64,000 nt of DNA from Anaerolinea sp. (GTDB lineage: Bacteria; Chloroflexota; Anaerolineae; Anaerolineales; Villigracilaceae): positions 1-64,000 of the forward strand of contig JAIFNG010000109.1 in NCBI GenBank assembly GCA_020047815.1. The letters are read 5' to 3'. Shown here piece after piece: positions 1 to 64,000 of the stretch. Position 1 is the first letter of the stretch. Each line of letters begins with the position of its first letter. The translations under genes were made by a program, and so were the position numbers. The notes under the pieces are model-generated. The model saw only the letters and a program-made list of their open reading frames with translations. It did not search any database and was not told the origin of the DNA.

Positions 1-34
1 ATTCCAGAAAGTGTTGCAAAACCAGGGAAGATAG

Positions 35-593
35 ATGAGCAAACGTCCGCTGCTGGTTTTTAGTGTTGTGTTGTTTGTGTTAATGCTATTTCTTCGGTAT
101 CAATTGCTTTCCCTATCCAATGGCGATCTCAACTTCATTCAAAAATGATACAACTTTCTGGCTCAGCATGGGATCCAGAGACTGGCAGACAGCACGTTCT
201 CGAATTATCCACCCTGTTTGTGAAGTGGATCAATCCGGCCACTGCCATCGAACTCATCCTGACAGCATTTGACCTGCTCTCTGCCCTGATGATATTTAAG
301 ATCGCGCGGACAAAATACTCGGATGACAAGCCGCTTCTATTTTTGCGTGCTTTTCCTCCTGCTGCAAAAATGCACGACCGATATTTTTATCCGGCAGACG
401 TATTCTCGTTCATGGCAGTAACTCTTGTGCCTGAAATTTGGTTCATCCCCATTCTATTCCAAATCAGTTCAGGCGCAGCCTATTAAATTTTTCTCATTGA
501 CACGCACCGTGCTGTTGTTTTCATTGGTTCGCTGATCAATACCGCATTGGTGATTTATATTGTCCGAAGTCAAATGAAGTCATTGAAATCGTG
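35..593 (+). pseudogene. Decayed membrane glycosyltransferase (mannosyltransferase-like)
   Basis: An ATG at 35 opens a frame with a hydrophobic N-terminal helix (VLFVLMLFLRYQLL) and then SNGDLNFIQK, but it stops at TGA 146-148. The same frame goes on with YNFLAQHGIQRLADSTFSNYPP before another stop. The coding signal then continues in a different frame (about 205-345) as TLFVKWINPATAIELILTAF, followed by a membrane-like stretch, and then degrades through more frame changes up to about 593. The pieces resemble multi-spanning dolichyl-phosphate-mannose-type mannosyltransferases (family judgement from memory). Stops and frameshifts in such a short span argue for a dead gene rather than sequencing error, but the two cannot be fully separated here. 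Nothing else is visible in the first 600 bases. Confidence 0.6.
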
Positions 594-604
594 AATGAAA
601 CTGA

Positions 605-1705
605 TCATTGTCGCCCGGCCAACTCAATAAACCTCACCAACCCATTCACCCCTTTCCCGACTGGCTCAATATCAACATACTCATTTGTAGTGTGCGCGCC
701 TCCGCCCGTGGTGATCCCCATTACTACTGCGGGAATGCCACGACTCAGGGGAATATTGGCATCCGTGGAACCAATGGTAAGGTTTCCATTCAGCCCCTGT
801 TCGCGTGTACTATTCATTGCCAATTCCACCAGCGGATGATCGGCTGGGATTTCACCAGCGGGACGCTCGCCAACGATCTCCGCCATGATCCTCACGCCTT
901 CGCGGTCTGATTCTTTTAGTAACTTCTCCACTTGTTGAGTTAGTTTCAAAAGAGCCTTTGGGTCTTCCGAGCGCAAATCCAGTTCGCATTTTGCTTCAGA
1001 TGCCAGTACGTTGATTCCTGTACCGCCGCCAAAAGTGCCAACATTCATGGTGGTACGCGGCTGGCGCGGCAGATGGATGGCGGTCAACTTGGTGACCAGC
1101 GCAGCCAGTTCATGCACCGCCGACGGTTGACCATAATCTGCCCACGAATGTCCACCCGCGGTTTTAGCTGTGATGCGGTAACGCCTCACGCCGATGGCAC
1201 GATGATAGACATGCCCAAGTGCCAATCCTTCAAGGACAAGATAACCGATGACATGAGATTCAAAGCGATCCACCACACCGCGCATTCCGCACAGGTCGCC
1301 AAGTCCCTCCTCGCCTACATTAGCCACAAGCCAGACATCATGGTTTAACTCAACTTTCCTCTCACGCAAAGACCAGAGGATGCCAAACAATGCAGCGACA
1401 CCCAGTGAATTATCACCGATACCTGGCGCGATAATTTTTCCCGCTTCCTGTTTCACCTGCAAATTAATACTGGCTGGGAATACAGTATCCAAATGGGCTG
1501 AGACGATCAACGGTTTCGCTTCATTCTGCTTACCCGGCAGGCACGCATATACATTGCCAAATGAATCAATGGATACATCTTTGAGATTCTCTTTCAGGAA
1601 AAGCGCACGCACAAAATCTGCACGCGGTCCTTCTGCGAACGTGGGCGCAGGGATTTGCTGGATTTTAACGGCAAGCTCAAGGACCTGGGTCAAAAGATTG
1701 TTCAT
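605..1705 (-). CDS. M20 family metallopeptidase (zinc amidohydrolase or dipeptidase)
   Basis: This 366-residue cytosolic protein carries the M20 di-zinc signature: SAHLDTVFP (His71, Asp73), GDNSLGV with bridging Asp98, the catalytic pair GEEGLGD (Glu132-Glu133), a dimerisation domain around residues 175-285, and a C-terminal STDANIPLSRGIP and HTTNE segment supplying the last metal ligand. The family removes N-terminal residues from small peptides or deacylates amino acids; the substrate cannot be told from sequence, and GSTDAN is typical of the peptidase T/CPG2-like branch. It lies 119 bases downstream of the PfkB gene on the same strand and may be cotranscribed. A TATAAA box ends 11 bases before the ATG, so its own very short leader is also possible. 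Confidence 0.9.
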   Translation of the reverse strand: MNNLLTQVLELAVKIQQIPAPTFAEGPRADFVRALFLKENLKDVSIDSFGNVYACLPGKQNEAKPLIVSAHLDTVFPASINLQVKQEAGKIIAPGIGDNSLGVAALFGILWSLRERKVELNHDVWLVANVGEEGLGDLCGMRGVVDRFESHVIGYLVLEGLALGHVYHRAIGVRRYRITAKTAGGHSWADYGQPSAVHELAALVTKLTAIHLPRQPRTTMNVGTFGGGTGINVLASEAKCELDLRSEDPKALLKLTQQVEKLLKESDREGVRIMAEIVGERPAGEIPADHPLVELAMNSTREQGLNGNLTIGSTDANIPLSRGIPAVVMGITTGGGAHTTNEYVDIEPVGKGVNGLVRFIELAGRQ

Positions 1706-1824
1706 AGGTTCGCTCTTTTATATGGGTTATTGGCTCTCTCTTAAAGCATGTGAGGGGGTTCAGGCAAAGACTACCTGAGCTTGTTTTGGGAAAAATGCTC
1801 TCAAGCCGCTTGGGACAGATTTTT

Positions 1825-2838
1825 TCACACTTCCCGCGCCATTTCTTTGAGTGAATGGTAGCGTGCCTTGGCAAGACCTGGTAAAACGCCCAGTGCGTAA
1901 AAAGGTCCAGACCCCTCAATTTTTAGCGAGGCAGAAACACTGCCATATAAAGTTGCCATTAAGGGATCGTTTGTTCTTTGAAAGCCTGCAAGAAAACCAC
2001 CACAGAAAGCGTCGCCAACTCCCATTGGATCTGCAACGCGTGATGGATATGCGGGAATTTCGTAACGGTGACCGCCAGCTGCATCATACAACATTTGCCC
2101 AAGTAAACCGCGCTTGATCACAATGACCTGCGGACCGTATTCGCTAACCTTGCGCGCCATTTCCCACAAATCATAGGTCTGGCCCCAGAAAAGCGCGCGC
2201 AATTCCTCTTCCGACGGCAGGAAAACGGTAACACCTTGCAGGACGAGTCTCAGGTCACGCCAAAAGCCGGGCGTCATGTAACCAGGAGCGGGATCCAGGC
2301 TGACGGTTTGGTCTGGTCCACCCCGAAAGAGATTCACCATTTGACTCTGGCTGATAAAGTCAAAGGGGCAGAGATGCACATAGCGGGTATCACGATACTC
2401 TTTGGGTGTATCCAAAGCGGCGGGCGAGACCAGTTCCGTTTTATGCGGGTCGATACGCGATTCATCAGGGGCCTGATAACCAAGCAGCGCTTTTGGAAAA
2501 GCAAGCTGGCGGCGGGCAAAATGGGAAACAGCGTTCGAAAAACTGCGCTCATTGGGGTCAGTAAAGGCAACAAACGAGCGAAAGTCAATATTGTTCAATT
2601 CATGAAAAGTTCGAATGCCGCGTGTGTCAAAGCCGCGCTTTTCAAGATCACGCACCCACTGACTGGGGTAGTCCTCGCTCACACGCCCAAGCAAGCCCGC
2701 ATTCGTATCTCCCCAAACAGCCAGACCGCCCGCAGCATATAATAAACTGCCTCCAGGTGAATCCAATATGGGTTGACCGGAAGGCGGCAAAATATACTCA
2801 CGGTTCAATTTGCCTGCAATGACAAAAGTGGGCTTCAT
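1825..2838 (-). CDS. PfkB family carbohydrate kinase
   Basis: The protein is a 337-residue ribokinase-fold kinase. The N-terminal region has the substrate-binding GGSLLYAAGGLAVWG stretch (PfkB signature 1 area), and the C-terminal region has the PfkB signature 2 DPMGVGDAFCGGFLAG with the catalytic Asp of GVGDAF and the anion hole. It phosphorylates a sugar or nucleoside with ATP; the substrate is not clear. Start choice: the longest reading begins two codons upstream (ATG at 2844), but a TATACT box at 2851-2846 lies only 1 base from that codon and exactly 7 bases from the ATG at 2838, the spacing seen at other leaderless starts here, so 2838 is preferred. It is divergent from deoC, which suits nucleoside or deoxyribose salvage, but that link is inference. 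Confidence 0.85.
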   Translation of the reverse strand: MKPTFVIAGKLNREYILPPSGQPILDSPGGSLLYAAGGLAVWGDTNAGLLGRVSEDYPSQWVRDLEKRGFDTRGIRTFHELNNIDFRSFVAFTDPNERSFSNAVSHFARRQLAFPKALLGYQAPDESRIDPHKTELVSPAALDTPKEYRDTRYVHLCPFDFISQSQMVNLFRGGPDQTVSLDPAPGYMTPGFWRDLRLVLQGVTVFLPSEEELRALFWGQTYDLWEMARKVSEYGPQVIVIKRGLLGQMLYDAAGGHRYEIPAYPSRVADPMGVGDAFCGGFLAGFQRTNDPLMATLYGSVSASLKIEGSGPFYALGVLPGLAKARYHSLKEMAREV

Positions 2839-2845
2839 ATCCATA

Positions 2846-2851
2846 AGTATA
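2846..2851 (-). promoter_or_regulatory. -10 box of a probable leaderless promoter (PfkB gene)
   Basis: TATACT on the minus strand ends 7 bases before the ATG at 2838, and no Shine-Dalgarno sequence is present. The sequence TTGTATACTTA recurs before the lipoprotein start at 4935. Confidence 0.55.
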
Positions 2852-3011
2852 CAATATGATATGTCGCTGCGTGGCGTCGGTCCTGTTCATCCCTTGCACC
2901 AACCCGCCAGATACTTCCCCAGACTCCCAAATAAACATCCAGAGCATATGTATGGCGCATGCGTTAAAAATAACAACAAGCGGGTGTCTCGCAATGAAGT
3001 GCTTCACACTG

Positions 3012-3017
3012 TATAAT
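3012..3017 (+). promoter_or_regulatory. -10 box for deoC
   Basis: A perfect TATAAT lies 24 bases before the deoC ATG, and the expected transcript start at about 3024 leaves a short leader that includes the AGGAG ribosome site (3030-3034). No convincing -35 hexamer is visible. Confidence 0.5.
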
Positions 3018-3041
3018 ACAGATGACAGCAGGAGTTTTCAC

Positions 3042-4013
3042 ATGACCACAAACCTTACAACAATCCACAACGAACGAGTTCCGATCCTTCCATTTGACCT
3101 TGCGCCTGTGGAAGACACCAAAGTAAATCGCTCTGCCATCGAGCGGCGCGCAGCCACCATCCCCACCCGCCGCACCGTGAAAAAGGAATATCAAGCCGCC
3201 TGGCTTTTACAGGCTGTCCAAAATATTGACCTGACCACCCTCTCAGGCGATGATACCCCGGGTACGGTCCGCCGTCTGTGCGCCAAGGCCCGTCAGCCCA
3301 TCCGCCCCGGCTTGCTGAAAGATTTGGGCGTGGAGAAACCCGTCACCACCGGCGCAGTCTGTGTTTATCATTCCATGGTTGAAACCGCTGTGGATGCCTT
3401 GCAGGGCTCAGGCATTCCGGTCGCTGCCGTTTCCACTGGCTTCCCAGCCGGGCTGATCCCATTTAACCAAAAAATTGCCGAGATCGAAGCGTCGGTCAAG
3501 GCAGGCGCATCTGAAATTGACATCGTCATCTCCCGCCGGCATGTGCTCACCCAAAACTGGCGTGTGCTTTACGACGAAGTAAAAGCCTTCCGCGAAGCCT
3601 GCGGTGACGCGCACATGAAATCCATTCTGGCTACAGGCGAACTGGGCACATTGAAAAATGTAATGCGTGCCAGTTTCGTTTGTATGCAGGCAGGCGCAGA
3701 CTTTATCAAAACATCCACTGGCAAAGAACCGACCAATGCCACACTGCCTGTCAGCCTGGTTATGACTCGGGCCATCCGTACTTATTACGAAGCCACTGGC
3801 TATAAAGTAGGATTCAAGCCCGCAGGAGGAATCCGCACTGCCAAGCAATCACTGGATTGGCTGATCCTGATGAAGGAAGAACTTGGCGAAGAGTGGATGC
3901 GTCCAAATCTCTTCCGCATTGGGGCATCTGCCCTGCTCAACGATATTGAACGTCAGTTGGAGCATTTTGCCTACGGAAGATACGCATCCATGCAATATCA
4001 GGCTTTGGGATAA
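3042..4013 (+). CDS. deoC: Deoxyribose-phosphate aldolase
   Basis: The enzyme cleaves 2-deoxyribose 5-phosphate to glyceraldehyde 3-phosphate and acetaldehyde in deoxynucleoside catabolism. This is a class I aldolase TIM barrel of 323 residues. The Schiff-base lysine sits in ADFIKTSTGK, the second catalytic lysine in FKPAGGIRT, and the proton-relay aspartate in EIDIVISRRH. The ATG at 3042 is chosen over upstream in-frame codons because AGGAG precedes it at good spacing and a TATAAT lies just upstream. The protein has roughly 60 more N-terminal residues than short bacterial DeoC and resembles the longer DeoC subgroup. The VIT1-ferritin gene follows 25 bases later on the same strand, so cotranscription is likely although the functions are unrelated. 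Confidence 0.95.
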   Translation: MTTNLTTIHNERVPILPFDLAPVEDTKVNRSAIERRAATIPTRRTVKKEYQAAWLLQAVQNIDLTTLSGDDTPGTVRRLCAKARQPIRPGLLKDLGVEKPVTTGAVCVYHSMVETAVDALQGSGIPVAAVSTGFPAGLIPFNQKIAEIEASVKAGASEIDIVISRRHVLTQNWRVLYDEVKAFREACGDAHMKSILATGELGTLKNVMRASFVCMQAGADFIKTSTGKEPTNATLPVSLVMTRAIRTYYEATGYKVGFKPAGGIRTAKQSLDWLILMKEELGEEWMRPNLFRIGASALLNDIERQLEHFAYGRYASMQYQALG

Positions 4014-4038
4014 AACCACATAGATCCAGGAAAAACAC

Positions 4039-4911
4039 ATGCAACTTAGTCAAGAGACACATAACAAAGTACTTGAGTTCCAGCGAGCGGAAATCACCGA
4101 ATATCATATCTACAAGCGCATTGCAAAGCGCATCAAATCGGAAGAGAACGCAAGGATCATCAACCAGATCGCTGACGATGAACTGCGGCACTACAATGGC
4201 TGGAAGGAATATACCAAAGAGGAGGTCCAGCCGCGCTGGCTTGTCGTCTGGTTTTATTACATCATCAATATGGCGTTTGGGTTCACCTTTGGCATCAAGC
4301 TGATGGAAATGGGCGAAGAAGGCGCGCAAAAGAACTATTACGCAGTGTCCAAGGAAATCCCTGAAGCCACCAGGATACAGAACGAAGAGAATGAGCACGA
4401 ACAAAAACTGATCGGCATGTTGGATGAAGAACGACTGCGCTACGCAGGTTCGGTGGTACTGGGGCTTAACGATGCGCTCGTGGAATTAACAGGCGCTCTT
4501 GCCGGTCTGACGCTTGCCCTGCAGGATGTGAAGTTGATCGCCCTCTCAGGACTCATAACGGGCATCGCCGCCTCGCTATCGATGGCTGCCAGCGAATACC
4601 TCTCCACCCGCTCGGAAGACACGGGCAAGCATCCCGTCCGTGCCGCCATTTATACAGGCATCGCGTACATCATCACGGTCACCCTGCTCATTTTGCCATA
4701 CCTGCTTTTCACCAACTACTACCTCGACCTCGCCATTTCGCTCACCACCGCGGTCATCATCATTGCGATATTCAATTATTACATCTCCGTCGCCAAAGGT
4801 GAATCCTTCCGCGACCGATTCGTGGAAATGGCAGGGTTAAGCCTGAGCGTTGCCGCATTCAGTTTTGTGATCGGCTACTTCATCCGCATCTGGCTGGGCG
4901 TTGAGGTTTAA
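4039..4911 (+). CDS. Ferritin-like/VIT1-CCC1 fusion, iron or manganese transporter
   Basis: The 290-residue protein joins an N-terminal ferritin-like four-helix domain (about 1-130) to a VIT1/CCC1 membrane domain (about 135-290, five hydrophobic helices). Diiron-type ligands are visible in EITEYHIYKRIA, ADDELRHYNGW and NEENEHEQKL. The VIT1 part shows LGLNDALVELTGALAGLTLA and MAASEYLSTRSE, the conserved TM1-TM2 region and its cytosolic metal-binding loop. Relatives such as MbfA export iron and protect against peroxide and iron stress; direction and metal are inferred from family. AGGAAA lies about 6 bases before the ATG. The next gene is a lipoprotein with its own promoter. Confidence 0.9.
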   Translation: MQLSQETHNKVLEFQRAEITEYHIYKRIAKRIKSEENARIINQIADDELRHYNGWKEYTKEEVQPRWLVVWFYYIINMAFGFTFGIKLMEMGEEGAQKNYYAVSKEIPEATRIQNEENEHEQKLIGMLDEERLRYAGSVVLGLNDALVELTGALAGLTLALQDVKLIALSGLITGIAASLSMAASEYLSTRSEDTGKHPVRAAIYTGIAYIITVTLLILPYLLFTNYYLDLAISLTTAVIIIAIFNYYISVAKGESFRDRFVEMAGLSLSVAAFSFVIGYFIRIWLGVEV

Positions 4912-4921
4912 TATATTGTTG

Positions 4922-4927
4922 TATACT
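4922..4927 (+). promoter_or_regulatory. -10 box of a probable leaderless promoter (lipoprotein gene)
   Basis: TATACT ends 7 bases before the ATG at 4935, and no ribosome-binding site is visible between the two. Confidence 0.5.
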
Positions 4928-4934
4928 TAATACC

Positions 4935-5564
4935 ATGAAAACAAGAATTTTATCCATAACTGTCGTCCTGGTTTTAGGAGCGCTGCTTTTTTCATGCATA
5001 ACAGACAATCAACCACAAACAGGTAATGTGGATGCGATCCGTACCGAAGCTGTAGCAACCTATTCTTCATCACTGACCAAGGAGTTGGTTGTTGTGCCAA
5101 CTGGCTCTCCCACGCTGACAGTTGAACCACCGGCCACGCCCACCACCCCCACCGTTGACGTGACCGCCACACTTGAAACACCCGCTGTTGCTGATCCCTG
5201 CTACAACCTGCTTTGGATCGAAGACCGCTCCATCCCCGACGGCACGAATCTGAAAGCCAATGAAGTCTTTATCAAAACATGGTACGTCCAAAACAGCGGC
5301 GGATGCGCCTGGGCGCCCGGCTTTACCTTTAGCAACTTCGGAGGCGACCCCATGAAAGGGGACCCCGTGATCCTGACAGAACCGATTCCCGCCGGCGCAA
5401 AACGTGAGCTTTCCATTGAATTGGTGGTTCCCAGCGGACAAAACGGATTAATCCAAAGTTCATGGCGCATGACCGATGCAAACGGCATCTTCTTTGGGGA
5501 TACCCTCTCGGTAAATATCACGGTTGGAGATGTCACCACGCCAACCGCAACAAGTGCACCATAA
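4935..5564 (+). CDS. Lipoprotein with NBR1-type Ig-like domain
   Basis: The 209-residue protein begins with a lipoprotein signal peptide (hydrophobic core VVLVLGALLF followed by SCI, probable lipidated Cys21). A Thr/Pro-rich linker runs to about residue 85. The remaining C-terminal domain has the features of the central NBR1 Ig-like fold: FIKTWYVQNSGGCAWAPGF, an acidic GDPMKGDPV turn, and IQSSWRMTDANGIFFGDTL. Such domains are common on surface lipoproteins of Anaerolineae and are thought to mediate protein binding; no enzyme motif is present. The start follows a TATACT box at leaderless spacing. The small gene at 5611 lies downstream with its own AGGAG site. Confidence 0.85.
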   Translation: MKTRILSITVVLVLGALLFSCITDNQPQTGNVDAIRTEAVATYSSSLTKELVVVPTGSPTLTVEPPATPTTPTVDVTATLETPAVADPCYNLLWIEDRSIPDGTNLKANEVFIKTWYVQNSGGCAWAPGFTFSNFGGDPMKGDPVILTEPIPAGAKRELSIELVVPSGQNGLIQSSWRMTDANGIFFGDTLSVNITVGDVTTPTATSAP

Positions 5565-5610
5565 CAGAGTTCGGAAAAAGCACTTCTGACATTCAAAAAA
5601 GGAGTTCATC

Positions 5611-5832
5611 ATGTCTGTCAAGAAAACCAATAGCGAAAAGAAATTCAAGCACGAGATCCCCGAGGAAGCCCGCGACCATTATAGGAAGGCTCGTCAGGAA
5701 ATGCGTGAAGCCGCCAAATTACTTCTTCCCGAAGGCTTTCTCGAACACCGCCGCACAGCGCGCAAAGAGATGATGCTGGCTGTGCGCAGTATGCTCGATG
5801 CTGCAATTCAAAAGATGGAAGAAAAAGCGTAA
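5611..5832 (+). CDS. Small charged helical protein of unknown function
   Basis: The 73-residue protein is rich in Lys, Arg, Glu and Ala (EEARDHYRKARQEMREAAK, then RRTARKEMMLAVRSMLDAAI) and should form two or three amphipathic helices with no membrane segment or cysteine. A good AAGGAG-like site (AAAAGGAG, 7 bases before the ATG) supports translation. Similar short proteins are known to me from Chloroflexota as conserved hypotheticals, sometimes beside stress or metal genes; I do not recognise a function. It lies 46 bases after the lipoprotein gene. Confidence 0.7.
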   Translation: MSVKKTNSEKKFKHEIPEEARDHYRKARQEMREAAKLLLPEGFLEHRRTARKEMMLAVRSMLDAAIQKMEEKA

Positions 5833-5841
5833 CAGGAAAGC

Positions 5842-5917
5842 TTGATCACAAGGGACCAAAGGGGCACGAAGGAAATTTTACAAATACTTTGTGCTTCTTT
5901 GATTCCATTGTGGTTAA
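5842..5917. repeat. Imperfect inverted repeat of the CACAAAG type
   Basis: The left half (CACAAGGGACCAAAGG, then GCACGAAGG) is the imperfect reverse complement of the right half (CTTTGTGCTTCTTTG, then CCATTGTGGTTAA). The pattern matches a degenerate intergenic palindrome that is frequent in many environmental genomes. It sits between convergent genes (5832 and 5929), where it could also aid termination. Confidence 0.45.
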
Positions 5918-5928
5918 ATTCCTTTTTT

Positions 5929-7614
5929 TCACCTCCTCCCCCCAAACATCACCCACAACAACGTTACACCTGCAGCTCCCAGCAAACCTCCCCCAAGTTG
6001 AGCGCCTCCATTATTAATTAACATCACGCCGCTGACCAGAAACGCGGCAAATAGTACCCCGCCTGTCAGGCGGTTCACCGAGTGTCCCAACGTACGGAGT
6101 TCGCGCGCCATGTGCGGCGACTGAACCACCAACCCGCCCGATTCGATCTGCGCAAACAGCCGGCTGGCTTGGGAAGGCAGGGCGATAAAAGCCTGCAAGA
6201 CATCCCCCACCTGTTTAAGAACATTATCCAAATTAAAAGCGGACGAAGCTTCCTCTTGAACAAGCTTGCTTGCGTATGGAGCAAGTTGTTCCCACAGGTT
6301 GAAATTCGCATTTAAACCTGTGCACATACCCGAAAGAATGGCAATGGTTCGGAGCAGCATCAGCAGGTCATTGGGCACCTGAAAAGGCGTCTCCACCATC
6401 ACATCGCGCACACGGTGGCCCATTTCATGCACATCGCTTGGACGCACATTACGCAACTCGCTCATCGACATCCCCCAAAAACGGTCAAATATGGCGGCAG
6501 AAGCCTGCTCCAGTGCCTGCGTATTGGCACCTGGCAATAAAAACCCCAACTCTTTATATGACCTTATCAGACGTGCTGCATCACGTGTGCCAACGGCGAT
6601 CACCGTCTCGCGTAAACCCTTGCGAAGATTTTCAGGTACATGCCCGACCATGCCAAAATCCACAAAGGTCAATTGCCAACGCACCGATTTGCGTTTCCTG
6701 CCCCCGGCCGGAGGCAGGGGCGTAACAAACAAATTGCCCGGATGAGGGTCAGCGTGGAAGAAACCATCTTCAAAAATCTGTTCGAGATAGACATCCAATA
6801 ATTTTCGGGCCACTTCGCCGCGATCAATGCCTGCGGCGGTGATGGCCTCGAAGTCTGTAATTTTTATGGCAAAGACATCTTCGAGGGTCAGGACGCGTAA
6901 CGTCGAAAGGCTTCTGACAACACGCGGCACATTTACATATTTATCGTCCTTGAAATTTTCAAAGAAAGTTTCGGCATTTTCAGCTTCCTGTTTGTAATCA
7001 ATTTCTTCACGGACAGTGGCTGAGAATTCACGCAGCAAGGCTGGAATATCTGCATGCTCCCGGATGGGACGATAGCGCATCATCCAGCCTCCCACCCGTT
7101 TTAATGCAGACAGGTCAATCGCCACAATGGCGGCGATACCGGGACGCTGAACTTTTACAACAACGGTGATGTAGTCCATATCATCAGCCACCCGCAGTCT
7201 GGCCTTATGCACCTGACCAAGAGATGCGGCTGCCAGTGGATTCTCATCAAACCATTCAAATTTATCCGAGAGCGGTGCACCGAGCTCCTGTTCAGCAAGT
7301 TGACGAATGTCCTCAAAACTTTCAGCGGGGACTTCATCCTGCAAGTCTGCGAGAGTCTCGGTGATCTCAGGCGGAAGCACATCCAGTCGCGAGGAAAGGA
7401 ACTGCCCGACCTTGATCATCACGCCGCCCATATGCAAAGCCAGTGCACGAAATCGGAGTGCCTCGCGGCGGAAACGTTCGGGGCGCGTACTCTTTGCAAG
7501 TTGACGAAAGCCGATCTTGCGAACAATTAATTCCCAGTAGATAAAGCGGACAATAACACCCGCAAAAAAAGCAAGGATGCGGAGATAACGTCCGCGTAGA
7601 TGAGTTTTTTTCAT
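5929..7614 (-). CDS. ABC1/UbiB/AarF family atypical kinase
   Basis: The 561-residue protein belongs to the UbiB/ADCK family of protein-kinase-like ATPases linked to quinone or lipid metabolism. Visible features are the KxGQ region (MIKVGQFLSSRLDVLPPEI), the Ala-rich nucleotide loop AAASLGQVHKA, the ion-pair lysine in VVKVQRPGI, the catalytic-loop equivalent HADPHPGNLF and the metal-binding FVDFGMVG (DFG equivalent). Two C-terminal hydrophobic helices (residues about 515-560, ending LLGAAGVTLLWVMFGGRR) anchor it to the membrane, and a short hydrophobic segment lies near the N-terminus. GGAG precedes the ATG. No quinone genes are adjacent, so the target is unknown. It converges with the small gene ending at 5832. 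Confidence 0.9.
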   Translation of the reverse strand: MKKTHLRGRYLRILAFFAGVIVRFIYWELIVRKIGFRQLAKSTRPERFRREALRFRALALHMGGVMIKVGQFLSSRLDVLPPEITETLADLQDEVPAESFEDIRQLAEQELGAPLSDKFEWFDENPLAAASLGQVHKARLRVADDMDYITVVVKVQRPGIAAIVAIDLSALKRVGGWMMRYRPIREHADIPALLREFSATVREEIDYKQEAENAETFFENFKDDKYVNVPRVVRSLSTLRVLTLEDVFAIKITDFEAITAAGIDRGEVARKLLDVYLEQIFEDGFFHADPHPGNLFVTPLPPAGGRKRKSVRWQLTFVDFGMVGHVPENLRKGLRETVIAVGTRDAARLIRSYKELGFLLPGANTQALEQASAAIFDRFWGMSMSELRNVRPSDVHEMGHRVRDVMVETPFQVPNDLLMLLRTIAILSGMCTGLNANFNLWEQLAPYASKLVQEEASSAFNLDNVLKQVGDVLQAFIALPSQASRLFAQIESGGLVVQSPHMARELRTLGHSVNRLTGGVLFAAFLVSGVMLINNGGAQLGGGLLGAAGVTLLWVMFGGRR

Positions 7615-7885
7615 TCAGACTCCAAAGGTGGATAATTCAACAATGCCACAGGAAGGCTATTTCGGCCATATGAGCATAGAAGGTCCGCTTCCAGAGTGCA
7701 TCAATGCATCCGCAAGAAGAATTTTCTGACTTCGAAAAAGCCAATTAATTGGATTGTAACACTTGCAGAATGCCACTTTAGCAGGGCTGCAGGAGTTCAA
7801 AATAATCCGCCTTGGACAAAATCAAATTTACACAGAGTACCAAGGCAGGACAGCCATAAAATAATTATTGACTTGAAAACATGAC

Positions 7886-7911
7886 AATTTAAGGTAAATT
7901 TACCTTAAATT
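7886..7911. promoter_or_regulatory. Perfect 26-bp palindrome upstream of nrfH
   Basis: The core TTAAGGTAAATTTACCTTAA extends symmetrically by three bases on each side with no mismatch. It lies in the 396-base gap between the UbiB-like gene and nrfH, 45 bp (centre to centre) upstream of the CRP-type site, at about -86.5 from the predicted transcript start. It is a probable binding site for a dimeric regulator of unknown identity. Bases 7615-7885 of the gap show nothing else I can interpret. Confidence 0.55.
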
Positions 7912-7935
7912 CAATTTTAAGTTTTAACTCCAAAA

Positions 7936-7951
7936 TGTGACAAAAATCACA
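7936..7951 (+). promoter_or_regulatory. CRP-type operator of the nrfHA promoter
   Basis: TGTGACAAAAATCACA is an exact TGTGA-N6-TCACA site. Its centre (7943.5) lies 41.5 bases before the start predicted from the -10 box TATATT at 7973-7978, the class II activator position. The Crp/Fnr protein encoded at 9933-10619 is the obvious candidate regulator (inference). Confidence 0.7.
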
Positions 7952-7972
7952 ACATTTTTTTATCAACTCATT

Positions 7973-7978
7973 TATATT
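7973..7978 (+). promoter_or_regulatory. -10 box of the nrfHA promoter
   Basis: TATATT is followed by an expected transcript start near 7985. No -35 consensus is present, as expected for class II activation. The leader contains AGGAGAG (8001-8007), 3 bases before the nrfH ATG. Confidence 0.5.
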
Positions 7979-8010
7979 AAGGATAGGTTAATTTTATCCA
8001 AGGAGAGCCA

Positions 8011-8499
8011 ATGTCGAAATTTCCATTCTTTATTGCCATTGTGGCTGCGATCCTGGCAATGGGGTATTTTGTTTTCGCAACCGATGCCGCCGCTTACGGC
8101 GGAAGCGCACCAGAAACTTGCGCCAATTGCCACGTGATGGATTCCCAATACGAGAATTGGTATCACGGCGGACACGAAGGGTTTGCCAAGTGCACCGACT
8201 GCCATTTACCGCACGATAATTTTGCAGTGTATTATGCCGAAAAAGGCAGACAGGGGGCAAAAGATACCTATGCTTTTGTCACGGGTAATATTCCTGCTGC
8301 GATCCGCGCTAATGCTAAAACAAAAGGGATCATTCAGGAGAATTGCATTCACTGCCACGAAGATACGGCGGAAACAGTTTTAATGGGTGCGCAGCCTTTT
8401 GACCGCTATTGTTGGGACTGCCATCGTAATGTGGCGCACGGCACACGCGGCGCTTCAAACACCCCCTATCAAGACTCAACACTTTATCCGATCAAATAA
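8011..8499 (+). CDS. nrfH: Cytochrome c nitrite reductase small subunit NrfH
   Basis: NrfH is the tetraheme membrane quinol dehydrogenase that passes electrons from menaquinol to NrfA. The 162-residue protein has one N-terminal membrane anchor (FFIAIVAAILAMGYFVFA) and four CxxCH heme sites: CANCH 37-41, CTDCH 61-65, CIHCH 112-116 and CWDCH 134-138, as expected for NrfH of the NapC/NirT superfamily. The HVMDSQYENWYHGGHEG stretch after heme 1 matches the quinol-site region of the family. nrfA starts 14 bases downstream, and both should be exported and matured by a cytochrome c maturation system not seen in this window. Expression is probably controlled by the CRP-type site upstream. Confidence 0.95.
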   Translation: MSKFPFFIAIVAAILAMGYFVFATDAAAYGGSAPETCANCHVMDSQYENWYHGGHEGFAKCTDCHLPHDNFAVYYAEKGRQGAKDTYAFVTGNIPAAIRANAKTKGIIQENCIHCHEDTAETVLMGAQPFDRYCWDCHRNVAHGTRGASNTPYQDSTLYPIK

Positions 8500-8513
8500 A
8501 GGAGAATACATCA

Positions 8514-9851
8514 ATGAAAAATTACACCAATCTTATTCTGGCAGGCATTGTGATTATTCTGGCTGTCGCGCTGGTGGGCGTGCTGGCTTATGTAAAAAAT
8601 CAACCTGCCGAAGTACGCGCTGTACAACCTCTGGTTGAGATCGAACCGATGGAACCTGATTCAACCCTGTGGGCTGTAAACTTTCCCAATCAATATGATA
8701 CCTTGATGAAGACCAAAACGAATAATGAAGATACCGTATACGGCGGCTCTTCACAATTCTCGTGGCTTGAACGTGATCCGCGTCAGGTGATCTTATTTGC
8801 GGGATATCCATTCAGCAAGGATTACAACGATGACCGTGGTCACATAAATATGCTGGAAGATGTGCGCGCAACCAAACGTTTGAATTTGGATGACAGTGAT
8901 CCCAAGCACACCCCCGCCACCTGCTATTCATGCAAATCATCTGACAATCCCGGCTTATGGGACAGAATGGGCATGGAAGCCTACGATAAGATGACCTTTA
9001 ACGAAATGACACCAAACATCAACAACACCATCGGATGTGCAAATTGTCACGAAGCAGAGACCATGAGACTGATCGTGACCAATCCTGCGCTCAAGGAAGC
9101 ACTTGAACGCCAGGGCAAGGATTGGACAACCTTCACCCGTCAGGAAATGCGGACAGTGGTTTGCGCGAACTGCCATGTGGAATATTATTTCAAAGGCGAT
9201 GGCAAGTACCTCACCTTCCCGTGGGATAACGGCACAACAGTTGATGAGATCATTTCCTATTATGAAGAAATCGGCTTCAAGGATTGGGAATATCCAGAGA
9301 CCGGCACACCCATGCTCAAGGCTCAGCATCCTGAATATGAATTCTTCACCGCCGGTTCCACCCACTATAATGCGGGCGTCTCCTGCGCTGACTGCCATAT
9401 GCCATATACAAGCGATGGTGCAACAAAATACTCCTCACATGATGTACACAGCCCACTGCTCAACCCGGAGGAATCCTGTGGACAATGCCATGCTGATACC
9501 AATTATGTCATTGAACGGGTGCATTTAATTCAGGAGCAGGTTGCCAGCACCAAGATCACGACCGAGGATGCCATTGTGGATGCGATCAATGCCATCAAGG
9601 CTGCAGTCGCCGCCGGTAATGCAGATGCCGCGTTGCTGGACCAGGCCCGCAAGCTTCATCGTGAAGCTCAATATATGTGGGACATAGTCTCAGCGGAAAA
9701 CAGCACAGGTTTCCACAATCCCGAGTATGCCCTAAAGACCCTCGCAGAAGCCACCAACCGTGCCCGTCAGGCGCAAATGTTCGCGGCGCAATCTGTGGGA
9801 GATACAACTTTGCTGGCCACTGGCACGTATTACGCGACACCTGCCCCATAA
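8514..9851 (+). CDS. nrfA: Ammonia-forming cytochrome c nitrite reductase NrfA
   Basis: NrfA reduces nitrite to ammonium with six electrons outside the cytoplasm. The 445-residue protein has an uncleaved or signal-anchor helix (residues 6-26) and five heme sites: the lysine-ligated catalytic CYSCK 137-141, then CANCH 175-179, CANCH 217-221, CADCH 291-295 and CGQCH 322-326. CANCHVEYYF supplies the active-site tyrosine and calcium-site region, and QHPEYEFF (His272) the catalytic histidine. The ATG is preceded by AAGGAG. Its length is close to the usual 440-480. Together with nrfH it forms a complete dissimilatory nitrite ammonification module; nitrate reductase genes are not in the window. A strong terminator follows. 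Confidence 0.96.
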   Translation: MKNYTNLILAGIVIILAVALVGVLAYVKNQPAEVRAVQPLVEIEPMEPDSTLWAVNFPNQYDTLMKTKTNNEDTVYGGSSQFSWLERDPRQVILFAGYPFSKDYNDDRGHINMLEDVRATKRLNLDDSDPKHTPATCYSCKSSDNPGLWDRMGMEAYDKMTFNEMTPNINNTIGCANCHEAETMRLIVTNPALKEALERQGKDWTTFTRQEMRTVVCANCHVEYYFKGDGKYLTFPWDNGTTVDEIISYYEEIGFKDWEYPETGTPMLKAQHPEYEFFTAGSTHYNAGVSCADCHMPYTSDGATKYSSHDVHSPLLNPEESCGQCHADTNYVIERVHLIQEQVASTKITTEDAIVDAINAIKAAVAAGNADAALLDQARKLHREAQYMWDIVSAENSTGFHNPEYALKTLAEATNRARQAQMFAAQSVGDTTLLATGTYYATPAP

Positions 9852-9864
9852 TTCCAAAAAAGAT

Positions 9865-9910
9865 AAATAAAAAGTACGTCATCCCTTGCGGGTGACGTAC
9901 TTTTTATTTT
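9865..9910. terminator. Bidirectional terminator after nrfA and the crp-like gene
   Basis: The stem AAATAAAAAGTACGTCA pairs with TGACGTACTTTTTATTT around a CCC/GGG-extended loop. A-rich and T-rich flanks allow termination in both directions between convergent genes. Confidence 0.85.
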
Positions 9911-9932
9911 ATGGTTAACTGTCTGGATGCCT

Positions 9933-10619
9933 CTAATTACCCGGCTGCGACCATTGACGGAAAATTTCCTTATCCACAATTTGAATTCGCCGATCTTCAA
10001 TTTTGATCGCACCGCTGCGTTCCAATTCCTTCAATGAACGCGCCACCACTTCACGAACCGTCCCCAGCCGGGCTGCGAGTTGTTCCTGAGTCCAGTGCGG
10101 CACGGACCTCTCCTCGGACATTTCAGAGATCAAGCGTGCCAGACGATGTGTTACCTGATAAAAAGCCATCTCGCTGACCTTGTGAACCATGCCGCGCAGC
10201 ATTTTTCCAAAATTCCCCAGCACCTTCTGCGCGAACTGCGGATGTGAACTGATAAGCCCGCGCAGTTTTTCTCCATCAATCACCCAAACAGAACAATTTT
10301 CCAGCGCTTCCACGTTAACAGGGTTCGTCGCGCCATCAAAAGCGGGAACTTCAGCAAAGGTATCACCCTCCTGTAAGATCCGCACGATGTATTGGCGACC
10401 CTGCGGCGAAAGACGAAATATTTTTGCAAGTCCTTGCTGAACGATATACAACCCATCGCATAAGTCACCTTCCCAAAAAAGAACATCTCCACGCTGATAT
10501 TCCCGCAGATCCATATACGTTGAAATTTCCTTCAACAGGGTATCAGGAAGATCATCAAAATACTCATTGGCGCGCAATACCTTGATCCGTTCCTTTGTGA
10601 TCGTCTCAATTGATTTCAT
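9933..10619 (-). CDS. Crp/Fnr family transcriptional regulator
   Basis: The 228-residue protein has an N-terminal cyclic-nucleotide-binding-type beta-roll (about 20-130, with RGDVLFWEGDLCDGLYIV and AEVPAFDGATNPVNVEAL), a dimer helix, and a C-terminal winged helix (about 155-225). The recognition helix TVREVVARSLKELE keeps the Arg-Glu-x-x-x-Arg pattern that reads TGTGA in E. coli CRP, not the Glu-x-x-Ser-Arg of FNR. No N-terminal FNR cysteine cluster is present, so oxygen sensing by an iron-sulfur cluster is unlikely. It converges on nrfA, and an exact TGTGA-N6-TCACA site lies in front of nrfH, so it probably activates nrfHA. The ligand is unknown. No Shine-Dalgarno sequence is visible. Confidence 0.9.
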   Translation of the reverse strand: MKSIETITKERIKVLRANEYFDDLPDTLLKEISTYMDLREYQRGDVLFWEGDLCDGLYIVQQGLAKIFRLSPQGRQYIVRILQEGDTFAEVPAFDGATNPVNVEALENCSVWVIDGEKLRGLISSHPQFAQKVLGNFGKMLRGMVHKVSEMAFYQVTHRLARLISEMSEERSVPHWTQEQLAARLGTVREVVARSLKELERSGAIKIEDRRIQIVDKEIFRQWSQPGN

Positions 10620-10635
10620 ATAGATCTTCTACAAA

Positions 10636-10674
10636 GACCTAAAGGGGGGTAAGAACCTTTAGGTCGATTTTTTT
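10636..10674. terminator. Hairpin between the phosphoribosyltransferase and crp-like genes
   Basis: GACCTAAAGG (10636-10645) pairs perfectly with CCTTTAGGTC (10656-10665), followed on the plus strand by a seven-T run. Both neighbours are on the minus strand, where the T-tract is weak, so it may be a terminator for the upstream gene or an operator in front of the crp-like gene (start 10619). Confidence 0.45.
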
Positions 10675-11182
10675 ATATCTCTCCCAGCAAAACCTGATCT
10701 GTGCCGCGGTCGATCTCCCATGGATAGATAATTCGAGCATCGGTTACTGCCGCGTAATAATCAGGGCGCACGCTGCCAAACAAATTGCGGTATGGATTGA
10801 AATGTAAAACACAAGTCTCAGAGAACCCGCCTGCCGCAGAAACACGGTTTTTTACCGCCGTGATCGTTCGCCCTGATCCCCAGACATCGTCCACGATCAG
10901 GGTCGGACGACCGCGCAGTTTATCTTCCACAGGGAATTGAATAAACTGGGGCCAGACCATCAGGTTTGATTTCTCAGTCTTTGATTGGGCAGGGAAATCC
11001 ACAGCAGCCGTGAGGATATGGGTGATGTCCATTGCTTCGGCAAGCATTCCGCCAGGGATGATTCCGCCGCGGGTGATCATCACCATGGCGGTGAATTCAC
11101 GCTTGAACTGGGGCAGCAAGTAGTCGATCAACTTGTCCACTTCCTGCCATGTGATCATTTCACGTCGAGGTTCAGGTTGCAT
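10673..11182 (-). CDS. Phosphoribosyltransferase (PRTase-fold, xanthine/guanine type)
   Basis: The protein of about 169 residues has the type I PRTase fold. The PRPP loop TLIVDDVWGSGRTI carries the adjacent acidic pair, and MVMITRGGIIPGGMLAEAM forms the pyrophosphate loop region. Enzymes of this small class salvage xanthine, guanine or hypoxanthine, or act as orotate-PRTase-like or PyrR-like proteins; the exact base is not evident. The ATG at 11182 (MQPEPRREMITW) is preferred over a longer frame starting at 11317 because AAGGAA lies 4 bases upstream and the extra N-terminus is not family-like. It precedes the crp-like gene, from which it is separated by a hairpin. Confidence 0.75.
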   Translation of the reverse strand: MQPEPRREMITWQEVDKLIDYLLPQFKREFTAMVMITRGGIIPGGMLAEAMDITHILTAAVDFPAQSKTEKSNLMVWPQFIQFPVEDKLRGRPTLIVDDVWGSGRTITAVKNRVSAAGGFSETCVLHFNPYRNLFGSVRPDYYAAVTDARIIYPWEIDRGTDQVLLGEI

Positions 11183-11320
11183 GGATTTCCTTATTTCTGT
11201 GATTCTGAGGATGGTGTCTTCCCCGGCAAAGCAACACCCGGCCATTGATGGAGATTTTTCACCTGTATTGGTGTGCGGTTCCAGGGAACACAAAAAGTCC
11301 CTTCGCCATGACAGCAATTG

Positions 11321-12217
11321 TTATGCCAGTGCCGCCGCCAGTGGAGCAGGAGCGTTTACCTGCACAGAGCTGCCTTGCGCCCTGGCAGTTTCCACTTCAC
11401 GCGCCCAAATATAAAGGCAGGTGTGATACGCGGTGTTGGTGTAGGAACTAAAAACACTCGCCACCATCACAAAAGCAAAGAAGACCAGCGCACCGATGAC
11501 AATACCCGTGATCGAGAGAGCCGCATTGCCCCCGGAAACATAGGTCAGGCCGCCGCCAATGGCAAAGGCAATGCCAAATCCAACCACGCCAAAGAGAAAA
11601 CTGATCAACCCCGTCACCCAGCGCACCCCCACTGTGCTGATGCCGACCAGCAATAGATTTTCCTTGGTGATCTTCCAAACGCGCTGCATCCCGTCTTTAA
11701 GATTCAAGTCATCTATGATCATCGCTGGCAAAACGAGAAGCGCAGCTTCCGTCCACAGGGTTTCGAGCAAACTTGTCGCCGAGCGCGCAAGATTGGCAGT
11801 AATGCTGTTCTTTTTGTTACGCTGTGCCGCGCTTTTAAGCATATTCACCGCAGTCGAAGCTGCCGCCAGAGTCAGAATATCAAAGAAGTCACGGCGCACA
11901 ATCTCCCATGCTTTATCCATTCTGCCGTCACCCTCTGAAAGATAGCCGTAGATCAAGTAGACCGTCATTCCTGAAAACACGTATGCCACTACGAACTGCG
12001 CAAAAACCAAAATGCCGCCCATGATGAACATCACAAATCCGCCAACCCCTTCGGTGCCGAATATAAAATATCCGATCGCCAGGGGAATGATGCCGATCAC
12101 TGAAACGATCATGCCAGCCACAAGCGCATAGATCGAGGGCTTAAGCAGATCCTTATCTTTGAATGCCATTTCCCAGGCTTGCTTGAGAAAAGACCAGCCG
12201 CGCGAAAAACTTTGCAT
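11321..12217 (-). CDS. Polytopic membrane protein, DUF6159-like
   Basis: The 298-residue protein has about six hydrophobic segments (for example ALVAGMIVSVIGIIPLAIGYF, then a GGFVMFIMGGILVFAQFVV stretch). It opens with a conserved cytosolic motif (SRGWSFLKQAWEMAFKDKDLLKPS) and has a central amphipathic region (DKAWEIVRRDFFDILTLAAAS, then WTEAALLVLPAMIIDD). This arrangement matches the DUF6159 family as I recall it; function is unknown. AGGAGAG precedes the ATG at good spacing. The tail is Ala/Pro-rich and probably disordered. Bases 12218-12372 between it and priA contain no feature I can name. Confidence 0.7.
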   Translation of the reverse strand: MQSFSRGWSFLKQAWEMAFKDKDLLKPSIYALVAGMIVSVIGIIPLAIGYFIFGTEGVGGFVMFIMGGILVFAQFVVAYVFSGMTVYLIYGYLSEGDGRMDKAWEIVRRDFFDILTLAAASTAVNMLKSAAQRNKKNSITANLARSATSLLETLWTEAALLVLPAMIIDDLNLKDGMQRVWKITKENLLLVGISTVGVRWVTGLISFLFGVVGFGIAFAIGGGLTYVSGGNAALSITGIVIGALVFFAFVMVASVFSSYTNTAYHTCLYIWAREVETARAQGSSVQVNAPAPLAAALA

Positions 12218-12372
12218 GGTTCACTCTCCTAAATAAGATACACGGATGGGTAACTACGCACCCGAAAAACTTCTGTGATACACCATTTTAATTTTCTTCA
12301 AAGAATCCATTTCAACCAACCGCTTGAGCGCGATGAAAACATTTAGGGGCTCAGCCTGAACAGATGCGCCGA

Positions 12373-14826
12373 TTATAGCAAACTAATCGGGTCAACTTCG
12401 ATACGCCAATCCCGCAACTTGATATCGTGCAGCAGCGAAACAGGATCAGGGCCGCGCACAATGATTTGCCAGCGATAAATACCGTCCACCTTGGCAAAGA
12501 AGGATGGGACGGGACCGATCAACTCTGTCTGGTGACGACCTTCCAATTTAATTCTATCCCTGAGCCCGGCCGCTGTTTTCTGAGACTCTTCCTCCGCTTT
12601 GAGCGGGTCAGCGTGACGGTACTCCAACCGCGCCAGCCGGGCATAAGGCGGATAGCCCAACTGTTTGCGATACTCCAACTCGCGCTCATAAAATCCATTC
12701 GCATCATGGTTGGATGCAAATTGAATGGCGTAATGCTCAGGCATAAAAGTCTGCAAAATCACTTTTCCGCCCAACGCTGAACGCCCTGCGCGTCCCGCCA
12801 CCTGTGTCAGCGTTTGGAAAACTCTCTCACTGGCAAATGGGTCTGGCAGATTCAATCCCACATCTGCCAGCACAATTCCAACCAGGGTAACCAAAGGCAG
12901 GTCCAAACCCTTGGCGAGCATTTGCGTTCCCACCAACACATCCGCCTGATGATTGGCGAAGTGCGTGAGGATCATCTCATGAGCATCCTTTTGACGTGTG
13001 GTATCCCAATCCCAGCGCAAGGTACGGACATTTGGAAACATGGCTTGTACGTCATTTTCGACCTTCTCACTACCAAGCCCGTAGGCACGGATATTCTTCC
13101 CGCTGCAGGCCGGGCAGGTCTGTGGAATTTTTCGCGTGTAATTACAATGGTGACATAATAACATTGAGGGCTGCATGTTTAACGTTAAACCCTCAATATG
13201 TAGAGTCAAGGGTGTTTCGCAGTTGGGACATTTCAGTACCAGCCCGCAGTCCCTGCAAAAAATATAAGTGGCGGTGCCGCGTCGATTGAGGAAAAGAATG
13301 GCTTGCTCGCCGCGGGAAATGACCTCTGCCAAAGACTCAGCCAGCACTCGCGAAAAGATCCCCCGATTGCCGGTTTTGAGTTCCTCGCGCATATCCACCA
13401 CTTGCACAGGAGGCAGACCTGCTTCAGAGATGCGATATGGCAATTCCAACTTGACCGCTTGTCCAGTCTCCGCCTGAAATCTTTGTTCCACTGTCGGGGT
13501 CGCAGATCCCAGCACACAAACCGCTCCGCACAAATGGGCATAATCCTGCGCGGCAGTGACGGCATGGTAGTATGGCGGCTCGGATTGATGAAACGATGGG
13601 TCGTGACACTCATCCACGACGATCAAACCAACATTGGGCAGCGGCGAAAACAAGGCCGAGCGCGCACCGATAATGACCTTAAGTTTTCCAGACCGCGCCC
13701 GACGCCAGGTATCGTACCGCTCCCCTTCCGAAAGTTTTGAGTGAACCAGTCCCACTTGCCCGGGAAAGCGCGAGAGAAAACGACGTACAGCCTGCGGGGT
13801 TAATGCAATTTCCGGGACGAGGATGATCACCTGCCTGCCGTGTTTGATGGTTTCTTCAGCAGCCCGAAGGTAGATTTCTGTTTTTCCAGACCCTGTAATT
13901 CCATAAAGTAGAAAGGTTGAATGTTGATCGTTACCCTTTGCAGCCCGATCGATTTCTTCCAGTGCAGAAGACTGGTCAGGCGTGAGTTCCAAAACCTGTG
14001 TACCTGTTTCCTCGCCCACCTCCCTGCCGGCTCTTTCAAGCGGGTCACGGAAAATTTCGCTTTCAAACAAACGGATCAACCCACGCTCTTCGAGCTCCTG
14101 CAAATCAGCGAGGTTGCAGCCTGTTTCGGCATAGACCCAAGAAAGATTGATGGCGTCAGGCTGTCGGACAAGAAATTGCAAAGCGGATTGGCGGCGTGCC
14201 AAAGTCTGTCGTGTACCGAGGTTGGGCATTTCTGCTTCTGCTTCTTCGGGCGGTACGGAGAGTTGAGCAACGCGCAGGTATTTTGGTCTCACACGCGGGA
14301 CAGGCAATACATGCTTTGAGGAAAGCACCCCCTTTTTAACCAGCACCGCTGCTGTCCTGCGCCAGTCGATCTTTGCAAAATGCGTATCAATTTGACGTCC
14401 GCGCAATGCCCCGCGTTCATTCAACAAATTGAGCAATCGCTTTGTCACTGGGGATTGATCACCGGCCACTGATAATTTTCCGCTATTCACTGAATACAGC
14501 ATATCCGCCTGCTGACTTAAACCTGTGGGCAACATGAGGCTGACAATCGAAGCCAAAGGATTCAGCGTGGACTCTGCCAGACGAATGGCAAGACCAAGCA
14601 GGGACGGAGTTAGAACCGGGTCGGGATCAAGTAGATCAAGGATCGATTTTGGATCCACCACCGCAGCCACATCGATCAATTGGATGATAATTCCCTGAAC
14701 TGTTTGATTTCCAAAGGGCACGGTTACCAGACACCCCGCCTGAACCTGTCCTGCAAGTTCGGCAGGAATGGAATAATCGAAGAGGTCTGAGATCGCGGGA
14801 ACATTAACGGCAACACGGGCAAACAT
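12373..14826 (-). CDS. priA: Primosomal protein N' (replication restart helicase PriA)
   Basis: PriA binds stalled forks and reloads the replicative helicase. The 817-residue protein has the N-terminal DNA-binding domain (MFARVAVNVPAISDLFDYSI, typical PriA start), the Walker A LYGITGSGKTEIYLRA, a Walker B-like box VVDECHD (Cys in place of the usual Glu of DEEH), the zinc-binding cysteines (CRDCG, CPNC, CHHC, CPAC) and helicase motif QVAGRAGR. A longer frame reaches 15021, but the ATG at 14826 fits the family and has a TATAAT box ending 6 bases upstream without a Shine-Dalgarno sequence, indicating a leaderless message. The promoter element is shared with the divergent gene at 14867. Confidence 0.95.
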   Translation of the reverse strand: MFARVAVNVPAISDLFDYSIPAELAGQVQAGCLVTVPFGNQTVQGIIIQLIDVAAVVDPKSILDLLDPDPVLTPSLLGLAIRLAESTLNPLASIVSLMLPTGLSQQADMLYSVNSGKLSVAGDQSPVTKRLLNLLNERGALRGRQIDTHFAKIDWRRTAAVLVKKGVLSSKHVLPVPRVRPKYLRVAQLSVPPEEAEAEMPNLGTRQTLARRQSALQFLVRQPDAINLSWVYAETGCNLADLQELEERGLIRLFESEIFRDPLERAGREVGEETGTQVLELTPDQSSALEEIDRAAKGNDQHSTFLLYGITGSGKTEIYLRAAEETIKHGRQVIILVPEIALTPQAVRRFLSRFPGQVGLVHSKLSEGERYDTWRRARSGKLKVIIGARSALFSPLPNVGLIVVDECHDPSFHQSEPPYYHAVTAAQDYAHLCGAVCVLGSATPTVEQRFQAETGQAVKLELPYRISEAGLPPVQVVDMREELKTGNRGIFSRVLAESLAEVISRGEQAILFLNRRGTATYIFCRDCGLVLKCPNCETPLTLHIEGLTLNMQPSMLLCHHCNYTRKIPQTCPACSGKNIRAYGLGSEKVENDVQAMFPNVRTLRWDWDTTRQKDAHEMILTHFANHQADVLVGTQMLAKGLDLPLVTLVGIVLADVGLNLPDPFASERVFQTLTQVAGRAGRSALGGKVILQTFMPEHYAIQFASNHDANGFYERELEYRKQLGYPPYARLARLEYRHADPLKAEEESQKTAAGLRDRIKLEGRHQTELIGPVPSFFAKVDGIYRWQIIVRGPDPVSLLHDIKLRDWRIEVDPISLL

Positions 14827-14832
14827 GGTGCG

Positions 14833-14840
14833 ATTATAAT
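14833..14840. promoter_or_regulatory. Palindromic ATTATAAT serving two divergent -10 boxes
   Basis: Read on the minus strand, TATAAT (14838-14833) ends 6 bases before the priA ATG. Read on the plus strand, TATAAT (14835-14840) lies 26 bases before the ATG of the gene at 14867, which has its own GGAGG site. The eight bases form a perfect palindrome. Confidence 0.5.
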
Positions 14841-14866
14841 GGCGATAGTTCAAAACGGAGGCTGGC

Positions 14867-15301
14867 ATGACGATTACGATAATGGTTGTGGGTGCAATTG
14901 TGATTTTGATTTCAGTGGGGCTGCTGGCATTAGTGTTCATAAAATCGAACCAGGTGCAATTAACAGGCAGAACAGACGAGAAACCCGAATGGATGCACGC
15001 CGAGCCTCCCAAAGAGACCATGACTGCAACCCGCGCCGATGGTGAAGGCGTGACGCTTTTTGATCACGATGGGGGCGAAAGAATCGCAGCACCCTTTGCA
15101 GAACAGATCGAGGATATTCTGCGCGCAAAGTTGGATAGCGACCCGTTCAATAAATTCTCAATTGACTTTGGCTCAGCGAAGGACGGCTCACTGGAGATCT
15201 GGGTTAATGGAAAGATGTACGCCAGCGTGGATGATATCCCCGATGCTGGATTGAAGATGGCGTTTCATGAAGCTGTGAAAAAGTGGGACAAGGGCAAGTA
15301 G
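14867..15301 (+). CDS. Membrane-anchored protein of unknown function
   Basis: The 144-residue protein has a single N-terminal transmembrane helix (TIMVVGAIVILISVGLLALVFI) followed by a soluble, acidic region with the motifs FAEQIEDILRAKL, IDFGSAKDGSLEIWVNGKMY and DDIPDAGLKMAFHEAVKKW. I do not recognise the family; the C-terminal half looks like a small alpha/beta domain. GGAGG lies 6 bases before the ATG. It is divergent from priA and shares the palindromic -10 element. A clear terminator follows, so it is probably monocistronic. Confidence 0.75.
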   Translation: MTITIMVVGAIVILISVGLLALVFIKSNQVQLTGRTDEKPEWMHAEPPKETMTATRADGEGVTLFDHDGGERIAAPFAEQIEDILRAKLDSDPFNKFSIDFGSAKDGSLEIWVNGKMYASVDDIPDAGLKMAFHEAVKKWDKGK

Positions 15302-15325
15302 ATTAGGTAGACAGGGTTAAATTTC

Positions 15326-15363
15326 TGGCGCAGGGAGATGGATCTCCCGCGCCACTTTTTTTA
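15326..15363 (+). terminator. Rho-independent terminator
   Basis: TGGCGC plus GGGAGAT pairs with ATCTCCC plus GCGCCA (one bulged A), followed by a run of seven T. It ends the transcript of the membrane-anchored gene at 14867-15301. Confidence 0.85.
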
Positions 15364-15367
15364 CTTC

Positions 15368-16198
15368 TTATTCATTGACCTGGTACACAACCGCCGCGCC
15401 ATAGCCGACGACAGATGAATGGTCACCGGTAACATCGCCTGAAGTGGCATATTTTAGAATTTGTAATTTGTTCGCGCCCAGTTCACGTGCCGCCCATAAC
15501 ATTGCGGCAACGGCTGCATGTCCGCAGGCAAAGCCTTTACCCATTCGTTCAGCGTCAAAAATTGATTCGGGATTGAAGGACTCAAAACGTTTGAGCATTT
15601 CTTCATCCAATATTTTGGCAGTCTGCTGGTCATAAAAATGCGAGAGGTCAGTGGAAGCAACGATCAGCGCATTTTTGTTTCCCAGTGTTTGCGCCAGAGC
15701 ATGCCCAATTTTTTGGGCAACATTCACTTCCTGCGCACGGATCATTAACGGCAGAAGTTTGAATTCGTTTTTAAGGGCGCGTTGTAAAAACGGCAATTCA
15801 ATTTCGAGAGAGTGTTCCCTGTCATTGGCAATGGCAGTAATGGGAAAATCGAGATTTAGCTGCAGATCCAAAAGCGCGGCACGATCCACTTCGATATTTC
15901 CCAGCGGGGTTGAATAAGCCTGGTGTTTGGTCGTGAGCAGGGAATGAGATTCAATATTATGAAACGGGGAAAGAACAACCACCAGATCAGGGGTTAGTTC
16001 GCGAATGACGGCAAAGGCATATCCTGCAACTGCGCCCGAATAAACATGTCCCGCGTGCGGAGCAATGACGGCAATGATGTTCCCCTTAATTTCCGGAAGT
16101 TCGGCGGCACTAAGATATTCATCCACACGGGCGGCAAGTTTCCTGGGGTTGCCGTCGTACCATGTACCTGAAATTGGGGAAGGACGAATATCAAGCAT
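15368..16198 (-). CDS. amrB: MEMO1-like protein (AmmeMemoRadiSam system protein B)
   Basis: The 276-residue protein matches the MEMO family, a nonheme-iron dioxygenase-like fold. Conserved stretches are PSPISGTWYDGNP, AVIAPHAGHVYSGAVAGYAF (metal His), VVVLSPFH, DREHSLEIELPFLQ, ASTDLSHF and ACGHAAVAAMLWAA. In bacteria these proteins usually occur with an AMMECR1 homologue and a radical SAM enzyme (AmrA, AmrS); neither partner is found next to it here. The start has no Shine-Dalgarno sequence, and a long hairpin ends 10 bases before the ATG. Biochemical role unknown; the symbol is by family. Confidence 0.88.
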   Translation of the reverse strand: MLDIRPSPISGTWYDGNPRKLAARVDEYLSAAELPEIKGNIIAVIAPHAGHVYSGAVAGYAFAVIRELTPDLVVVLSPFHNIESHSLLTTKHQAYSTPLGNIEVDRAALLDLQLNLDFPITAIANDREHSLEIELPFLQRALKNEFKLLPLMIRAQEVNVAQKIGHALAQTLGNKNALIVASTDLSHFYDQQTAKILDEEMLKRFESFNPESIFDAERMGKGFACGHAAVAAMLWAARELGANKLQILKYATSGDVTGDHSSVVGYGAAVVYQVNE

Positions 16199-16207
16199 AC
16201 TTTTTTC

Positions 16208-16250
16208 AGGGCATCCACGACTCAGCGAATTGCTAAGTCGTGGATGCCCT
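16208..16250. repeat. Perfect 15-bp inverted repeat between two minus-strand genes
   Basis: AGGGCATCCACGACT (16208-16222) pairs perfectly with 16236-16250, and the loop adds a second three-pair stem after one mismatch. There is no T-tract on the minus strand, so as a terminator for the lipoprotein gene (ends 16263) it would be unusual. Its position 10 bases before the MEMO-like start could instead affect translation or mRNA stability. Confidence 0.6.
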
Positions 16251-16262
16251 TTCCTATCCTGT

Positions 16263-17045
16263 TTATGGTTCGCTGACCGTTACCCAGTCATATTCAACTT
16301 TGATGGGGAGTTGTTTAAAAGACGAAACCGAAATACCAACCTTGCCGTCCCGCAGCACATAGTTGTTGTCTTCATAAACGCGGGTTTCAATTCCGTTAAT
16401 ATACAGACTAAGTTTTCGGTCTTTGCAGATAATTTTATAGATATTCACATCCTTGCCGGATTTGATCTTGGTTGACCCGCCATCAGCCAGACGGCCATAA
16501 CCTATGTCACCATCAGGTTCCACAAAGCCATATAGGATATTATAAAGACCACTATTGGCAACATTGAATTCGTACCAACCTTCATCGCTATAACGACAGA
16601 TCAGGCTGATGTTGTTATCGTTCATGCCGCGATTCTCGACCCGAGCTTCAACAGCAACATTGTCATATTCAAACGGCTCGTAGAACAGGTAGGTATAGAG
16701 ATACTTCGTGCTGAAATCAAAGACCAAACGGCTGTCGTCAATTTCAAGCGCCAGGCCGTCTTCATTGGTCTCTTGTGATCCGAGGACATCAAACCTTGAC
16801 CAATTCTCATAACTTGCATCAAATTCTTCAGTAAAAAACTGTTCAGCAGACGACTGAACCACAGGCGCCTCGGTGGCAGCAGGTGCAGGTTCTTCAGTCT
16901 GAGGCTGTTCAGGAATTTCAACAACGGGAGGCTCTTCATTTACAGGCGGCTGTGTGGCGGTAGGAGCAGCTCCCCCGTTACAAGCCAAACTCACAACCAA
17001 TAACAGGGAAAATAAAGCAAATAGCATACGATACTGTGACTTCAT
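16263..17045 (-). CDS. Lipoprotein with a concanavalin-like (LamG/DUF1080-type) domain
   Basis: The 260-residue secreted lipoprotein has a signal peptide with the lipobox VSLAC, then a Pro/Glu/Thr-rich linker to about residue 65, then a beta-rich domain (FFTEEFDASYENW to EYDWVTVSEP). The pattern FTEEFD...W...., LICRYSDEGWYEFNVANSG, KLSLYINGIETRVYED, GKVGISVSS matches the concanavalin-like 3-keto-disaccharide hydrolase/LamG group common in Anaerolineae; catalytic residues cannot be assigned, so a binding role is as likely. AAGGAG precedes the ATG at 17045, which is chosen over a longer frame because the signal peptide begins there. Confidence 0.8.
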   Translation of the reverse strand: MKSQYRMLFALFSLLLVVSLACNGGAAPTATQPPVNEEPPVVEIPEQPQTEEPAPAATEAPVVQSSAEQFFTEEFDASYENWSRFDVLGSQETNEDGLALEIDDSRLVFDFSTKYLYTYLFYEPFEYDNVAVEARVENRGMNDNNISLICRYSDEGWYEFNVANSGLYNILYGFVEPDGDIGYGRLADGGSTKIKSGKDVNIYKIICKDRKLSLYINGIETRVYEDNNYVLRDGKVGISVSSFKQLPIKVEYDWVTVSEP

Positions 17046-17189
17046 GGTTTTCTCTCCTTTGTTATGTAATGAAATAAGTATAAGCATACACCAAAAGAAA
17101 ATAAATATAAAGAGACATGGGTCATATTGACAAAAAACTGCAATGGACATATTAATTTCAGAGGTCCATGGAACACCGAAGCCTGGCGA

Positions 17190-17678
17190 TCAATTTTCAA
17201 GTACTTGTTTGGTCGCCTTGAAAGCCAGCGGGGGCAGGGCATTGCGTACAAACCACTCTGCTGCATCCGCATCATCGGCGGCAAGCAACTCTCCGCTGAT
17301 GACTTCGGCATGGTAGACAATGACAAAATCTGCGCCGCGTTCATGCTCCCTGCCGTGAATGATCTCCAGCACCCGGGTCACGCGTACGCTCAAGCCTGTC
17401 TCTTCCAGACATTCCCGCGCCGCCGCCTCGGCTGGATCTTCGCCCCCATTGACAAAGCCGGCAGGCAGGGTCCACATGCCACGAAAAGGCTCATTCACGC
17501 GACGCACCAGCAAAATGCGCCCATCCTTCTCAACAAGGACAGCCGCCGCAACCTTCGGGTCCTGGAAATAGATCCAACGACACGCCGGGCAGACGGGGCG
17601 CACGGCGCCAAAGGATTCAACAAAGTTGACTTTCGTCCCACAGCGGGGGCAAAATTTTATGATATCGTCTCGCGCCAT
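17190..17678 (-). CDS. NUDIX hydrolase with N-terminal zinc ribbon
   Basis: The 162-residue protein has a zinc ribbon (CPRCG near residue 10 and CPAC near residue 30) followed by a NUDIX domain. The NUDIX box is complete: GFVNGGEDPAEAAARECLEE followed by TGL, matching Gx5Ex7REUxEExGU. The zinc-ribbon architecture resembles NudC-like NADH or NAD-capped RNA pyrophosphatases but is shorter, as in many stand-alone NUDIX enzymes hydrolysing nucleoside diphosphate derivatives. It is the last gene of a run on the minus strand after the sigma and anti-sigma genes (4-base gap), so probable cotranscription. Substrate not known. Confidence 0.9.
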   Translation of the reverse strand: MARDDIIKFCPRCGTKVNFVESFGAVRPVCPACRWIYFQDPKVAAAVLVEKDGRILLVRRVNEPFRGMWTLPAGFVNGGEDPAEAAARECLEETGLSVRVTRVLEIIHGREHERGADFVIVYHAEVISGELLAADDADAAEWFVRNALPPLAFKATKQVLEN

Positions 17679-17682
17679 TAAG

Positions 17683-18411
17683 TTATTTCCATTTTTGAAT
17701 TGCAGAACGGCGCAGCAGAAAGGCAGTCAGTCCGCTGAGCAGTATCAGGATCAATAGCGCGATCTGCAAAGCAAAGGGGATCAGCGCTTGACTTTCGGCA
17801 CGAGGTTGCTCCTGTGGAACTGATTCCGGCTCGATCAGACCCTGGACGGGGGGTTGAGCCTGCATTTCTGATGGTGTTGACATAACTTTGGCTGTTGGCA
17901 GCTCGGTCGCAGCGGAATCCACACCAGCGGTTGGCTGGGGTTCCATTTCCAGAGCAGGAGCAGCCGGGATTTCTTCCATCAACTCCGGTGCTTCAGGTGC
18001 CGCAGCAGACTCAGAAGGTCCGCCGCCGCCACCCATCCCACCATAGTCTTCCTGCATGGCAGGGGCTGGCGCACCCGCGCCAAACGTCATGCGCGGAAGT
18101 TGGGTCAACGCATTGGCAGCAAAGGTGAACATCAAAAGAATCGTTGCGAATGTGGTCGAAAAACGGAAGAAGGAATATGAACGCGGTAATGGCGGCTTAA
18201 GTCCCACCATTTGACGTGTCAATGTGAAGTTACGCGGAGCTTTGCGCGATGGCAGTTTGCGCAGAATACCCCGGGCGGCGCGAAGGTCATTGAAAGCGGA
18301 TGCAAGCTCAGGAGCAGAGGGGAGGCGGGATTCGAAGCGTGCAGATTCAGCCGGGCTGAGATGTCCATCCAAATAAGAAGAGAGTTGTTCAATATCGTGG
18401 AATTTTTTCAT
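17683..18411 (-). CDS. Putative anti-sigma factor (membrane protein)
   Basis: The 242-residue protein is encoded directly after the ECF sigma gene with an ATGA-type overlap (18408-18411). Its N-terminal stretch DIEQLSSYLDGHLSPAESARFESRL is the helix typical of zf-HC2 anti-sigma domains, but the zinc motif HxxxCxxC is missing and the region contains no cysteine. Two hydrophobic helices follow, one at about 85-105 and one near the C-terminus (ALQIALLILILLSGLTAFLL), enclosing a Pro/Ala/Glu/Met-rich extracytoplasmic linker of about 110 residues. Function is inferred from gene order and the N-terminal helix: membrane retention of the sigma factor until a signal releases it. Confidence 0.75.
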   Translation of the reverse strand: MKKFHDIEQLSSYLDGHLSPAESARFESRLPSAPELASAFNDLRAARGILRKLPSRKAPRNFTLTRQMVGLKPPLPRSYSFFRFSTTFATILLMFTFAANALTQLPRMTFGAGAPAPAMQEDYGGMGGGGGPSESAAAPEAPELMEEIPAAPALEMEPQPTAGVDSAATELPTAKVMSTPSEMQAQPPVQGLIEPESVPQEQPRAESQALIPFALQIALLILILLSGLTAFLLRRSAIQKWK

Positions 18412-19016
18412 GAGTAACTTTCCCCTTCCAGACGAAAAGATGAAGGTAAAAGTTCCTCAAAGCCGCGCAGGCACTCTCGCAAACGTAAACGCGCGCGTGC
18501 CAGGCGGCTCTTGATCGTGCCAAGCGGAACATGGGCGGCAATTGCGACTTCGCTGTAATCCATACCCTGAACATCGGCAAGCACAACCACCGTTCGAAAA
18601 TCTGTGGGAAGCATGTCAAGGCAGTGTTGAATGGCGTGTTCGAGTTCATCCGCCTCAAATTTTTCAGAGGGGGTCATATTGGTATCAGCCAGCCAACGTG
18701 GAGAATCCATTTCATCACCGTCGTGTGTTTCAGGTTCGAGGGGTGTGGTGGGGCGCCGCTTCTGGCGGCGCAATTCATCATAACAGGCATTGGTCACAGT
18801 CCGCATCAACCAGGCCTTGAATGAGCCTCCCCGAAAAGTTCCAATACTGCGGAAGGCGGAAATAAAGGCTTCCTGCGCCGCATCTTCGGCAAGATCATCA
18901 TCGCCAAGTATCCGAAGCGCAGTGTTAAAGACCATGTCTTGATAATGCAAGATCAGGGTGTTAAATGAATCCAGGTCACCGTGCTGTGCAGTTTGAATAA
19001 GAGCAGGTTCGTCCAT
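18408..19016 (-). CDS. ECF RNA polymerase sigma factor (sigma-70 family)
   Basis: The 202-residue protein has sigma region 2 (LILHYQDMVFNTALRILGDD, then AEDAAQEAFISAFRSIGTFR and FKAWLMRTVTNACYDELRRQ) and region 4 (AIQHCLDMLPTDFRTVVVLA, DYSEVAIAAHVPLGTIKSRLARAR), joined by an acidic linker. There is no region 1.1 or 3, as expected for ECF sigmas. The ATG is preceded by TAAAAT ending 6 bases upstream and no Shine-Dalgarno sequence. The following gene encodes its likely membrane anti-sigma factor. The regulon is unknown; the box before its own gene looks like a housekeeping -10, so autoregulation is not evident. Confidence 0.93.
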   Translation of the reverse strand: MDEPALIQTAQHGDLDSFNTLILHYQDMVFNTALRILGDDDLAEDAAQEAFISAFRSIGTFRGGSFKAWLMRTVTNACYDELRRQKRRPTTPLEPETHDGDEMDSPRWLADTNMTPSEKFEADELEHAIQHCLDMLPTDFRTVVVLADVQGMDYSEVAIAAHVPLGTIKSRLARARLRLRECLRGFEELLPSSFRLEGESYS

Positions 19017-19022
19017 GGGGTT

Positions 19023-19028
19023 ATTTTA
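19023..19028 (-). promoter_or_regulatory. -10 box of a probable leaderless promoter (ECF sigma gene)
   Basis: TAAAAT on the minus strand ends 6 bases (AACCCC) before the ATG at 19016; no ribosome-binding site. Confidence 0.55.
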
Positions 19029-19050
19029 CTCACAAATTGGGGATTTAACG

Positions 19051-19086
19051 AAAAACGTCACGCATTTTTATGCGTAACGTTTTTTT
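19051..19086 (-). terminator. Terminator of lysS
   Basis: On the minus strand ACGTTACGCAT pairs with ATGCGTGACGT around AAAA, with one mismatch, and is followed by five T. It lies downstream of lysS and just upstream of the sigma-factor promoter. Confidence 0.75.
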
Positions 19087-19192
19087 GACCCCAATGCAAA
19101 AACCGATTAAACAGGAAATTCGCAAAGCAAAATCTGGCAGCAACCCTGTATATTCGCTGGAATTACCCGGTATTTCCAGAACTTTCGCTGGT

Positions 19193-20734
19193 CTATTTCA
19201 GGAATTCTTCCTTTTTCAACGCGGGGAAAAGAAGCACTTCACGAATGGAGTGATTATCCGTCAACAGCATGGCAAGACGATCCACGCCCATGCCAAAGCC
19301 GCCGTTGGGTGGCATTCCGTAGCGCATGGCGCGCAGATAATCTTCATCCAATGGATGCTTCTCTTCTTCATCGTCTGTGTAGTCATGGCTCATCTCGATA
19401 AAGCGCTGTTCCTGGTCAAGCGGATCATTCAATTCGGTAAAGGCGTTACACAACTCAAAACCAGCAACGTAACCTTCAAAACGCTCCACGGTCAGCGGGT
19501 CGCCCGGGATGGATTTTGCCAGCGGAGAAATATCGCGTGGATAGTTGTAGAGAAAGGTAGGCTGGATCAGGGTCGGTTCGAGAAACTCACCCAATAGAAA
19601 ATCGATCATCTTGCCGCGAGTGGATTTTGGATCGGGAGTCTTATTGCCATGCCTGGCGGCGATGGCTTTGTACAGGTCTTCAGCGGTTTTATACCCGGCA
19701 ATGTCTATGCCGCTGGTTTCGAGAATGCCAGCACGCATTTCCACCCGCTTCCAGGGAGGCTTAAAGTCCAACTCATACTCACCAAACTTGACTGTTGTGG
19801 ATCCGGTCACCTTTTCAGCGGCGAAGGCGACCATCTTCTCGGTTAATTCCATGACCTGCAAATAATCGGCATAGGCGCAATAAAATTCCAACTGTGTAAA
19901 TTCGGGATTGTGTTTGAATGAAACACCCTCATTGCGGAAGTCGCGCCCGATCTCGTACACCCGCTCCAGATTGCCGACCAGTAAACGCTTGAGATACAAC
20001 TCGAACGAGATACGCAAGTACATATCCTGGTCAAGTTCGTTATGGTGTGTCACGAACGGACGCGCCGCCGCGCCGCCATACAATGGCTGCAAAATCGGCG
20101 TCTCCACTTCGAGGAAATCATGATCGTCAAGGAAGGAACGCAGGGCTTTGACCAACACGGCACGCTTGCGGAAGTTCTCACGGATATGAGGGTTGACGGC
20201 CAGGTCTGCATAACGCTGGCGTGCACGAAGTTCGGCATCCTCCAGAGCAGCATAACGAACGACAGTGCCGTCCTCCTGGGTCACATCCTTGTCAGCGGGT
20301 AGCGGGGTGACGGATTTGGCCAGCATTTTGAAGTCATGCACATGCAGGGTGATCTCGCCCGTCTTGGTGCGGAACATCACGCCCGATGCCTGAATGAAAT
20401 CACCCAGATCGAACATTTTATTGAAAAAATCAACACGCTCTTTACCCAGTTCATTCGTGCGGAAGAATAATTGTATCTTGCCGCCCATATCCTCAATATG
20501 GGCAAAGGATACCTTGCCCATTGCGCGGCTGGCACGAATGCGCCCCGCTAGTGTGGCTTTCACTTCTGGCGCTGAATCGGGTTGTGCGTTCTTTTCGGCA
20601 GATTCAAATTCTGCAATGATCTGCGCGCTGGTATGAGTCCGCTCTGCGCGGGTCGGATATGTATCCACTCCCTCAGCGCGGAGTTCTTCAATTTTTTGCA
20701 AACGGATTTTTTCAAGGGTTGAATATTCTGCCAT
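19193..20734 (-). CDS. lysS: Lysyl-tRNA synthetase, class II
   Basis: The enzyme charges tRNA-Lys. The 513-residue protein has an N-terminal OB-fold anticodon-binding domain (about 55-165, with LAGRIRASRAMGKVSFAHIE) and a class II catalytic domain. Motif 2 is FRNEGVSFKHNPEFTQLEFY and motif 3 is GFGMGVDRLAMLLTD. PILQPLYGGAAARPFVTHHN is the conserved LysS stretch. Length is typical. The start is preceded by GAGG at about 7 bases. A short hairpin (GGAGACC/GGTCTCC, 20753-20771) lies in its leader. It is separated from greA by a strong terminator. Confidence 0.97.
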   Translation of the reverse strand: MAEYSTLEKIRLQKIEELRAEGVDTYPTRAERTHTSAQIIAEFESAEKNAQPDSAPEVKATLAGRIRASRAMGKVSFAHIEDMGGKIQLFFRTNELGKERVDFFNKMFDLGDFIQASGVMFRTKTGEITLHVHDFKMLAKSVTPLPADKDVTQEDGTVVRYAALEDAELRARQRYADLAVNPHIRENFRKRAVLVKALRSFLDDHDFLEVETPILQPLYGGAAARPFVTHHNELDQDMYLRISFELYLKRLLVGNLERVYEIGRDFRNEGVSFKHNPEFTQLEFYCAYADYLQVMELTEKMVAFAAEKVTGSTTVKFGEYELDFKPPWKRVEMRAGILETSGIDIAGYKTAEDLYKAIAARHGNKTPDPKSTRGKMIDFLLGEFLEPTLIQPTFLYNYPRDISPLAKSIPGDPLTVERFEGYVAGFELCNAFTELNDPLDQEQRFIEMSHDYTDDEEEKHPLDEDYLRAMRYGMPPNGGFGMGVDRLAMLLTDNHSIREVLLFPALKKEEFLK

Positions 20735-20826
20735 GACATAACCTCATTACTCGGAGACCAAAAAGGTCTCCTCCACAAATTTTGCGCCTGATCTCCCAAA
20801 AATCTTTCGGGTCTTTCAGGCACTCC

Positions 20827-20860
20827 AAAAAAAAGCCCCGCGGGCATAGGCACGCGGGGC
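20827..20860 (-). terminator. Rho-independent terminator of greA
   Basis: On the minus strand GCCCCGCG pairs with CGCGGGGC, followed by eight T. It lies 22 bases after the greA stop. Confidence 0.9.
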
Positions 20861-20882
20861 GAAGGGTCGCGTCCTGTAATGC

Positions 20883-21353
20883 TTAGCCGACTTTAATGAT
20901 CTTAACGTTGTAGGTGCCGCCAGGGGTTTCCACCTTGACGATATCACCCAACTTGTGTCCCAGAATGGCCTTGCCGATCGGCGATTCGTTTGAGATCTTA
21001 CCCTCGCGCGGGTTGGCTTCCGCGGCCCCGACAATGGTAAAAGTCTCTGCCTCGAAGTTACCTTCCTTAATGGTCGCCTTTGAGCCTACTTGAATAAAAT
21101 CATTCTTCTTTCCCTTTCCATTTTCTTCGATGATTTGTGCAGTGGCAAGCAACAGGTCAAGCTCCTGGATGCGTCCCTCCACGAAAGCCTGTTCGTTCTT
21201 GGCGGCTTCATATTCCGCATTTTCTATCAGCTCACCGCCTTCCATTGCTTCATGCAAACGCTCGGCAACTTCCTGGCGTTTGACGGTGCGCAAGTGATCC
21301 AGCTCATCTTGAAGTTTTTGAAAGCCCTCTTTGGTAAGGAAATTGGTTGTCAT
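20883..21353 (-). CDS. greA: Transcription elongation factor GreA
   Basis: GreA stimulates RNA cleavage by backtracked RNA polymerase. The 156-residue protein has the coiled-coil N-terminal domain with the tip acidic residues (HEAMEGGELIENAEYEAAKNE, split here as HEAMEGGELIENAEYE then AAKNEQAFVEGRI) and the C-terminal FKBP-like domain ending in SNESPIGKAILGHKLGDIVK and VETPGGTYNVKII. Length is standard. The ATG follows GGATATTATA, so either a weak GGA ribosome site or a very short leader is possible. It is transcribed alone, ended by the terminator at 20827. Confidence 0.96.
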   Translation of the reverse strand: MTTNFLTKEGFQKLQDELDHLRTVKRQEVAERLHEAMEGGELIENAEYEAAKNEQAFVEGRIQELDLLLATAQIIEENGKGKKNDFIQVGSKATIKEGNFEAETFTIVGAAEANPREGKISNESPIGKAILGHKLGDIVKVETPGGTYNVKIIKVG

Positions 21354-21410
21354 TATAATATCCTGCCATTAGAATTAATTTTGCATCCCTGAAACAGAGA
21401 TGCAATTGAT

Positions 21411-21440
21411 AAAAAATTTTCCGGGGGTGTTGTCCGGAAA
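21411..21440 (-). terminator. Terminator of the PIG-L deacetylase gene
   Basis: On the minus strand TTTCCGG pairs with CCGGAAA around a nine-base loop and is followed by a T-rich tract. Confidence 0.7.
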
Positions 21441-21501
21441 GTCGGAATTACTATATCATAATTCAAATCGAGATTCAAGCCCCAAATATGGCAATATTTG
21501 T

Positions 21502-22227
21502 CTAGGCGACAGACCACAAACGGATTCCCATGGTTTCAGACCAATATTGTTGAAATTGAGCCTGCATCATCTCTGGACTGTCAAACAGGCTGCCGATCTG
21601 AGATTCATAGGCGGCGGAAGCCTCCAGCCATGACCTGAGACCAGAGTCGGTTATTCTGTGAGTTTTAGCCTTCATCCCGGCAATTTGCGGCGCCAATTCG
21701 TCAGGATGCCGAAACAGGTAGGGAATATCCGCAGCGTAAAGAATGGGGTGTTGAATTAACTCAAGGGCGCGGCGCACAAGAACATGGTCAACGTGTGAAC
21801 CAAGCCCAAATTGGACAACCAACTGATCGGCCGGCTGGAGTCGGGCAGAAACGGCTTCAGCAATTCTGGCGGGTAATCCTTCATCGTCCTCATGCGGAGG
21901 AACAAAAACATAAGAGTACAACCAGTTCCCATTTTCGCCGCGCCTATAAATACAATCCAAAAAATCAAAATGGACGGTTTTTGCGCCAACAATGCCTGCA
22001 GCAATAACATCCTCTTTGCGGCGGGCATTAATCACGTCTGCTGCGGCAGGAATTCCCCATTCATAATGCATCACCTGGGCATAAGGTGAGAGTTCATCAT
22101 TGGGAGGAAAACCGCACATCATCGTCCAGATTTCCACATCCAACCCCGCGCGGGTTTGTTCATAGATCAAACCGCCTGCAGAAAGTACGGCATCGTCCAA
22201 ATGAGGGGAAATATAGATCCAGCGCAT
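21502..22227 (-). CDS. PIG-L family deacetylase (LmbE-like)
   Basis: The 241-residue zinc enzyme opens with WIYISPHLDDAVLSAGG, the PHxDDxxL signature in which His and Asp bind zinc and the second Asp is catalytic. GLGSHVDHVLVRRALE supplies the third zinc ligand (HxDH). The family removes N-acetyl groups from GlcNAc-type substrates, for example in mycothiol, bacillithiol or glycolipid synthesis; the substrate is open. The ATG at 22227 is preferred to an upstream start at 22254 because the family motif begins at once and a TAAAAA box ends 7 bases upstream. It is divergent from the PilZ gene. Confidence 0.88.
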   Translation of the reverse strand: MRWIYISPHLDDAVLSAGGLIYEQTRAGLDVEIWTMMCGFPPNDELSPYAQVMHYEWGIPAAADVINARRKEDVIAAGIVGAKTVHFDFLDCIYRRGENGNWLYSYVFVPPHEDDEGLPARIAEAVSARLQPADQLVVQFGLGSHVDHVLVRRALELIQHPILYAADIPYLFRHPDELAPQIAGMKAKTHRITDSGLRSWLEASAAYESQIGSLFDSPEMMQAQFQQYWSETMGIRLWSVA

Positions 22228-22234
22228 AAGGGTA

Positions 22235-22240
22235 TTTTTA
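22235..22240 (-). promoter_or_regulatory. -10-like box of a probable leaderless promoter (PIG-L gene)
   Basis: TAAAAA (followed by TA) ends 7 bases before the ATG at 22227. It is the weakest match of the set, included because position and missing ribosome site agree with the others. Confidence 0.35.
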
Positions 22241-22284
22241 CCATAAAATAGCAATACTCTTTGAACCCTGATTCATGTAAACTA

Positions 22285-22357
22285 TATAATGCCCTCGGTC
22301 ACAAATTGCGCTTCCCGCAGGGTAAAAAGGCGCAATTTGTGACCGTGAAGGGTATAA
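22285..22357. repeat. 73-bp palindromic element, copy 1
   Basis: The element begins TATAATGCCC, has arms CGGTCACAAATTGCGC (22296-22311) and GCGCAATTTGTGACCG (22330-22345) around an 18-base loop, and ends GGGTATAA. Copy 2 at 44028-44100 has identical arms, identical spacings and a different loop. It lies 16 bases before the PilZ gene. Confidence 0.85.
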
Positions 22358-22372
22358 AATAAAGGAACGCTT

Positions 22373-22747
22373 ATGCAGGAACGAAGAAAAGATCAACGCA
22401 AGAATTTAATGGCGTACACGCAGGTCTTTGACTTGTCTGCTGGAAGTTTGCTTGGGTACCTGGGTGACCTGCATTTAAGCGGGGCAATGGTGATCGGGGA
22501 AAAGGCAATGGCTGAAGATACAGAAATCACCATTGCGATCGAACTGCCTGACCTGCCAAATATCAGCATTACACGGTTGACTCTCCCTGTGCGCGCGGCA
22601 TGGTGTGAGCCGGATATCAGCCCTGCGTTTTTCAACATTGGGTTTGAATTCAAAGAAGTGACACCAGCCCAACGCAAAGTGATCGAAGCGATCATGAAAG
22701 ATTACGAATTTCGGCGTACTGCGCCCGCTAAAACGATCAAACCCTAG
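22373..22747 (+). CDS. PilZ domain protein (probable c-di-GMP receptor)
   Basis: The 124-residue protein is a single PilZ domain. The N-terminal RRKDQRKNL gives the RxxxR c-di-GMP motif and DLHLSGAMV gives the D/NxSxxG motif; RLTLPVRAAWCEPD and FNIGFEFKEV are the usual beta-barrel strands. It could link c-di-GMP to surface or motility functions, but no partner is evident in the neighbourhood. AAGGA precedes the ATG. The 73-bp palindromic element ends 15 bases upstream and carries a TATAAA at its right edge that may serve as -10 box. A long hairpin follows the stop codon. Confidence 0.88.
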   Translation: MQERRKDQRKNLMAYTQVFDLSAGSLLGYLGDLHLSGAMVIGEKAMAEDTEITIAIELPDLPNISITRLTLPVRAAWCEPDISPAFFNIGFEFKEVTPAQRKVIEAIMKDYEFRRTAPAKTIKP

Positions 22748-22753
22748 GTGGAA

Positions 22754-22803
22754 ACATAAAAGATTACAGTCACTTTCATTAAAGTGACTGTAATCTTTTA
22801 TGT
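22754..22803. terminator. Perfect 23-bp hairpin after the PilZ gene
   Basis: Arms 22754-22776 and 22781-22803 (AAAGTGACTGTAATCTTTTA core) pair without mismatch around the loop CATT. It is A/T-rich with a T-rich 3' edge and can act as a terminator. The last base is directly followed by the -10 box of the next gene. Confidence 0.7.
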
Positions 22804-22809
22804 TAAACT
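22804..22809 (+). promoter_or_regulatory. -10 box of a probable leaderless promoter (dehydrogenase gene)
   Basis: TAAACT ends 6 bases (CTATCC) before the ATG at 22816 and starts right after the preceding hairpin, so any -35 element lies inside the hairpin arm. Confidence 0.5.
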
Positions 22810-22815
22810 CTATCC

Positions 22816-23871
22816 ATGCCTACAGCAAAAGCATTATTTTTCACCGCTCCCCGGAAAACAGAAATTCGAGAAATGCCCCTCCCCTCCCTGGAGGAAGATG
22901 GAATATACGTGGAAACCATCTGCTCTGCCATCAGCGCAGGCACCGAGATGCTGGTCTATCGCGGACAGTTCCCGCATCTGGCTGATGCGCACGACAGCAT
23001 GAGCAGCAATTTGAATTTTCCTTTGGCGTATGGGTATGCGTGCGTGGGACGTGTGAAGGAAATTGGGAAGCTGGTAAACAAGGAATGGTTGAATAAACTT
23101 ATTTTTGCTTTTCAGCCGCATACCTCGTCCTTCATCCTTGACGCGAAGCGTTCATTTTTCCTTTTTTTACCCGAAGGACTCCCCCCCGCCTCCGCCTGCT
23201 TTCTCCCGAACATGGAAACTGCTGTCAACCTGATCCAGGATGGCGCGCCGATCTTAGGGGAGCACGTTTTGGTTTTGGGGCAGGGAGTGGTGGGATTGCT
23301 GACTGCTTCGTTATTAAGCGAATTTCCACTGGAGCGTTTGGTGGCAGTGGATCAGTTTGAGTTAAGGAGAAATGCATTAAAGGTGACTGGCTGCGGATTA
23401 ACGGTTACAAGCCTTAAACCAGATGAACTGCAGCCCTTTGACAACCGCCGCACAATACCTGCCACCCCCGGACGTATTCAAGACCATGCCTGCGATCCCT
23501 TTGACCTGACCTTTGAACTTAGCGGTTCCCCCTCTGCTTTGAACAGTGCGATTGCGCTGACCACTTTCAGCGGGCGGATTGTCATTGGCTCGTGGTACGG
23601 ACAAAAGCCCGCAGAGATCGACCTCGGCGGCGCATTCCACCGCTCACGCATCAAATTGATATCTTCACAAGTCAGCACCATTTCACCAGAATTATCGGGC
23701 AGGTGGGACAAATCACGAAGGTTCAATGTGGCCTGGAAAGCTTTGGCGCGGATCAAACCGGAAAAATGGATCACACATCGCTTCCCCATCGAAGAAGCGG
23801 AAAAAGCGTATCAACTGCTGGATGAAAATCCACAGGAGACGATCCAAGTTATCTTCGATTATTCAATTTAA
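22816..23871 (+). CDS. MDR-superfamily dehydrogenase (BchC-like)
   Basis: The 351-residue protein has the GroES-like N-terminal domain (ICSAISAGTEMLVYRGQFP) and a Rossmann domain with VLVLGQGVVGLLTASLLSEF. The SAGTE motif recalls BchC-type dehydrogenases. The structural and catalytic zinc ligands of classical alcohol dehydrogenases are not evident: the usual GHE is replaced by AYGYACVGRV, and there is no four-cysteine lobe. It heads a run with the PTPS-like gene (22-base gap) and a GT4 glycosyltransferase, so it may oxidise or reduce a pterin or sugar side chain; that is inference from context. The organism shows no sign of chlorophyll genes in this window. Confidence 0.75.
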   Translation: MPTAKALFFTAPRKTEIREMPLPSLEEDGIYVETICSAISAGTEMLVYRGQFPHLADAHDSMSSNLNFPLAYGYACVGRVKEIGKLVNKEWLNKLIFAFQPHTSSFILDAKRSFFLFLPEGLPPASACFLPNMETAVNLIQDGAPILGEHVLVLGQGVVGLLTASLLSEFPLERLVAVDQFELRRNALKVTGCGLTVTSLKPDELQPFDNRRTIPATPGRIQDHACDPFDLTFELSGSPSALNSAIALTTFSGRIVIGSWYGQKPAEIDLGGAFHRSRIKLISSQVSTISPELSGRWDKSRRFNVAWKALARIKPEKWITHRFPIEEAEKAYQLLDENPQETIQVIFDYSI

Positions 23872-23893
23872 ACCCCGACATTGGAGAAACAAC

Positions 23894-24271
23894 ATGTACA
23901 CCCTCGCCGTTCGTCGCAACTTCATCGCCCGCCATTTTTTAATTGGAGGCGACTGGGGAGCAGAAAACTTCCCCAATTCCCATCATTACATCCTTGAACT
24001 GCAGCTCGAAGGCAGCGAACTGGATCAACATGGTTATTTGGTGGATATCGTGGACGTGGAAAAGCAGCTGGATGATGTGGTCAATTATTACAAAGAGCAA
24101 ATGCTCAATGAAAAAACCGAGTTCACTGGATTAAATCCATCCATTGAACATTTTTCGCAGATCCTTGCCACGACATTAAATGGAAAGATCAAAGCCGGGA
24201 ATATCTCCGCGCTCAAGGTTGTGCTGTGGGAACACGAGAATGCCTGGGCAGCCTTTTCGATCGAACGTTAA
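23894..24271 (+). CDS. 6-pyruvoyl-tetrahydropterin synthase/QueD family protein with altered active site
   Basis: The 125-residue protein has the T-fold outline of the PTPS/QueD family: FIARHFL (zinc His14), SHHYILELQLEGSELDQHGY with the substrate-side HGYLVDIVDVE, NPSIEHFSQILATTL (the NPTxEN-like stretch with the pterin-anchoring Glu region) and VVLWEHENAWAAF. Key residues differ: the catalytic Cys is absent (Glu24 near its place; no Cys in the protein), one HGH histidine is Asn28, and the Asp-His dyad before LN is missing. It therefore probably does not do the QueD or PTPS reaction; a Glu in place of Cys is known from PTPS-III enzymes of folate synthesis. GGAG precedes the ATG at 23894. Confidence 0.75.
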   Translation: MYTLAVRRNFIARHFLIGGDWGAENFPNSHHYILELQLEGSELDQHGYLVDIVDVEKQLDDVVNYYKEQMLNEKTEFTGLNPSIEHFSQILATTLNGKIKAGNISALKVVLWEHENAWAAFSIER

Positions 24272-24296
24272 TAGTCCAACCTTTGACATTCGACTT

Positions 24297-25346
24297 ATGA
24301 AAATTGGCTTCCTGATCTACGGTTCGCTTGACACCCTCAGCGGCGGATATATGTATGACCGCAAACTGGTGGAATATTTGCGCATGCAAGGCGATGCAGT
24401 TGAGATCTTTTCCCTGCCCTGGCGAAATTACGCGGCACATCTTTCCGACAACTTCTCTTACCAGCTGCCGGGAGAGCTTGATATCCTGATCCAGGATGAA
24501 CTTAATCATCCTTCATTGATCACCGCAAATCACAAAAAACATCCCTATCCCATTGTTTCGCTCGTGCATCACCTGCGATGTTCCGAATTGCGCCCAAAAT
24601 GGCAGAATAATCTTTATCGTGTGGTTGAGAAAAAATACCTGCACAGTGTGGATGGCTTCATTTTCAATTCACAGACGACCAGGGGAGTGGTGGCAGAATT
24701 GATGGATCACGGAAAACCATCCATTACCGCCTACCCGCCTACAGACAGGTTTGGAGATGCAATATCTGTGGAAGAAATAAAAAAGCGCGCCGCCGGTACC
24801 CCCTTGAAAATAATATTTCTTGGCAACATCATTGCGCGCAAAGGGCTTGATACTCTACTTAACGCCATCCGGTCTTTATCCTTCAACCTGCAACTCGATA
24901 TTGTTGGTTCATTAAACACTGAGCCAAATTATGCAAAAAAAATGCAGGAGTTCGTTACGACCAATGGTTTATCGTCCGTGGTCAATTTTCACGGGGCGCT
25001 CGATCACGAACCGCTCATCGAAAAACTCAAACAGGCTCACATCCTGGTCGTCCCTTCTTCATACGAAGGCTTCGGTATCGTCTATCTCGAAGGAATGTGT
25101 TTTGGACTGCCTGCCATCGGCACAACAGCAGGCGCAGCAGGTGAGATTATCGAACACAAAAAAACCGGCTGCCTGATCAAGCCGGGCGACCACCGAACGA
25201 TTGCAGCTTATATCTCAGAACTCGAAACTGACCGCAGCCTGCTCACCGAGCTTTCGCTCAACGCGCACAGACGTTACGCTCAACAGCCCGCCTGGACTCA
25301 GACCGCAGGTCAGATCCGAGCATTTTTGCAAAACATGATTGGATAA
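24297..25346 (+). CDS. GT4 family glycosyltransferase
   Basis: The 349-residue GT-B enzyme starts MKIGFLIYGSLDTLSGGYMY, with the N-terminal Gly-rich acceptor loop. The C-terminal half has KIIFLGNIIARKGLDTLLNA (start of the donor domain), VVPSSYEGFGIVYLEGMCFG (the EGFGIVYLE donor motif with Glu pair) and GTTAGAAGEIIEHKKTGCLI. It transfers a nucleotide-activated sugar to an unknown acceptor in the cytosol. It follows the PTPS-like gene by 25 bases, so a glycosylated pterin-like product is one possibility, while lipid or protein glycosylation is equally open. The ATG at 24297 is chosen over a longer frame since the fold begins there. Confidence 0.88.
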   Translation: MKIGFLIYGSLDTLSGGYMYDRKLVEYLRMQGDAVEIFSLPWRNYAAHLSDNFSYQLPGELDILIQDELNHPSLITANHKKHPYPIVSLVHHLRCSELRPKWQNNLYRVVEKKYLHSVDGFIFNSQTTRGVVAELMDHGKPSITAYPPTDRFGDAISVEEIKKRAAGTPLKIIFLGNIIARKGLDTLLNAIRSLSFNLQLDIVGSLNTEPNYAKKMQEFVTTNGLSSVVNFHGALDHEPLIEKLKQAHILVVPSSYEGFGIVYLEGMCFGLPAIGTTAGAAGEIIEHKKTGCLIKPGDHRTIAAYISELETDRSLLTELSLNAHRRYAQQPAWTQTAGQIRAFLQNMIG

Positions 25347-25347
25347 A

Positions 25348-26265
25348 ATGAAAAAACTCATCGGGATCCTGCTTATCGCCATCTCTGCCGCCTCGTTTGG
25401 GACACTCGCCATCTTTGGACGATATGTCTACGCAGACGGGATGGACATCTTCACTGCGCTTTTCATCCGCTTCGGCGTCTCTGCCCTTTTCATGACCCTA
25501 ATTCTGATCCTGCGCAGAGAGCGTCTACCGCGTGGGCGGATTCTTGCCACGCTGATCGGCATGGGCGCGCTGGGATACGTCGGGCAATCCTTCCTCTATT
25601 TGTCCGCCATCAAATATGCATCCGCCGGATTGGTTGCCCTGCTTTTGTATCTCTACCCAATGTTTGTGTTCATCCTTTCGGTGCTTGTTCTTCATGAAAA
25701 AGTGACTTCGATCCAGGTCATCGCGCTGGTTCTGGGGCTTATTGGCTGCGCGCTGACCGTTGACCCGGATGGCGGACAACTTATTGGCGCATTGATGACA
25801 ATTGCCGCAGCGCTTGTCTATTCGGTTTACATTATCGTCGGCACCAATGTGATGAAGCATGTCTCCGCCTTTCAATCTTCAACAGTGATTTTTGCATCGG
25901 CTGGCGCAGTCTATGGCATGTTAGCCTTTACCAACGGCATTCATCTCCCTGCCAGTAACACCGGCTGGCTTGCCATGCTGGGTATGATCGTGTTCTCCAC
26001 CATTATTGCCATTACCACCTTTCTCGCAGGGCTGGAGCGCGTCGGCCCCACCAACGCGGCAATGCTTTCCACACTGGAGCCGGTGGTTACGGTTCTGCTT
26101 GCGGCATGGTTGTTCGGCGAGAGACTCATGCCCATCGTCATGGCTGGCGGTGGATTGATCCTGGTTGCAGTCATCCTGTTGACAAGGGCGGAACTGGGAA
26201 AAGAAAACAGTGATCAGCCGGGCAGGGAAATTTTTATTCAGGAGCAAAATGAACTTCATCGGTGA
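25348..26265 (+). CDS. EamA/DMT family transporter
   Basis: The protein of about 305 residues has ten predicted membrane helices in two EamA repeats (LLIAISAASFGTLAIFGRYV, the first; ALMTIAAALVYSVYIIVGTN, the second), ending in a short hydrophilic tail. Members export amino acids, nucleosides or other metabolites; substrate unknown. The ATG at 25348 lies one base after the glycosyltransferase stop, so it is probably translationally coupled. The next EamA gene overlaps its end by 17 bases with its own AGGAG site. Confidence 0.88.
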   Translation: MKKLIGILLIAISAASFGTLAIFGRYVYADGMDIFTALFIRFGVSALFMTLILILRRERLPRGRILATLIGMGALGYVGQSFLYLSAIKYASAGLVALLLYLYPMFVFILSVLVLHEKVTSIQVIALVLGLIGCALTVDPDGGQLIGALMTIAAALVYSVYIIVGTNVMKHVSAFQSSTVIFASAGAVYGMLAFTNGIHLPASNTGWLAMLGMIVFSTIIAITTFLAGLERVGPTNAAMLSTLEPVVTVLLAAWLFGERLMPIVMAGGGLILVAVILLTRAELGKENSDQPGREIFIQEQNELHR

Positions 26266-27145
26266 AATTGCAGGTCTTGCGACATCATTCTTCTTTGCGA
26301 TGACCGCAATAATTTTTACGAAGGCAGGGCGCATGGTCGGTTCACAAGTCACCAACCGCATGAGGCTCCTGTTTGCGTTAAGTTATCTTGTCGTTATAAA
26401 TCTCATACTCTTTCGTGAGCCGCTGCCCTTTTCAGCAGGTTCCACACGCTGGATCTGGCTGAGCCTTTCCGGTGTGATCGGACTTGCGCTGGGCGATGCT
26501 TTCCTGTTTCAGGCGCTTATTTCGCTGGGACCCCGGCTCGGAAGTTTGTTACTCAGCCTCGCCCCGATCTTTGGTTCGATCATTGCCTGGGCATTCTTCG
26601 ATGAGATGCTCACACCTGTGCAGATCACAGGCATTGCCCTTGCATTGGCCGGGATCGGCTGGGTGGTCATGTCTCATCAAGAGCCTGCCAATACACCCCA
26701 GGGACATACCCGCCGCGGCGCGATCTTTGGCGTGCTGGCAGGGCTCGGGCAGGCGCTTGGGCTTGTTCTTTCCAAACAGGGGATGACAGGGGAATTCTCC
26801 CCTTTTCAGGCAAATGCCATCCGCATGCTTGCGGCGGCAATTTTCTTGTGGCTCTGGACCGTGGTTGAAGGACAGGCAGGCGGGACCATTGAAGCCATCC
26901 GCAGGCAACCGAAAGCGTTACGGTTGATCGCGCTTGGTGCCCTGGTCGGACCTGTGCTGGGGGTATCTGCATCCCTGCTGGCGGTGCAACATGCAGAGGT
27001 GGGGGTCGCCGGCACCTTGATGGCGCTTCCGCCGGTGATCCTGTTACCGATCAGTTACTTCTTCTTCAAGGAAAAAATCGGCTGGCAGGCAATTGCAGGC
27101 ACACTGATCGCAATTGCCGGGGTGGCGGTATTATTTCTTGCGTAG
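26249..27145 (+). CDS. EamA/DMT family transporter (second paralogue)
   Basis: The 298-residue protein again has ten membrane helices in two EamA halves (AGLATSFFFAMTAIIFTKAG, and GAIFGVLAGLGQALGLVLSK). The ATG at 26249 is preceded by AGGAG inside the end of the previous gene. It is only distantly similar to its neighbour, so this is an old duplication or two separate acquisitions rather than a recent tandem copy. They may form a heterodimeric exporter, as some paired DMT proteins do, or act singly. A terminator follows at 27218. Confidence 0.88.
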   Translation: MNFIGEIAGLATSFFFAMTAIIFTKAGRMVGSQVTNRMRLLFALSYLVVINLILFREPLPFSAGSTRWIWLSLSGVIGLALGDAFLFQALISLGPRLGSLLLSLAPIFGSIIAWAFFDEMLTPVQITGIALALAGIGWVVMSHQEPANTPQGHTRRGAIFGVLAGLGQALGLVLSKQGMTGEFSPFQANAIRMLAAAIFLWLWTVVEGQAGGTIEAIRRQPKALRLIALGALVGPVLGVSASLLAVQHAEVGVAGTLMALPPVILLPISYFFFKEKIGWQAIAGTLIAIAGVAVLFLA

Positions 27146-27217
27146 CGGCATCCTGCAAATTACATTTTCAATGGGAAGGGATCAAATTCTCCACCAGACA
27201 GTTGTTCTCTTAACTCC

Positions 27218-27250
27218 GGCGGATCAAAACTTCATCCGCCTTTCTTATTC
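27218..27250 (+). terminator. Terminator after the EamA pair
   Basis: GGCGGAT (27218-27224) pairs with ATCCGCC (27234-27240), followed by TTTCTTATTC. The right arm overlaps the last codons of the convergent DUF2721 gene. Confidence 0.7.
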
Positions 27251-27639
27251 TCATCCTCCAACTCTGACAACAACACGTCCAGGGCGCCGACTGAAATTTG
27301 CAGCTCACGCAGAGAGATCACCATGGACACGATCATCAGGATCAACGCAACAGCGAAACTCCACTGTCCGCCGGCAACCCAGCCGGCAAAGAGGGCAAAC
27401 GTGCTCACCACACAAAACAGCAGGCTGAGCAGTCCAAAGATCTGCATGTCGCGGATCAAACGGATCCTGTAACGCAGGTTGGCAATTTGCATGAGCAGGT
27501 TGCCGTCATTTTCGGTTTTGTAACGATCATGCAAATTACGGATGATGGTCGCAAGGGACAGGAAACGATTGGTATAAGCCAGCATCAACAAGGACACGGT
27601 GGGAAAAAGTAAAGCAGGGGTTGTAAGAGAAATTTCCAT
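27232..27639 (-). CDS. DUF2721 family membrane protein
   Basis: The 135-residue protein has three hydrophobic helices (ALLFPTVSLLMLAYTNRFL, then IFGLLSLLFCVVSTFALFAG and FAVALILMIVSMVISL). The central RIRLIRDMQIFG stretch and C-terminal ELQISVGALDVLLSELED match DUF2721 as I recall it. Function unknown. A longer frame reaches 27693, but the ATG at 27639 is supported by TATAAT ending 6 bases upstream; the extra upstream codons encode an uncharacteristic hydrophilic stretch. Confidence 0.75.
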   Translation of the reverse strand: MEISLTTPALLFPTVSLLMLAYTNRFLSLATIIRNLHDRYKTENDGNLLMQIANLRYRIRLIRDMQIFGLLSLLFCVVSTFALFAGWVAGGQWSFAVALILMIVSMVISLRELQISVGALDVLLSELEDENKKGG

Positions 27640-27645
27640 GTTGGG

Positions 27646-27651
27646 ATTATA
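27646..27651 (-). promoter_or_regulatory. -10 box of a probable leaderless promoter (DUF2721 gene)
   Basis: A perfect TATAAT on the minus strand ends 6 bases (CCCAAC) before the ATG at 27639. Confidence 0.6.
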
Positions 27652-27772
27652 TCGCTCTGCGGCCCCGAACATCCGGTGTTCGTCTGGATTCAAAAGATCG
27701 CCCTCTTCATCTCCGCCTTTTAGATCAACATCCTTTTACAACCGGGATCAGTTGAACCAATTCCTGGCACGG

Positions 27773-27778
27773 TATAAT
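27773..27778 (+). promoter_or_regulatory. Possible promoter in the 27640-27956 gap
   Basis: TATAAT with TTGAAC 15 bases upstream (27752-27757) would drive the nuclease-like gene at 27957 with a leader of about 170 bases. The leader contains an inverted repeat (TGCAAAAGC about 27884 / GCTTTTGCA about 27921). No gene is apparent in this 317-base gap. Confidence 0.4.
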
Positions 27779-27956
27779 ACTTTTAGGTATGAATATCGCT
27801 TCATGTTTTATGCAGGCATAGATCAAGCTCACACAGCTCCATCCTTTTTGTCACACGTCTAACGTACCGGTACCCTTCTGAAATGCAAAAGCGGCTTATC
27901 CTGAAAAAAAAACCGCGCAGCTTTTGCACTCCATTACCCGCAGCAAGGAGTTGAAT

Positions 27957-28796
27957 ATGACACAATATAAAGTGATCGCAGGCACATTCCACATCAAAGG
28001 CTTTCAGCCTGATGGTGATTCGATCCGTTTTCAGGCAGTGAACCAGGCGAATTGGGATTTTTTCAATTGGGAGACAGAAGCCGGCAAACTGGCGAAAAAG
28101 AAACAATTGCGCATCGAGGCAATTGACGCGCTGGAGACACATTATGAGGGCTATCATCAGCCGCGCGCATTTGCCTTAGCCGCGCTCGAATCCCTGCTTG
28201 AACTCCTGCAGATCTCCACGGTCACCTACAGCCTAAGTTTGACCCAGGTTGTGGCAGCGAATGACGGCAAGCCTGGCTTCATTGCCTCTGCCGCGATAGA
28301 CCCCTTTGGACGCCCCATCAGTTATGTTTTCCCGAAAGACGCCGGACTGACAGACGGCACAATAATGGATTCAGAGGCGCTGCCGGTTGAGAATTCCATT
28401 AATTTTCAACTTGCCCGCGAAGGACTGGTCTACCCCACTTTTTACACCACCACCGACAGGGTCTTTGCCGAAAAGATCCGCGCGGTTGTGGCACGCGCCA
28501 GGGCAACCAAACGCGGCATCTGGTCAATTGACCGCACATCCGACTTCACTCTTCTCGACATACGCACCCTGCAGGAGGATAATTTGATCATGCCGAAACT
28601 CTTTCGCCGCCTGGTGGGATTCTATGAGAGGTATTCAGAATTTGATAAATTACCCGAGTACATGAAAAAGCAAAGGGACAATCTGACACTTTGGGATGGT
28701 ACGAAGAAAAGGTCTCTCGCCGACCTGATGACTTTTGACGGCAGGCGCATGCAAATGAAAACACCGATTGAAGATATATTGTTTTCGCCAAAATAG
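27957..28796 (+). CDS. Staphylococcal-nuclease-like (thermonuclease fold) protein
   Basis: The protein of about 279 residues carries an SNase-like OB fold in residues 1-215: VIAGTFHIKGFQPDGDSIRF (the GDS segment with metal-site Asp), LRIEAIDALETHY (the R-x-x-x-I-D-A/T-P-E equivalent) and NFQLAREGLVYPTFYTTTD, VVARARATKRGIWS (the usual A-R-x-x-x-x-G-W end). Catalytic Arg35/Glu43/Arg87 equivalents are only partly conserved, so activity is uncertain. There is no signal peptide. AAGGAG (27945-27950) precedes the ATG. It is the first gene of a run leading to the TIGR03943 protein 20 bases later. Confidence 0.7.
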   Translation: MTQYKVIAGTFHIKGFQPDGDSIRFQAVNQANWDFFNWETEAGKLAKKKQLRIEAIDALETHYEGYHQPRAFALAALESLLELLQISTVTYSLSLTQVVAANDGKPGFIASAAIDPFGRPISYVFPKDAGLTDGTIMDSEALPVENSINFQLAREGLVYPTFYTTTDRVFAEKIRAVVARARATKRGIWSIDRTSDFTLLDIRTLQEDNLIMPKLFRRLVGFYERYSEFDKLPEYMKKQRDNLTLWDGTKKRSLADLMTFDGRRMQMKTPIEDILFSPK

Positions 28797-28816
28797 AACA
28801 GGGTGCAGCCAACTTC

Positions 28817-29566
28817 ATGCCCAGACAACTCTACCGTTCATTTCAGGCCTTGCTGCTGCTGGGGATGTGTACCTTCCTCGGCTTCAAAGCCGCCAGTGGA
28901 CAACTGACCTATTATATTAACCAGCGTTTCGTACCGCTGACCCTCTTCGGCATTGTATTTCTGGCGGTGCTGGCACAAACCATGTTCACCGAGGTCAAAC
29001 GCGCACGCCAACATGCAGACCAGGCAGATGCGCACGATCATGACCAGCCGCAGGCATCCGCTTCTGCAAACCTGTGGTTCATGCTTGTGCCTTTATTGAT
29101 CGGGGTGCTAATTCCTGCCCGGCCGCTGGATTCTTCGGCTTTCGCCACCAAAGGATTCAACACCAATGCCCCGCTGGTCAGCGCAGATTCTTCGGAGCAG
29201 CTTTTTGAAACCGACTCGGAGGAGCGCAATGTTTTGGATTGGATCAAGTTATTCAACTACGAGCGAGATATCTCCCAATTTCTGGGGCAGAAGGCATCCG
29301 TGATCGGCTTTGTGTATTTCGACGAAACCCTGAACGAAAAACAATTCCTTGTCAGCCGCTTCGTGGTTTCATGCTGTGCGGCAGATGGCTTCGCAGTCGC
29401 CATGGTCGGCGAATGGGATCAAGCCTCAACCTTGACACAGGATTCATGGGTGCTGATCAAAGGCACGGTGCGATCCATCACTCTCAACGATCAGGTCGTG
29501 CCATTGATCCTGGCTGAGTCGGTGCAGGCAGTTTCCGCCCCTGAACAGCCGTATTTATTCCCATGA
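28817..29566 (+). CDS. TIGR03943 family (YcgQ-like) membrane protein
   Basis: The 249-residue protein has three membrane helices (FQALLLLGMCTFLGFKAASG, RFVPLTLFGIVFLAVLAQTM and LWFMLVPLLIGVLIPA) with a His/Asp-rich loop between helices 2 and 3 (HADQADAHDHDQ), then a soluble C-terminal domain with ASVIGFVYFDETLNEKQFLV, FVVSCCAADG (paired cysteines) and VLIKGTVRSITLNDQVVPLI. This is the TIGR03943/YcgQ pattern; family members normally sit beside a DUF318 permease. Here no such permease is present, and a NicO-type transporter is encoded two genes downstream. The His/Asp-rich loop hints at metal binding. Its stop overlaps the next start (ATGA). Confidence 0.82.
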   Translation: MPRQLYRSFQALLLLGMCTFLGFKAASGQLTYYINQRFVPLTLFGIVFLAVLAQTMFTEVKRARQHADQADAHDHDQPQASASANLWFMLVPLLIGVLIPARPLDSSAFATKGFNTNAPLVSADSSEQLFETDSEERNVLDWIKLFNYERDISQFLGQKASVIGFVYFDETLNEKQFLVSRFVVSCCAADGFAVAMVGEWDQASTLTQDSWVLIKGTVRSITLNDQVVPLILAESVQAVSAPEQPYLFP

Positions 29567-30924
29567 AGATCCGTCTTACATTGGATACTGCCGCCGGCGG
29601 CGTCCTCGTTTTTTTAACAGCTGCCCTCGGGCTGGCAATTTTACTTGGGGCGCAGGCAGGCATCCGGGTCTCCATGATCCTGCCCGGGCAGGATCAGATC
29701 GCTCCCTTTCAAAAGATCAAACTAACTTTTTCCGAGCCAGTCGATCCCAAAATGGCTGAATCCTTTTTATCGATCCAACCGGCCATGGATGGACGAATCG
29801 AATGGCTTGATCCCCGCTCCATGCAATTTTCCCCATCCCGGCCCTTTGAACCCGGCCTAGACTACAGAGTAAGTCTCAGCCCTGGCGTGTTAACTACCGA
29901 CGGCAGGATGTTAAAAAATGAGCAGAGTTGGGAGGTACGCGTCCGCAACCCGTTGATCGTTTACCTGCTGACGGCAGAAAACCAGAGCGGCCTGTGGACA
30001 ATGGATCTGGATCAAAACCCCGCACAGCGTTTAACACCTGATACCATCAAGGTCATTTCATTCGACGCCTCGTCCGATGGCGAGTTTGTCATCTTCACCT
30101 CGGTGAATGAACAGGGCGGCATTGACCTGTGGCGCGTCAGCCGCGCTGGAGGCGATGAAGCCATCCTGTTGGATTGCGGACGTGACCGCTGCACCACACC
30201 AGCCATCTCACCCAACGGCGCGCGGATCGCCTATTCACGCGAAGCCGCGGGATTGGGTCCCGACCTGCCATTTGGTTCTCCACGTATTTGGGTATTGGAT
30301 CTTCAAAGCGGACAAAATAGCGCCGTTTACGAAGACCTGCAAGTTTTGGGCTACGGTCCTTCATGGTCGCCTGACTCGCAAAAACTTGCCTCTTTCGACG
30401 GGCTGGCAGACCAGATCCGCATGCTGGATCTTACTGACAACCAGCAATATATTTTTCCATCGAATACTGGCGGACCCATCACCTGGTCAGGGGACAGCAC
30501 AAAATTAATCTTCACGGATATTCAACAAAAAGAGATCGGTTTGGTCACGCGTGTGCGTCTTGCCGATCTTGCTTTGGATGACACCACCACCCTGCTCGGC
30601 GAAAATGATGATCAGGATTATTCGTATTACTCGCTTGCCTGGTCACCCGTTGAGGATGTGATCGTGCTGGGTTTCCGAATGAGCGATGACCAGCCGGCGC
30701 AGGTGCTTTGGCTGTTCGACCCGGGCATTCTTGATGGCATCATCATTGCCAGCCAGCCTGAGTACACCTATAGTTCTCCGCGCTGGGATCTGTACGGCAA
30801 GGCCCTGGTCTTCCAGCAATTCAAATTGCGCGGCGCATTTAAACCGGAAATTGGGTTGTGGAAATCGGGATTCAGCGAACCGCTGACCCTGGCCGAAGGA
30901 CTTATGCCGCATTGGCTGCCATGA
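29563..30924 (+). CDS. Ig-like domain plus TolB-type beta-propeller protein, membrane-anchored
   Basis: The 453-residue protein has an N-terminal membrane anchor (GGVLVFLTAALGLAILLGAQ), a Big_5-type Ig domain (IKLTFSEPVDPKMAESFLSI, then FEPGLDYRVSLSPGVLTTDG) and about five PD40/TolB-like blades (AISPNGARIAYSREA, PSWSPDSQKLASFDG, ITWSGDSTKLIFTD, LAWSPVEDVIVLGF). It should lie outside the membrane and bind proteins or polymers. It overlaps both neighbours by ATGA junctions (29563-29566 and 30921-30924), strong evidence for one operon with the TIGR03943 and NicO-propeller genes. No catalytic motif seen. Confidence 0.82.
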   Translation: MKIRLTLDTAAGGVLVFLTAALGLAILLGAQAGIRVSMILPGQDQIAPFQKIKLTFSEPVDPKMAESFLSIQPAMDGRIEWLDPRSMQFSPSRPFEPGLDYRVSLSPGVLTTDGRMLKNEQSWEVRVRNPLIVYLLTAENQSGLWTMDLDQNPAQRLTPDTIKVISFDASSDGEFVIFTSVNEQGGIDLWRVSRAGGDEAILLDCGRDRCTTPAISPNGARIAYSREAAGLGPDLPFGSPRIWVLDLQSGQNSAVYEDLQVLGYGPSWSPDSQKLASFDGLADQIRMLDLTDNQQYIFPSNTGGPITWSGDSTKLIFTDIQQKEIGLVTRVRLADLALDDTTTLLGENDDQDYSYYSLAWSPVEDVIVLGFRMSDDQPAQVLWLFDPGILDGIIIASQPEYTYSSPRWDLYGKALVFQQFKLRGAFKPEIGLWKSGFSEPLTLAEGLMPHWLP

Positions 30925-33455
30925 AAATGAAGAACATCGGCGCTGCCCTGCTCTTTATTCTTTTATGCACCCTGCCCGCTCCAAAAGCAGCCGCGCACCC
31001 TGCGGATGTGTATGCCAACACAATTTATGTCACCTTTTCGCAAACAGGATTACAGGTCAAATGGGAGATCAAACCCGGTCCCATGTTGACATCTTATTTG
31101 TGGTACGAAGCAGATACTGATCAGGATGGGATCCTCAGCCGGCAGGAAATTGAAGATTGGGGACAGGTCCGTGCAGCACAGTTAACAGCTGAGCTCGACG
31201 ACGAGCCGCTATCACTGCAGACAGAGTCTGTACAAATGCCCGCAGATCTGCAAAAGTTCCAGGCGGGAGAGGAATTCATCACGGTTAAGTTATCTGCCGA
31301 GTTTCCAAAAAGATCAGGCAGCATCCGGCATCTCCTCCTGAACAATGGCCTGGAGCCAAAGACATCCATCAACTGGTTCCATCTTTACGCGATCGAAGAC
31401 ACGGCATTTTTATTCCCCGCCCAAAAAAACAATTCGATCTCAGTTGACTTTGTGCAAGACCGCGCTGTTGCGGCAGATCAAACCAGATGGATCACCACCT
31501 GGGACAGCGGCACACCATCCCTGCCGGCAGGTCAGAAAATAGACAGTGTCACTCAAGCCGCCGGGCAGATCGTTCCTGAACTGGCCAGAAGAACTCCACA
31601 GGAAATTCTGCTTGATCTGGTAAAGGCAAAGGAATTTTCTGTTTCGTTCTACGTCTTTGCGCTTGGCATCTCACTAGCCTTGGGGGCACTCCACGCTCTC
31701 ACACCTGGGCATGGAAAAACCATCGTTGCCGCATATCTCGTTGGTTCACGCGGAACGGCATGGCACGCAGTGGTCCTCGGCAGCGTGGTCACATTGACCC
31801 ACACCGGTTCGGTCTTTTTGCTGGGGATCGTTACACTGACGGCTTCGCAATATATTCTCCCAACCCGCATTATTCCTGCGCTTGAGATCCTCTCTGGCAT
31901 GATGATCATTTCTCTGGGGGCTGTGCTGTTGATCTCACGCCTGCGTGAGTGGCGCATCAATCTAGGGCGGGCGTGGCGGGGCTTATCCTCGAAAAAGATC
32001 GATATGGACGATGGCAAAAAGCGCCTGTTAATTAATCAGCCAATTGAAGAAATGGAGCCGGGTCACAGCCATGACGGGAGCATTCCAAGGATGCCGCAGA
32101 TCGGAGATCCGCTGGCGGCGCTGAGTTGGCGTTCACTGATCACGCTCGGCATCAGCGGCGGACTTGTCCCCTGCCCCGATGCGATTGCCATTCTGCTGGT
32201 TGCAATCGCCATCAACCGCATCTTTTTGGGGCTGGCGCTGATCATCTCGTTCAGCCTTGGGCTGGCAATGATCTTGATAATCATCGGGCTGCTGATGGTC
32301 AGAAGCAGGCGACTTTTCGTCCGCATGGATTTCCTTAACCGGCTTGCGCCGTTCATGCCGGTCGTCAGTGCGTTGATCGTCCTGGTATTGGGGTTTGGAT
32401 TGACCTATGGAGCAGTCACCAGGTTGGGGACTGGATCCAGTTCAACGCCGGCAATATCGGGTGCGGGCGGGGATGACATTCAACAGGTTCAGAACATCAT
32501 TTATCTCAATGACGATGATAACAAGCACAAGCAGGTTTTTATCATAAATATCAAGGAAGGCGTTTCACGTCAATTAACAAAGGCCATAAAAGGTGTAACC
32601 GACTTTGCGCTCTCACCCGACCAAACCCAAATGATTTACATCGAACAAACCGAGGACTTTGATTATGCCTTGTGGTCGTTGAACCTGGATGATGCTGAAA
32701 ATAAGTTGTTGTTTCCCTGCCGGGGGGCAAACTGTGGTCAGCCCATCTGGTCGCCTGATGGAAAGCACATCGTTTTTGAATATATGCCGCTGGATGAAGG
32801 CACATCATCGCTCTGGTGGCTTGACCTTGAGGCCGGCGAGGCGCAGCCGGTTTTTCAGGAGGCTCGACTGCCCGGCACAAATCCGCGCTGGTCACCGAAT
32901 GGCACATGGCTGAGTTACTCCACGCCTGAAGGCGTTCGCCTAAATCATCTCGAAAGCGGCGAGAGCCGCCTCATTCCAAACAAGCTCGGCGCCGCAGTGC
33001 AGTGGGCTCCGGACAGCAGGTCCATGCTGGTACGGGATGTGATCATCAAAAATAATCAATTCGTCACACAGTTGTTCCTTTATGACCTTTCTTCTGAAAC
33101 ACTGACAAACGTCAATGCGAATGAAAGCATGGAGAACATCCTGGCAGCCTGGTCGCCCGATGGTGAATTGATCGCCGTCGTGCGGCGGGACCTGGCCATC
33201 CCGCGCGGCGACCAGATCTGGCTGATGCGCGCGGATGGCACTGACATGCAAGTCATCACCGATGCGCCCGCTGTTCTACATGGCAGTTTGAATTGGTCGC
33301 CTGATGGGAAAAATATTTTATACGACCTGTATTTACTGGATTCATTTCCGCTTGAATCTCAACTGGAGATGGTCAATATCCAGACAGGTGAAGTCAATAA
33401 TTTGGGCGTCATCGGCTACAGCCCTAAATGGCTTTGGCGTGATGGCGGACAATAA
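30921..33455 (+). CDS. NicO-type nickel/cobalt transporter fused to a beta-propeller
   Basis: The 844-residue protein has a signal peptide, an extracytoplasmic N-terminal domain with a canonical EF-hand loop (DTDQDGILSRQE), then a NicO/RcnA-type membrane domain (about 235-520): LGALHALTPGHGKTIVAAYL with its HxxxPGHGK site, a His-containing loop (EPGHSHDG), and GGLVPCPDAIAILLVAIAIN. A C-terminal TolB/PD40 propeller (about 540-840) has repeats PIWSPDGKHIVFE, PRWSPNGTWLSYS, AAWSPDGELIAVV and LNWSPDGKNILYD. The NicO part should move Ni, Co or another divalent ion; fusion to a propeller is unusual to my knowledge. The ATG overlaps the previous stop (ATGA). Confidence 0.85.
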   Translation: MKMKNIGAALLFILLCTLPAPKAAAHPADVYANTIYVTFSQTGLQVKWEIKPGPMLTSYLWYEADTDQDGILSRQEIEDWGQVRAAQLTAELDDEPLSLQTESVQMPADLQKFQAGEEFITVKLSAEFPKRSGSIRHLLLNNGLEPKTSINWFHLYAIEDTAFLFPAQKNNSISVDFVQDRAVAADQTRWITTWDSGTPSLPAGQKIDSVTQAAGQIVPELARRTPQEILLDLVKAKEFSVSFYVFALGISLALGALHALTPGHGKTIVAAYLVGSRGTAWHAVVLGSVVTLTHTGSVFLLGIVTLTASQYILPTRIIPALEILSGMMIISLGAVLLISRLREWRINLGRAWRGLSSKKIDMDDGKKRLLINQPIEEMEPGHSHDGSIPRMPQIGDPLAALSWRSLITLGISGGLVPCPDAIAILLVAIAINRIFLGLALIISFSLGLAMILIIIGLLMVRSRRLFVRMDFLNRLAPFMPVVSALIVLVLGFGLTYGAVTRLGTGSSSTPAISGAGGDDIQQVQNIIYLNDDDNKHKQVFIINIKEGVSRQLTKAIKGVTDFALSPDQTQMIYIEQTEDFDYALWSLNLDDAENKLLFPCRGANCGQPIWSPDGKHIVFEYMPLDEGTSSLWWLDLEAGEAQPVFQEARLPGTNPRWSPNGTWLSYSTPEGVRLNHLESGESRLIPNKLGAAVQWAPDSRSMLVRDVIIKNNQFVTQLFLYDLSSETLTNVNANESMENILAAWSPDGELIAVVRRDLAIPRGDQIWLMRADGTDMQVITDAPAVLHGSLNWSPDGKNILYDLYLLDSFPLESQLEMVNIQTGEVNNLGVIGYSPKWLWRDGGQ

Positions 33456-33483
33456 TGGGCTGACCCTGCTTCTGTGTTTACGG

Positions 33484-33489
33484 TAAAAT
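33484..33489 (+). promoter_or_regulatory. -10 box of a probable leaderless promoter (ruvA)
   Basis: TAAAAT ends 6 bases (ACATCC) before the ruvA ATG. CTGACC at 33460-33465 could be the -35 (18-base spacer). Confidence 0.6.
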
Positions 33490-33495
33490 ACATCC

Positions 33496-34071
33496 ATGAT
33501 AGCAACCCTCCGTGGAGAGATCTCCCATGTGGAAGACAACGCCCTGATCGTCGAAGTCGGCGGCGTGGGACTGAGAGTCTTCGTCCCGGCCCCCCTGCGC
33601 GGCCAGGCCAAAGCGGGCGAGCCCATCTTTTTATTCACTCACCTCGTTGTGCGTGAAGATGCGCTCATCCTGTATGGATTCGAATCACAAAGCGACCGTG
33701 AACTGTTTAACATCCTGCTGGGAGTGGACGGGGTGGGTCCCAAAGTGGCGCTCTCGGTCCTCTCAACCATGACATTGGATTCCATCCAGCGTGCCGTATT
33801 TGCGGAGGAACCTGATGTGTTAAGCCGTGTGCCTGGAGTTGGAAAGAAAACTGCGCAAAAAATTGCGCTGCACCTCAAGGACAAACTCAAACCTGTAGAC
33901 TCTCTCTCCAAACTTGCCGCCATCTCAGATACGGATACTGAAGTCATTGCGGCACTGACTGCATTGGGCTATTCGGTGGTCGAAGCGCAAGCCGCGCTCC
34001 AATTCATTCCCAAGGATGCCCCCGACGACACAGGCGAACGTCTCAGGCTGGCGTTGGGGTATTTTCAGTAG
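33496..34071 (+). CDS. ruvA: Holliday junction branch migration protein RuvA
   Basis: RuvA binds four-way junctions and loads RuvB. The 191-residue protein has the N-terminal OB domain (MIATLRGEISHVEDNALIVE, VGGVGLRVFVPAPL), two helix-hairpin-helix motifs (LLGVDGVGPKVALSVLS and LSRVPGVGKKTAQKIALHL) and the C-terminal RuvB-binding domain (DTDTEVIAALTALGYSVVEA). It has its own leaderless-type promoter and is not preceded by a Shine-Dalgarno sequence. ruvB and ruvC are not in the window. A perfect hairpin follows 9 bases after the stop. Confidence 0.96.
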   Translation: MIATLRGEISHVEDNALIVEVGGVGLRVFVPAPLRGQAKAGEPIFLFTHLVVREDALILYGFESQSDRELFNILLGVDGVGPKVALSVLSTMTLDSIQRAVFAEEPDVLSRVPGVGKKTAQKIALHLKDKLKPVDSLSKLAAISDTDTEVIAALTALGYSVVEAQAALQFIPKDAPDDTGERLRLALGYFQ

Positions 34072-34080
34072 ATCGTATTT

Positions 34081-34117
34081 CAGTGTCCCCGGGCTCTTAA
34101 AGAACCCGGGGACACTG
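34081..34117. repeat. Perfect 13-bp GC-rich inverted repeat between ruvA and proC
   Basis: CAGTGTCCCCGGG pairs exactly with CCCGGGGACACTG around CTCTTAAAGAA. It has no T-tract, so it is either an imperfect terminator or a palindromic repeat. The last seven loop bases (TAAAGAA) recur at the same place in the hairpins at 41892 and 44039. Confidence 0.7.
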
Positions 34118-34194
34118 GGATAACAGGGGTAATCCTGCCCGGCTGTTTGCCTTTATTTAACAATTGTCCAAATTCATTCTTTAGGAGTTTTTTA

Positions 34195-35046
34195 ATGCTT
34201 AACAAAAAGATCACATTCATCGGACCCGGCGTCATGGCAGAAGCCATGATCGCGGGCTTGCTGCGCCAAAAACTGGCAGACCCCAAAAACATGATCGCTT
34301 CCGGCCCGCGCGAAGAACGCGGCGGGGAATTGCACATGAAATATGGGATCAAAGTAACCACCGACAATGCCTCTGCCGTACACGAATCAGATGTGGTTGT
34401 GCTCTCGGTCAAGCCGCAGAGATTGAGCGAAGTGATGAAAGGGCTTAAAGGAATCCGCCCGGGAGCCCTGGTCATTTCGATCATCGCGGGCGCATCGATC
34501 AAAAAGATCAGCACAGGGTTGAAACACAAGGCGGTTGTGCGGTCCATGCCCAATACACCGGGGCAAATTGGTGAAGGGATCACGGTTTGGGCGGCATCAA
34601 AAGATGTGAACGAGGAACAGCAAAATATGGCACGCTCCATTCTCGGTGCCATGGGTGAAGAGGTCTTCGTGGAGGATGAAAGTTATCTGGATATGGCAAC
34701 CGCGCTCTCAGGCTCGGGACCTGCGTACGTTTTCCTCTTCACCGAGGCGTTGATCGATGCGGGCGTGCACATGGGATTCCCCCGCCGCATTGCCGAGCAA
34801 CTGGTCTTGCAGACCATCAAAGGCTCGGCGTCCTATTACCAGGGCGCCAGCAGACACCCTGCCACATTAAGGAACCAGGTCACATCCCCCGGCGGAACAT
34901 CTGCCGAAGCATTGTATTATTTGGAGAAGGCAGGTTTCCGCACGGCCATCTCACGCGCGGTTTGGGCGGCATATCAACGCTCGCTGGAGTTGGGCAAAGA
35001 AAAGCCCATTCACATCCCTGAATCACACGATGAAGAAAACGCATAG
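34195..35046 (+). CDS. proC: Pyrroline-5-carboxylate reductase
   Basis: ProC makes proline from pyrroline-5-carboxylate with NAD(P)H. The 283-residue protein has the Rossmann start KKITFIGPGVMAEAMIAGLL, the VVLSVKPQ segment, AVVRSMPNTPGQIGEGITVW and the C-terminal signature from LSGSGPAYVFLFTEALIDAG through VTSPGGTSAEALYYLE. Length matches the family. The ATG at 34195 follows TTAGGAG at 6 bases and is preferred over an upstream start. No other proline genes are adjacent. Confidence 0.95.
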   Translation: MLNKKITFIGPGVMAEAMIAGLLRQKLADPKNMIASGPREERGGELHMKYGIKVTTDNASAVHESDVVVLSVKPQRLSEVMKGLKGIRPGALVISIIAGASIKKISTGLKHKAVVRSMPNTPGQIGEGITVWAASKDVNEEQQNMARSILGAMGEEVFVEDESYLDMATALSGSGPAYVFLFTEALIDAGVHMGFPRRIAEQLVLQTIKGSASYYQGASRHPATLRNQVTSPGGTSAEALYYLEKAGFRTAISRAVWAAYQRSLELGKEKPIHIPESHDEENA

Positions 35047-35097
35047 TCAGGTTTTTTAAACTGCCGGCATACAGGTTACAGCGGAAATAACAATTTC

Positions 35098-36714
35098 ATG
35101 AAGCCAGGTAAAATGATGTATCAGGCGGGGTTGGTGTTGTTATTTTTATTTCTGCCTGCCTCGCTGTTATATTATGGGAACCCTCTTGAGCATCTCCCAG
35201 GCACGGACAATGGAGTGTTCCTCTATGGCGGTCAGCAATTGCTCGCAGGCAGGATCCCATATCTCGATTTTTGGGATCACAAAGGACCCCTGATCTATTT
35301 TGTCAATGCCCTTGGTCTGGCATTTGCAAAAGGATCACGATGGGGAGTGTGGGGCATGGAATTCATCTTCCTCGCCCTGACCGCTGCGGGCATGCACCAG
35401 ACAGCGCGCGGCCAATGGGGCAAAGCTGCCGGGATCGCTGCAGTTGTTTATTGGGCTTATGCCCTGGGACAGGTGGGTCATTACAAGTATTTCAATGATT
35501 CAAACTACACCGAAGCGTACAGCCTGCTGTTCAATGTGGCGGCGGTCTATTTCTGGGCATGGTCGGCCAGGTCAAAACAAGCCCGCTGGGGCTGGTTCGC
35601 AATGGGCTTATCGACAGGCTTTAGCCTGCTGCTGAGACCAAACAATATCGGGATCCAGGTCAGCATTATTCTGGCTGAGTTTGTCGCCGCGGCCGCGAAA
35701 AGAGAGGTCAGGGACTTTATTAAAAAAGCATCCTTTCTTGCGCTGGGCTTATCCTCCACCCTGGCAGTCTTTGCGGTCTGGTTCCTATGGCATGGCGCGT
35801 TATCAGATTTTGTGGATGCAGTATTCACCTACAATGCCTATTATGCGCAAAAAAATCAAACCAGGGGATTTGCAGTCAGTTACAGTGCGATGATGGCCGG
35901 GAGTTTCAATAAACTGGGCTGGTTCCCATTTATCGGATATGGCGTGCTTCTCTTTCTTTGGGTCCAGCGGCAAGCCAGGCAGAAAAAACTTGACCCCCGC
36001 TTTGAAAATATTTTCATCCTGATGCTTCTGATCGGATTGCCGCTTGAAACGATCCTATCTTCCATTTCGGGACGTGTTTTTTTCCATTACATCATGATCT
36101 GGACGCCCTATCTTGGACTGCTGGCCGGGGTACTTGTAAAGGAAGCCCTGACAAAAATTCCCTCCCCTGCCATGGAGAAATACGCGCCCGCCGTCCTGCT
36201 TGCCATGACCCTGGCAACCCTGAGCGCCGTCAATCTCCCGGTTTTGGCGGGCTATGCACAATTGGGGAAATATTTTCTTGCCCGCGACAACCAGCCGCTG
36301 GAGGCTCAAAGCGCCATCGTTCAATACATTGGGGATGTGACCGAACCCGGCGATCGCGTACTTGTTTGGGGGAATACCGTATGGATCAATTTCATGGCTG
36401 ACCGCGTATCGCCCACCAGGTATTCCTATCAATTCCCGTTGTTTATGCCGGGATATGCTACTGAAAGCAGAGTATTGGATTTTCTTGCCGCCCTGCAAGC
36501 CGCGCCGCCCGTTCTGATCGTGGAACCCCAGGCGGATACCGCGGAAATGCTGCCCATTAACCCAGATTTACGCGCCGCGGCAACCCAGGCGCAAGTTGGC
36601 ATGCCGGCAGGGATGCCTTTGGCATTTGAATATATCCACGAAAACTACTGCATCGTCAGGGAATTTAACGACACGCTCATTTACCGCCTGAAAAGCAACG
36701 CGGGTTGTGAGTAA
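35098..36714 (+). CDS. Polytopic membrane glycosyltransferase (PMT/GT39-like)
   Basis: The 538-residue protein has about ten to twelve hydrophobic helices and the first extracytoplasmic loop pattern of GT-C enzymes: GTDNGVFLYGGQQLLAGRIP, then YLDFWDHKGPLIYFVNALGL, with acidic residues in the loop after helix 1 (Asp in PGTDNG; DFWDHKGP). The C-terminal part is a soluble domain (residues about 430-538). Such enzymes use polyprenyl-linked sugars to glycosylate outside substrates; the exact activity is unknown. It is 52 bases after proC and converges on the DadA-like gene with a 14-base gap. Confidence 0.75.
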   Translation: MKPGKMMYQAGLVLLFLFLPASLLYYGNPLEHLPGTDNGVFLYGGQQLLAGRIPYLDFWDHKGPLIYFVNALGLAFAKGSRWGVWGMEFIFLALTAAGMHQTARGQWGKAAGIAAVVYWAYALGQVGHYKYFNDSNYTEAYSLLFNVAAVYFWAWSARSKQARWGWFAMGLSTGFSLLLRPNNIGIQVSIILAEFVAAAAKREVRDFIKKASFLALGLSSTLAVFAVWFLWHGALSDFVDAVFTYNAYYAQKNQTRGFAVSYSAMMAGSFNKLGWFPFIGYGVLLFLWVQRQARQKKLDPRFENIFILMLLIGLPLETILSSISGRVFFHYIMIWTPYLGLLAGVLVKEALTKIPSPAMEKYAPAVLLAMTLATLSAVNLPVLAGYAQLGKYFLARDNQPLEAQSAIVQYIGDVTEPGDRVLVWGNTVWINFMADRVSPTRYSYQFPLFMPGYATESRVLDFLAALQAAPPVLIVEPQADTAEMLPINPDLRAAATQAQVGMPAGMPLAFEYIHENYCIVREFNDTLIYRLKSNAGCE

Positions 36715-36728
36715 GAGCGGCAGTTTAC

Positions 36729-37982
36729 TTAGAACCGTTCCGCCCGCAGCGGGCTCAGATCAAACGCGGCTTCCTTCCCATTGACCAGATCAGATACAAC
36801 CTGACCCGTGCCTGGTCCCAATGACAGACCAAGCATGGCATGGCCTGTGGCAAGAATCAAATTCCGATAGCGTGTGGAACGTCCAATGATCGGCAGTCCA
36901 TCGGGTGTGGTGGGACGCAGGCCCGCCCAGGTGTCGTGGATGTCGAGCTTGTCATCCACATGGATATATTCCCGCACAGCGCGTTCGATGCCTGCAATAC
37001 GGCTGGCATTGACTGTCGTTGCGAGGTCACTTAATTCCAAACGCCCGGTAAAACGCAGCAAGTCCCCCAGCGGCGAGACCGCTACGCGGTGCTCGGCAAG
37101 CAGCAGCGCGTGACGCGGCATGACCTTCAAAGCGGACATGCTCAGACTGTAGCCGCGCGCCGATTGAACAGGGATCGCCAGCCGCAGGTCATGCGCCACC
37201 ACGGGTGTCCAAGCTCCCGCCGCCAGCACAATTTCATCCGCTTCAAAATCACCTGCGCTGGTTCTCACGACACGAATATTTCCATGCGCCGCATCAAAGC
37301 CTGTGACAGGCGTATTTTCAAAGATCTCGGCACCCAGCGCGTGGACACGTTCACCCAGCAATTTGAGGAACAACCCAGGATTGAGGTGCGCGTCACCTGT
37401 GTAATGCACACCGCCCAACACCGCATCAAGAGCGGCAGGTTCACGGTCATGGAGCGCCGCCTTGTCCAGCACATCCGCGGGGATGCCATGCTTTTGCATC
37501 AATTCAGCTTCATGCTGTCCATCCTTGAAGCCATCCGCAGTTCTATACAAAAAGAGCAGGCCCTTTTCCTGATAATGACAATCAAATCTTTCGCCGGCGA
37601 TCATTTGGGCAAAGTTATTCGCACTCAATTGACCAAGACTTTTCAAGGGCGGAATGGCGCGCTGGACATTGGATCGGCTGCACGCCAGCATAAATTGCAC
37701 CAACCAGGAAATATATGCCGGGTCGAGGCTGATCCTCATGCTAAAGGGGCTGTTCTTCGGGTCAAGCATCCATTGCAGGGCAGTGCCCACAATACCCGGC
37801 GCAGCAAGCGGGATGATATGACTTGGCACAATATGGCCCGCATTGCCTGATGAACTTCCCATGGCGATCGTCTTTGATTCAACCAGGGTCACTTTACGCC
37901 CCGACTTTAAAAGATAATAGGCACAGTTCAATCCGATCGAACCGCCGCCAATAATGAGAACGTCCGTTTTGCGAATTATCAT
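36729..37982 (-). CDS. FAD-dependent oxidoreductase, D-amino-acid dehydrogenase-like (DadA)
   Basis: The 417-residue flavoprotein has the dinucleotide fold DVLIIGGGSIGLNCAYYLLK, a SSSGNAGHIVPSHIIP stretch typical of DadA, and the C-terminal FAD contact WAGLRPTTPDGLPIIGRS then LILATGHAMLGLSLGPGTG. It would deaminate D-amino acids or related amines, with electrons going to quinone; substrate unproven. The ATG at 37982 (MIIRKTDVL) sits 4 bases after the stop of the upstream membrane-protein gene, without a Shine-Dalgarno sequence, so coupling is likely; an upstream start at 38009 would overlap that gene. Confidence 0.85.
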   Translation of the reverse strand: MIIRKTDVLIIGGGSIGLNCAYYLLKSGRKVTLVESKTIAMGSSSGNAGHIVPSHIIPLAAPGIVGTALQWMLDPKNSPFSMRISLDPAYISWLVQFMLACSRSNVQRAIPPLKSLGQLSANNFAQMIAGERFDCHYQEKGLLFLYRTADGFKDGQHEAELMQKHGIPADVLDKAALHDREPAALDAVLGGVHYTGDAHLNPGLFLKLLGERVHALGAEIFENTPVTGFDAAHGNIRVVRTSAGDFEADEIVLAAGAWTPVVAHDLRLAIPVQSARGYSLSMSALKVMPRHALLLAEHRVAVSPLGDLLRFTGRLELSDLATTVNASRIAGIERAVREYIHVDDKLDIHDTWAGLRPTTPDGLPIIGRSTRYRNLILATGHAMLGLSLGPGTGQVVSDLVNGKEAAFDLSPLRAERF

Positions 37983-37986
37983 TTTA

Positions 37987-39996
37987 TTATTTGCAGATCC
38001 CATGCTCAATGATCGTTCTTACTTCATCACTCAGCGTTTCTTTTTCCATAAAATCCGTCATGATGCCGCAAACCTGCAAGCGCAGGAATTTATCGGCGGT
38101 TACAAGTTTTACCGTACTGCGCACCTTGTCCACATCGTTCAACACAGCAGAGGCTTGCAGGAAAGGCATCCATTCCAGGGCATCCTCGGGGTAGTGTCCC
38201 TCATCCAGGGCTTGTTTCAACAAGGCGGGAATTTGCTCCCATTCGCCGCGCTGGCGGGCAAGGTCTGCCTTTTGATAATAAAAGCACCAGCCGTGTTCAG
38301 GCTCTTCGCCAAAAGCGGTCACGGGGGGAGTTTTGAAACTGCCTTGCGTGTCCACGTTTTCCAAACGGGAGAATGGCGCGATCAACAACAAACGGTGCTG
38401 GTCTGCGGGAGAAAGTTCAGGCACCTCCCCATTGATCAGCCGCACACAGCCATTTGAACGCGATTGGATCATCACCAGCACATTGCCATAATCACGCTCC
38501 AAATAATTGCCGCGGCGCAGCGGGGTTTCCACGCCGTCATTGGTGATGATGTTCAGGACCGCGTCATCTGTCAGCACAGAGGCGGGCAGTTTGACCTCCA
38601 CCGGATCTGTGTCCTGCTTCTCAGGATAATAGATCAGGTTGGCGGGACCCCAAATAAAATAGTCCTCACTCAGCGGGCTGCCCGGGTAAGAGGCGATCAA
38701 TGTCACGCCTGGCTGGATCTGCGGCGTGCGCCACGAAACCTGCCACCAAAAATTTCGCGTGGCCTGCGTTTCGTTCACCGCGCGCGCTGCATTGCCATAA
38801 TGCGTCAGCACTGCCACTGTTATCAATAGACCCGGCACAACAGACCGCACCCGGCGCGAGGAGAACTGTTCGATCAAGGCCGCCAAAAGCACAGCCGCGC
38901 CGATCGAAGCGATCAGGGTATAGCGTGAATAATCCGGCAGGGTGACATGGCGATTGACCAGGATGACGGGGATCAATCCGCCCGCGATGCCCAATAGACC
39001 CAGCCACAGCGCCTCCCGACCCTGTCCTGAGCCGGGTCCATCTTCCGGATCATTCTTCCCCAACTGACCAAAGCCCAAAATTGTCAGCAGTGCCGCAAAG
39101 CCTGCCCACCCAAACCCGAACATGATATCGCGCAGGCGCATGGGAAAAGCCAGCAAATACATCGGAAGTCCCCAGGCCACCAGTGCCACGCTGAATGTGT
39201 CCTGAACCAGATAATTCAACCACCACAAAAGTGTCAGCGGCGATGAAAGCGCTTGTGAGAGCTGCAAACCAATATCTGTCGCCTTACGTTCGGCGGTAAA
39301 GAAGACCATGCGCCATGCCAAAAATCCAACCGTGATCAGCAGGAACGGCAGGCTGACCACGATGACCTTCATCAATTTACGCCCAAAGGATGCGCCCTGC
39401 TCCCGCCACAGTAAAATAAAAATGGCGGCAAAACGGAAGACTTCGATGCCGATGAAATATTCCATCTGGCTTAAATATCCCCAGCCTGCCAGAATGGAGC
39501 CTGCCGCAAACAAAATGCGCGGCGTGCGTTCGATAGTCAAAACGGATCGGATGGTCAATGCCACTGAAAGCGTGGCGAGGAACAGCCCCAAAATATGGGA
39601 TTGGTAGTCGATGGCATTGGTCTGCGAAAGAAAGCCCGGGTACACGGTGAACAAAAGCGCGGCAGCCAGCGGGGTGAATCGTTTTTTATCCCAGAGCATC
39701 TGCAGCGCCCAATACAACCCCACCCCGCCCAGAAACCGAAAGAGGTACGCGCTGAGGTGGTAATAATAGGGCTCAAAACCGAAGATCGAGAATAACGGGA
39801 TCATTCCCAGCGCACGACCGGGACGATCCCCGCTGAATATTTCGTGAAAGAAATTCACGTCCTTGACCTGCATATCGTACATCAAATACCAGTCGTCGTT
39901 CTGGTAGCCTATCTGATGCGCCAACGGCAGGTAGGCGATGGCTGACACGACAAAAATGATCAGCACGCCCCGCCAAAATGTTTTTTTGTTTTGCAT
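37987..39996 (-). CDS. Large polytopic membrane protein (PMT/GT-C-like) with soluble C-terminus
   Basis: The 669-residue protein has an N-terminal helix, an acidic loop (GYQNDDWYLMYDMQVKDVNF, DD pair as in GT-C enzymes), about eleven further helices to residue about 410, and a soluble C-terminal region (about 420-669) that ends in helical TPR-like sequence (WCFYYQKADLARQRGEWEQI). It probably belongs to the membrane glycosyltransferases or to an O-antigen ligase-like group; exact role not known. AAGGG lies 9 bases before the ATG. The DadA-like gene follows directly. Confidence 0.75.
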   Translation of the reverse strand: MQNKKTFWRGVLIIFVVSAIAYLPLAHQIGYQNDDWYLMYDMQVKDVNFFHEIFSGDRPGRALGMIPLFSIFGFEPYYYHLSAYLFRFLGGVGLYWALQMLWDKKRFTPLAAALLFTVYPGFLSQTNAIDYQSHILGLFLATLSVALTIRSVLTIERTPRILFAAGSILAGWGYLSQMEYFIGIEVFRFAAIFILLWREQGASFGRKLMKVIVVSLPFLLITVGFLAWRMVFFTAERKATDIGLQLSQALSSPLTLLWWLNYLVQDTFSVALVAWGLPMYLLAFPMRLRDIMFGFGWAGFAALLTILGFGQLGKNDPEDGPGSGQGREALWLGLLGIAGGLIPVILVNRHVTLPDYSRYTLIASIGAAVLLAALIEQFSSRRVRSVVPGLLITVAVLTHYGNAARAVNETQATRNFWWQVSWRTPQIQPGVTLIASYPGSPLSEDYFIWGPANLIYYPEKQDTDPVEVKLPASVLTDDAVLNIITNDGVETPLRRGNYLERDYGNVLVMIQSRSNGCVRLINGEVPELSPADQHRLLLIAPFSRLENVDTQGSFKTPPVTAFGEEPEHGWCFYYQKADLARQRGEWEQIPALLKQALDEGHYPEDALEWMPFLQASAVLNDVDKVRSTVKLVTADKFLRLQVCGIMTDFMEKETLSDEVRTIIEHGICK

Positions 39997-40089
39997 GATT
40001 CGTACCCTTGTGTGATCCGTCCTTCCGAAGGAGCACCGTTACAATGTGAAGGTGGTCAAAGGATGTTTCGCATTACGCTGGGACTGTGT

Positions 40090-40761
40090 TCAGCGCGCAT
40101 GGTCTCTGCGTTTCATCAAAAAATCTGTGATCTCAAAATCCAACTCTTCATCGATATCCCAGGCTTCCGCCCTGTCAATTTCAAACATAAAAGGCTGGTC
40201 GCCAATGCGGTGCTGTTTGCGCGCCAGATTCTCGCGGGTGAAAAGATACAGGCAGGAATTTTCCTCGTAGACGGGCGGCAGGTCCTGGGTCTGGATCAAC
40301 TCGAGCGGGTTATGATTGATGGCACGCCCGTCCTGGAAATATAAGCGCGTTTGCCAGCGGGTGACTGAAAACAGGGAATCATATTTGGGGTACGCGTTGA
40401 AAAAAGTGTTCACCCCGCGCGAGATGGTTTCGGCTTTCAACAGTGGATTGGTGCTGTGGGTTTGCAGGTAAAAATCCGCTTTAACTTGTGCCGTGTCGTA
40501 GAGCAGGATGTCATTCATGGGCACGTCGTCGGCGCAGAGATGTGCGGGGCGAGCTATCAGCCTCACGGTTGGGAAGAGGCGGCGCACGCCGTCCATCACT
40601 GGCTCGGAGTCGGTATCCACCATGACAGTTTCAATTTCAGGCACCGCAAGCAGTGTTTCAATGATGTGGTGAAAAAGGGGTTTCCCCGCCAGGGGGCGAT
40701 AGTTTTTGCCAGGCACGCGCTGGCTGTGGTGACGCATGGGGACAAGGGCAGCTAGTTTCAT
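40090..40761 (-). CDS. Acylneuraminate-type cytidylyltransferase (NeuA/KdsB-like)
   Basis: The 223-residue protein has the nucleotidyltransferase start AALVPMRHHSQRVPGKNYRP (R and K of the CTP-binding signature), the acidic DTDSEPVMDGV region, FYLQTHSTNPLLKAETISRG, and a C-terminal FEIDRAEAWDIDEELDFEI with the metal-binding Asp/Glu. It activates an acidic sugar (sialic, KDN, legionaminic or KDO type) as the CMP derivative. It is shorter than the second such gene here (61052), which is fused to a phosphatase. It has a TAAAAT box 7 bases before the ATG, possibly a leaderless start. The GNAT gene lies just upstream with a 15-base gap. Confidence 0.82.
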   Translation of the reverse strand: MKLAALVPMRHHSQRVPGKNYRPLAGKPLFHHIIETLLAVPEIETVMVDTDSEPVMDGVRRLFPTVRLIARPAHLCADDVPMNDILLYDTAQVKADFYLQTHSTNPLLKAETISRGVNTFFNAYPKYDSLFSVTRWQTRLYFQDGRAINHNPLELIQTQDLPPVYEENSCLYLFTRENLARKQHRIGDQPFMFEIDRAEAWDIDEELDFEITDFLMKRRDHAR

Positions 40762-40768
40762 GCCCCCT

Positions 40769-40774
40769 ATTTTA
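40769..40774 (-). promoter_or_regulatory. -10 box of a probable leaderless promoter (NeuA-like gene)
   Basis: TAAAAT ends 7 bases (AGGGGGC) before the ATG at 40761. The spacer is G-rich, so a ribosome-binding role for it is an alternative. Confidence 0.4.
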
Positions 40775-40776
40775 TC

Positions 40777-41601
40777 TTACAACGCCAGCCGCATCTGCCA
40801 TTGTGTCAGTTCTTCGCGCTGCATGCCGGCCTGTTCAAAGATGAAGGACATCTCTTCGGGGAAGATGGCAGAGACATGCCAGGTCTTGTTTGGAAAGCGC
40901 GCAAATAGCGCGTGCAGGAGCACCCCGCTCAGCCCCGCCCCGCGCGAACGGGTTTTGACCAGGACCGATGAGATCGAGACATGGTCAAGCGCCGGGTCAC
41001 TGATGAGACAGTAAGCGTCGTTGATCCGGAAAGCGCGCGCCGGCGGTGTGTGCTGGATAATGGTGGCACCTGAAAGCTGCCAGGGCAGGTCGGGCAGCCC
41101 GTGGACCGTGACCAGCCGCCCCAGTTCGCGAATGTCCATCTCTGCCAGCGGGGTGCCAGCCCCGCCCTGTGGTTTGTCGAGTTTGAACCCCACCAGCCTG
41201 CGGACATTTTGGAAGCCGGCCTTCGTGTACAGCCTGAGCCCCGCTGTGTTCTGTTCGATGACCTCGAGCAGCATTTCCTTTTCACCGCGCGCCCGCGCTT
41301 CTTCGATGAGCTGTCCCATTGCCCAGGTGCCCGCACCGCTGTTTCTTGCGGTGGGCACAATGCCCATGGCTGCCAGGCGGCTCGTCCAACCGCGCCGCGC
41401 GATCAGGCCGATGCCGATCGGTTGGCCCCCCTTGCTCAGCACCCGGCTGGCGCTCAGGTCGATACTGTCGCGGCGCAGCATGGTCAGCAGGACTGCTTCG
41501 GTAATGTGGATGGGCACAAAATATTCCTCAAATCCGCGCGTGAGCAGGCTGGCTAGTTGGGAGATGGAGAAGGCGGAGGCAGGGGTCAGGGAGAATGACA
41601 T
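40777..41601 (-). CDS. GNAT family N-acetyltransferase, tandem-domain type
   Basis: The 274-residue protein has a canonical GNAT domain in the first half (acetyl-CoA loop region AAMGIVPTARNSGAGTWAMG, then LLEVIEQNTAGLRLYTKAGF) and a second, degenerate GNAT-like domain in the C-terminal half (SSVLVKTRSRGAGLSGVLLH). The first is the likely active one. The substrate is unknown; amino-sugar acetylation before CMP activation would suit its neighbour, the NeuA-like gene 15 bases downstream, but this is inference. A perfect TATAAT ends 6 bases before the ATG. Confidence 0.82.
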   Translation of the reverse strand: MSFSLTPASAFSISQLASLLTRGFEEYFVPIHITEAVLLTMLRRDSIDLSASRVLSKGGQPIGIGLIARRGWTSRLAAMGIVPTARNSGAGTWAMGQLIEEARARGEKEMLLEVIEQNTAGLRLYTKAGFQNVRRLVGFKLDKPQGGAGTPLAEMDIRELGRLVTVHGLPDLPWQLSGATIIQHTPPARAFRINDAYCLISDPALDHVSISSVLVKTRSRGAGLSGVLLHALFARFPNKTWHVSAIFPEEMSFIFEQAGMQREELTQWQMRLAL

Positions 41602-41607
41602 GAGGTG

Positions 41608-41613
41608 ATTATA
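41608..41613 (-). promoter_or_regulatory. -10 box of a probable leaderless promoter (GNAT gene)
   Basis: A perfect TATAAT on the minus strand ends 6 bases (CACCTC) before the ATG at 41601. Confidence 0.6.
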
Positions 41614-41891
41614 CCGTCATCATAAAATGACAAACGTCTTGCAGGGAATGGTCATGTGAGTCTTTGAACTCTGCTTAATTCCTTGCTTTTCATAGCGCTA
41701 ATCCGGTGTGCCGGCAATTTGGGGGATGACTGATGGCAGTCAAAATGCATAAACGACTATGCGAAAAATGATTTTTTTGAATATATCAGGCATGGGTTAA
41801 ATATCCGGTCCTTCGATCTGCCTGCCATGCTATCCCCCCTTTCTGCTTCCCCCTGGGAGGAATAATCTTCCGGGTCTTCCTGCAGGTACTT

Positions 41892-41939
41892 GGTTGTATC
41901 TTGTATCCCTTTTTAAAGAAAGGGATACAAGATACAACC
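41892..41939. repeat. Perfect 21-bp inverted repeat in the 41602-42131 gap
   Basis: GGTTGTATCTTGTATCCC extended by TTT (41892-41912) pairs with 41919-41939 around TTAAAG. A third partial copy, TACAAGATACAACTT, occurs at about 41977-41991. No gene is apparent in this 530-base gap; besides this hairpin and the GNAT promoter I see nothing. The lack of T-tracts argues against a simple terminator. Confidence 0.65.
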
Positions 41940-42131
41940 TTAAAGTTGTACTAAAAATGGAGAAAATACAACCGGGGTACAAGATACAACTTCACAGAAT
42001 CCGCCCGGTTTTCCATCCAATATGGGCAAGATGTAAATTACTTCTCCCCCTCTTTTTCGTATAGTTAAATCATGGGTCTATCAGGTTTTCAGTAAAAAAA
42101 CGCATGCAACTGGAGCGAATCCAGGCGGTCA

Positions 42132-43067
42132 TCACTCTCCATTATAACGAATCGGATCCACAGCCCGCTTCGTGCCGTCCTTTGCTTTGCGTTCCCTGGC
42201 GTAATAAAAGGTCTCACGCAGCTGCGGTGTGACCAGGCTTGTCTCGCGGTGCCCGATGCGTGTGCCGTGAAATTGCATGAAGCGGAACCAGAAAATGGAG
42301 AGGATGTTTTTTAACAACAGGCCCTCGCGCGCGGCATGCCATAGGTCGCTGAAAATATTGGTCGTGGTCAGGCGCAGGAAGTCGTAAAAATTGAAATGCG
42401 CTTCGGGGTAGATCCTGCGCAGCGCCATCGCTTCGCGGCGATAACGGTTGTATACGCCACGCGGGGTTTCATGGTGGACGTGGATGATCTCGGCTTCAGG
42501 GGCGTAGGCGATGGCATGTCCCTGCTCTTTTGCCCACTTTGCCCAGGCAAGGTCCTCCAGACCTGTCAGCGTTTCATCATACTTATTCCTCAGCCACAAA
42601 CTTTTGCGGATGGCGGCGTTGGCGTTATTGCAAAAAGCGGTCTGCTGGATGGGTTTGCCCTGGTCTGGGTACCACTGGTGGAAGATCTGATGCTCGGAGA
42701 ATTTTGAACCTGCGTACCCGCGCTGTTTGCCGTAGCTCAATGCCACCTGTTCGTTTTCAAACGGCTTGAGCAGGGTCTCCAGCCAGTCTGGATAAACGGG
42801 ATAGACATGGGCGCTGGCAAAGACCACCAACCCACTTTTCGCAGCCTGGATGCCCAGGTTGAGGGAACGCCCAAACGTAAATTCCGCAGACGGGATCCTT
42901 ACGACCTGCGCGCCGTAAGATGCGGCAATGGCAACGGTGGAGTCGGTTGACCCTGAGTCCACGAGGATGATCTCCAGATCACGAACGGTCTGCTGTTTAA
43001 TGCCTTCAAGCAGGCGGGCAATGTGTTTCTCCTCGTTATAGGCGCGGATGATGATCGAACAATTCAT
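42132..43067 (-). CDS. GT2 family glycosyltransferase
   Basis: The 311-residue GT-A enzyme starts CSIIIRAYNEEKHIARLLEG and has the DSGSTDST nucleotide site, FASAHVYPVYPDWLETLL (with AH-V in the DxD region), and TLTGLEDLAWAKWAKEQGH (the ED catalytic-base motif). The C-terminal tail is basic and probably associates with the membrane. It adds a sugar to a surface glycan; donor unknown. It is 18 bases downstream of the sulfotransferase gene on the same strand, so the two are likely cotranscribed and act on the same glycan. Confidence 0.88.
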   Translation of the reverse strand: MNCSIIIRAYNEEKHIARLLEGIKQQTVRDLEIILVDSGSTDSTVAIAASYGAQVVRIPSAEFTFGRSLNLGIQAAKSGLVVFASAHVYPVYPDWLETLLKPFENEQVALSYGKQRGYAGSKFSEHQIFHQWYPDQGKPIQQTAFCNNANAAIRKSLWLRNKYDETLTGLEDLAWAKWAKEQGHAIAYAPEAEIIHVHHETPRGVYNRYRREAMALRRIYPEAHFNFYDFLRLTTTNIFSDLWHAAREGLLLKNILSIFWFRFMQFHGTRIGHRETSLVTPQLRETFYYARERKAKDGTKRAVDPIRYNGE

Positions 43068-43085
43068 GGGGAGATTAATTCCAAA

Positions 43086-43943
43086 TTACCAGTCATTATT
43101 TTCTTCATATCCCAACTTGATCAACAAGTCAGCAGAGATGTCTTTAAATAACTTTTTATGCTCCCCGCTGAAAACCTTCCTCCATTCACCGGTCCTGCCG
43201 GAGCGGAAAGTTGGGGATTTTTTCGGGTTGATCGAGGTTTCAAGGGCATTCAGGATTACCGGGCGGGAAGCATGAAGCGGGAGGCGGGCAAGGAGATGAT
43301 CCATAATGCGGGTCAAGGCGGCAGCCCGGGCGTGGATCAGGTCTTCAAAGCGAATGGGAAGTACTTCCCTATGATCGAGCCAGTCAAGGTAGGGCGCAAA
43401 ACGCGCGGCAATATCTGGAAATTCCACACTGGCCTCAGGGCGCCCGAGGATGCTGACCTTGAGCCGCGCTTCAAAATCAGGAAGGGATCGATAATAGTCA
43501 TGATGAACATGGCGGCTCTCCATGTCGGTGACATAATGAACATGGGAGACAACGACATCACGCGGGTCACGGAAAATAAAATAAGGGACAAAGCCGGGCG
43601 AGCACACCCGCCTGGCCGCATCCGCCCGCGCAAATAAATGCGCGGACGCAACATCCCGCGGACGAAGCGCATCCAGCCAGGCGAGCGCCTGTTCAGGCTG
43701 ATGCTTTACCCCGCTGCCGCCCTCGTATTCGGCATAGAAGGAATGTACGCGTTTGGCAAACGGCGCCACGCTGGAAAAACCAAGCAGGATCTGATCCAGC
43801 AGGTGTGTGCCGCTTTTGGGGAATGAAATGCCGAGCAGGATCGGCCAATCGCGCTCGGGGCGGGAATTTGATGAAAAACGGAACTTTTGAAGTGTTTTTT
43901 CGGATCTGTAGACCAAATTACGAAGAACGGGTTTCAAATTCAT
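43086..43943 (-). CDS. PAPS-dependent sulfotransferase (first of two)
   Basis: The protein of about 285 residues has the 5'-phosphosulfate loop GISFPKSGTHLLDQIL, the 3'-phosphate motif YFIFRDPRDVVVSH, and the C-terminal FRSGRTGEWRKVFSGEHKKL adenine-side stretch. It transfers sulfate from PAPS to a sugar or lipid. Its C-terminus (LFKDISADLLIKLGYEENNDW) is close to that of the sulfotransferase at 59192. A longer frame (432 codons) exists, but the extra N-terminus is not family-like; the ATG at 43943 (MNLKPVLRN) has a TTAAAT box 6 bases upstream and gives the same length as the paralogue. It precedes the GT2 gene by 18 bases. Confidence 0.82.
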   Translation of the reverse strand: MNLKPVLRNLVYRSEKTLQKFRFSSNSRPERDWPILLGISFPKSGTHLLDQILLGFSSVAPFAKRVHSFYAEYEGGSGVKHQPEQALAWLDALRPRDVASAHLFARADAARRVCSPGFVPYFIFRDPRDVVVSHVHYVTDMESRHVHHDYYRSLPDFEARLKVSILGRPEASVEFPDIAARFAPYLDWLDHREVLPIRFEDLIHARAAALTRIMDHLLARLPLHASRPVILNALETSINPKKSPTFRSGRTGEWRKVFSGEHKKLFKDISADLLIKLGYEENNDW

Positions 43944-44027
43944 ACAGATATTTAACCACAGAATTCCCATGTGCCGCCCGTCAATTTTTTTATCCCCAAA
44001 AGGCGAATTTCCTGAAGGCAATTGATA

Positions 44028-44100
44028 TATAATGCCCACGGTCACAAATTGCGCTTTCCTCTTTCTAAAGAAGCGCAATTTGTGACCGCTCTGGGTATAA
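44028..44100. repeat. 73-bp palindromic element, copy 2
   Basis: TATAATGCCC, arms CGGTCACAAATTGCGC (44039-44054) and its exact complement (44073-44088), an 18-base loop and the end GGGTATAA match copy 1 (22285-22357) in arms and in all spacings, but the loop (TTTCCTCTTTCTAAAGAA) differs. It lies between the divergent sulfotransferase and membrane-protein genes. TATAAT at 44096-44101 could serve as -10 box for the gene at 44158. Confidence 0.85.
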
Positions 44101-44157
44101 TTTCCTGCAAGTGGTAACATCCACCGATTGCCAGATGAAAATGGAGAACCCTGGAAG

Positions 44158-46278
44158 ATGACCCTATCAAAATCCCTTGAGAAAATATTCGCGATGATCC
44201 TGTTCACAGGCTTACTGCTTGGTTCCTGTTCCGAGCTATTCCATGCGGCATGGGGAACTGGAATCAGGTTCGGCCAGTTTTCTCCTGTCTGGTTGGTGAT
44301 CTTCACGGCATTTTGCGCCTTTTGTATTTTGATGGCAAGCCTGCTTGGGTTCTGGCTCTGGAATGAAAAGTTGCATGAGGTCATCAGCGGCAGACTGATC
44401 GACCTTCGAGAACACTCCCCCCTGCTTCGCCTGTCAATACTGATCCTTGCGCTGGTTGTCCCAATTTGGTTCTTTCAATACAGCATGTGGGGGATCGTAT
44501 TTCAGGGTATAGCCCTTCGCCTGCTGGTGTGGGTCGTGGTGCTCGCACTCCTCTCTGTTTTCCTGAGCCGCGGGACGGAACTGGTCAAATGGACTGACTT
44601 TTTTGGTGCGCTTGTCATTTCTGCAAGCACCTTTGCCATCTTTGCCGGCTTAAAATATGTTACGAATTATCCATTTTCATTGGGCTGGTCCGAAGGAAAC
44701 CGATTATGGGATTATTCAATACTGTTTGGGAAAGACAGGTATATTTACCCATTCGATAAAAAAATCTTTGTATTTTTGGATACTGGAAGACAATTTGTTG
44801 GAGCCATACCCTTTCTATTTCCACAACTATCCATTGGGGCTGCGCGCGCCTGGGTTGGTTTACTAGGCGTTCTTCCATATTTATTACTCGGATTTATTTC
44901 ATTTCGCTCGCTTCACCACAAGAAAAAACTTTGGGTGCTAATGGGGTTATGGACATTTTTATTTCTGGGACAGGGACCTATTCACACACCCCTTATTCTG
45001 GGCGCAGCTCTGGTGTCACTTGCCTGGGGTAATTCGTTTTGGCTGGCTATTCCACTGATGCTCCTATCTGGATATTTTATTAGCATTAGCAGGATTACAT
45101 GGATGTTCGCCCCGGCGATCTGGATTATTTTATTAGAGCTTACACAATTTGAATCCATTCGTACAGGATTTTTAAAAAATACTGCGCTAAAACGATCGTT
45201 TGTGCTGGCTTTTTCCGGGCTTGCAGGAAATAAGATACTGCCTTTATTTATTTCCTATCTGAAAAATCCAATTAATTCGGACAATGCTGTCATGGCCGCA
45301 CCCAGCGTATTCAAGGCCACACCCAGCGTGTTAATGATCGCCGAAAGCCTGCGTGAAATCCTGACCCGGCAGCCGCTTTTATGGTATCGCCTGCTCCCCA
45401 ACCAAACCTACAATGAAGGCATCCTGTTCGGAATATTATTAGCGGCAACCCCGATTGTATGCCTGCTGTATTATCTTGTGCAAAAAAAGGGATTGATAAA
45501 AAGCGGTTTGCAGAAATTGGGAATTATTCTGTCTTTATTTGCCTTTTTGGGGGTCGGGTTGATCATCAGCGCAAAAATAGGCGGCGGAGGGGATTTACAT
45601 AATGTTGACATGTTCCTGATCACCTTGTTTTTTACCGTGGTCATCGTTGTATTTAATGGGGGTGACGGCTGGCTGGAGACGATCAGGACCGAATCAAAAG
45701 GGATAAAGCTATTGATCGTGCTGTCCATCGTGATCCCTGCCCTGGGTCCGCTGCAGGCGATGCGCTCCCATCAGTTCAGTGAAAGAGCTGCGACCCTGAT
45801 GACCCTGACAGATGTTGGGAACGAGAGAACGCTTGAACTTTACCCGCCGCAGGATGTTATCGATGAGACATTGGCCATGATCCAATCTCAGGCTGACAGC
45901 GCACTTGAAAAAGGTGATGTATTGTTTTTGGATCAAAGGCAGCTGCTCACTTTCGGCTACATCACCCATGTGCCCCTGATCCCCGAGTATGAAAAAAAAG
46001 TATTGATGGAACAGGCGCTCGCCTCAGACCGGATCTATTTTGACGGCTTTTATCAGGACTTAAAAGACCATCGTTTTGGGCTGATCGTGACGCAACCGCT
46101 GGTGACATCCAAAAAAGGGGAGCCCTTCCAGTTTGGAGAGGAAAACGATGCCTGGTTAAATTGGGTTTCCAAACCTTTATTATGTTATTACCAGGCAAAG
46201 GAAACTTTTCGCGAGGCTGGCGTACAACTATTGATCCCCAGGGAAGGCGCGATAGACTGCAGCGATAAACTGCCCTAA
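44158..46278 (+). CDS. Large polytopic membrane protein of unknown function
   Basis: The 706-residue protein has about twelve to fourteen hydrophobic helices up to residue about 540 (for example AMILFTGLLLGSCSELFHAA, LSILILALVVPIWFFQYSMW) and a soluble C-terminal region of about 165 residues (ALEKGDVLFLDQRQLLTFGY onwards). The loop after the N-terminal helices (FSLGWSEGNRLWDYSILFGK) carries acidic residues in a GT-C-like position, so a membrane glycosyltransferase is possible. The ATG at 44158 is chosen because the upstream in-frame codons start with TTG. It is the first gene after the palindromic element, divergent from the sulfotransferase. Confidence 0.65.
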   Translation: MTLSKSLEKIFAMILFTGLLLGSCSELFHAAWGTGIRFGQFSPVWLVIFTAFCAFCILMASLLGFWLWNEKLHEVISGRLIDLREHSPLLRLSILILALVVPIWFFQYSMWGIVFQGIALRLLVWVVVLALLSVFLSRGTELVKWTDFFGALVISASTFAIFAGLKYVTNYPFSLGWSEGNRLWDYSILFGKDRYIYPFDKKIFVFLDTGRQFVGAIPFLFPQLSIGAARAWVGLLGVLPYLLLGFISFRSLHHKKKLWVLMGLWTFLFLGQGPIHTPLILGAALVSLAWGNSFWLAIPLMLLSGYFISISRITWMFAPAIWIILLELTQFESIRTGFLKNTALKRSFVLAFSGLAGNKILPLFISYLKNPINSDNAVMAAPSVFKATPSVLMIAESLREILTRQPLLWYRLLPNQTYNEGILFGILLAATPIVCLLYYLVQKKGLIKSGLQKLGIILSLFAFLGVGLIISAKIGGGGDLHNVDMFLITLFFTVVIVVFNGGDGWLETIRTESKGIKLLIVLSIVIPALGPLQAMRSHQFSERAATLMTLTDVGNERTLELYPPQDVIDETLAMIQSQADSALEKGDVLFLDQRQLLTFGYITHVPLIPEYEKKVLMEQALASDRIYFDGFYQDLKDHRFGLIVTQPLVTSKKGEPFQFGEENDAWLNWVSKPLLCYYQAKETFREAGVQLLIPREGAIDCSDKLP

Positions 46279-46373
46279 ACCCGGCAATAAAAACAGGCAT
46301 TAATCTGGCATGAAAATTAAGTGACCCAAACCCTGCTCCGGGGTTCTAAATTCGGAGAAAGGGATCTCATTTG

Positions 46374-46964
46374 ATGAAAACGATCTTTAATACACCTGTC
46401 CTTAGCAAATTATTTCATTATGGATCAATACTGATGTTCCGCCTGGCGGGATGGCGCGTGGAGGGGACTCTGCCCGACCTCCCAAAGTACATCATCATTG
46501 GCGCGCCCCACACCTCGAACTGGGATTTCATCCTTTTCCTGGGTGTGATCTTTCGCCTGAGAGCGAATGTCCGCTTTATGGGCAAGGCGGAATTATTCAA
46601 GAAACCGATCGGCTGGTTCTTCCGCTGGAGCGGAGGCATCCCTGTTGACCGCTCCAAATCCTCGGGGCTGGTGGAGCAGATGGTGGATGCGTGCAACCAG
46701 TCTGAAAAGTTCATCCTGACCATCGCCCCCGAAGGAACGCGGCATGGGGTCAAGGAGTGGAAGCGTGGTTTTTATCACATCGCCAAAAGCACGGGGATCC
46801 CGATCGTGATGGCTAAGGTAGATGGCAGGCACAAGACCATGCGCGTGGGCGAAATATTTTATCCCACAGGGGACATGGAGGCGGACATGAAGGCAATTAA
46901 AGACGCATTCAAGGGACTGGCGGGGATCAATCCGCCCAAAAAGTATATTCCGCTGGAAGAGTAA
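46374..46964 (+). CDS. Lysophospholipid acyltransferase (PlsC-like)
   Basis: The 196-residue protein has the LPLAT motifs IIGAPHTSNWDFILFLGVIF (HX4D catalytic motif: His-Thr-Ser-Asn-Trp-Asp), FMGKAELFKKPIGWFFRWSG, GGIPVDRSKSSG and LTIAPEGTRHGVKEWKRGFY (EGTR). It acylates lysophosphatidic acid or a similar acceptor at the membrane. It is shorter than typical PlsC and belongs to the compact subgroup. The adjacent start TTG at 46371 is not preferred over ATG 46374. The gap from 46279 to 46373 shows no clear element apart from a possible GGAG (46354). Confidence 0.88.
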   Translation: MKTIFNTPVLSKLFHYGSILMFRLAGWRVEGTLPDLPKYIIIGAPHTSNWDFILFLGVIFRLRANVRFMGKAELFKKPIGWFFRWSGGIPVDRSKSSGLVEQMVDACNQSEKFILTIAPEGTRHGVKEWKRGFYHIAKSTGIPIVMAKVDGRHKTMRVGEIFYPTGDMEADMKAIKDAFKGLAGINPPKKYIPLEE

Positions 46965-46983
46965 GGGACTTTCAAGAGGAAAA

Positions 46984-47457
46984 ATGATCATTGACCGGAT
47001 CGAAAACTCACACCTGTATCATACATTACACCCCGGATTTAAACGGGCATTTGATCACATCCATCACATCGACGTGGATTCGGTCCCCGTTGGAAAACAG
47101 GAAATAGACGGTGAAAAAATGTACGTCCTGGTTCAGGAATACAACACGAAACCATTCGAACAGGGCGTTTGGGAGGCACACCGCCGCTATATTGATCTGC
47201 AGTACGTGGTTCAAGGCGCAGAGGGGATCGGCTATGCCAATATCAATCACCTGGGTCAGGGAAATTACGATCCAAACAAGGACTTTTTGCCCCTGCACGG
47301 AGCAGGAGATCTTGTGACCCTGCGCAGTGGTTGTTTTATGATTCTTATGCCCGAAGATGCTCACATGCCCGGAATTGCCATTGCCGCCCCAGCCCCGGTC
47401 AGGAAGATCGTTATCAAGATATCGATCGACCAGGACGAAACCCGCCCGCCGGCTTAA
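46984..47457 (+). CDS. YhcH/YjgK/YiaL (NanQ-like) family protein
   Basis: The 157-residue cupin-like protein has the family features YVLVQEYNTKPFEQGVWEAH, RRYIDLQYVVQGAEGIGYAN and LRSGCFMILMPEDAHMPGIA with metal-binding His/Glu (EAHRRYID, EDAHMPG). The family includes the sialic acid anomerase NanQ (YhcH) and the YiaL sugar-processing proteins, which act on acidic-sugar anomers. A SD of the AAGAGGA kind precedes the ATG. Its stop overlaps that of the convergent GntR gene (47454-47457). Position next to an acidic-sugar regulator and transporter supports a catabolic role. Confidence 0.88.
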   Translation: MIIDRIENSHLYHTLHPGFKRAFDHIHHIDVDSVPVGKQEIDGEKMYVLVQEYNTKPFEQGVWEAHRRYIDLQYVVQGAEGIGYANINHLGQGNYDPNKDFLPLHGAGDLVTLRSGCFMILMPEDAHMPGIAIAAPAPVRKIVIKISIDQDETRPPA

Positions 47458-48152
47458 AAAGTCCCCACATACTGGTCGATGCGTTTCTTGATATGGTCAA
47501 AATGCTGTAATAATTGTTTGCGGGTCCTATCCGGGTCGCCGCTTCGAATTGCGTCCAATATGGAATGGTGAAACTGCAGCACACTTTCAGGGTCGGCATC
47601 ATGAGTGATCTCATTCTCAAGGTTGGTAAAGGCGATCCAAAAGGCTGAAAAGAGATTCATTAAAGTCTGGTTATCCAAAACGCCATAAATGATCTGATGG
47701 AATGATTCATCGAGATCGGAATATTCCTCACCGTCCCGCACCCGCTCCTCCCATTCCTTTAAGACCGCCTCAAGCCTGGTCAGGTCTTCAGCAGTGAGAT
47801 GTCCCACCGCGTCACCAATAACCGACACCTCAAGCCAGGTGCGGATCTGCAGCAACTCGACAAGGGTGTTGGGGTCAAATTTCATGCCAAAGATAAACGC
47901 CTCCAGCATGGGGTCAAAGTTTAATTCCCGCACATACAGACCATCCCCCTGACGGACATCCACGATCCCCACAGATTGCAGAGATTTGACCGCCTCCCTG
48001 ACGGAACTTCGACCCACGCCCAGGTCCTCCACCAATTGACCCTCTGGAGGAAGAGGGTCTCCAGGTTTTAAGTCATTTTCCAAGATGTATTGCTTTATAT
48101 AGTCACGAACGGCTGTATATAAAGCCGGTCCTCGCAACGATTGTTTCATCAT
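47454..48152 (-). CDS. FadR/FCD-type GntR transcriptional regulator
   Basis: The protein of about 232 residues has an N-terminal winged helix (PLPPEGQLVEDLGVGRSSVR, then EAVKSLQSVGIVDVRQGDGL) and a C-terminal FCD domain with likely metal ligands in SDLDESFHQIIYGVLDNQ and FHHSILDAIRSGDPD. FCD regulators bind organic or sugar acids and often repress the neighbouring transport genes. It is divergent from the ABC transporter operon and separated by a gap holding a consensus promoter and a 28-bp palindrome, its probable operator. The ATG at 48152 is preferred: TAAAAT ends 7 bases upstream and GGAGAG lies in the spacer. Confidence 0.9.
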   Translation of the reverse strand: MMKQSLRGPALYTAVRDYIKQYILENDLKPGDPLPPEGQLVEDLGVGRSSVREAVKSLQSVGIVDVRQGDGLYVRELNFDPMLEAFIFGMKFDPNTLVELLQIRTWLEVSVIGDAVGHLTAEDLTRLEAVLKEWEERVRDGEEYSDLDESFHQIIYGVLDNQTLMNLFSAFWIAFTNLENEITHDADPESVLQFHHSILDAIRSGDPDRTRKQLLQHFDHIKKRIDQYVGTF

Positions 48153-48360
48153 ACTCTCCATTTTAAACCTGCATAACCGGAAGATATTTGCTACAACTGC
48201 CAAAATACGGGGGCGGGATATAACGCTAAAGTAATGTTACCACAGGCAACTTTGGATCATCTCAAACAGAAATAAAATCCATACTGGTTTTGACCTTCAA
48301 ATGCGGGAGAGCTTTTTATATGGAGGGCGCAGGCTCCATTAATGAAATTAGGATTCCTTA

Positions 48361-48389
48361 TTGACAAGTAGCCACAAATTTTGTAAAAT
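48361..48389 (+). promoter_or_regulatory. Consensus sigma-70 promoter of the sugar-uptake operon
   Basis: TTGACA (48361-48366), an exact 17-base spacer and TAAAAT (48384-48389). The expected transcript start is about 48396, giving a leader of nearly 190 bases. The rest of the 48153-48582 gap holds the operator described below and no gene. Confidence 0.8.
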
Positions 48390-48400
48390 GCTTTTATCAT

Positions 48401-48428
48401 GTAAGACATCAGACATCTGATATCTTAC
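48401..48428. promoter_or_regulatory. 28-bp palindromic operator (probable GntR site)
   Basis: The arms GTAAGACATCAGA and TCTGATATCTTAC around a central CA differ from perfect symmetry by one position. It starts about 5 bases after the predicted transcript start, the place for a repressor. The divergent FCD-GntR gene is the likely source of the binding protein. Confidence 0.75.
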
Positions 48429-48582
48429 TATCTCTGATTTTAGCTTATTTCTTATTCCACGTCAACTTTGTCGAAAAAAGTCAATCAGGAGGTTATTTAT
48501 CGCCCAAATATGAACAACCGACAGTCAAGCACGAGCTTTTTGGATTTCGTATATTTCAAGAGATTCTTCCAAGGAGAAAATG

Positions 48583-49998
48583 ATGAAAAAACTTACGTTT
48601 CTATTTGCTGTACTTGCGATCTTAAGCATTCTATTGGCATCCTGCGCCCCACAGGCTACTGAAGCTCCCGCTGTCGTGGAACAACCAGAAGAGGCGGCTG
48701 AGCCTGCAACCGAGGCGCCAACCAGCGAACCGGTCAAGGAAATTACGATCACCTACTGGGCCTTCGGCAGCGAAGGCGCTGCCATGGCTGATGGCACCCT
48801 GTGGACAGACTGGTACGCCAAGATCTTTGATGAATACGAGGCGGCACACCCAGGCATCACCATTGACTTCGGGCTCAAAGGCTACGATGCCAGCGGCAGT
48901 ACGCTGGTGGTTGACACAGCCGTCGCGGCAGGGACCCCGCCCGATATTTACTTCGATACAAAATTCCGCGTCAAGAAATATCAAGACACGAACCTGCTGG
49001 AAGATCTAAGCCCCGCGTTAACCGCGGATGATATTGCGGTTTATGACCCGGTCTCCATCGAAGGCTCAAAGAGCGGCGATATGATGTGGAGCATCCCCGC
49101 GGATGGCGGCTACTGGAATATGATCGTCAACAAGACCCTGTTCGAGAAGGCTGGCGCAGCGGATATGCTGCCTCAGGCTCCAGACTACAGCTGGACAACC
49201 GACGAATTCATGGCGGCATGCGAAGCGATCAATGACCCCGGTAACAATGTGTACTGCACTGCATTCTTTGCAGGCAGCACTTCGATGGACTCAGCCACCA
49301 ATCAATGGCTGGCAGGCTTTCCCGAATGTAAATTCTTTGATGCGGCAGCAACCCAATATACGGTTAACAGCCCGGCTTGTGTGGAAGCATTCACCTTCAT
49401 GCACACCATCTACGAAAATGGGTACATGGTTCCCGGCGCCGCAGGTTTAATTGACGATACCACCGACCCGTATTGGATGAGCCAGCAAGTGGCTGTGCTT
49501 GGTCAGGGGAACTGGTACGACAGCATTACCAAGAAAGCTGTCGGAGAGGGAGCCATTGAGGCTTTTGATTACATCTTTGTCCAATTCCCGAACAAGCCTG
49601 GCGAACCCGTCACCCCGGTGGGCATGTCCAACCCGGATGTGTGGGGCGTCTTCAAACAGAGTGACCCGGACAAATTGCAGGCGATCTATGACCTGGTTAA
49701 TTATATGCAACAGCCAGATATTGCAGCTGCAATCGCCGTTGGCTGGGGCAAGCTTCCCGTCCGCACTGATGCAGCATTCGAAAGTGATGACCCGTCGGTG
49801 GCTGAACCGCTTGCAGCAGCACGCAAGTTCGGTGCATACGACCCGTATTTTGTGAACGGTGTCCCTTGCAATTACAATGATGTCCGTCAGGCTTGGGCAG
49901 AGGCACGCCAGGCTTTCTGGCAGGATAACGCTGAGGTGCAGGCGATCCTGGATGCTTTTGTAGAACGCGCCAACGGGATAGTTACCAGCTGCCCATAG
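48583..49998 (+). CDS. ABC transporter sugar-binding lipoprotein (SBP family 1)
   Basis: The protein of about 471 residues has a lipoprotein signal peptide (FLFAVLAILSILLASCAPQ; lipidated Cys), an Ala/Glu/Pro/Thr-rich linker to about residue 50, and a family 1 solute-binding fold: EITITYWAFGSEG, IFDEYEAAHPGITIDF, GTPPDIYFDTKFRVKKYQD, MWSIPADGGYWNMIVNKTLF and VNYMQQPDIAAAI near the hinge. It delivers a sugar or sugar acid to the permeases encoded next. AAGGAG (48571-48576) sits at better spacing to ATG 48583 than to ATG 48580. A long hairpin separates it from the permease genes. Confidence 0.92.
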   Translation: MKKLTFLFAVLAILSILLASCAPQATEAPAVVEQPEEAAEPATEAPTSEPVKEITITYWAFGSEGAAMADGTLWTDWYAKIFDEYEAAHPGITIDFGLKGYDASGSTLVVDTAVAAGTPPDIYFDTKFRVKKYQDTNLLEDLSPALTADDIAVYDPVSIEGSKSGDMMWSIPADGGYWNMIVNKTLFEKAGAADMLPQAPDYSWTTDEFMAACEAINDPGNNVYCTAFFAGSTSMDSATNQWLAGFPECKFFDAAATQYTVNSPACVEAFTFMHTIYENGYMVPGAAGLIDDTTDPYWMSQQVAVLGQGNWYDSITKKAVGEGAIEAFDYIFVQFPNKPGEPVTPVGMSNPDVWGVFKQSDPDKLQAIYDLVNYMQQPDIAAAIAVGWGKLPVRTDAAFESDDPSVAEPLAAARKFGAYDPYFVNGVPCNYNDVRQAWAEARQAFWQDNAEVQAILDAFVERANGIVTSCP

Positions 49999-50012
49999 AA
50001 TTCTGTAATTGA

Positions 50013-50068
50013 GACCGTCCCGAAGGCTTGGGGGTAAAAACAAGTTTTATGAAGCCTTCGGGATGGTC
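50013..50068. repeat. 17-bp hairpin between binding-protein and permease genes
   Basis: GACCGTCCCGAAGGCTT (50013-50029) pairs with 50052-50068 with a single G-T position. In many ABC operons such stem-loops protect or raise the upstream binding-protein mRNA. Partial termination is also possible. Confidence 0.7.
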
Positions 50069-50154
50069 CGACCCTGACCCATAAGCCCAAGCTGATCATG
50101 GATCATCACCATGGTTGGGCTCAAAACATTTGCAGGCATAGGAGATTCGGGCTC

Positions 50155-51048
50155 GTGACAAAAATAAAAACTCTAGCCAGTGAAATCCGAAAAGGCTGGG
50201 CAGGCTATCTGTTCATTACCCCAGGCTACCTTGCCTTTATTGCCTTCATGCTGCTCCCCATCCTATTCGCCATCAGCCTGTCGTTTTACAAGGCAACTTT
50301 TGATATCAGCGCCCGGCAGTTCACAGGCTTTGGGCAATACATCCTGTTGAGCAAGGACTTGATCTTTAAACAGGCATTGATCAATACCATAAAATACACG
50401 CTGGTGATCGTGCCTTTAACTGTTCTTATTTCCCTCACCGTTGCCCTGTTGATCGATCCACTGGGCATTAAGGCTCAATCTTTTTTTCGAGGCGCATTCT
50501 ACCTGCCCGGTGTGGCAGGCGGCGTTGTCCTTTCGGTAGTGTACCTGTGGATATTTAATCCCACCTACGGATTGTTCAATTATCTACTGGGGCTGGCCGG
50601 GTTGGAACCGATCCTCTGGCTGGCAACTGCGCCGCACAGTTTTCAGGCTGTTTGCATGGTCGTACTGACCTTTACCATCGGCCAACCCATCATCCTGTTC
50701 CTGGCCGGGTTGGCAGGTATTTCACAGGACATTCTTGATGCCGCCACAGTGGACGGTGCAAGCAACCTGCAAAAAACGTTTTTCATCCGGCTTCCCATGT
50801 TAAGACCGGTGCTGCTATTTGTGCTGGCAACCCAGACCATTCAAGTCTTTCAACTATGGGAAGTGATCTACATGGTCACCGGGGGAGGTCCGTTCAATTC
50901 CAGCACATCACTGGTCTACCTGATCTACCAGACCGCCTTCATTGGCGGCAACTACGGAAAAGCTTCGGCGATCGGTGTGGTCTTGATGGGAATCATCATG
51001 ATCTTCACGCTGGCGCAGTTGAAGTTTTGGAGAGAAACCGATGTGTGA
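50155..51048 (+). CDS. ABC sugar transporter permease, MalF type
   Basis: The protein of about 297 residues has six membrane helices. The first helix is LFITPGYLAFIAFMLLPILF. The cytoplasmic EAA loop is DAATVDGASNLQKTFFIRLP (EAA motif with the conserved Gly), contacting the ATPase. The GTG at 50155 (MTKIKTLAS) is favoured over an in-frame ATG at 50098, as AGGAG lies 10 bases upstream and the extra N-terminus is not hydrophobic or conserved in pattern. The ATPase (MsmX/UgpC type) is not encoded here and must be shared. The MalG-type permease begins 10 bases later. Confidence 0.9.
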   Translation: MTKIKTLASEIRKGWAGYLFITPGYLAFIAFMLLPILFAISLSFYKATFDISARQFTGFGQYILLSKDLIFKQALINTIKYTLVIVPLTVLISLTVALLIDPLGIKAQSFFRGAFYLPGVAGGVVLSVVYLWIFNPTYGLFNYLLGLAGLEPILWLATAPHSFQAVCMVVLTFTIGQPIILFLAGLAGISQDILDAATVDGASNLQKTFFIRLPMLRPVLLFVLATQTIQVFQLWEVIYMVTGGGPFNSSTSLVYLIYQTAFIGGNYGKASAIGVVLMGIIMIFTLAQLKFWRETDV

Positions 51049-51057
51049 GGTAATGTG

Positions 51058-51948
51058 ATGCCTGCCCAGATAAAGAAACAAGATGCCCTCCGCAGTGCAA
51101 TGGAAAGATCAACCCGGTTCATCAGTTACACCCTGTTGACCGCATTTGCCGTCACCTTCCTTCTGCCGCTGTATTGGATGTTTACGGGTTCCTTCAAACT
51201 TCAAACCGTAACGATGGCTGTGCCGCCTGAGTTCATCCCAATTCACCCGACCCTTGAAAATTGGATCAGACTCTTCACAGGACCCTGGCCGATCTGGCGC
51301 TGGGTCCTCAATAGTGCTGCCGTCTCCCTGTTGACCGTGGTTTTGGTCCTGATCGTCAGTTCGTTGACCGGCTATGGATTTGGCAAGAAAAAATTCCCCG
51401 GCTCGAATATTCTCTTTTTCATTCTTCTATCCACCATGTTCCTGCCTAATCAAGTGATGCTCATCCCGCTCTTTTTGCTGGTACGGTATCTGCACCTGAC
51501 CTCCACCCTGCTTGGCACATACTTCGCGATGGCAATGCCGATGATCTCATCCCCATTCGGCATTTTCCTGATCAAACAATTTTGTTCCACCATTCCAGAT
51601 GAATTATTGGATGCCGCCCGCATCGATGGCGCATCCGAATGGCAGGTCTTTACGCGCATCGTGCTACCTTTGCTAAAGCCTGCCCTGGCGGCACTATCCA
51701 TATTCACCTTCAACCAGGCCTGGAATTATTTCATGTGGCACATGGTTCTGGCTACAGACAAATTCCAATACACTGTTCCCGTCGGGGTCTCGATCATCTC
51801 CCGCACACCGGCGATCGGCAAGATGCTGACGGACATCGGCATTACCATGGCCGGCGGAAGTTTTGGAGCCGTATTTATGATCGGATTATTCATTGCCTTC
51901 CAGCAGTATTTTATAAAAGGCATCACCTTCGGTGCTGTAAAGGAATAA
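51058..51948 (+). CDS. ABC sugar transporter permease, MalG type
   Basis: The protein of about 296 residues has six membrane helices (YTLLTAFAVTFLLPLYWMFT, then AAVSLLTVVLVLIVSSLTGY) and the EAA loop DAARIDGASEWQVFTRIVLP. The extended periplasmic segment before helix 2 is as in MalG-like proteins. TGAGGT precedes the ATG at 51058; a GTG just before is at poorer spacing. Together with the previous gene it forms the translocation pore for the binding protein's ligand. The symporter gene follows 13 bases later, giving two uptake systems in one operon. Confidence 0.92.
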   Translation: MPAQIKKQDALRSAMERSTRFISYTLLTAFAVTFLLPLYWMFTGSFKLQTVTMAVPPEFIPIHPTLENWIRLFTGPWPIWRWVLNSAAVSLLTVVLVLIVSSLTGYGFGKKKFPGSNILFFILLSTMFLPNQVMLIPLFLLVRYLHLTSTLLGTYFAMAMPMISSPFGIFLIKQFCSTIPDELLDAARIDGASEWQVFTRIVLPLLKPALAALSIFTFNQAWNYFMWHMVLATDKFQYTVPVGVSIISRTPAIGKMLTDIGITMAGGSFGAVFMIGLFIAFQQYFIKGITFGAVKE

Positions 51949-51961
51949 GGAACATACACTC

Positions 51962-53326
51962 ATGATCAATGTAAAAGAAACCCTTTCACGCCGGACAAAG
52001 TTAATGTATGGAGTCGGGGATGCCGGGATCAATCTGGCTGATACGATGGTCGGCTTGCTGTTTGCCATCTTTCTCACAGATGTGGTCGGACTCCGCCCCG
52101 GGCTGGCAGCGCTGGTTGTTTTCATTGGACGCACATTCGATTATGTCAACGACCCGCTGATCGGCTATCTTTCCGACCGCACACGCAGCCGCTGGGGACG
52201 GCGCCGCCCATTCATCCTGTTTGGGATGCTGCCGTTCGCTCTCGCGTACACGCTGCTTTGGTGGATACCACCCATCACCACCCAGACCGGACTCGCGGTC
52301 TATTACGGCCTTGCATTCGTACTTTACGATACCCTGGCGACCATTCTTTACATGCCTTATTTCGCGCTGACCCCTGAATTAACTTCAGACTACGATGAGC
52401 GCACAAGTCTCACCACCTATCGTATGGTTTTCTCGATCCTTGGGGCAATGATCGCCTTTGTTGTTCCCCTGGCAATAATCGGCACCATGAATGCAGAGAG
52501 CGCAAGACGCATTATGGGGGTTGGAGCAGGGGTCGCATTCATCAGCATCCTGCCCATGCTGGCAGTTTTTCTGGGTACCCGTGAAAAGGCGAAATATCAG
52601 GAACAAAAACAGCCCGATCTCAAAGAGTCGATCCTCGCTGCCATAAAAAATAAACCCTTCCTTTATGCCGCAGGCATCTTTTTGCTTGGTTTGACCGCAC
52701 TGGATATTACGCAATCCACGCTGCTCTATTTTCTCAAATACCACTTGCAGCTCGAAGAAAACTATGACCTTGTCTTCGGATTACTGTTCGTTGCTGCGCT
52801 GGTTTCGTTCCCATTTTGGAACTGGGTGGCAAACCGCTGGGATAAAAAACGGGCGGTCATTTTTGGGATGCTTTTCCTCGCCGCCGCGATCATCATGATG
52901 GGCTTCATGCGACCTGAATGGGGGCTGCCCGTCCTTTTGATATTAAGTGCTTTCGTGGGAGTTGGGCTGGGAGCAGTTCAAGTTCTAACCTGGGCCATGA
53001 TCCCCGACGCGGTCGAGTGGGATGAACTGCAAACGGGGCAGCGTCACGAAGGGATGTTCTACAGCCTGGTACAAACCTTGAGAAAGGTCGGTTCTTCACT
53101 CTCCCTGCCGTTCGTGCTGTTGATGTTGGAATGGACCGGTTACGTTGCCAACGCACCAACCCAACCGCGCAGTACGATTATCGGCATTCAATCTTTAATT
53201 GGACCCATCCCCGCTATCTTCCTGTTGATCGGGATCTTTTTCGCAACGCGCTATCCTCTGGATCGAAAACACTTTGCAGAAATTCGGGCGGAATTGGGAA
53301 AACGTCAGACGGGCGAGGCAGAATAG
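51962..53326 (+). CDS. GPH family (glycoside-pentoside-hexuronide:cation) symporter
   Basis: The 454-residue protein has twelve membrane helices and the MelB/GPH signature FIGRTFDYVNDPLIGYLSDR then SRWGRRRPFILFGM, with Asp residues forming the cation site. The loop DEWDELQTGQRHEGMFYSLV-like segment (here VEWDELQTGQRHEGMFYSLV) is also family typical. It imports a sugar or sugar acid with Na+ or H+. AAGGAA precedes the ATG. Placing both an ABC importer and a GPH symporter in the same operon suggests uptake of two related substrates or two affinities. The sialidase-like gene follows after one base. Confidence 0.92.
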   Translation: MINVKETLSRRTKLMYGVGDAGINLADTMVGLLFAIFLTDVVGLRPGLAALVVFIGRTFDYVNDPLIGYLSDRTRSRWGRRRPFILFGMLPFALAYTLLWWIPPITTQTGLAVYYGLAFVLYDTLATILYMPYFALTPELTSDYDERTSLTTYRMVFSILGAMIAFVVPLAIIGTMNAESARRIMGVGAGVAFISILPMLAVFLGTREKAKYQEQKQPDLKESILAAIKNKPFLYAAGIFLLGLTALDITQSTLLYFLKYHLQLEENYDLVFGLLFVAALVSFPFWNWVANRWDKKRAVIFGMLFLAAAIIMMGFMRPEWGLPVLLILSAFVGVGLGAVQVLTWAMIPDAVEWDELQTGQRHEGMFYSLVQTLRKVGSSLSLPFVLLMLEWTGYVANAPTQPRSTIIGIQSLIGPIPAIFLLIGIFFATRYPLDRKHFAEIRAELGKRQTGEAE

Positions 53327-53327
53327 G

Positions 53328-54350
53328 ATGCGCCTTCAGATGAGAACCTGGGAAGTTGGCAAAGACGGCAAACACAACGCCTTCACGGACCTGCTTTTCT
53401 GGCATGATGCCTTCTGGTTGATATATGTTTCATCGCCGTCACATTTTGCAAGCAAGAAAAGCCGTCTGGTGCTTCTACGATCAAACGATGCATTGAATTG
53501 GCAAAAAGTAAAAAGTTTTGATGGGAACGGGCAGGACATCCGCGACCCAAAGTTGGCGGTCATTCAAGGGAATTTGTTTTTATATGCCCTGCTTAATAAG
53601 CGGTTTGACCCCGAGCCGTACAAAACGATCGCCGCCCACAGCAATGACGGAACTACCTGGACACCTTTTGAAGCGGCAGTTCCTGATGGCTGGTTGATGG
53701 GTCGGCCAATCTCATGGGATGAATCCATTTGGTATGCACCCGCGCATCACATTAACCATGGCTCTGCTGTGCTTTACCAGTCAACCGACGGTTTGACCTG
53801 GAAAATTCACAGCACCATCTTTGAAGGCGGGAAAGAACGAGCTGATGAAACAGCCATCCAGTTTTTGAAGGATGGGCGGATCATCGCCGCCAGCAGGCTG
53901 GAAGCAGGAAGCAGTATCTTTGGCAGTCCACAGGCAGGCACATTGATATCTGTCGCTGCGGCTCCTTTCACAGCGTGGGATCAAGTCACCCGAAGCCGCG
54001 TGACCCGCCTGGATGGCCCAACCCTGTTCAGGATTGGAGATCAAGTTTACGCAGTGGGGCGACGCCAGCCCCGGGCCGCTGGTCCTTTCCAATGGATGGG
54101 ATCAGCCTTCAGTCAGAAAAGGACTGCGGTGTTTTTAGTCAAAGAAAATATCGATGGGCTTACCCATCTGACCGATCTGCCCAGCTGCGGAGATACATCC
54201 TACGCAGGTGTTGCGATCACAGGTGGAAAGGTTTTCATCAGTTACTACACCAACGACACAGGCAGGGATCATCCCTGGGTATTGGGGATGCTGCTTCCCA
54301 CACATATTCAAATTGCAGAGATCGAAATTGAAACACTTTTGAGAGGATGA
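53328..54350 (+). CDS. Asp-box (BNR) sialidase-like beta-propeller protein
   Basis: The 340-residue protein has several Asp-box repeats of the SxDGxTW type: SNDALNWQKV (about 50), SNDGTTWTPF (about 105) and STDGLTWKIH (about 145). Other features are GQDIRDPKLAVIQG and GGKERADETAIQFLKDGRIIA (a Glu near the fourth blade). This is the sialidase or glycoside-hydrolase six-blade propeller fold. There is no signal peptide, so it is cytosolic, which is unusual for a sialidase; it may hydrolyse imported glycosides, isomerise, or only bind sugar. The start at 53328 follows the symporter stop by one base; GAGG lies upstream inside that gene. Substrate unknown. Confidence 0.75.
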   Translation: MRLQMRTWEVGKDGKHNAFTDLLFWHDAFWLIYVSSPSHFASKKSRLVLLRSNDALNWQKVKSFDGNGQDIRDPKLAVIQGNLFLYALLNKRFDPEPYKTIAAHSNDGTTWTPFEAAVPDGWLMGRPISWDESIWYAPAHHINHGSAVLYQSTDGLTWKIHSTIFEGGKERADETAIQFLKDGRIIAASRLEAGSSIFGSPQAGTLISVAAAPFTAWDQVTRSRVTRLDGPTLFRIGDQVYAVGRRQPRAAGPFQWMGSAFSQKRTAVFLVKENIDGLTHLTDLPSCGDTSYAGVAITGGKVFISYYTNDTGRDHPWVLGMLLPTHIQIAEIEIETLLRG

Positions 54351-54353
54351 AAG

Positions 54354-55280
54354 ATGAAAGACCTTGGACCCGTTGTTCCCATCGTGACACCGTGCCAGCG
54401 TAACGGCAGTTTTGACCTGGACGGTTTCCGATCCGTATGTAATGAAATGTTGGAAGCAGGTTGTTGTGGAATATTTGTAGCCGGCACGACAGGGCGGGGT
54501 CCCTGGTTCAGTCCTGGCGAACGACAAAAACTTTGCCGCGCTGCCAGCGACCAGATCAACGGGAGAGTGCCGCTATTGGCTGGATGCTCCTCGTCAGGCT
54601 TGCCAGGCATGCTGGGAAACGCGCGCGCGATGGCAGATGCCGGCGCGCAGATTGCGGTGGCAACCGTGCCCGGTTATTTTCACTACAACCAGGCTGAGAT
54701 CGAAACGATCTACATGGAATTTGCCGATGCCTGCCCCCTGCCTGTAATGGTATATGACATCCCTGAATTTACCAATGTAAAACTTGCCAATGATATGGTG
54801 TTGCGGCTGGCGCGGCATGGCAACGTGATTGGCTTCAAAGATTCCAGTGCTGATTTTGAACGTTTTAAAAAATTGATCGATGCCGTGCGATCCTTTCCAG
54901 AGTTTTTTCTCATGCAGGGCAAGGAAAACCTGATCGCCGAGTCTTTGCAGATCGGCGCATCAGGCTTCATCATCAGCCTGCTGCACCTTGACCCGCGCCC
55001 GTTCATCGGGGTTTATCGCGCCGTGCGCGCGGGAAATGGGCAACTGGCAGATCTGATTCAGGCGAAGATCAACCAAATCATCGGGGTGGTCAGAGAAACG
55101 ATTGAGCGCCGCCCTGAATCATCCACACTATTTCATATGCTTAATTATGCCCTTCAAAAACGGGGAGTTTGCAAAAACATCCTGTTGGAGCATGACGAAG
55201 ATGCCCCTGCCTGGGTCCTTGATAATACACAGAAGGCTATTGAATTATGCCTGTCTGCCAATGAATACCTGCAAAGTTGA
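54354..55280 (+). CDS. DapA/NanA family (dihydrodipicolinate synthase-like) aldolase or dehydratase
   Basis: The 308-residue TIM-barrel protein has Schiff-base Lys162 in VIGFKDSSADF and catalytic Tyr134 in VMVYDIPEFTN. The family GTTGE site is GTTGRGPWFS: threonines 45-46 are kept but the Glu is replaced by Arg48. The lyase or synthase families here use pyruvate-type adducts: N-acetylneuraminate lyase, 2-keto-3-deoxy-acid aldolase or dehydratase, or DapA. Context (NanQ-like protein, FCD-GntR regulator, sugar-acid transport) favours a sugar-acid lyase or dehydratase. GAGAGG lies 7 bases before the ATG, 3 bases after the previous stop. It is not in a lysine operon, so a DapA role is unlikely. 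Confidence 0.82.
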   Translation: MKDLGPVVPIVTPCQRNGSFDLDGFRSVCNEMLEAGCCGIFVAGTTGRGPWFSPGERQKLCRAASDQINGRVPLLAGCSSSGLPGMLGNARAMADAGAQIAVATVPGYFHYNQAEIETIYMEFADACPLPVMVYDIPEFTNVKLANDMVLRLARHGNVIGFKDSSADFERFKKLIDAVRSFPEFFLMQGKENLIAESLQIGASGFIISLLHLDPRPFIGVYRAVRAGNGQLADLIQAKINQIIGVVRETIERRPESSTLFHMLNYALQKRGVCKNILLEHDEDAPAWVLDNTQKAIELCLSANEYLQS

Positions 55281-55315
55281 AAATTTGCATTTCAAATGCT
55301 TAAGGAGAAATTTTT

Positions 55316-56560
55316 ATGTCAAATCAAACCAAAACAACAAAAGTCGGGGATGCCTCTGGACGCGGGTCGGTGGCCGGGTATCGTGTGAATTTCCCTGCGC
55401 GAATGCGCACCTATACCGAAGCAGAGATCGAAGCCGTGGTCAATGTGATGCGGAATGCCGAGGTTCAGACGCAGGGGAATTACATGCGGCAATTTGAAGC
55501 GGATTTCAAAGCGTACATTGGCGCCAAACACGCCTTTGCGTTGGACAATTGCACAAATGCCCTGCGTCTGGCTTCAATTCTTTGCCGCATTGGACCCGGA
55601 GACGAAGTGATCGCCCCGGGCTATACATTTTGCGCATCCGCCATTCCCTTCGGGGCAACAGGAGCCACCCTGGTCTGGGCAGATATTGACCCGCAAACCT
55701 GGGTGGTTGACCCGCAGGATATTGAGAAGAAGATCACACCGCGCACAAAAGTCCTGCTGGTGGTCCATCTACTGGGGATGCCCGTTAACATGCCTGCTGT
55801 GATGGAAATTGCCCAAAAATATAATCTGCGCGTGGTTGAAGATTGCGCTCAGGCGCCGGGCGCTTCGATCAACGGAAAAAAAGTTGGGAGCTTCGGAGAC
55901 TTCGGTTGTTTTAGTCTTCATGGCGCAAAAAATATCACCACCCTGGGTGAGGGCGGCGTCCTGACAGTCAATTCGGATGCAGATGCAGCGCTGACCCCTG
56001 GCTTGCGTCACAACGGCGTACGTCCATTCTCCGGGGACCGTGATCGCTACTGGGTTCCTGCCATGTCCAATGTCGACATGGACATGGAGGGCATCTGGCC
56101 TAACAATTTCAGTATAGGGGAAGCACAATGCGCGCTTGGCAGTGAATTATTGAAGACGCTTGATGAGTCAAACGATAAAATAATTGCTCAGGCTGCAAAA
56201 CTGCGCGCCGCGCTAGCGAACATTCCTGAGATCACATTTGCGAAAATTCCTGACGGCTACCGGCCCATCTTCCATCAATTTGTCCTGCATTTTAACGGCT
56301 CAGCCTTCGGAAAGAACCGCAACGATCTGCTGGACTTCCTAACCGAAGAGGCCGGTGTCCGCGCCATCGTTCAATATTATCCACTTTATCGCTATCCACT
56401 TTTCCAGAGATTGGGTATGGCAGAACAAAATTGCCCCGTGCTTGAGGATTGGTGGGATAACTCTTTCAGCCTGCCATGGTGGATCGGCATGCCCGATGAA
56501 ACGCTGGATTACCTGGTTGATTCGGTTAAGGCAGGCATCTCAGCATTGAAGGAACGATAG
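55316..56560 (+). CDS. DegT/DnrJ/EryC1 family aminotransferase
   Basis: The 414-residue PLP enzyme has catalytic Lys205 in CFSLHGAKNITTLGEGG, the PLP-binding Asp176 in VVEDCAQAPGASI, and FALDNCTNALRLASILCRIG (phosphate loop). Members transfer an amino group to a nucleotide-linked or free keto sugar; some act in sugar-acid catabolism. AAGGAG precedes the ATG at 7 bases. The N-terminal 25 residues are a basic, unstructured extension. In this operon it probably acts with the aldo/keto reductase (gap of 2 bases) and lyase on an amino or keto sugar; direction cannot be told. Confidence 0.88.
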   Translation: MSNQTKTTKVGDASGRGSVAGYRVNFPARMRTYTEAEIEAVVNVMRNAEVQTQGNYMRQFEADFKAYIGAKHAFALDNCTNALRLASILCRIGPGDEVIAPGYTFCASAIPFGATGATLVWADIDPQTWVVDPQDIEKKITPRTKVLLVVHLLGMPVNMPAVMEIAQKYNLRVVEDCAQAPGASINGKKVGSFGDFGCFSLHGAKNITTLGEGGVLTVNSDADAALTPGLRHNGVRPFSGDRDRYWVPAMSNVDMDMEGIWPNNFSIGEAQCALGSELLKTLDESNDKIIAQAAKLRAALANIPEITFAKIPDGYRPIFHQFVLHFNGSAFGKNRNDLLDFLTEEAGVRAIVQYYPLYRYPLFQRLGMAEQNCPVLEDWWDNSFSLPWWIGMPDETLDYLVDSVKAGISALKER

Positions 56561-56562
56561 AT

Positions 56563-57474
56563 ATGAACTACAGGATGCTTCCCAAAACCGAGCTGGAAGT
56601 CTCTGCGTTATGTTTGGGTACGATGACCTTTGGCACTCCCGTTGTAAAGGCAGATGCAATTCAACTCACACATTGGGCATTGGATCACGGCATCAATTTT
56701 TTGGATACCGCAAACATGTATGAAGGCTATACAAGGGTTCCGGGTTCTGCCGGGGGTGTTGGAGAGGAAATTCTGGGCAAGGCACTGGAAGGCAGGCGCG
56801 GACAGGCAGTGGTGGCTACAAAGGTCGGCATGAAGATCGGACATGCAGACAATGACCAGGGGGCGAGCCGTGAGCACATTCTGCGCGAGATGGACCGCTC
56901 CCTGGTCCGTCTGGGATGCGATTATGTAGACCTGTACTACATGCATAAATTCGACCCCTCTGTTCCACTGGCCGAGTCCGCACAGGCGTTCAATGATCTG
57001 ATCGATATGGGTAAAATCCGCTACTGGGCGATCTCCAATTTCACTGCGGAACAAATAACAAATCTGCTGAAGGTCTGCGATGAAAACGACTGGCGGCGGC
57101 CTGTGGCATTGCAGCCTGCATACAGCCTGCTGAAGCGTGACATTGAGGCCGAAATATTGCCGCTCTGCCAGCGCGAACAGATCGCAGTTCTGCCCTATCA
57201 AGTATTGCAAGGCGGTTTGCTGACTGACAAATATCAACGCGGCATGGAAGCGCCCAAAGATTCGCGCCAGGTGGAAAAGCCTGAATGGACAATGGCTCTC
57301 ACCCATGAGATGTTCGATCAACTGGCCCAGATCAAAGCCGAAGCACATAAGCAGGGACGGACTCTGCTCGAACACGCGCTGAAAAGCTTGTTGGAAAAGC
57401 CCGCCATCCCCTCACTGGTGATCGGTGTAAAAAATATAGCCCAACTTGAACGGTTGATCATGGCAATAGAGTAG
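56563..57474 (+). CDS. Aldo/keto reductase
   Basis: The 303-residue TIM-barrel oxidoreductase has the tetrad Asp48, Tyr53, Lys87 and His128 (NFLDTANMYEG, VVATKVGMK, DLYYMHKFDP). LCLGTMTFGTPVV and the C-terminal SLVIGVKNIAQLERL supply the NADP(H) site. It reduces an aldehyde or ketone of a sugar or sugar acid. The start lies 2 bases after the aminotransferase stop, so translation is coupled. It is the last gene of the operon; a strong terminator follows. Substrate unknown. Confidence 0.9.
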   Translation: MNYRMLPKTELEVSALCLGTMTFGTPVVKADAIQLTHWALDHGINFLDTANMYEGYTRVPGSAGGVGEEILGKALEGRRGQAVVATKVGMKIGHADNDQGASREHILREMDRSLVRLGCDYVDLYYMHKFDPSVPLAESAQAFNDLIDMGKIRYWAISNFTAEQITNLLKVCDENDWRRPVALQPAYSLLKRDIEAEILPLCQREQIAVLPYQVLQGGLLTDKYQRGMEAPKDSRQVEKPEWTMALTHEMFDQLAQIKAEAHKQGRTLLEHALKSLLEKPAIPSLVIGVKNIAQLERLIMAIE

Positions 57475-57490
57475 GTAAGTTCACTGGAAT

Positions 57491-57539
57491 ATAAAAACAG
57501 CAAGGCAAGCCAAAGCACGGCTTGCCTTGCTGTTTTTAT
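57491..57539. terminator. Bidirectional terminator between convergent clusters
   Basis: ATAAAAACAGCAAGGCAAGC plus C pairs perfectly with 57519-57539 around AAAGCAC. A and T tracts on the outer edges make it active in both directions. It ends the catabolic operon (plus) and the glycan cluster (minus). Confidence 0.93.
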
Positions 57540-57564
57540 GGATGCGTTGTTTATTGTTGAAAAA

Positions 57565-59184
57565 CTACCCCTTCAATAAAAAATCCCCGCCCTCCAACAC
57601 GCCATGCTCGATCACCTTGATCGCATCCGCATTCACCAACTCTCCCAACCCAAACGACTTTAACCTGGTCTGGGTTGTGCGGACGGAAGGTTCAAGAAAT
57701 TCTCCAAATGGCAGGGATGTTCTGAATAACTGGTAATACAGAAAGCGGCGGGCGTTGCGTTTGAACTCAAGCGGGACATCGATCGATCCAGCAGACAAAA
57801 ATTCCCGCATCTTTTTTCTTATTTCTTCAGTTGTCTGCGGAAAAAACACAGTGGGATATTGAGTAAATCTTGCCCTGCCCGCGCACAAGACAGGGGCGCC
57901 CATAATGGAGGCCTCGAGCCCGATGGTCGAGTTATAGACCATCACAAACTTTGACTTCAAAATCAACTCATATGAACTAAGCGTTTCCCCAGGCGGCACA
58001 AAAACCACATTGGGCAGGTCCATCACGCGGCGCGCTTCAACCCAGCCTGCCACGGTCTCACGGCTGGCTTTTCGCACACGAGACTCATCGGGATGCGCGC
58101 GGATCACGAACAGGGTCTCAGGGTGTCGTTGAATTTCCTCCAACACCAGATCAAGCCAGACAAACATATCTTCAAAAATAGTATTGGCGTGCGGCTGACT
58201 GGTATCGAAGATAACATTGGTAAAAATGGGGACGATCTGTTTGAAACCTTCCGCCTTGTGCAAAAATGCGCCGTCAAGTCCTTTCATATCCGCCCAGAAC
58301 TTTATGCCCGCCATTGTAAAGTCACCTTGAAAGCGCTTCGCAAGGTACGCATCCAGCTTTGCATTTTGCTCATCATTCAATTCAAATTCATCGGGAATGT
58401 GGATTGGGTATGCCGTTGCTTCGCCTTCGGTGAAATATGCCGTCGCAGGCTGCAGCCCCACTTCATGCGTGATGACCCGCAGCCCGCGCCTGTGAGCCAT
58501 GTAACGGGCAGCCGCCTCGGGGAAGAACTGTCCGTTGAAAACCAGGACAGCCCGGGGTTGAACCTGCTCAAGCATGGCATCAAATTTCTGCGCGACATTC
58601 CACGCCGATAAAATATATTCCCGAAACAGATGGCGTGTATTTTCATCATCCTGCAGATGATGGATCCGCAAGACCCATCTCAAACCAGGCAGACACAGCG
58701 CCCCAAGCGGGATGGTTTGCCATTCAAAGGTTATGAGATCGGGAATGGAAAGATCTTCGATGGCTGCCGCAAGCTGCGGACTGCGTTGATAGTTGAACCA
58801 GTTGACAACCGACGTTGAACGTTGACCGCCTGATGTTTTCACGCCTGCGTACAAAGCCTTCGATTGGAATACACACGACCTGCATGGAGGTTCTTTTTGC
58901 ACATCATCACGATTGGTGCCAAGCACACAATGGCTCATCCCGGAATCACATGCAAAATAGATCACGGGAATTCCCTGTAAACGGAATGCCCACGACGTCA
59001 GCAGATGAAATCCGCTGTTCCATGAGAGATCGTCAATGCCAGTGGAAGCTTTAAAGAAAACGACCGGAGCGCCGTCCGGCAGCGGTTCACGGCTTGCAAC
59101 CTGCCTTGCAACACGGGCGACCTTAAAATTATTAAGCCTGCGGACAAGTCCACGTTTAATGCGTTGAGTGAAGAATTCTTTCAT
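57565..59184 (-). CDS. Capsule-type glycosyltransferase or export protein with cysteine cluster
   Basis: The protein of about 539 residues has a GT-B-like organisation: RGLRVITHEVGLQPATAYFT in the middle, a donor-site-like KFVMVYNSTIGLEASIMGAP and IRAHPDES near residue 390. This resembles capsular polysaccharide proteins of the KpsS/LipB group and polysialyltransferase-like enzymes. A cysteine cluster (CDSGMSHC, then PPCRSC, residues about 110-140) could bind a metal. The ATG at 59184 is chosen: GGTAAAGG lies upstream and 7 bases separate it from the sulfotransferase stop; a longer reading from 59271 would overlap that gene. Surface attachment of an acidic sugar is inferred from neighbours. 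Confidence 0.7.
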   Translation of the reverse strand: MKEFFTQRIKRGLVRRLNNFKVARVARQVASREPLPDGAPVVFFKASTGIDDLSWNSGFHLLTSWAFRLQGIPVIYFACDSGMSHCVLGTNRDDVQKEPPCRSCVFQSKALYAGVKTSGGQRSTSVVNWFNYQRSPQLAAAIEDLSIPDLITFEWQTIPLGALCLPGLRWVLRIHHLQDDENTRHLFREYILSAWNVAQKFDAMLEQVQPRAVLVFNGQFFPEAAARYMAHRRGLRVITHEVGLQPATAYFTEGEATAYPIHIPDEFELNDEQNAKLDAYLAKRFQGDFTMAGIKFWADMKGLDGAFLHKAEGFKQIVPIFTNVIFDTSQPHANTIFEDMFVWLDLVLEEIQRHPETLFVIRAHPDESRVRKASRETVAGWVEARRVMDLPNVVFVPPGETLSSYELILKSKFVMVYNSTIGLEASIMGAPVLCAGRARFTQYPTVFFPQTTEEIRKKMREFLSAGSIDVPLEFKRNARRFLYYQLFRTSLPFGEFLEPSVRTTQTRLKSFGLGELVNADAIKVIEHGVLEGGDFLLKG

Positions 59185-59191
59185 CCGGCCT

Positions 59192-60046
59192 TTACCAATC
59201 ATTGTTATTTTCATACCCCAACCTGACCAGCAAATCACCAGCCACATCCTTGAATAAGGTTTTGTGTTCACCGGTAAAATACTGTTTCCAGCCGCCCGTC
59301 TTCCCGGAGCGGAAGGTGTGACTCTTGGCCGGTTGAATGGCTTCCGCTAAAACAGCAAGTGCCTTTTCACGCGGAGTTGGGATCCTGTAGCCTGTTCTTT
59401 CCACTTCATCAAGCATGGCGCTCAATGTGACATCGCGCTCGTTGATCAAATTCTCAAAGCGGATACACATTACATACTTTTGCTCCAGCCATTGAAACAC
59501 CCCCTCGTAGCGTTGTTTCACGCTGACCATTTTCAAGCCATCACGGTCAATGCCGGTGATGGCAACACTCAACCGCGCGGAAAAATCAGGGAGTGAATTG
59601 TAGTAATTGTGCATCCCGTGTTCTCCGTGCATGTCAGTTGCAAAAAACACCTGTGAAACGAGCATGTCACGCGGGTCACGGTAAATGAAATAATTTACAC
59701 GGTTCGGCTGGCACAGGACGGCTACATTCTCAAGGGACGCTTCCACGTATCCCCAACCGATCACGCCCCGCGGAACGCGCCGCAGATCAGCCGCAATATC
59801 ATCCTCCGTCCGCCGCCCGCCATCCTTTTTGATGGTTCGAATTGGATCAGCATCCGCATAACGATATGGCATGATCTGAGTAAAACCATTGAGGATCTGC
59901 AGCAGCAAATGCGATCCGCTCTTGGGTTTGGAATTACCAAACACAGGCGGGGCATCATGGAAAGAAAACCGCTGCCAGCGAAGGATGGCTTGTGCGGTTT
60001 TCCCATAAGGTCGGAACGTACGGCGGAGTGCTTGTGATATACCCAT
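59192..60046 (-). CDS. PAPS-dependent sulfotransferase (second of two)
   Basis: The 284-residue enzyme has the phosphosulfate loop GNSKPKSGSHLLLQILNGF, the 3'-phosphate motif YFIYRDPRDMLVSQ and the C-terminal FRSGKTGGWKQYFTGEHKTL. Its C-terminus (LFKDVAGDLLVRLGYENNNDW) resembles the first sulfotransferase (43086), so they are paralogues. It sulfates a sugar hydroxyl in the glycan made by this cluster (inference). It lies between NeuB (52-base gap) and the capsule-type gene on the minus strand. No ribosome-binding site stands out. Confidence 0.88.
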   Translation of the reverse strand: MGISQALRRTFRPYGKTAQAILRWQRFSFHDAPPVFGNSKPKSGSHLLLQILNGFTQIMPYRYADADPIRTIKKDGGRRTEDDIAADLRRVPRGVIGWGYVEASLENVAVLCQPNRVNYFIYRDPRDMLVSQVFFATDMHGEHGMHNYYNSLPDFSARLSVAITGIDRDGLKMVSVKQRYEGVFQWLEQKYVMCIRFENLINERDVTLSAMLDEVERTGYRIPTPREKALAVLAEAIQPAKSHTFRSGKTGGWKQYFTGEHKTLFKDVAGDLLVRLGYENNNDW

Positions 60047-60098
60047 GAGTAAAATTCACCACAAGGAAATCCACTGTATGCCCTTGTGGTTGAATAAT

Positions 60099-60980
60099 TT
60101 ATTCGCTTACAGTACGACGGAGTTTCTTCATCGAACCCTTTTCGGATTCGTAAACTTTCTTCACGCCATCGCCCAATCCAGCTTCAGTGACACGGATATA
60201 TTTCACCAGACGTTCAAAACCACCTGGCTCCACTGATGCGGCCTGGTCACTGCCCCACATGGCACGATCCAAGGTGATATGACGTTCAATGGAAGTTGCC
60301 CCGAGAGCAATGGCTACTGCCGAAGGCACAAGCCCAACTTCGTGACCTGAATAGCCAATGGGGTTATTGGGGAATTCCCTGCGAAGCGTCTCGATCATTC
60401 TGAGGTTTAGTTCTTCAGGCTCGCATGGATAGGTACTGGTACAGTGCATGATGACCAGGTTATCTTCACCAACCGCATTCACACCGGTGTGGATCTGCGC
60501 CATGGTTGACATGCCTGTTGAAATAATGACGGGTTTCCCTGTTTTACGAACATACTTCAGCAGGTTGTGATCGGTGAGCGAAGCAGATGGAACTTTGTAT
60601 GCAGGGGTGTCAAATTTCTCCATAAAATCGACCGAAGGTTCATCCCAGACTGAAACCATCCAATCAATTTTCTTTTCCTTGCAGTGGCGGTCAATCTCGC
60701 GGTATTGTTCCTCATTGAACTCAACTTTATAGCGATAATCCAAATAGGTGATGTAGCCCCAGGGGGTCTCGCGCATTTGCTTTTGTTGATCAAGCGGTGT
60801 GCATACTTCGGGTGTGCGCTTCTGGAACTTCACGGCATCCGCGCCCGCGTGGGCGGCGGCATCAATGATCTTCTTGGCGACATTGAGGTCGCCGTTGTGA
60901 TTGATGCCCACCTCTGCAATTATGTAGGCAGGGTGACCATCGCCCATCATTCGTTTTCCAAATTTTATTTCACGAGCCAT
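60099..60980 (-). CDS. neuB: NeuB family nonulosonic acid synthase lacking the C-terminal SAF domain
   Basis: NeuB enzymes condense phosphoenolpyruvate with a hexosamine or mannose derivative to give sialic, legionaminic, pseudaminic acid or KDN. The 293-residue TIM-barrel protein has the family start PAYIIAEVGINHNGDLNVAK, KFQKRTPEVCT, PVIISTGMSTM, MHCTSTYPCEPEELNLRMIE, GYSGHE and ERHITLDRAMWGSDQAASVEP (the EKHfTLD-type motif). It ends at KKLRRTVSE, exactly where the antifreeze-like SAF domain (about 60 residues) normally begins, so that domain is absent. AAGGAG lies 8 bases before the ATG. The sugar made cannot be assigned without the missing epimerase-type genes. The cytidylyltransferase-HAD gene is next upstream. 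Confidence 0.9.
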   Translation of the reverse strand: MAREIKFGKRMMGDGHPAYIIAEVGINHNGDLNVAKKIIDAAAHAGADAVKFQKRTPEVCTPLDQQKQMRETPWGYITYLDYRYKVEFNEEQYREIDRHCKEKKIDWMVSVWDEPSVDFMEKFDTPAYKVPSASLTDHNLLKYVRKTGKPVIISTGMSTMAQIHTGVNAVGEDNLVIMHCTSTYPCEPEELNLRMIETLRREFPNNPIGYSGHEVGLVPSAVAIALGATSIERHITLDRAMWGSDQAASVEPGGFERLVKYIRVTEAGLGDGVKKVYESEKGSMKKLRRTVSE

Positions 60981-61051
60981 TATTAATTCTCCTTGATTTT
61001 ATATATCAGGCAATACCGGCCACACCAGACATGCAGCATGATCCGTACATT

Positions 61052-62269
61052 TTAAAGGTTTTTTAAAACAATTTCGCACAATTCACGCACCGCCCCATGC
61101 CCGCCGTTCCTGGTCAAGACATGGTCTGCAGCACGGAGGACATCAGGGTAGGCATCTGCCACCGCCACGGACCAACCGGCAATTTCAAAACAAGGAAGGT
61201 CGTTAAGGTCGTTCCCGATGTAAATGACATTCTCCGCTTTTACATTTTTCTGTTCAAGGACTTCACGCATTACACGTCCCTTGTTTTGCATCCCTGCATT
61301 GTGAATTGCCTCGACCCCCATTTTTTTGGCACGTGCCAACACAACGGGATTGGCCTCAGAAGAGAGAATGATCAATTCAACTCCTTTTTCACGCAGGGTC
61401 TTGATGTGCATGCTGTCGCTGCGCGAGGCGGTGACTGATTCTCTTCCATCCTGGTCAGTGATGACATGATTATCGGTCACCACACCGTCAAAGTCACAAA
61501 TGATCAACCTGACCGTTCCAGGCATGAGATTGCGCTGTTTCCCCGGTGAAACCATATCCAATCCGCTGTAAACCAGAGATTCATATTTTGCCCAATCAGA
61601 CAGTGTGTCAATATCAACAGTGTACTTCGGGTCGATCATCAACGGATAAACGACATCGCCTGTCAATGAATTTTTTTGCGTGATCGTGGAAATGCGAATT
61701 GCATCAATATGCCCCGTCTGCCAGTAGGCGGGCGGAAGGATCTGACGCGGCGCGTTGTACGGTTCGGGAATTCCTTCCACGCCCAGCAGGGGCTTCAAAG
61801 GCTTATCTTCGCCATTGAAGCGCCACATCTTGAAAGGGTTTTGGGCGGCAGGCACAACACCGCGCACAGAGTCTGCATCAGCATGACCAAGCAAAATGTT
61901 GATGGCATCATCCACCATCGTGCGCGGGCGAATGGGTGAGGTTGGCCGCAATTGGATCAGGATGTCGGGACGATATCCTTCGACATCGGACAACCATTTG
62001 AGCGCGTGTTCAAAGACCGGCAGGTCGGTGGTTTTATCCTGTGCAAATTCTGCGGGACGCAGGAAGGGAGTCTCAGCCCCCCACTCACGAGCCACTGCAG
62101 CGATCTCTTCATCATCTGTTGAAACGATAACGCGGGTGACCAGTTCCGATCGTTTTGCAGCGGCAATGCTCCATGTGATCAACGGATAGCCCGCGAATAA
62201 GCGAATATTTTTGCGTGGGATCCCTTTTGATCCGCCACGAGCAGGAATGAGGGCAAGTATGTCAGTCAT
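61052..62269 (-). CDS. CMP-nonulosonate synthetase fused to a HAD phosphatase
   Basis: The 405-residue protein has two parts. Residues 1-240 are a NeuA-type cytidylyltransferase (ALIPARGGSKGIPRKNIRLF, IVSTDDEEIAAVAREWGAE, LIQLRPTSPIRPRTMVDDAI, and the metal Asp in KYTVDIDTLSDW). Residues 250-405 are a KdsC/KDN-9-phosphatase-like HAD domain (ICDFDGVVTDNHVI with nucleophile Asp259, IILSSEANPVV, IYIGNDLNDLPCFEIAG). The fusion order is that of vertebrate CMAS and some bacterial enzymes. It could remove the phosphate left by a phosphate-dependent NeuB and then activate the sugar with CTP. No ribosome site is evident before the ATG. Confidence 0.9.
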   Translation of the reverse strand: MTDILALIPARGGSKGIPRKNIRLFAGYPLITWSIAAAKRSELVTRVIVSTDDEEIAAVAREWGAETPFLRPAEFAQDKTTDLPVFEHALKWLSDVEGYRPDILIQLRPTSPIRPRTMVDDAINILLGHADADSVRGVVPAAQNPFKMWRFNGEDKPLKPLLGVEGIPEPYNAPRQILPPAYWQTGHIDAIRISTITQKNSLTGDVVYPLMIDPKYTVDIDTLSDWAKYESLVYSGLDMVSPGKQRNLMPGTVRLIICDFDGVVTDNHVITDQDGRESVTASRSDSMHIKTLREKGVELIILSSEANPVVLARAKKMGVEAIHNAGMQNKGRVMREVLEQKNVKAENVIYIGNDLNDLPCFEIAGWSVAVADAYPDVLRAADHVLTRNGGHGAVRELCEIVLKNL

Positions 62270-62320
62270 CAGTTGTCAGTCTCATGAGCCATTGGGAATC
62301 TGTGTCACCGGGTACCAGAA

Positions 62321-63148
62321 CTACCACGCTGTCCATCCGCCATCCACAATGACATTATTGCCCGTCATATAAGAGGAAGCATCAGATGCGAGGAATAACA
62401 GCGCGCCATTCATTTCGTCTTTCCTGGCCATCCGGCCCAAAATTGTCTTGGCTGAATAATTTTTAACGAAATATTCTTCGTGATTATTGAACACACCACC
62501 CGGGGTGAGGGCATTGACACGAATTTCTGTCCCGGCATAATAGGCCGATAAATATTTAGTAAAGCCCATTACACCCGCCTTGGTCGTAGTGTAGTAAACC
62601 GGTTTGAACGCTACGCGTTTGCCATCCTTGATGTAAATACGCTGGTCAGGTCCATTCAACCCATACGTGGAGCAAATATTGATGATACTGCCCTTTTTGC
62701 CTTGTGTGATCATCGGCTTGACGCAGGCCTGGGTCATCAGGAAGATACCCGTTAAGTTAACATCCAGGGCGGCGTTCCATTGGTCCAGAGGATAATCTTC
62801 AAATGCACCCGGCGCAATCCCTTTGGAGGCTGCGTCAGGGTCGAACTTGGGATCGAGCGCAGCACAGTTGACAAGAATATCGAGGCGGCCAAATCGCTTT
62901 ATTGTTTCAGCAACCAATCCGCGGGTCGACTCAACACTGGTCACGTCGAGTTGGAAGGCGAAATTATCATAATCCGAATCCGTCAGCAGTTTCGATGTCT
63001 TGTTGGCGTGGTCCATCAGTAAATCGGCAACCACCACCGCTGCGCCTGCTTCGGCGAGTGTTCTGGAAAATTCCGTCCCCAACTGCCCACCGCCGCCAGT
63101 GACGATGGCAACCTTATCTTTCAAGCTGAATTTATCAAAAATTGTCAT
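62321..63148 (-). CDS. SDR family oxidoreductase (PtmA-like) in the nonulosonate cluster
   Basis: The 275-residue classical SDR has IVTGGGGQLGTEFSRTLAEA (TGxxxGxG cofactor loop), LDILVNCAALD (NNAG-like), the catalytic Ser in NICSTYGLNG, YYTTTKAG (YxxxK) and NALTPGGVFN. It oxidises or reduces a sugar or nonulosonate intermediate with NAD(P). SDRs of this kind sit beside cytidylyltransferases in flagellar glycosylation clusters (PtmA-PtmB of Campylobacter), which matches the order here. AAAGGAAA precedes the ATG. Substrate not assigned. Confidence 0.88.
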   Translation of the reverse strand: MTIFDKFSLKDKVAIVTGGGGQLGTEFSRTLAEAGAAVVVADLLMDHANKTSKLLTDSDYDNFAFQLDVTSVESTRGLVAETIKRFGRLDILVNCAALDPKFDPDAASKGIAPGAFEDYPLDQWNAALDVNLTGIFLMTQACVKPMITQGKKGSIINICSTYGLNGPDQRIYIKDGKRVAFKPVYYTTTKAGVMGFTKYLSAYYAGTEIRVNALTPGGVFNNHEEYFVKNYSAKTILGRMARKDEMNGALLFLASDASSYMTGNNVIVDGGWTAW

Positions 63149-63163
63149 TTGATTTCCTTTTAG

Positions 63164-63197
63164 AAAACCCCAGGTTCCCGGGGAACTTTAGGGTTTT
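63164..63197. terminator. Hairpin at the end of the last membrane-protein gene
   Basis: AAAACCC (63164-63170) pairs with GGGTTTT (63191-63197), enclosing the palindrome GTTCCCGGGGAAC. On the minus strand it overlaps the stop of the gene ending at 63188 and ends GGGGTTTTCT, a weak terminator. Confidence 0.55.
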
Positions 63198-64000
63198 GGA
63201 TATGCAGTATAAATTTTATCGCCATGCGAGGTAAGAGCCAGGTACAAGCCATCGGCGAGCTGTAAGTAAACAGATTGCGCATCTTCCTCTTCTGATCCGA
63301 ATTTGAAAAGTGCCAGCACTGCATTTCCTGAAAGCACGTCTTTTTGCAGGGATTGCACCCCCTGGTCATATCCTTCACGCGGCATGCCTGTGACAGCATC
63401 TACAAGATCGGGCAGGACGTAAGATGAGCGGTCAGTGTACAGGTAAACAGGACCCGGCTGATTGGTATAGATGCGCACACCAGCGGGAAGACCGCTTAAA
63501 AAATCCATCGCCTCTGAATCATACCATTTGAAGGAAGCGTAACCCTGTCCGCCTTTGTGGAGTTTGGTGACGAAATTGGATGTGTCATAGGCAGAGAGCG
63601 CAATAATAAGGGCAGCCACAAGGAGAATGATCCCACGCGAAAGAGTGTTTCGTTTCCGCCAGGCCCATTGTCCAAACCAGACAAGGAGAATAAGCAGCGC
63701 GACATAAACTGGTGACAGGATGCGAAGTTTGAATTTTGTGCTGGCATCAAACAGCAGCATGGTTGAAATAATGGAAGCAAGATAGCCAAGGATATAAAGC
63801 CCATTGGTGAAGGATAAAATTTCCGGTTGTTCGCTTGCAGGCTGAAGAAATTTTTTCAAGCCCTTGTAAACAACCCAAATAAGAAGCGTCAAAACAATGA
63901 TGGCAGCAAGGATTAAGAAAAAGTTTGGGATTTTCATCAATGCCCGCCGCCACACTTCCACAGGAATGAAAAACTCGGAGATATTGTATATCCCCATTTC
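63188..64000 (-). CDS. Membrane protein of the nonulosonate region, 5' end beyond the window
   Basis: The visible part (about 270 residues) has a hydrophilic start, five hydrophobic helices (FFLILAAIIVLTLLIWVVYK, LYILGYLASIISTMLLFDA, SPVYVALLILLVWFGQWAW, GIILLVAALIIALSAYD) and a soluble C-terminal domain with SGLPAGVRIYTNQPGPVYLY. The reading frame is open through the window edge, and the fragment resembles the C-terminal half of PMT/GT39-like membrane glycosyltransferases, as at 35098. The ATG at 63997 may be internal. It lies upstream of the SDR gene on the same strand with a 39-base gap. Confidence 0.65.
   Translation of the reverse strand, partial: EMGIYNISEFFIPVEVWRRALMKIPNFFLILAAIIVLTLLIWVVYKGLKKFLQPASEQPEILSFTNGLYILGYLASIISTMLLFDASTKFKLRILSPVYVALLILLVWFGQWAWRKRNTLSRGIILLVAALIIALSAYDTSNFVTKLHKGGQGYASFKWYDSEAMDFLSGLPAGVRIYTNQPGPVYLYTDRSSYVLPDLVDAVTGMPREGYDQGVQSLQKDVLSGNAVLALFKFGSEEEDAQSVYLQLADGLYLALTSHGDKIYTAYPKP

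Follow-up and report, generated by a model that had tools for sequence, protein, structure and literature searches.

A conserved operon placed within a nonulosonic acid locus of an Anaerolineae-type genome, with a possible role in the uptake and catabolism of an aminated sugar acid

Which compound is taken up and broken down by an operon that encodes importers, a sialidase-like protein, a lyase, an aminotransferase and a reductase, and that stands among genes for nonulosonic acid (NulO) synthesis? The operon lies in the window (the whole 64,000-nucleotide stretch of DNA analysed) from an uncultured Anaerolineae-type genome (88.84% complete). The coordinates and families that an earlier note, made from the sequence alone, had given for ten genes were all correct; the family of the sugar-binding protein (SBP) is assigned from PDB sequence matches, the Pfam scan giving no match. 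The genes and their regulatory region are:

46984..47457, + strand: YhcH/DUF386 protein, NanQ-like (PF04074 143.8 bits; TIGR00022 108.9)
47454..48149, - strand: GntR/FCD regulator, divergent from the operon (Pfam: FCD 85.7 and GntR 65.9 bits)
48361..48389, + strand: sigma-70-type promoter, TTGACA-17-TAAAAT
48404..48425, + strand: candidate GntR operator, AGACATCAGACATCTGATATCT, pattern from aligned regions
48580..49998, + strand: SBP, sugar-binding lipoprotein of an ABC importer (phmmer to PDB sugar-binding proteins, e.g. 9s0l, E 6.5e-20)
50098..51048, + strand: ABC permease A, PermA (BPD_transp_1; UgpA-type 110.6 bits, under cut-off)
51055..51948, + strand: ABC permease B, PermB (BPD_transp_1; GlcU/UgpE-type, under cut-off)
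51962..53326, + strand: GPH-family sugar:cation symporter (MFS_2 326.7 bits; TIGR00792 297.5, above its cut-off of 231.35)
53328..54350, + strand: PROP, predicted sialidase-fold propeller without N-terminal membrane segment (PF24067 35.6, above 27)
54354..55280, + strand: DapA/NanA-superfamily lyase (DHDPS) with a GTTGRGPWF signature (PF00701 145.5 bits vs 22.1)
55316..56560, + strand: DegT/DnrJ/EryC1/StrS aminotransferase of an operon-specific subfamily (PF01041 291.9 bits)
56563..57474, + strand: aldo/keto reductase, AKR (PF00248 209 bits; best PDB match DepB 8hwn, 170.7 bits)

The regulated unit consists of GntR and the run SBP-PermA-PermB-GPH-PROP-DHDPS-DegT-AKR (48580-57474, + strand). 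The close spacing of these eight genes, with 1-35 bases between neighbours from PermA to AKR and 99 between SBP and PermA, suggests a single transcription unit; the true start of PermA is possibly at ~50155. SBP has a lipobox-like LLASC (by eye) and orthologues of 73-81%. The promoter/operator is common to the operon relatives and unique in the host genome: TTGACA-17-TAnAAT was present in 7/7 intergenic regions examined; the operator pattern, derived by aligning six regions that each deviate from it by 0-3 mismatches, recurred in the same place with 1 mismatch in L146, which had been left out when the pattern was drawn; and with <=3 mismatches allowed the genome has no site other than the candidate operator (for the window, 0 are expected), the same genome scan finding no operator shared with the neighbouring glycan locus. 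The regulator, which would repress this single promoter until its ligand arrives, starts more likely at 48149 than at 48203, judging from its orthologues (65-84% in L075, L078, L079, L085 and L086; 78% in L146); its best NCBIfam match is NanR (NF003011), under the cut-off (117.1 vs 260). The earlier claim of one regulated unit thus stands for GntR and the eight genes, with a single promoter/operator (48361-48425), and probably does not extend to YhcH. This gene converges on GntR (the ORFs overlap by 4 bases) and is most likely a gene of the resident locus, since homologues fill the same slot in genus relatives that lack the operon (L119, 72%; L121, 61%). YhcH is a member of the YhcH/YjgK/YiaL family (TIGR00022, cut-off 45.5) and scores below the NanQ equivalog NF040884 (100.1 vs 160). 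In varied layouts, YhcH genes border the operon or the lyase not only in the window but also in L086, L143 and L083/L084. According to PMC8141875, YhcH aided an aldolase with Neu5Ac and KDN, which are mainly cyclic, and gave no help with 2-keto-3-deoxyxylonate.

Absent from the earlier reading was the insertion of the operon in a conserved NulO/sulfotransferase locus, which flanks it as follows:

40090..46964, - strand genes: CMP-sugar cytidylyltransferase, acetyltransferase-like protein, GT2, sulfotransferase
40090..46964, + strand genes: membrane protein (44128-46278), acyltransferase-like protein
57565..63148, - strand, convergent with the operon: capsule-synthesis-like protein, sulfotransferase, NeuB, NeuA-KdsC fusion, SDR

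The resident locus, which combines genes for making NulO (sialic acid) with two sulfotransferases and, apparently, the synthesis of PAPS, is present without the operon in most family genomes and makes the cell's own sialic-acid-like coat, which is probably sulfated. The cytidylyltransferase, GT2, sulfotransferase and acyltransferase genes stand in order in the relatives as far as their stretches reach, the membrane protein gene had no match in the stretches of the genus relatives, and the downstream order is kept in 5/5 genus relatives, with extra genes in some. In one genus relative, GH27 and AKR genes occupy the place of the operon. The downstream fusion joins a CMP-NulO synthetase to a KdsC-type phosphatase (KdsC/KDN-9-phosphatase-like domain), which points to a 9-hydroxy NulO, for instance KDN, rather than to Pse/Leg as the product. 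The operon could then salvage this KDN- or neuraminic-type NulO from turnover of the own coat, in which case DegT and AKR would process a by-product or an altered version: DegT lies inside the NulO/sulfotransferase locus in 6/9 DegT-bearing family genomes, and the phosphatase domain and the failure to find NeuC in the 88.84%-complete genome fit a 9-hydroxy NulO not derived from UDP-GlcNAc. We consider such salvage unlikely, however, as NeuA-HAD is near-universal (112/120 family genomes) whereas DegT is rare (9/152), the operon has its own unique candidate operator, and KDN would yield mannose, leaving DegT without a role.

The gene set, whose conservation the earlier note had left as a check on its reading, proved to be co-conserved, the order recurring in other Chloroflexota genomes with one exception (L145), and DegT follows the lyase in all nine operon loci with a contig extending past the lyase (window included). 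One of the DegT-bearing family genomes has DegT-AKR only, and six of the nine have NulO synthesis genes adjoining DegT, an adjacency that may be inherited from few events. In G670 (L145, L155) DegT-AKR stand beside NulO genes on a 28.4-kb contig without importer, propeller, lyase or regulator; this pair could be a deletion remnant, because its AKR start differs. The L079 operon is devoid of GPH and PROP, and the operons of L143, L078, L079 and L086 have no NulO genes within the stretch examined. Oxidoreductase and DegT pairs are known to make amino sugars (NtdC/NtdA, KdnB/KdnA), and the resemblance of DegT and AKR to such pairs, the placement of the operon in a glycan locus and the DegT-AKR pair alone adjoining NulO genes in G670 would suit a biosynthetic role, in which a sugar, whether imported or already in the cell, is turned into an amino sugar for the adjacent locus. 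This is the least probable of the alternatives considered here: the operon is under GntR/FCD control and encodes importers as well as a protein of glycosidase fold, shares no operator with the glycan locus and also occurs in the four loci whose examined stretches contain no NulO genes, and the G670 pair may be the remnant mentioned above.

The operon has in common with nan sialic acid operons a GntR/FCD regulator, an importer, a nearby YhcH, a DapA/NanA-superfamily lyase and a sialidase-fold protein. Unlike them, it carries DegT and AKR, and its operator is a GATATC-type repeat (the E. coli NanR operator repeat is GGTATA). NanE had 0 matches in the 88.84%-complete genome, in which the best NagB match reached 43.8 bits (cut-off 236.9), and the NanA, NanQ and NanR matches were all under their cut-offs, bearing out the earlier statement that this is not the standard sialic acid pathway.

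The description of PROP as a cytosolic sialidase-like protein agrees with its predicted fold and, for the window copy, with the lack of an N-terminal membrane segment. The structure model (pLDDT 87.1) aligned with 5hx0 at Z 33.3 and with sialidases at Z of about 30-32 (2.5-3.0 A over 294-308 residues), as expected of a GH33-type propeller. The best PDB-sequence match of a 13-member profile was the P. aeruginosa 'pseudaminidase' PA2794 (PDB 2w38/3h6j; E 5e-6), with PROP His39 aligned to PA2794 His45 and E174/R190 to its NET...R; identity in the Foldseek alignment is 18%, and the sequence alignment spans profile positions 28-193 only. For the Glu, the two further Arg and the Tyr nucleophile of GH33, PROP may have counterparts that follow one another as in sialidases (E174 and R190 placed by the PA2794 alignment, R265 and Y292 by motif alone). 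GH33 sialidases have a FRIP-type first arginine and an Asp acid/base; PROP has neither, showing HNAFTDL (HNSNT in some homologues) where (Y/F)RIP is expected, by an equivalence judged by eye, and SPSHF where the Asp loop would be. By its model, PROP has the fold of sialidases, with changes in the active site. PROP also passes the Pfam cut-off of PF24067, the family of the N-terminal propeller of BT_1020 (an RG-II enzyme), and 11/13 homologues scanned match this family at E<=0.01; the alignments are confined to 48-58 residues (at most about positions 38-95 of the 236 in the profile).

The lyase retains the Tyr and Schiff-base Lys of its superfamily (4xky; E. coli NanA): Y134 and K162, aligned with 4xky, are invariant in the 13 sequences of the lyase set (A2). 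Its GTTGE motif is altered, as had been noticed, and reads GTTGRGPWF, the usual E being R; all 13 sequences share R-G-P-W-F, and the L143 copy, which is not among them, has RGPWL. No NCBIfam equivalog was over its cut-off (NanA: TIGR00683 82.2 vs 382, NF003164 98.6 vs 281; DapA: TIGR00674 127.3 vs 206.15), and the lyase is no nearer NanA (114-118 bits) than other DapA-family proteins (4xky, 157.5). Further subfamily members occur in unrelated gene contexts; in L084, a heparinase-like gene is close to the lyase relative.

DegT has a conserved N-terminal extension of about 30 residues and shares family and catalytic Lys motif with PseC, perosamine synthetase and scyllo-inosose transaminases (K205 in HGAK, invariant in 7 orthologues); at E<=1e-75 it matched its own genome only, among 350 in the phylum sample. 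Its top NCBIfam scores are 4-amino-sugar transaminases (PseC, TIGR03588, 219.6 vs 423.5; WecE-type, 218.8), with all listed cut-offs unreached. In the PDB its profile matched glutamine:scyllo-inositol transaminase best (182.8), then QdtB and perosamine synthetase, the last coming first in a single-sequence search, and these likenesses are not specific to 4-amino sugars. Uptake and breakdown of a neutral sugar or an aminocyclitol glycoside, with the propeller as a non-sialidase glycosidase and the DapA-like protein acting on a small oxo-acid, would accord with the scyllo-inositol transaminase match, with the resemblance of SBP to sugar-binding proteins and with the occurrence of GH27 and AKR genes at the corresponding place in a genus relative; it is nevertheless improbable, given lyase then DegT in 9/9 operon loci that extend past the lyase and the probable sialidase-like order of E, R and Y. 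Another 2-keto-3-deoxy or uronic acid from foreign polysaccharides (Kdo, 8-amino-Kdo, RG-II Dha or an aminated uronate) would suit the PF24067 match, the surroundings of L084 and the GPH score to the glucuronide transporter family (NCBIfam 206.6, under cut-off). Such a substrate is about as unlikely as own-coat salvage: the families of the operon (Pfam, NCBIfam) include no UxaC or KdgK type, PROP resembles sialidases by structure and PA2794 by sequence, and KdnA-type transaminase is not the best match of DegT (136.1 vs 182.8 bits).

Our preferred reading, at a probability of roughly 0.4, is a self-regulated operon for importing and degrading an aminated 2-keto-3-deoxy sugar acid (NulO) in glycosidic form. 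A NulO-type substrate is favoured because of the sialidase fold and pseudaminidase match of PROP, the YhcH genes beside operon or lyase, and the adjacent NulO synthesis genes in six of the nine genomes. From the gene families, operon conservation, promoter/operator, fold and genomic placement described above we infer the substrate, the repression and every catalytic step, including the lyase activity and the direction of transamination and reduction. The ABC importer and the GPH symporter would bring in the acid, either free or as an (oligo)glycoside, and the propeller would free the acid in the cytosol; a YhcH-type anomerase would open the ring and the GTTGRGPW lyase would give pyruvate and an amino-aldose; DegT would convert the amine to a carbonyl, and AKR would reduce it, the sugar entering central metabolism via genes elsewhere. 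The acid is perhaps of the pseudaminic/legionaminic type (5,7-diamino), from the biofilm matrix or neighbouring cells. PMC10483923 gives Pse/Leg-type NulOs and KDN as the main NulOs of the granular-sludge biofilm matrix, and PseAc2/LegAc2 as the predominant NulO in the EPS tested. The operon has no deacetylase, kinase or isomerase, which is a difficulty for this reading; diacylated Pse/Leg would have to lose its acyl groups before transamination. The isolated DegT-AKR of G670, the non-specific PDB matches of DegT, the lack of a particular likeness between the lyase and NanA, the lyase relatives in unrelated contexts, the PF24067 match, the resident fusion of NeuA with a KdsC-type phosphatase, the reduced L079 operon and the possibly few events behind the NulO adjacency also count against the preferred reading. 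Its fullest form, a catabolic operon for bacterial di-amino NulOs (pseudaminic/legionaminic type) in which a cytosolic hydrolase of the sialidase clan, altered in its active site, works with an aldolase of a new GTTGRGPW subfamily and with a transaminase and a reductase that together undo biosynthetic 4-amination, is possible, if doubtful.

In the titles and abstract openings of the open-access papers that the searches listed, neither a description of this operon nor a catabolic route for Pse/Leg appeared. If true, the preferred reading would name enzymes able to release and consume Pse/Leg-type sugars, supply a testable operon with a defined operator, and link NulO synthesis and consumption in one locus of Anaerolineae-type bacteria.

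The operon is real and conserved. Its host genome (G000; 4.06 Mb in 192 contigs, completeness 88.84%, the window being G000:C107:1-64000) carries it as a GntR/FCD regulator and eight genes divergent from it, with intergenic gaps of 1-35 bases from PermA through AKR; none of the operon genes encodes an ABC ATPase.

Operon, control elements and adjoining YhcH gene in the window
46984-47457, convergent to GntR: YhcH
47454-57474: operon including the regulator, GntR/FCD (divergent) and eight co-directional genes, SBP, PermA, PermB, GPH, PROP (sialidase-fold propeller), DHDPS (DapA/NanA-superfamily lyase), DegT and AKR
48361-48389: promoter, window copy
48404-48425: candidate operator, window copy of the repeat pattern

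A TTGACA-17-TAnAAT promoter is present in all six GntR-SBP intergenic regions compared (window and loci L075, L078, L079, L085 and L086; those of L074, L076, L077, L143 and L144 were not included), and 1-15 bases further on comes a AGAYATCWGAYATCTKATATC-type repeat that deviates from the pattern at 0-3 positions. The operator pattern was derived from these six regions; L146, tested afterwards as a non-training case, has a TTGACA-17-TACAAT promoter and the repeat with 1 mismatch. The operator is the sole match in the whole genome at <=3 mismatches, the neighbouring nonulosonic acid (NulO) genes having no such site in this search, and the operon seems to make up a regulon by itself. The DNA layout (shared promoter and candidate operator, tight gene spacing) is consistent with the earlier note's view of a unit regulated as one; YhcH, which that note had counted in, most likely does not belong to it; its gene runs convergent to GntR.

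The closest relatives of the propeller in the class sample (G267, G290, G067; 46-54%) have a membrane segment at the N-terminus and stand beside unrelated genes, so the propeller was rejected as synteny guide and the lyase was chosen as query instead. An earlier scan of the genome contigs with the propeller as the only query had given no match; scanning them with the window lyase and its 53% relative returned 13 loci. Operon order is kept, to the contig limits, in eight of these (L074-L079, L085, L086; identity ~52-91%), all hosted by Anaerolineae/Chloroflexi MAGs and one of them (L079) without GPH and PROP; the remaining five (L080-L084) have the lyase, with the other members distant or absent. 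Further operon copies lie in L143 (genome G645) and L146 (G685), and L145 (G670) has DegT and AKR alone. DegT orthologues occur in 9/152 genomes of the window's family; in a phylum sample of 350 genomes, the window's own was the only one with a match at E<=1e-75. At this threshold, 4/396 class genomes have the lyase subfamily. DegT follows the lyase in every operon locus extending past the lyase (9/9: window, L074-L079, L143, L146). The gene-order search in other genomes that had been proposed thus found the set co-conserved, with a patchy distribution.

The genes on both flanks of the operon are for a NulO-containing glycan that is probably sulfated.

Resident NulO/sulfotransferase locus in the window
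40090-40761, upstream flank: cytidylyltransferase
42132-43067, upstream flank: GT2
43086-44384, upstream flank: sulfotransferase
46371-46964, upstream flank: acyltransferase-like
57565-59271, downstream flank: capsule-synthesis-like protein
59192-60046, downstream flank: sulfotransferase
60099-60980, downstream flank: NeuB, short (293 aa)
61052-62269, downstream flank: CMP-NulO synthetase fused to KdsC-type phosphatase (NeuA-HAD)
62321-63148, downstream flank: SDR

The SDR beside NeuA shows 37% identity to that of L082; past the window edge (L133) there follow a membrane protein and, judged by eye, a sulfate adenylyltransferase/APS kinase-like protein. The locus is family-wide (window 40090-63997 on to L133), with two sulfotransferases and two cytidylyltransferases among its genes, and the fused CMP-NulO synthetase-phosphatase was found in 112/120 family genomes. 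In six family genomes (G623, G638, G658, G674, G678, G683) a second partial NeuA-type match lies immediately beside the first, with one in-frame TGA. Five genus relatives (L118-L122) have the resident locus free of the operon, which makes the operon a ~10-kb insertion. The acyltransferase and capsule genes are adjacent in L118 and L122; between them sits a YhcH gene (61%) in L121 and a 277-aa ORF in L120, and L119 (G694, 1-3000) has YhcH (72%, at the stretch's left edge), a GH27 alpha-galactosidase and an AKR ahead of the capsule gene. Given these other genes in L119, the operon's slot is possibly a variable cargo site, and since YhcH occupies the same slot in operon-free relatives, the window YhcH is most likely resident.

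Three arrangements of YhcH next to the operon were seen: in the window it is convergent, in L086 (45%) it comes after GntR in the same direction, and in L143 (47%) it comes after AKR; it is absent from the available flanks of the other operon loci examined. In L084, and by similarity in L083, the lyase has a YhcH-Gfo/Idh fusion as neighbour. A YhcH aided an aldolase on Neu5Ac and KDN, which are mainly cyclic, but not on 2-keto-3-deoxyxylonate (PMC8141875). This speaks for a cyclic acid of C8-C9 as substrate of the lyase, although DUF386 is a broad family. The L083 and L084 contigs are near-identical, one assigned to a methanogen MAG and the other to an Aminicenantes MAG, and the contig is probably misbinned.

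DegT stands beside NeuA-HAD in six of the nine DegT-bearing family genomes (G000, G690, G670, G685, G666, G732), in G670 as DegT-AKR only, under the assumed pairings G666 = L074, G732 = L077, G690 = L075, G652 = L078 and G742 = L076. G645 has the operon and an operon-free NulO locus on separate contigs (L143, L147), G652 has no NulO genes in the 14.5-kb stretch that carries the operon, and in G742, still among the nine, the operon lies at a contig end, where NulO adjacency is not judgeable. Two placements were found: one lies ahead of the capsule gene (window, L077), and the other separates that gene from the second sulfotransferase, SULF2 (L075/L144, L146; partial views from the capsule side in L085 and from the SULF2 side in L074 and L145). 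Operon and NulO genes show identities of similar order, so the linkage may be largely inherited and the six cases were not treated as independent; the diverged operon copies are L143, L079, L086 and L076. Adjoining GntR in L078 (2-2657) are Fe-ADH-like, four-carbon acid sugar kinase (PF07005/PF17042) and RraA-like genes.

The family search also showed that DegT is not confined to the operon.

Lone pair outside the operon
L145 11283-13459 (G670): DegT and AKR, beside SULF2-NeuB-NeuAHAD-SDR

No importer, propeller, lyase or regulator is present on the 28.4-kb contig carrying this pair. DegT and AKR without the rest of the operon raise our confidence in the reading in which both are biosynthetic, which we still consider unlikely. 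The lyase is present in 9/10 DegT-bearing loci, the exception being L145 (28.4-kb contig). The lone pair slightly lowers our confidence in the catabolic explanation and also in its rival, an operon for a neutral sugar, which is itself unlikely. Just upstream in L145, on the opposite strand, are what by eye resemble a sulfopyruvate-decarboxylase-type TPP enzyme pair and an aldehyde dehydrogenase.

The propeller was modelled with AlphaFold2 from a six-sequence alignment (A3: window and five orthologues; L078 omitted for its internal stop, L143 and L146 absent), giving pLDDT 87.1 and pTM 0.89. The model matches 5hx0 with Z 33.3 and many sialidases with ~30-32 (VIA-align), and Foldseek places 5hx0 first, then PA2794 (3h6j, 2w38); no function was taken from 5hx0, itself of unknown function. 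The single sequence gave sialidase matches no better than E 0.24. A 13-member profile (A6: A3 plus seven more distant homologues; L035, L037, L038, L040, L041 and fragments omitted) matched PA2794, deposited as neuraminidase/sialidase and titled pseudaminidase, with E 5e-6, followed by P. gingivalis sialidase (3e-4) and sucrose-6-phosphate hydrolase (5e-3). In the profile alignment, by printed-alignment count, His45 of PA2794 pairs with PROP H39, and its NET...R with E174/R190. As Xu et al. reportedly described in 2009, this histidine replaces the usual Asp, with pseudaminic acid proposed as preferred. Where sialidases have the FRIP arginine motif, PROP has HNAFTDL; Y292 (in DTSYAG) and R265 were paired with Tyr and the third Arg of sialidases solely by motif. 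A match above cut-off to PF24067 (BT_1020) spans 48-58 residues. The window PROP has no N-terminal membrane segment, so its expected substrates are glycosides imported into the cytosol; by eye, such a segment is present in the L143 propeller and in the propeller relatives L028-L030. The L143 copy (3856-4971, G645) lies within an otherwise similar operon, which suggests that the hydrolase changed compartment. The L078 copy (8958-9989) has one internal stop codon, from sequencing error or decay.

The lyase keeps Y134 and K162 of its superfamily. The GTTGE motif is altered, as had been noticed, with the exact motif now read as GTTGRGPWF in alignment A2 (lyases of the window and of 12/13 scan loci, without that of L085, which reads in two pieces); R-G-P-W-F is invariant in 13/13 A2 sequences, and the L143 lyase has RGPWL. 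Its PDB profile scores (4xky 157.5, KDG aldolase 126.9, NanA 114-118) do not discriminate NanA from DapA or KDG aldolase relatives. No substrate could be read from lyase neighbours elsewhere, which share no common theme across G014 (UroD-like, HpcH, class-II aldolase, SDRs), L081, L082, L084 and G211. DegT carries the Lys motif, its N-terminal extension is conserved, and it matches inositol, QdtB and perosamine transaminases at near-equal scores; the closest match of AKR is DepB. No NCBIfam cut-off is reached by lyase, DegT or AKR, and the predicted SBP structure (pLDDT 44.6) was disregarded. The MosA/MosB rhizopine system, a possible analogy, also pairs a DapA-like protein with a DegT.

NanE and NeuC were not found in the genome (88.84% complete) and NagB scored under its cut-off; the operon is, as already proposed, unlike canonical sialic acid catabolism, with NanE not found and NagB below threshold. 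KDN was rejected as a simple substrate, since it leaves DegT without a role. PseB is encoded on contig C46 above its cut-off (489.6 vs 407.75), near a second NeuB-family gene.

Second NulO-type cluster
L132 6271-9736 (G000:C46): PseB, RmlD-like reductase and longer NeuB-family protein

Its neighbours are methyltransferases and an ABC exporter, and no PseC is evident in the L132 stretch of C46. With PseB and this second NeuB, the organism may make a pseudaminic acid (Pse)-related sugar elsewhere in its genome. Granular sludges, two aerobic and two anaerobic, had PseAc2/LegAc2 as the predominant NulO of their EPS and KDN as the second, save for one sludge with little KDN (PMC10483923). The main text of that paper does not mention Anaeroline- or Chloroflexi; the tie between sludge NulOs and these bacteria is drawn by the present analysis. 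Our leading reading, at a probability of about 0.4, is that the operon would import an aminated NulO-type acid and break it down, a Pse/Leg-type one being the lead candidate; substrate and reactions are all inferred. The earlier note had seen an acidic-sugar uptake and catabolic operon of unknown substrate; its placement inside a NulO locus is what the present analysis adds.
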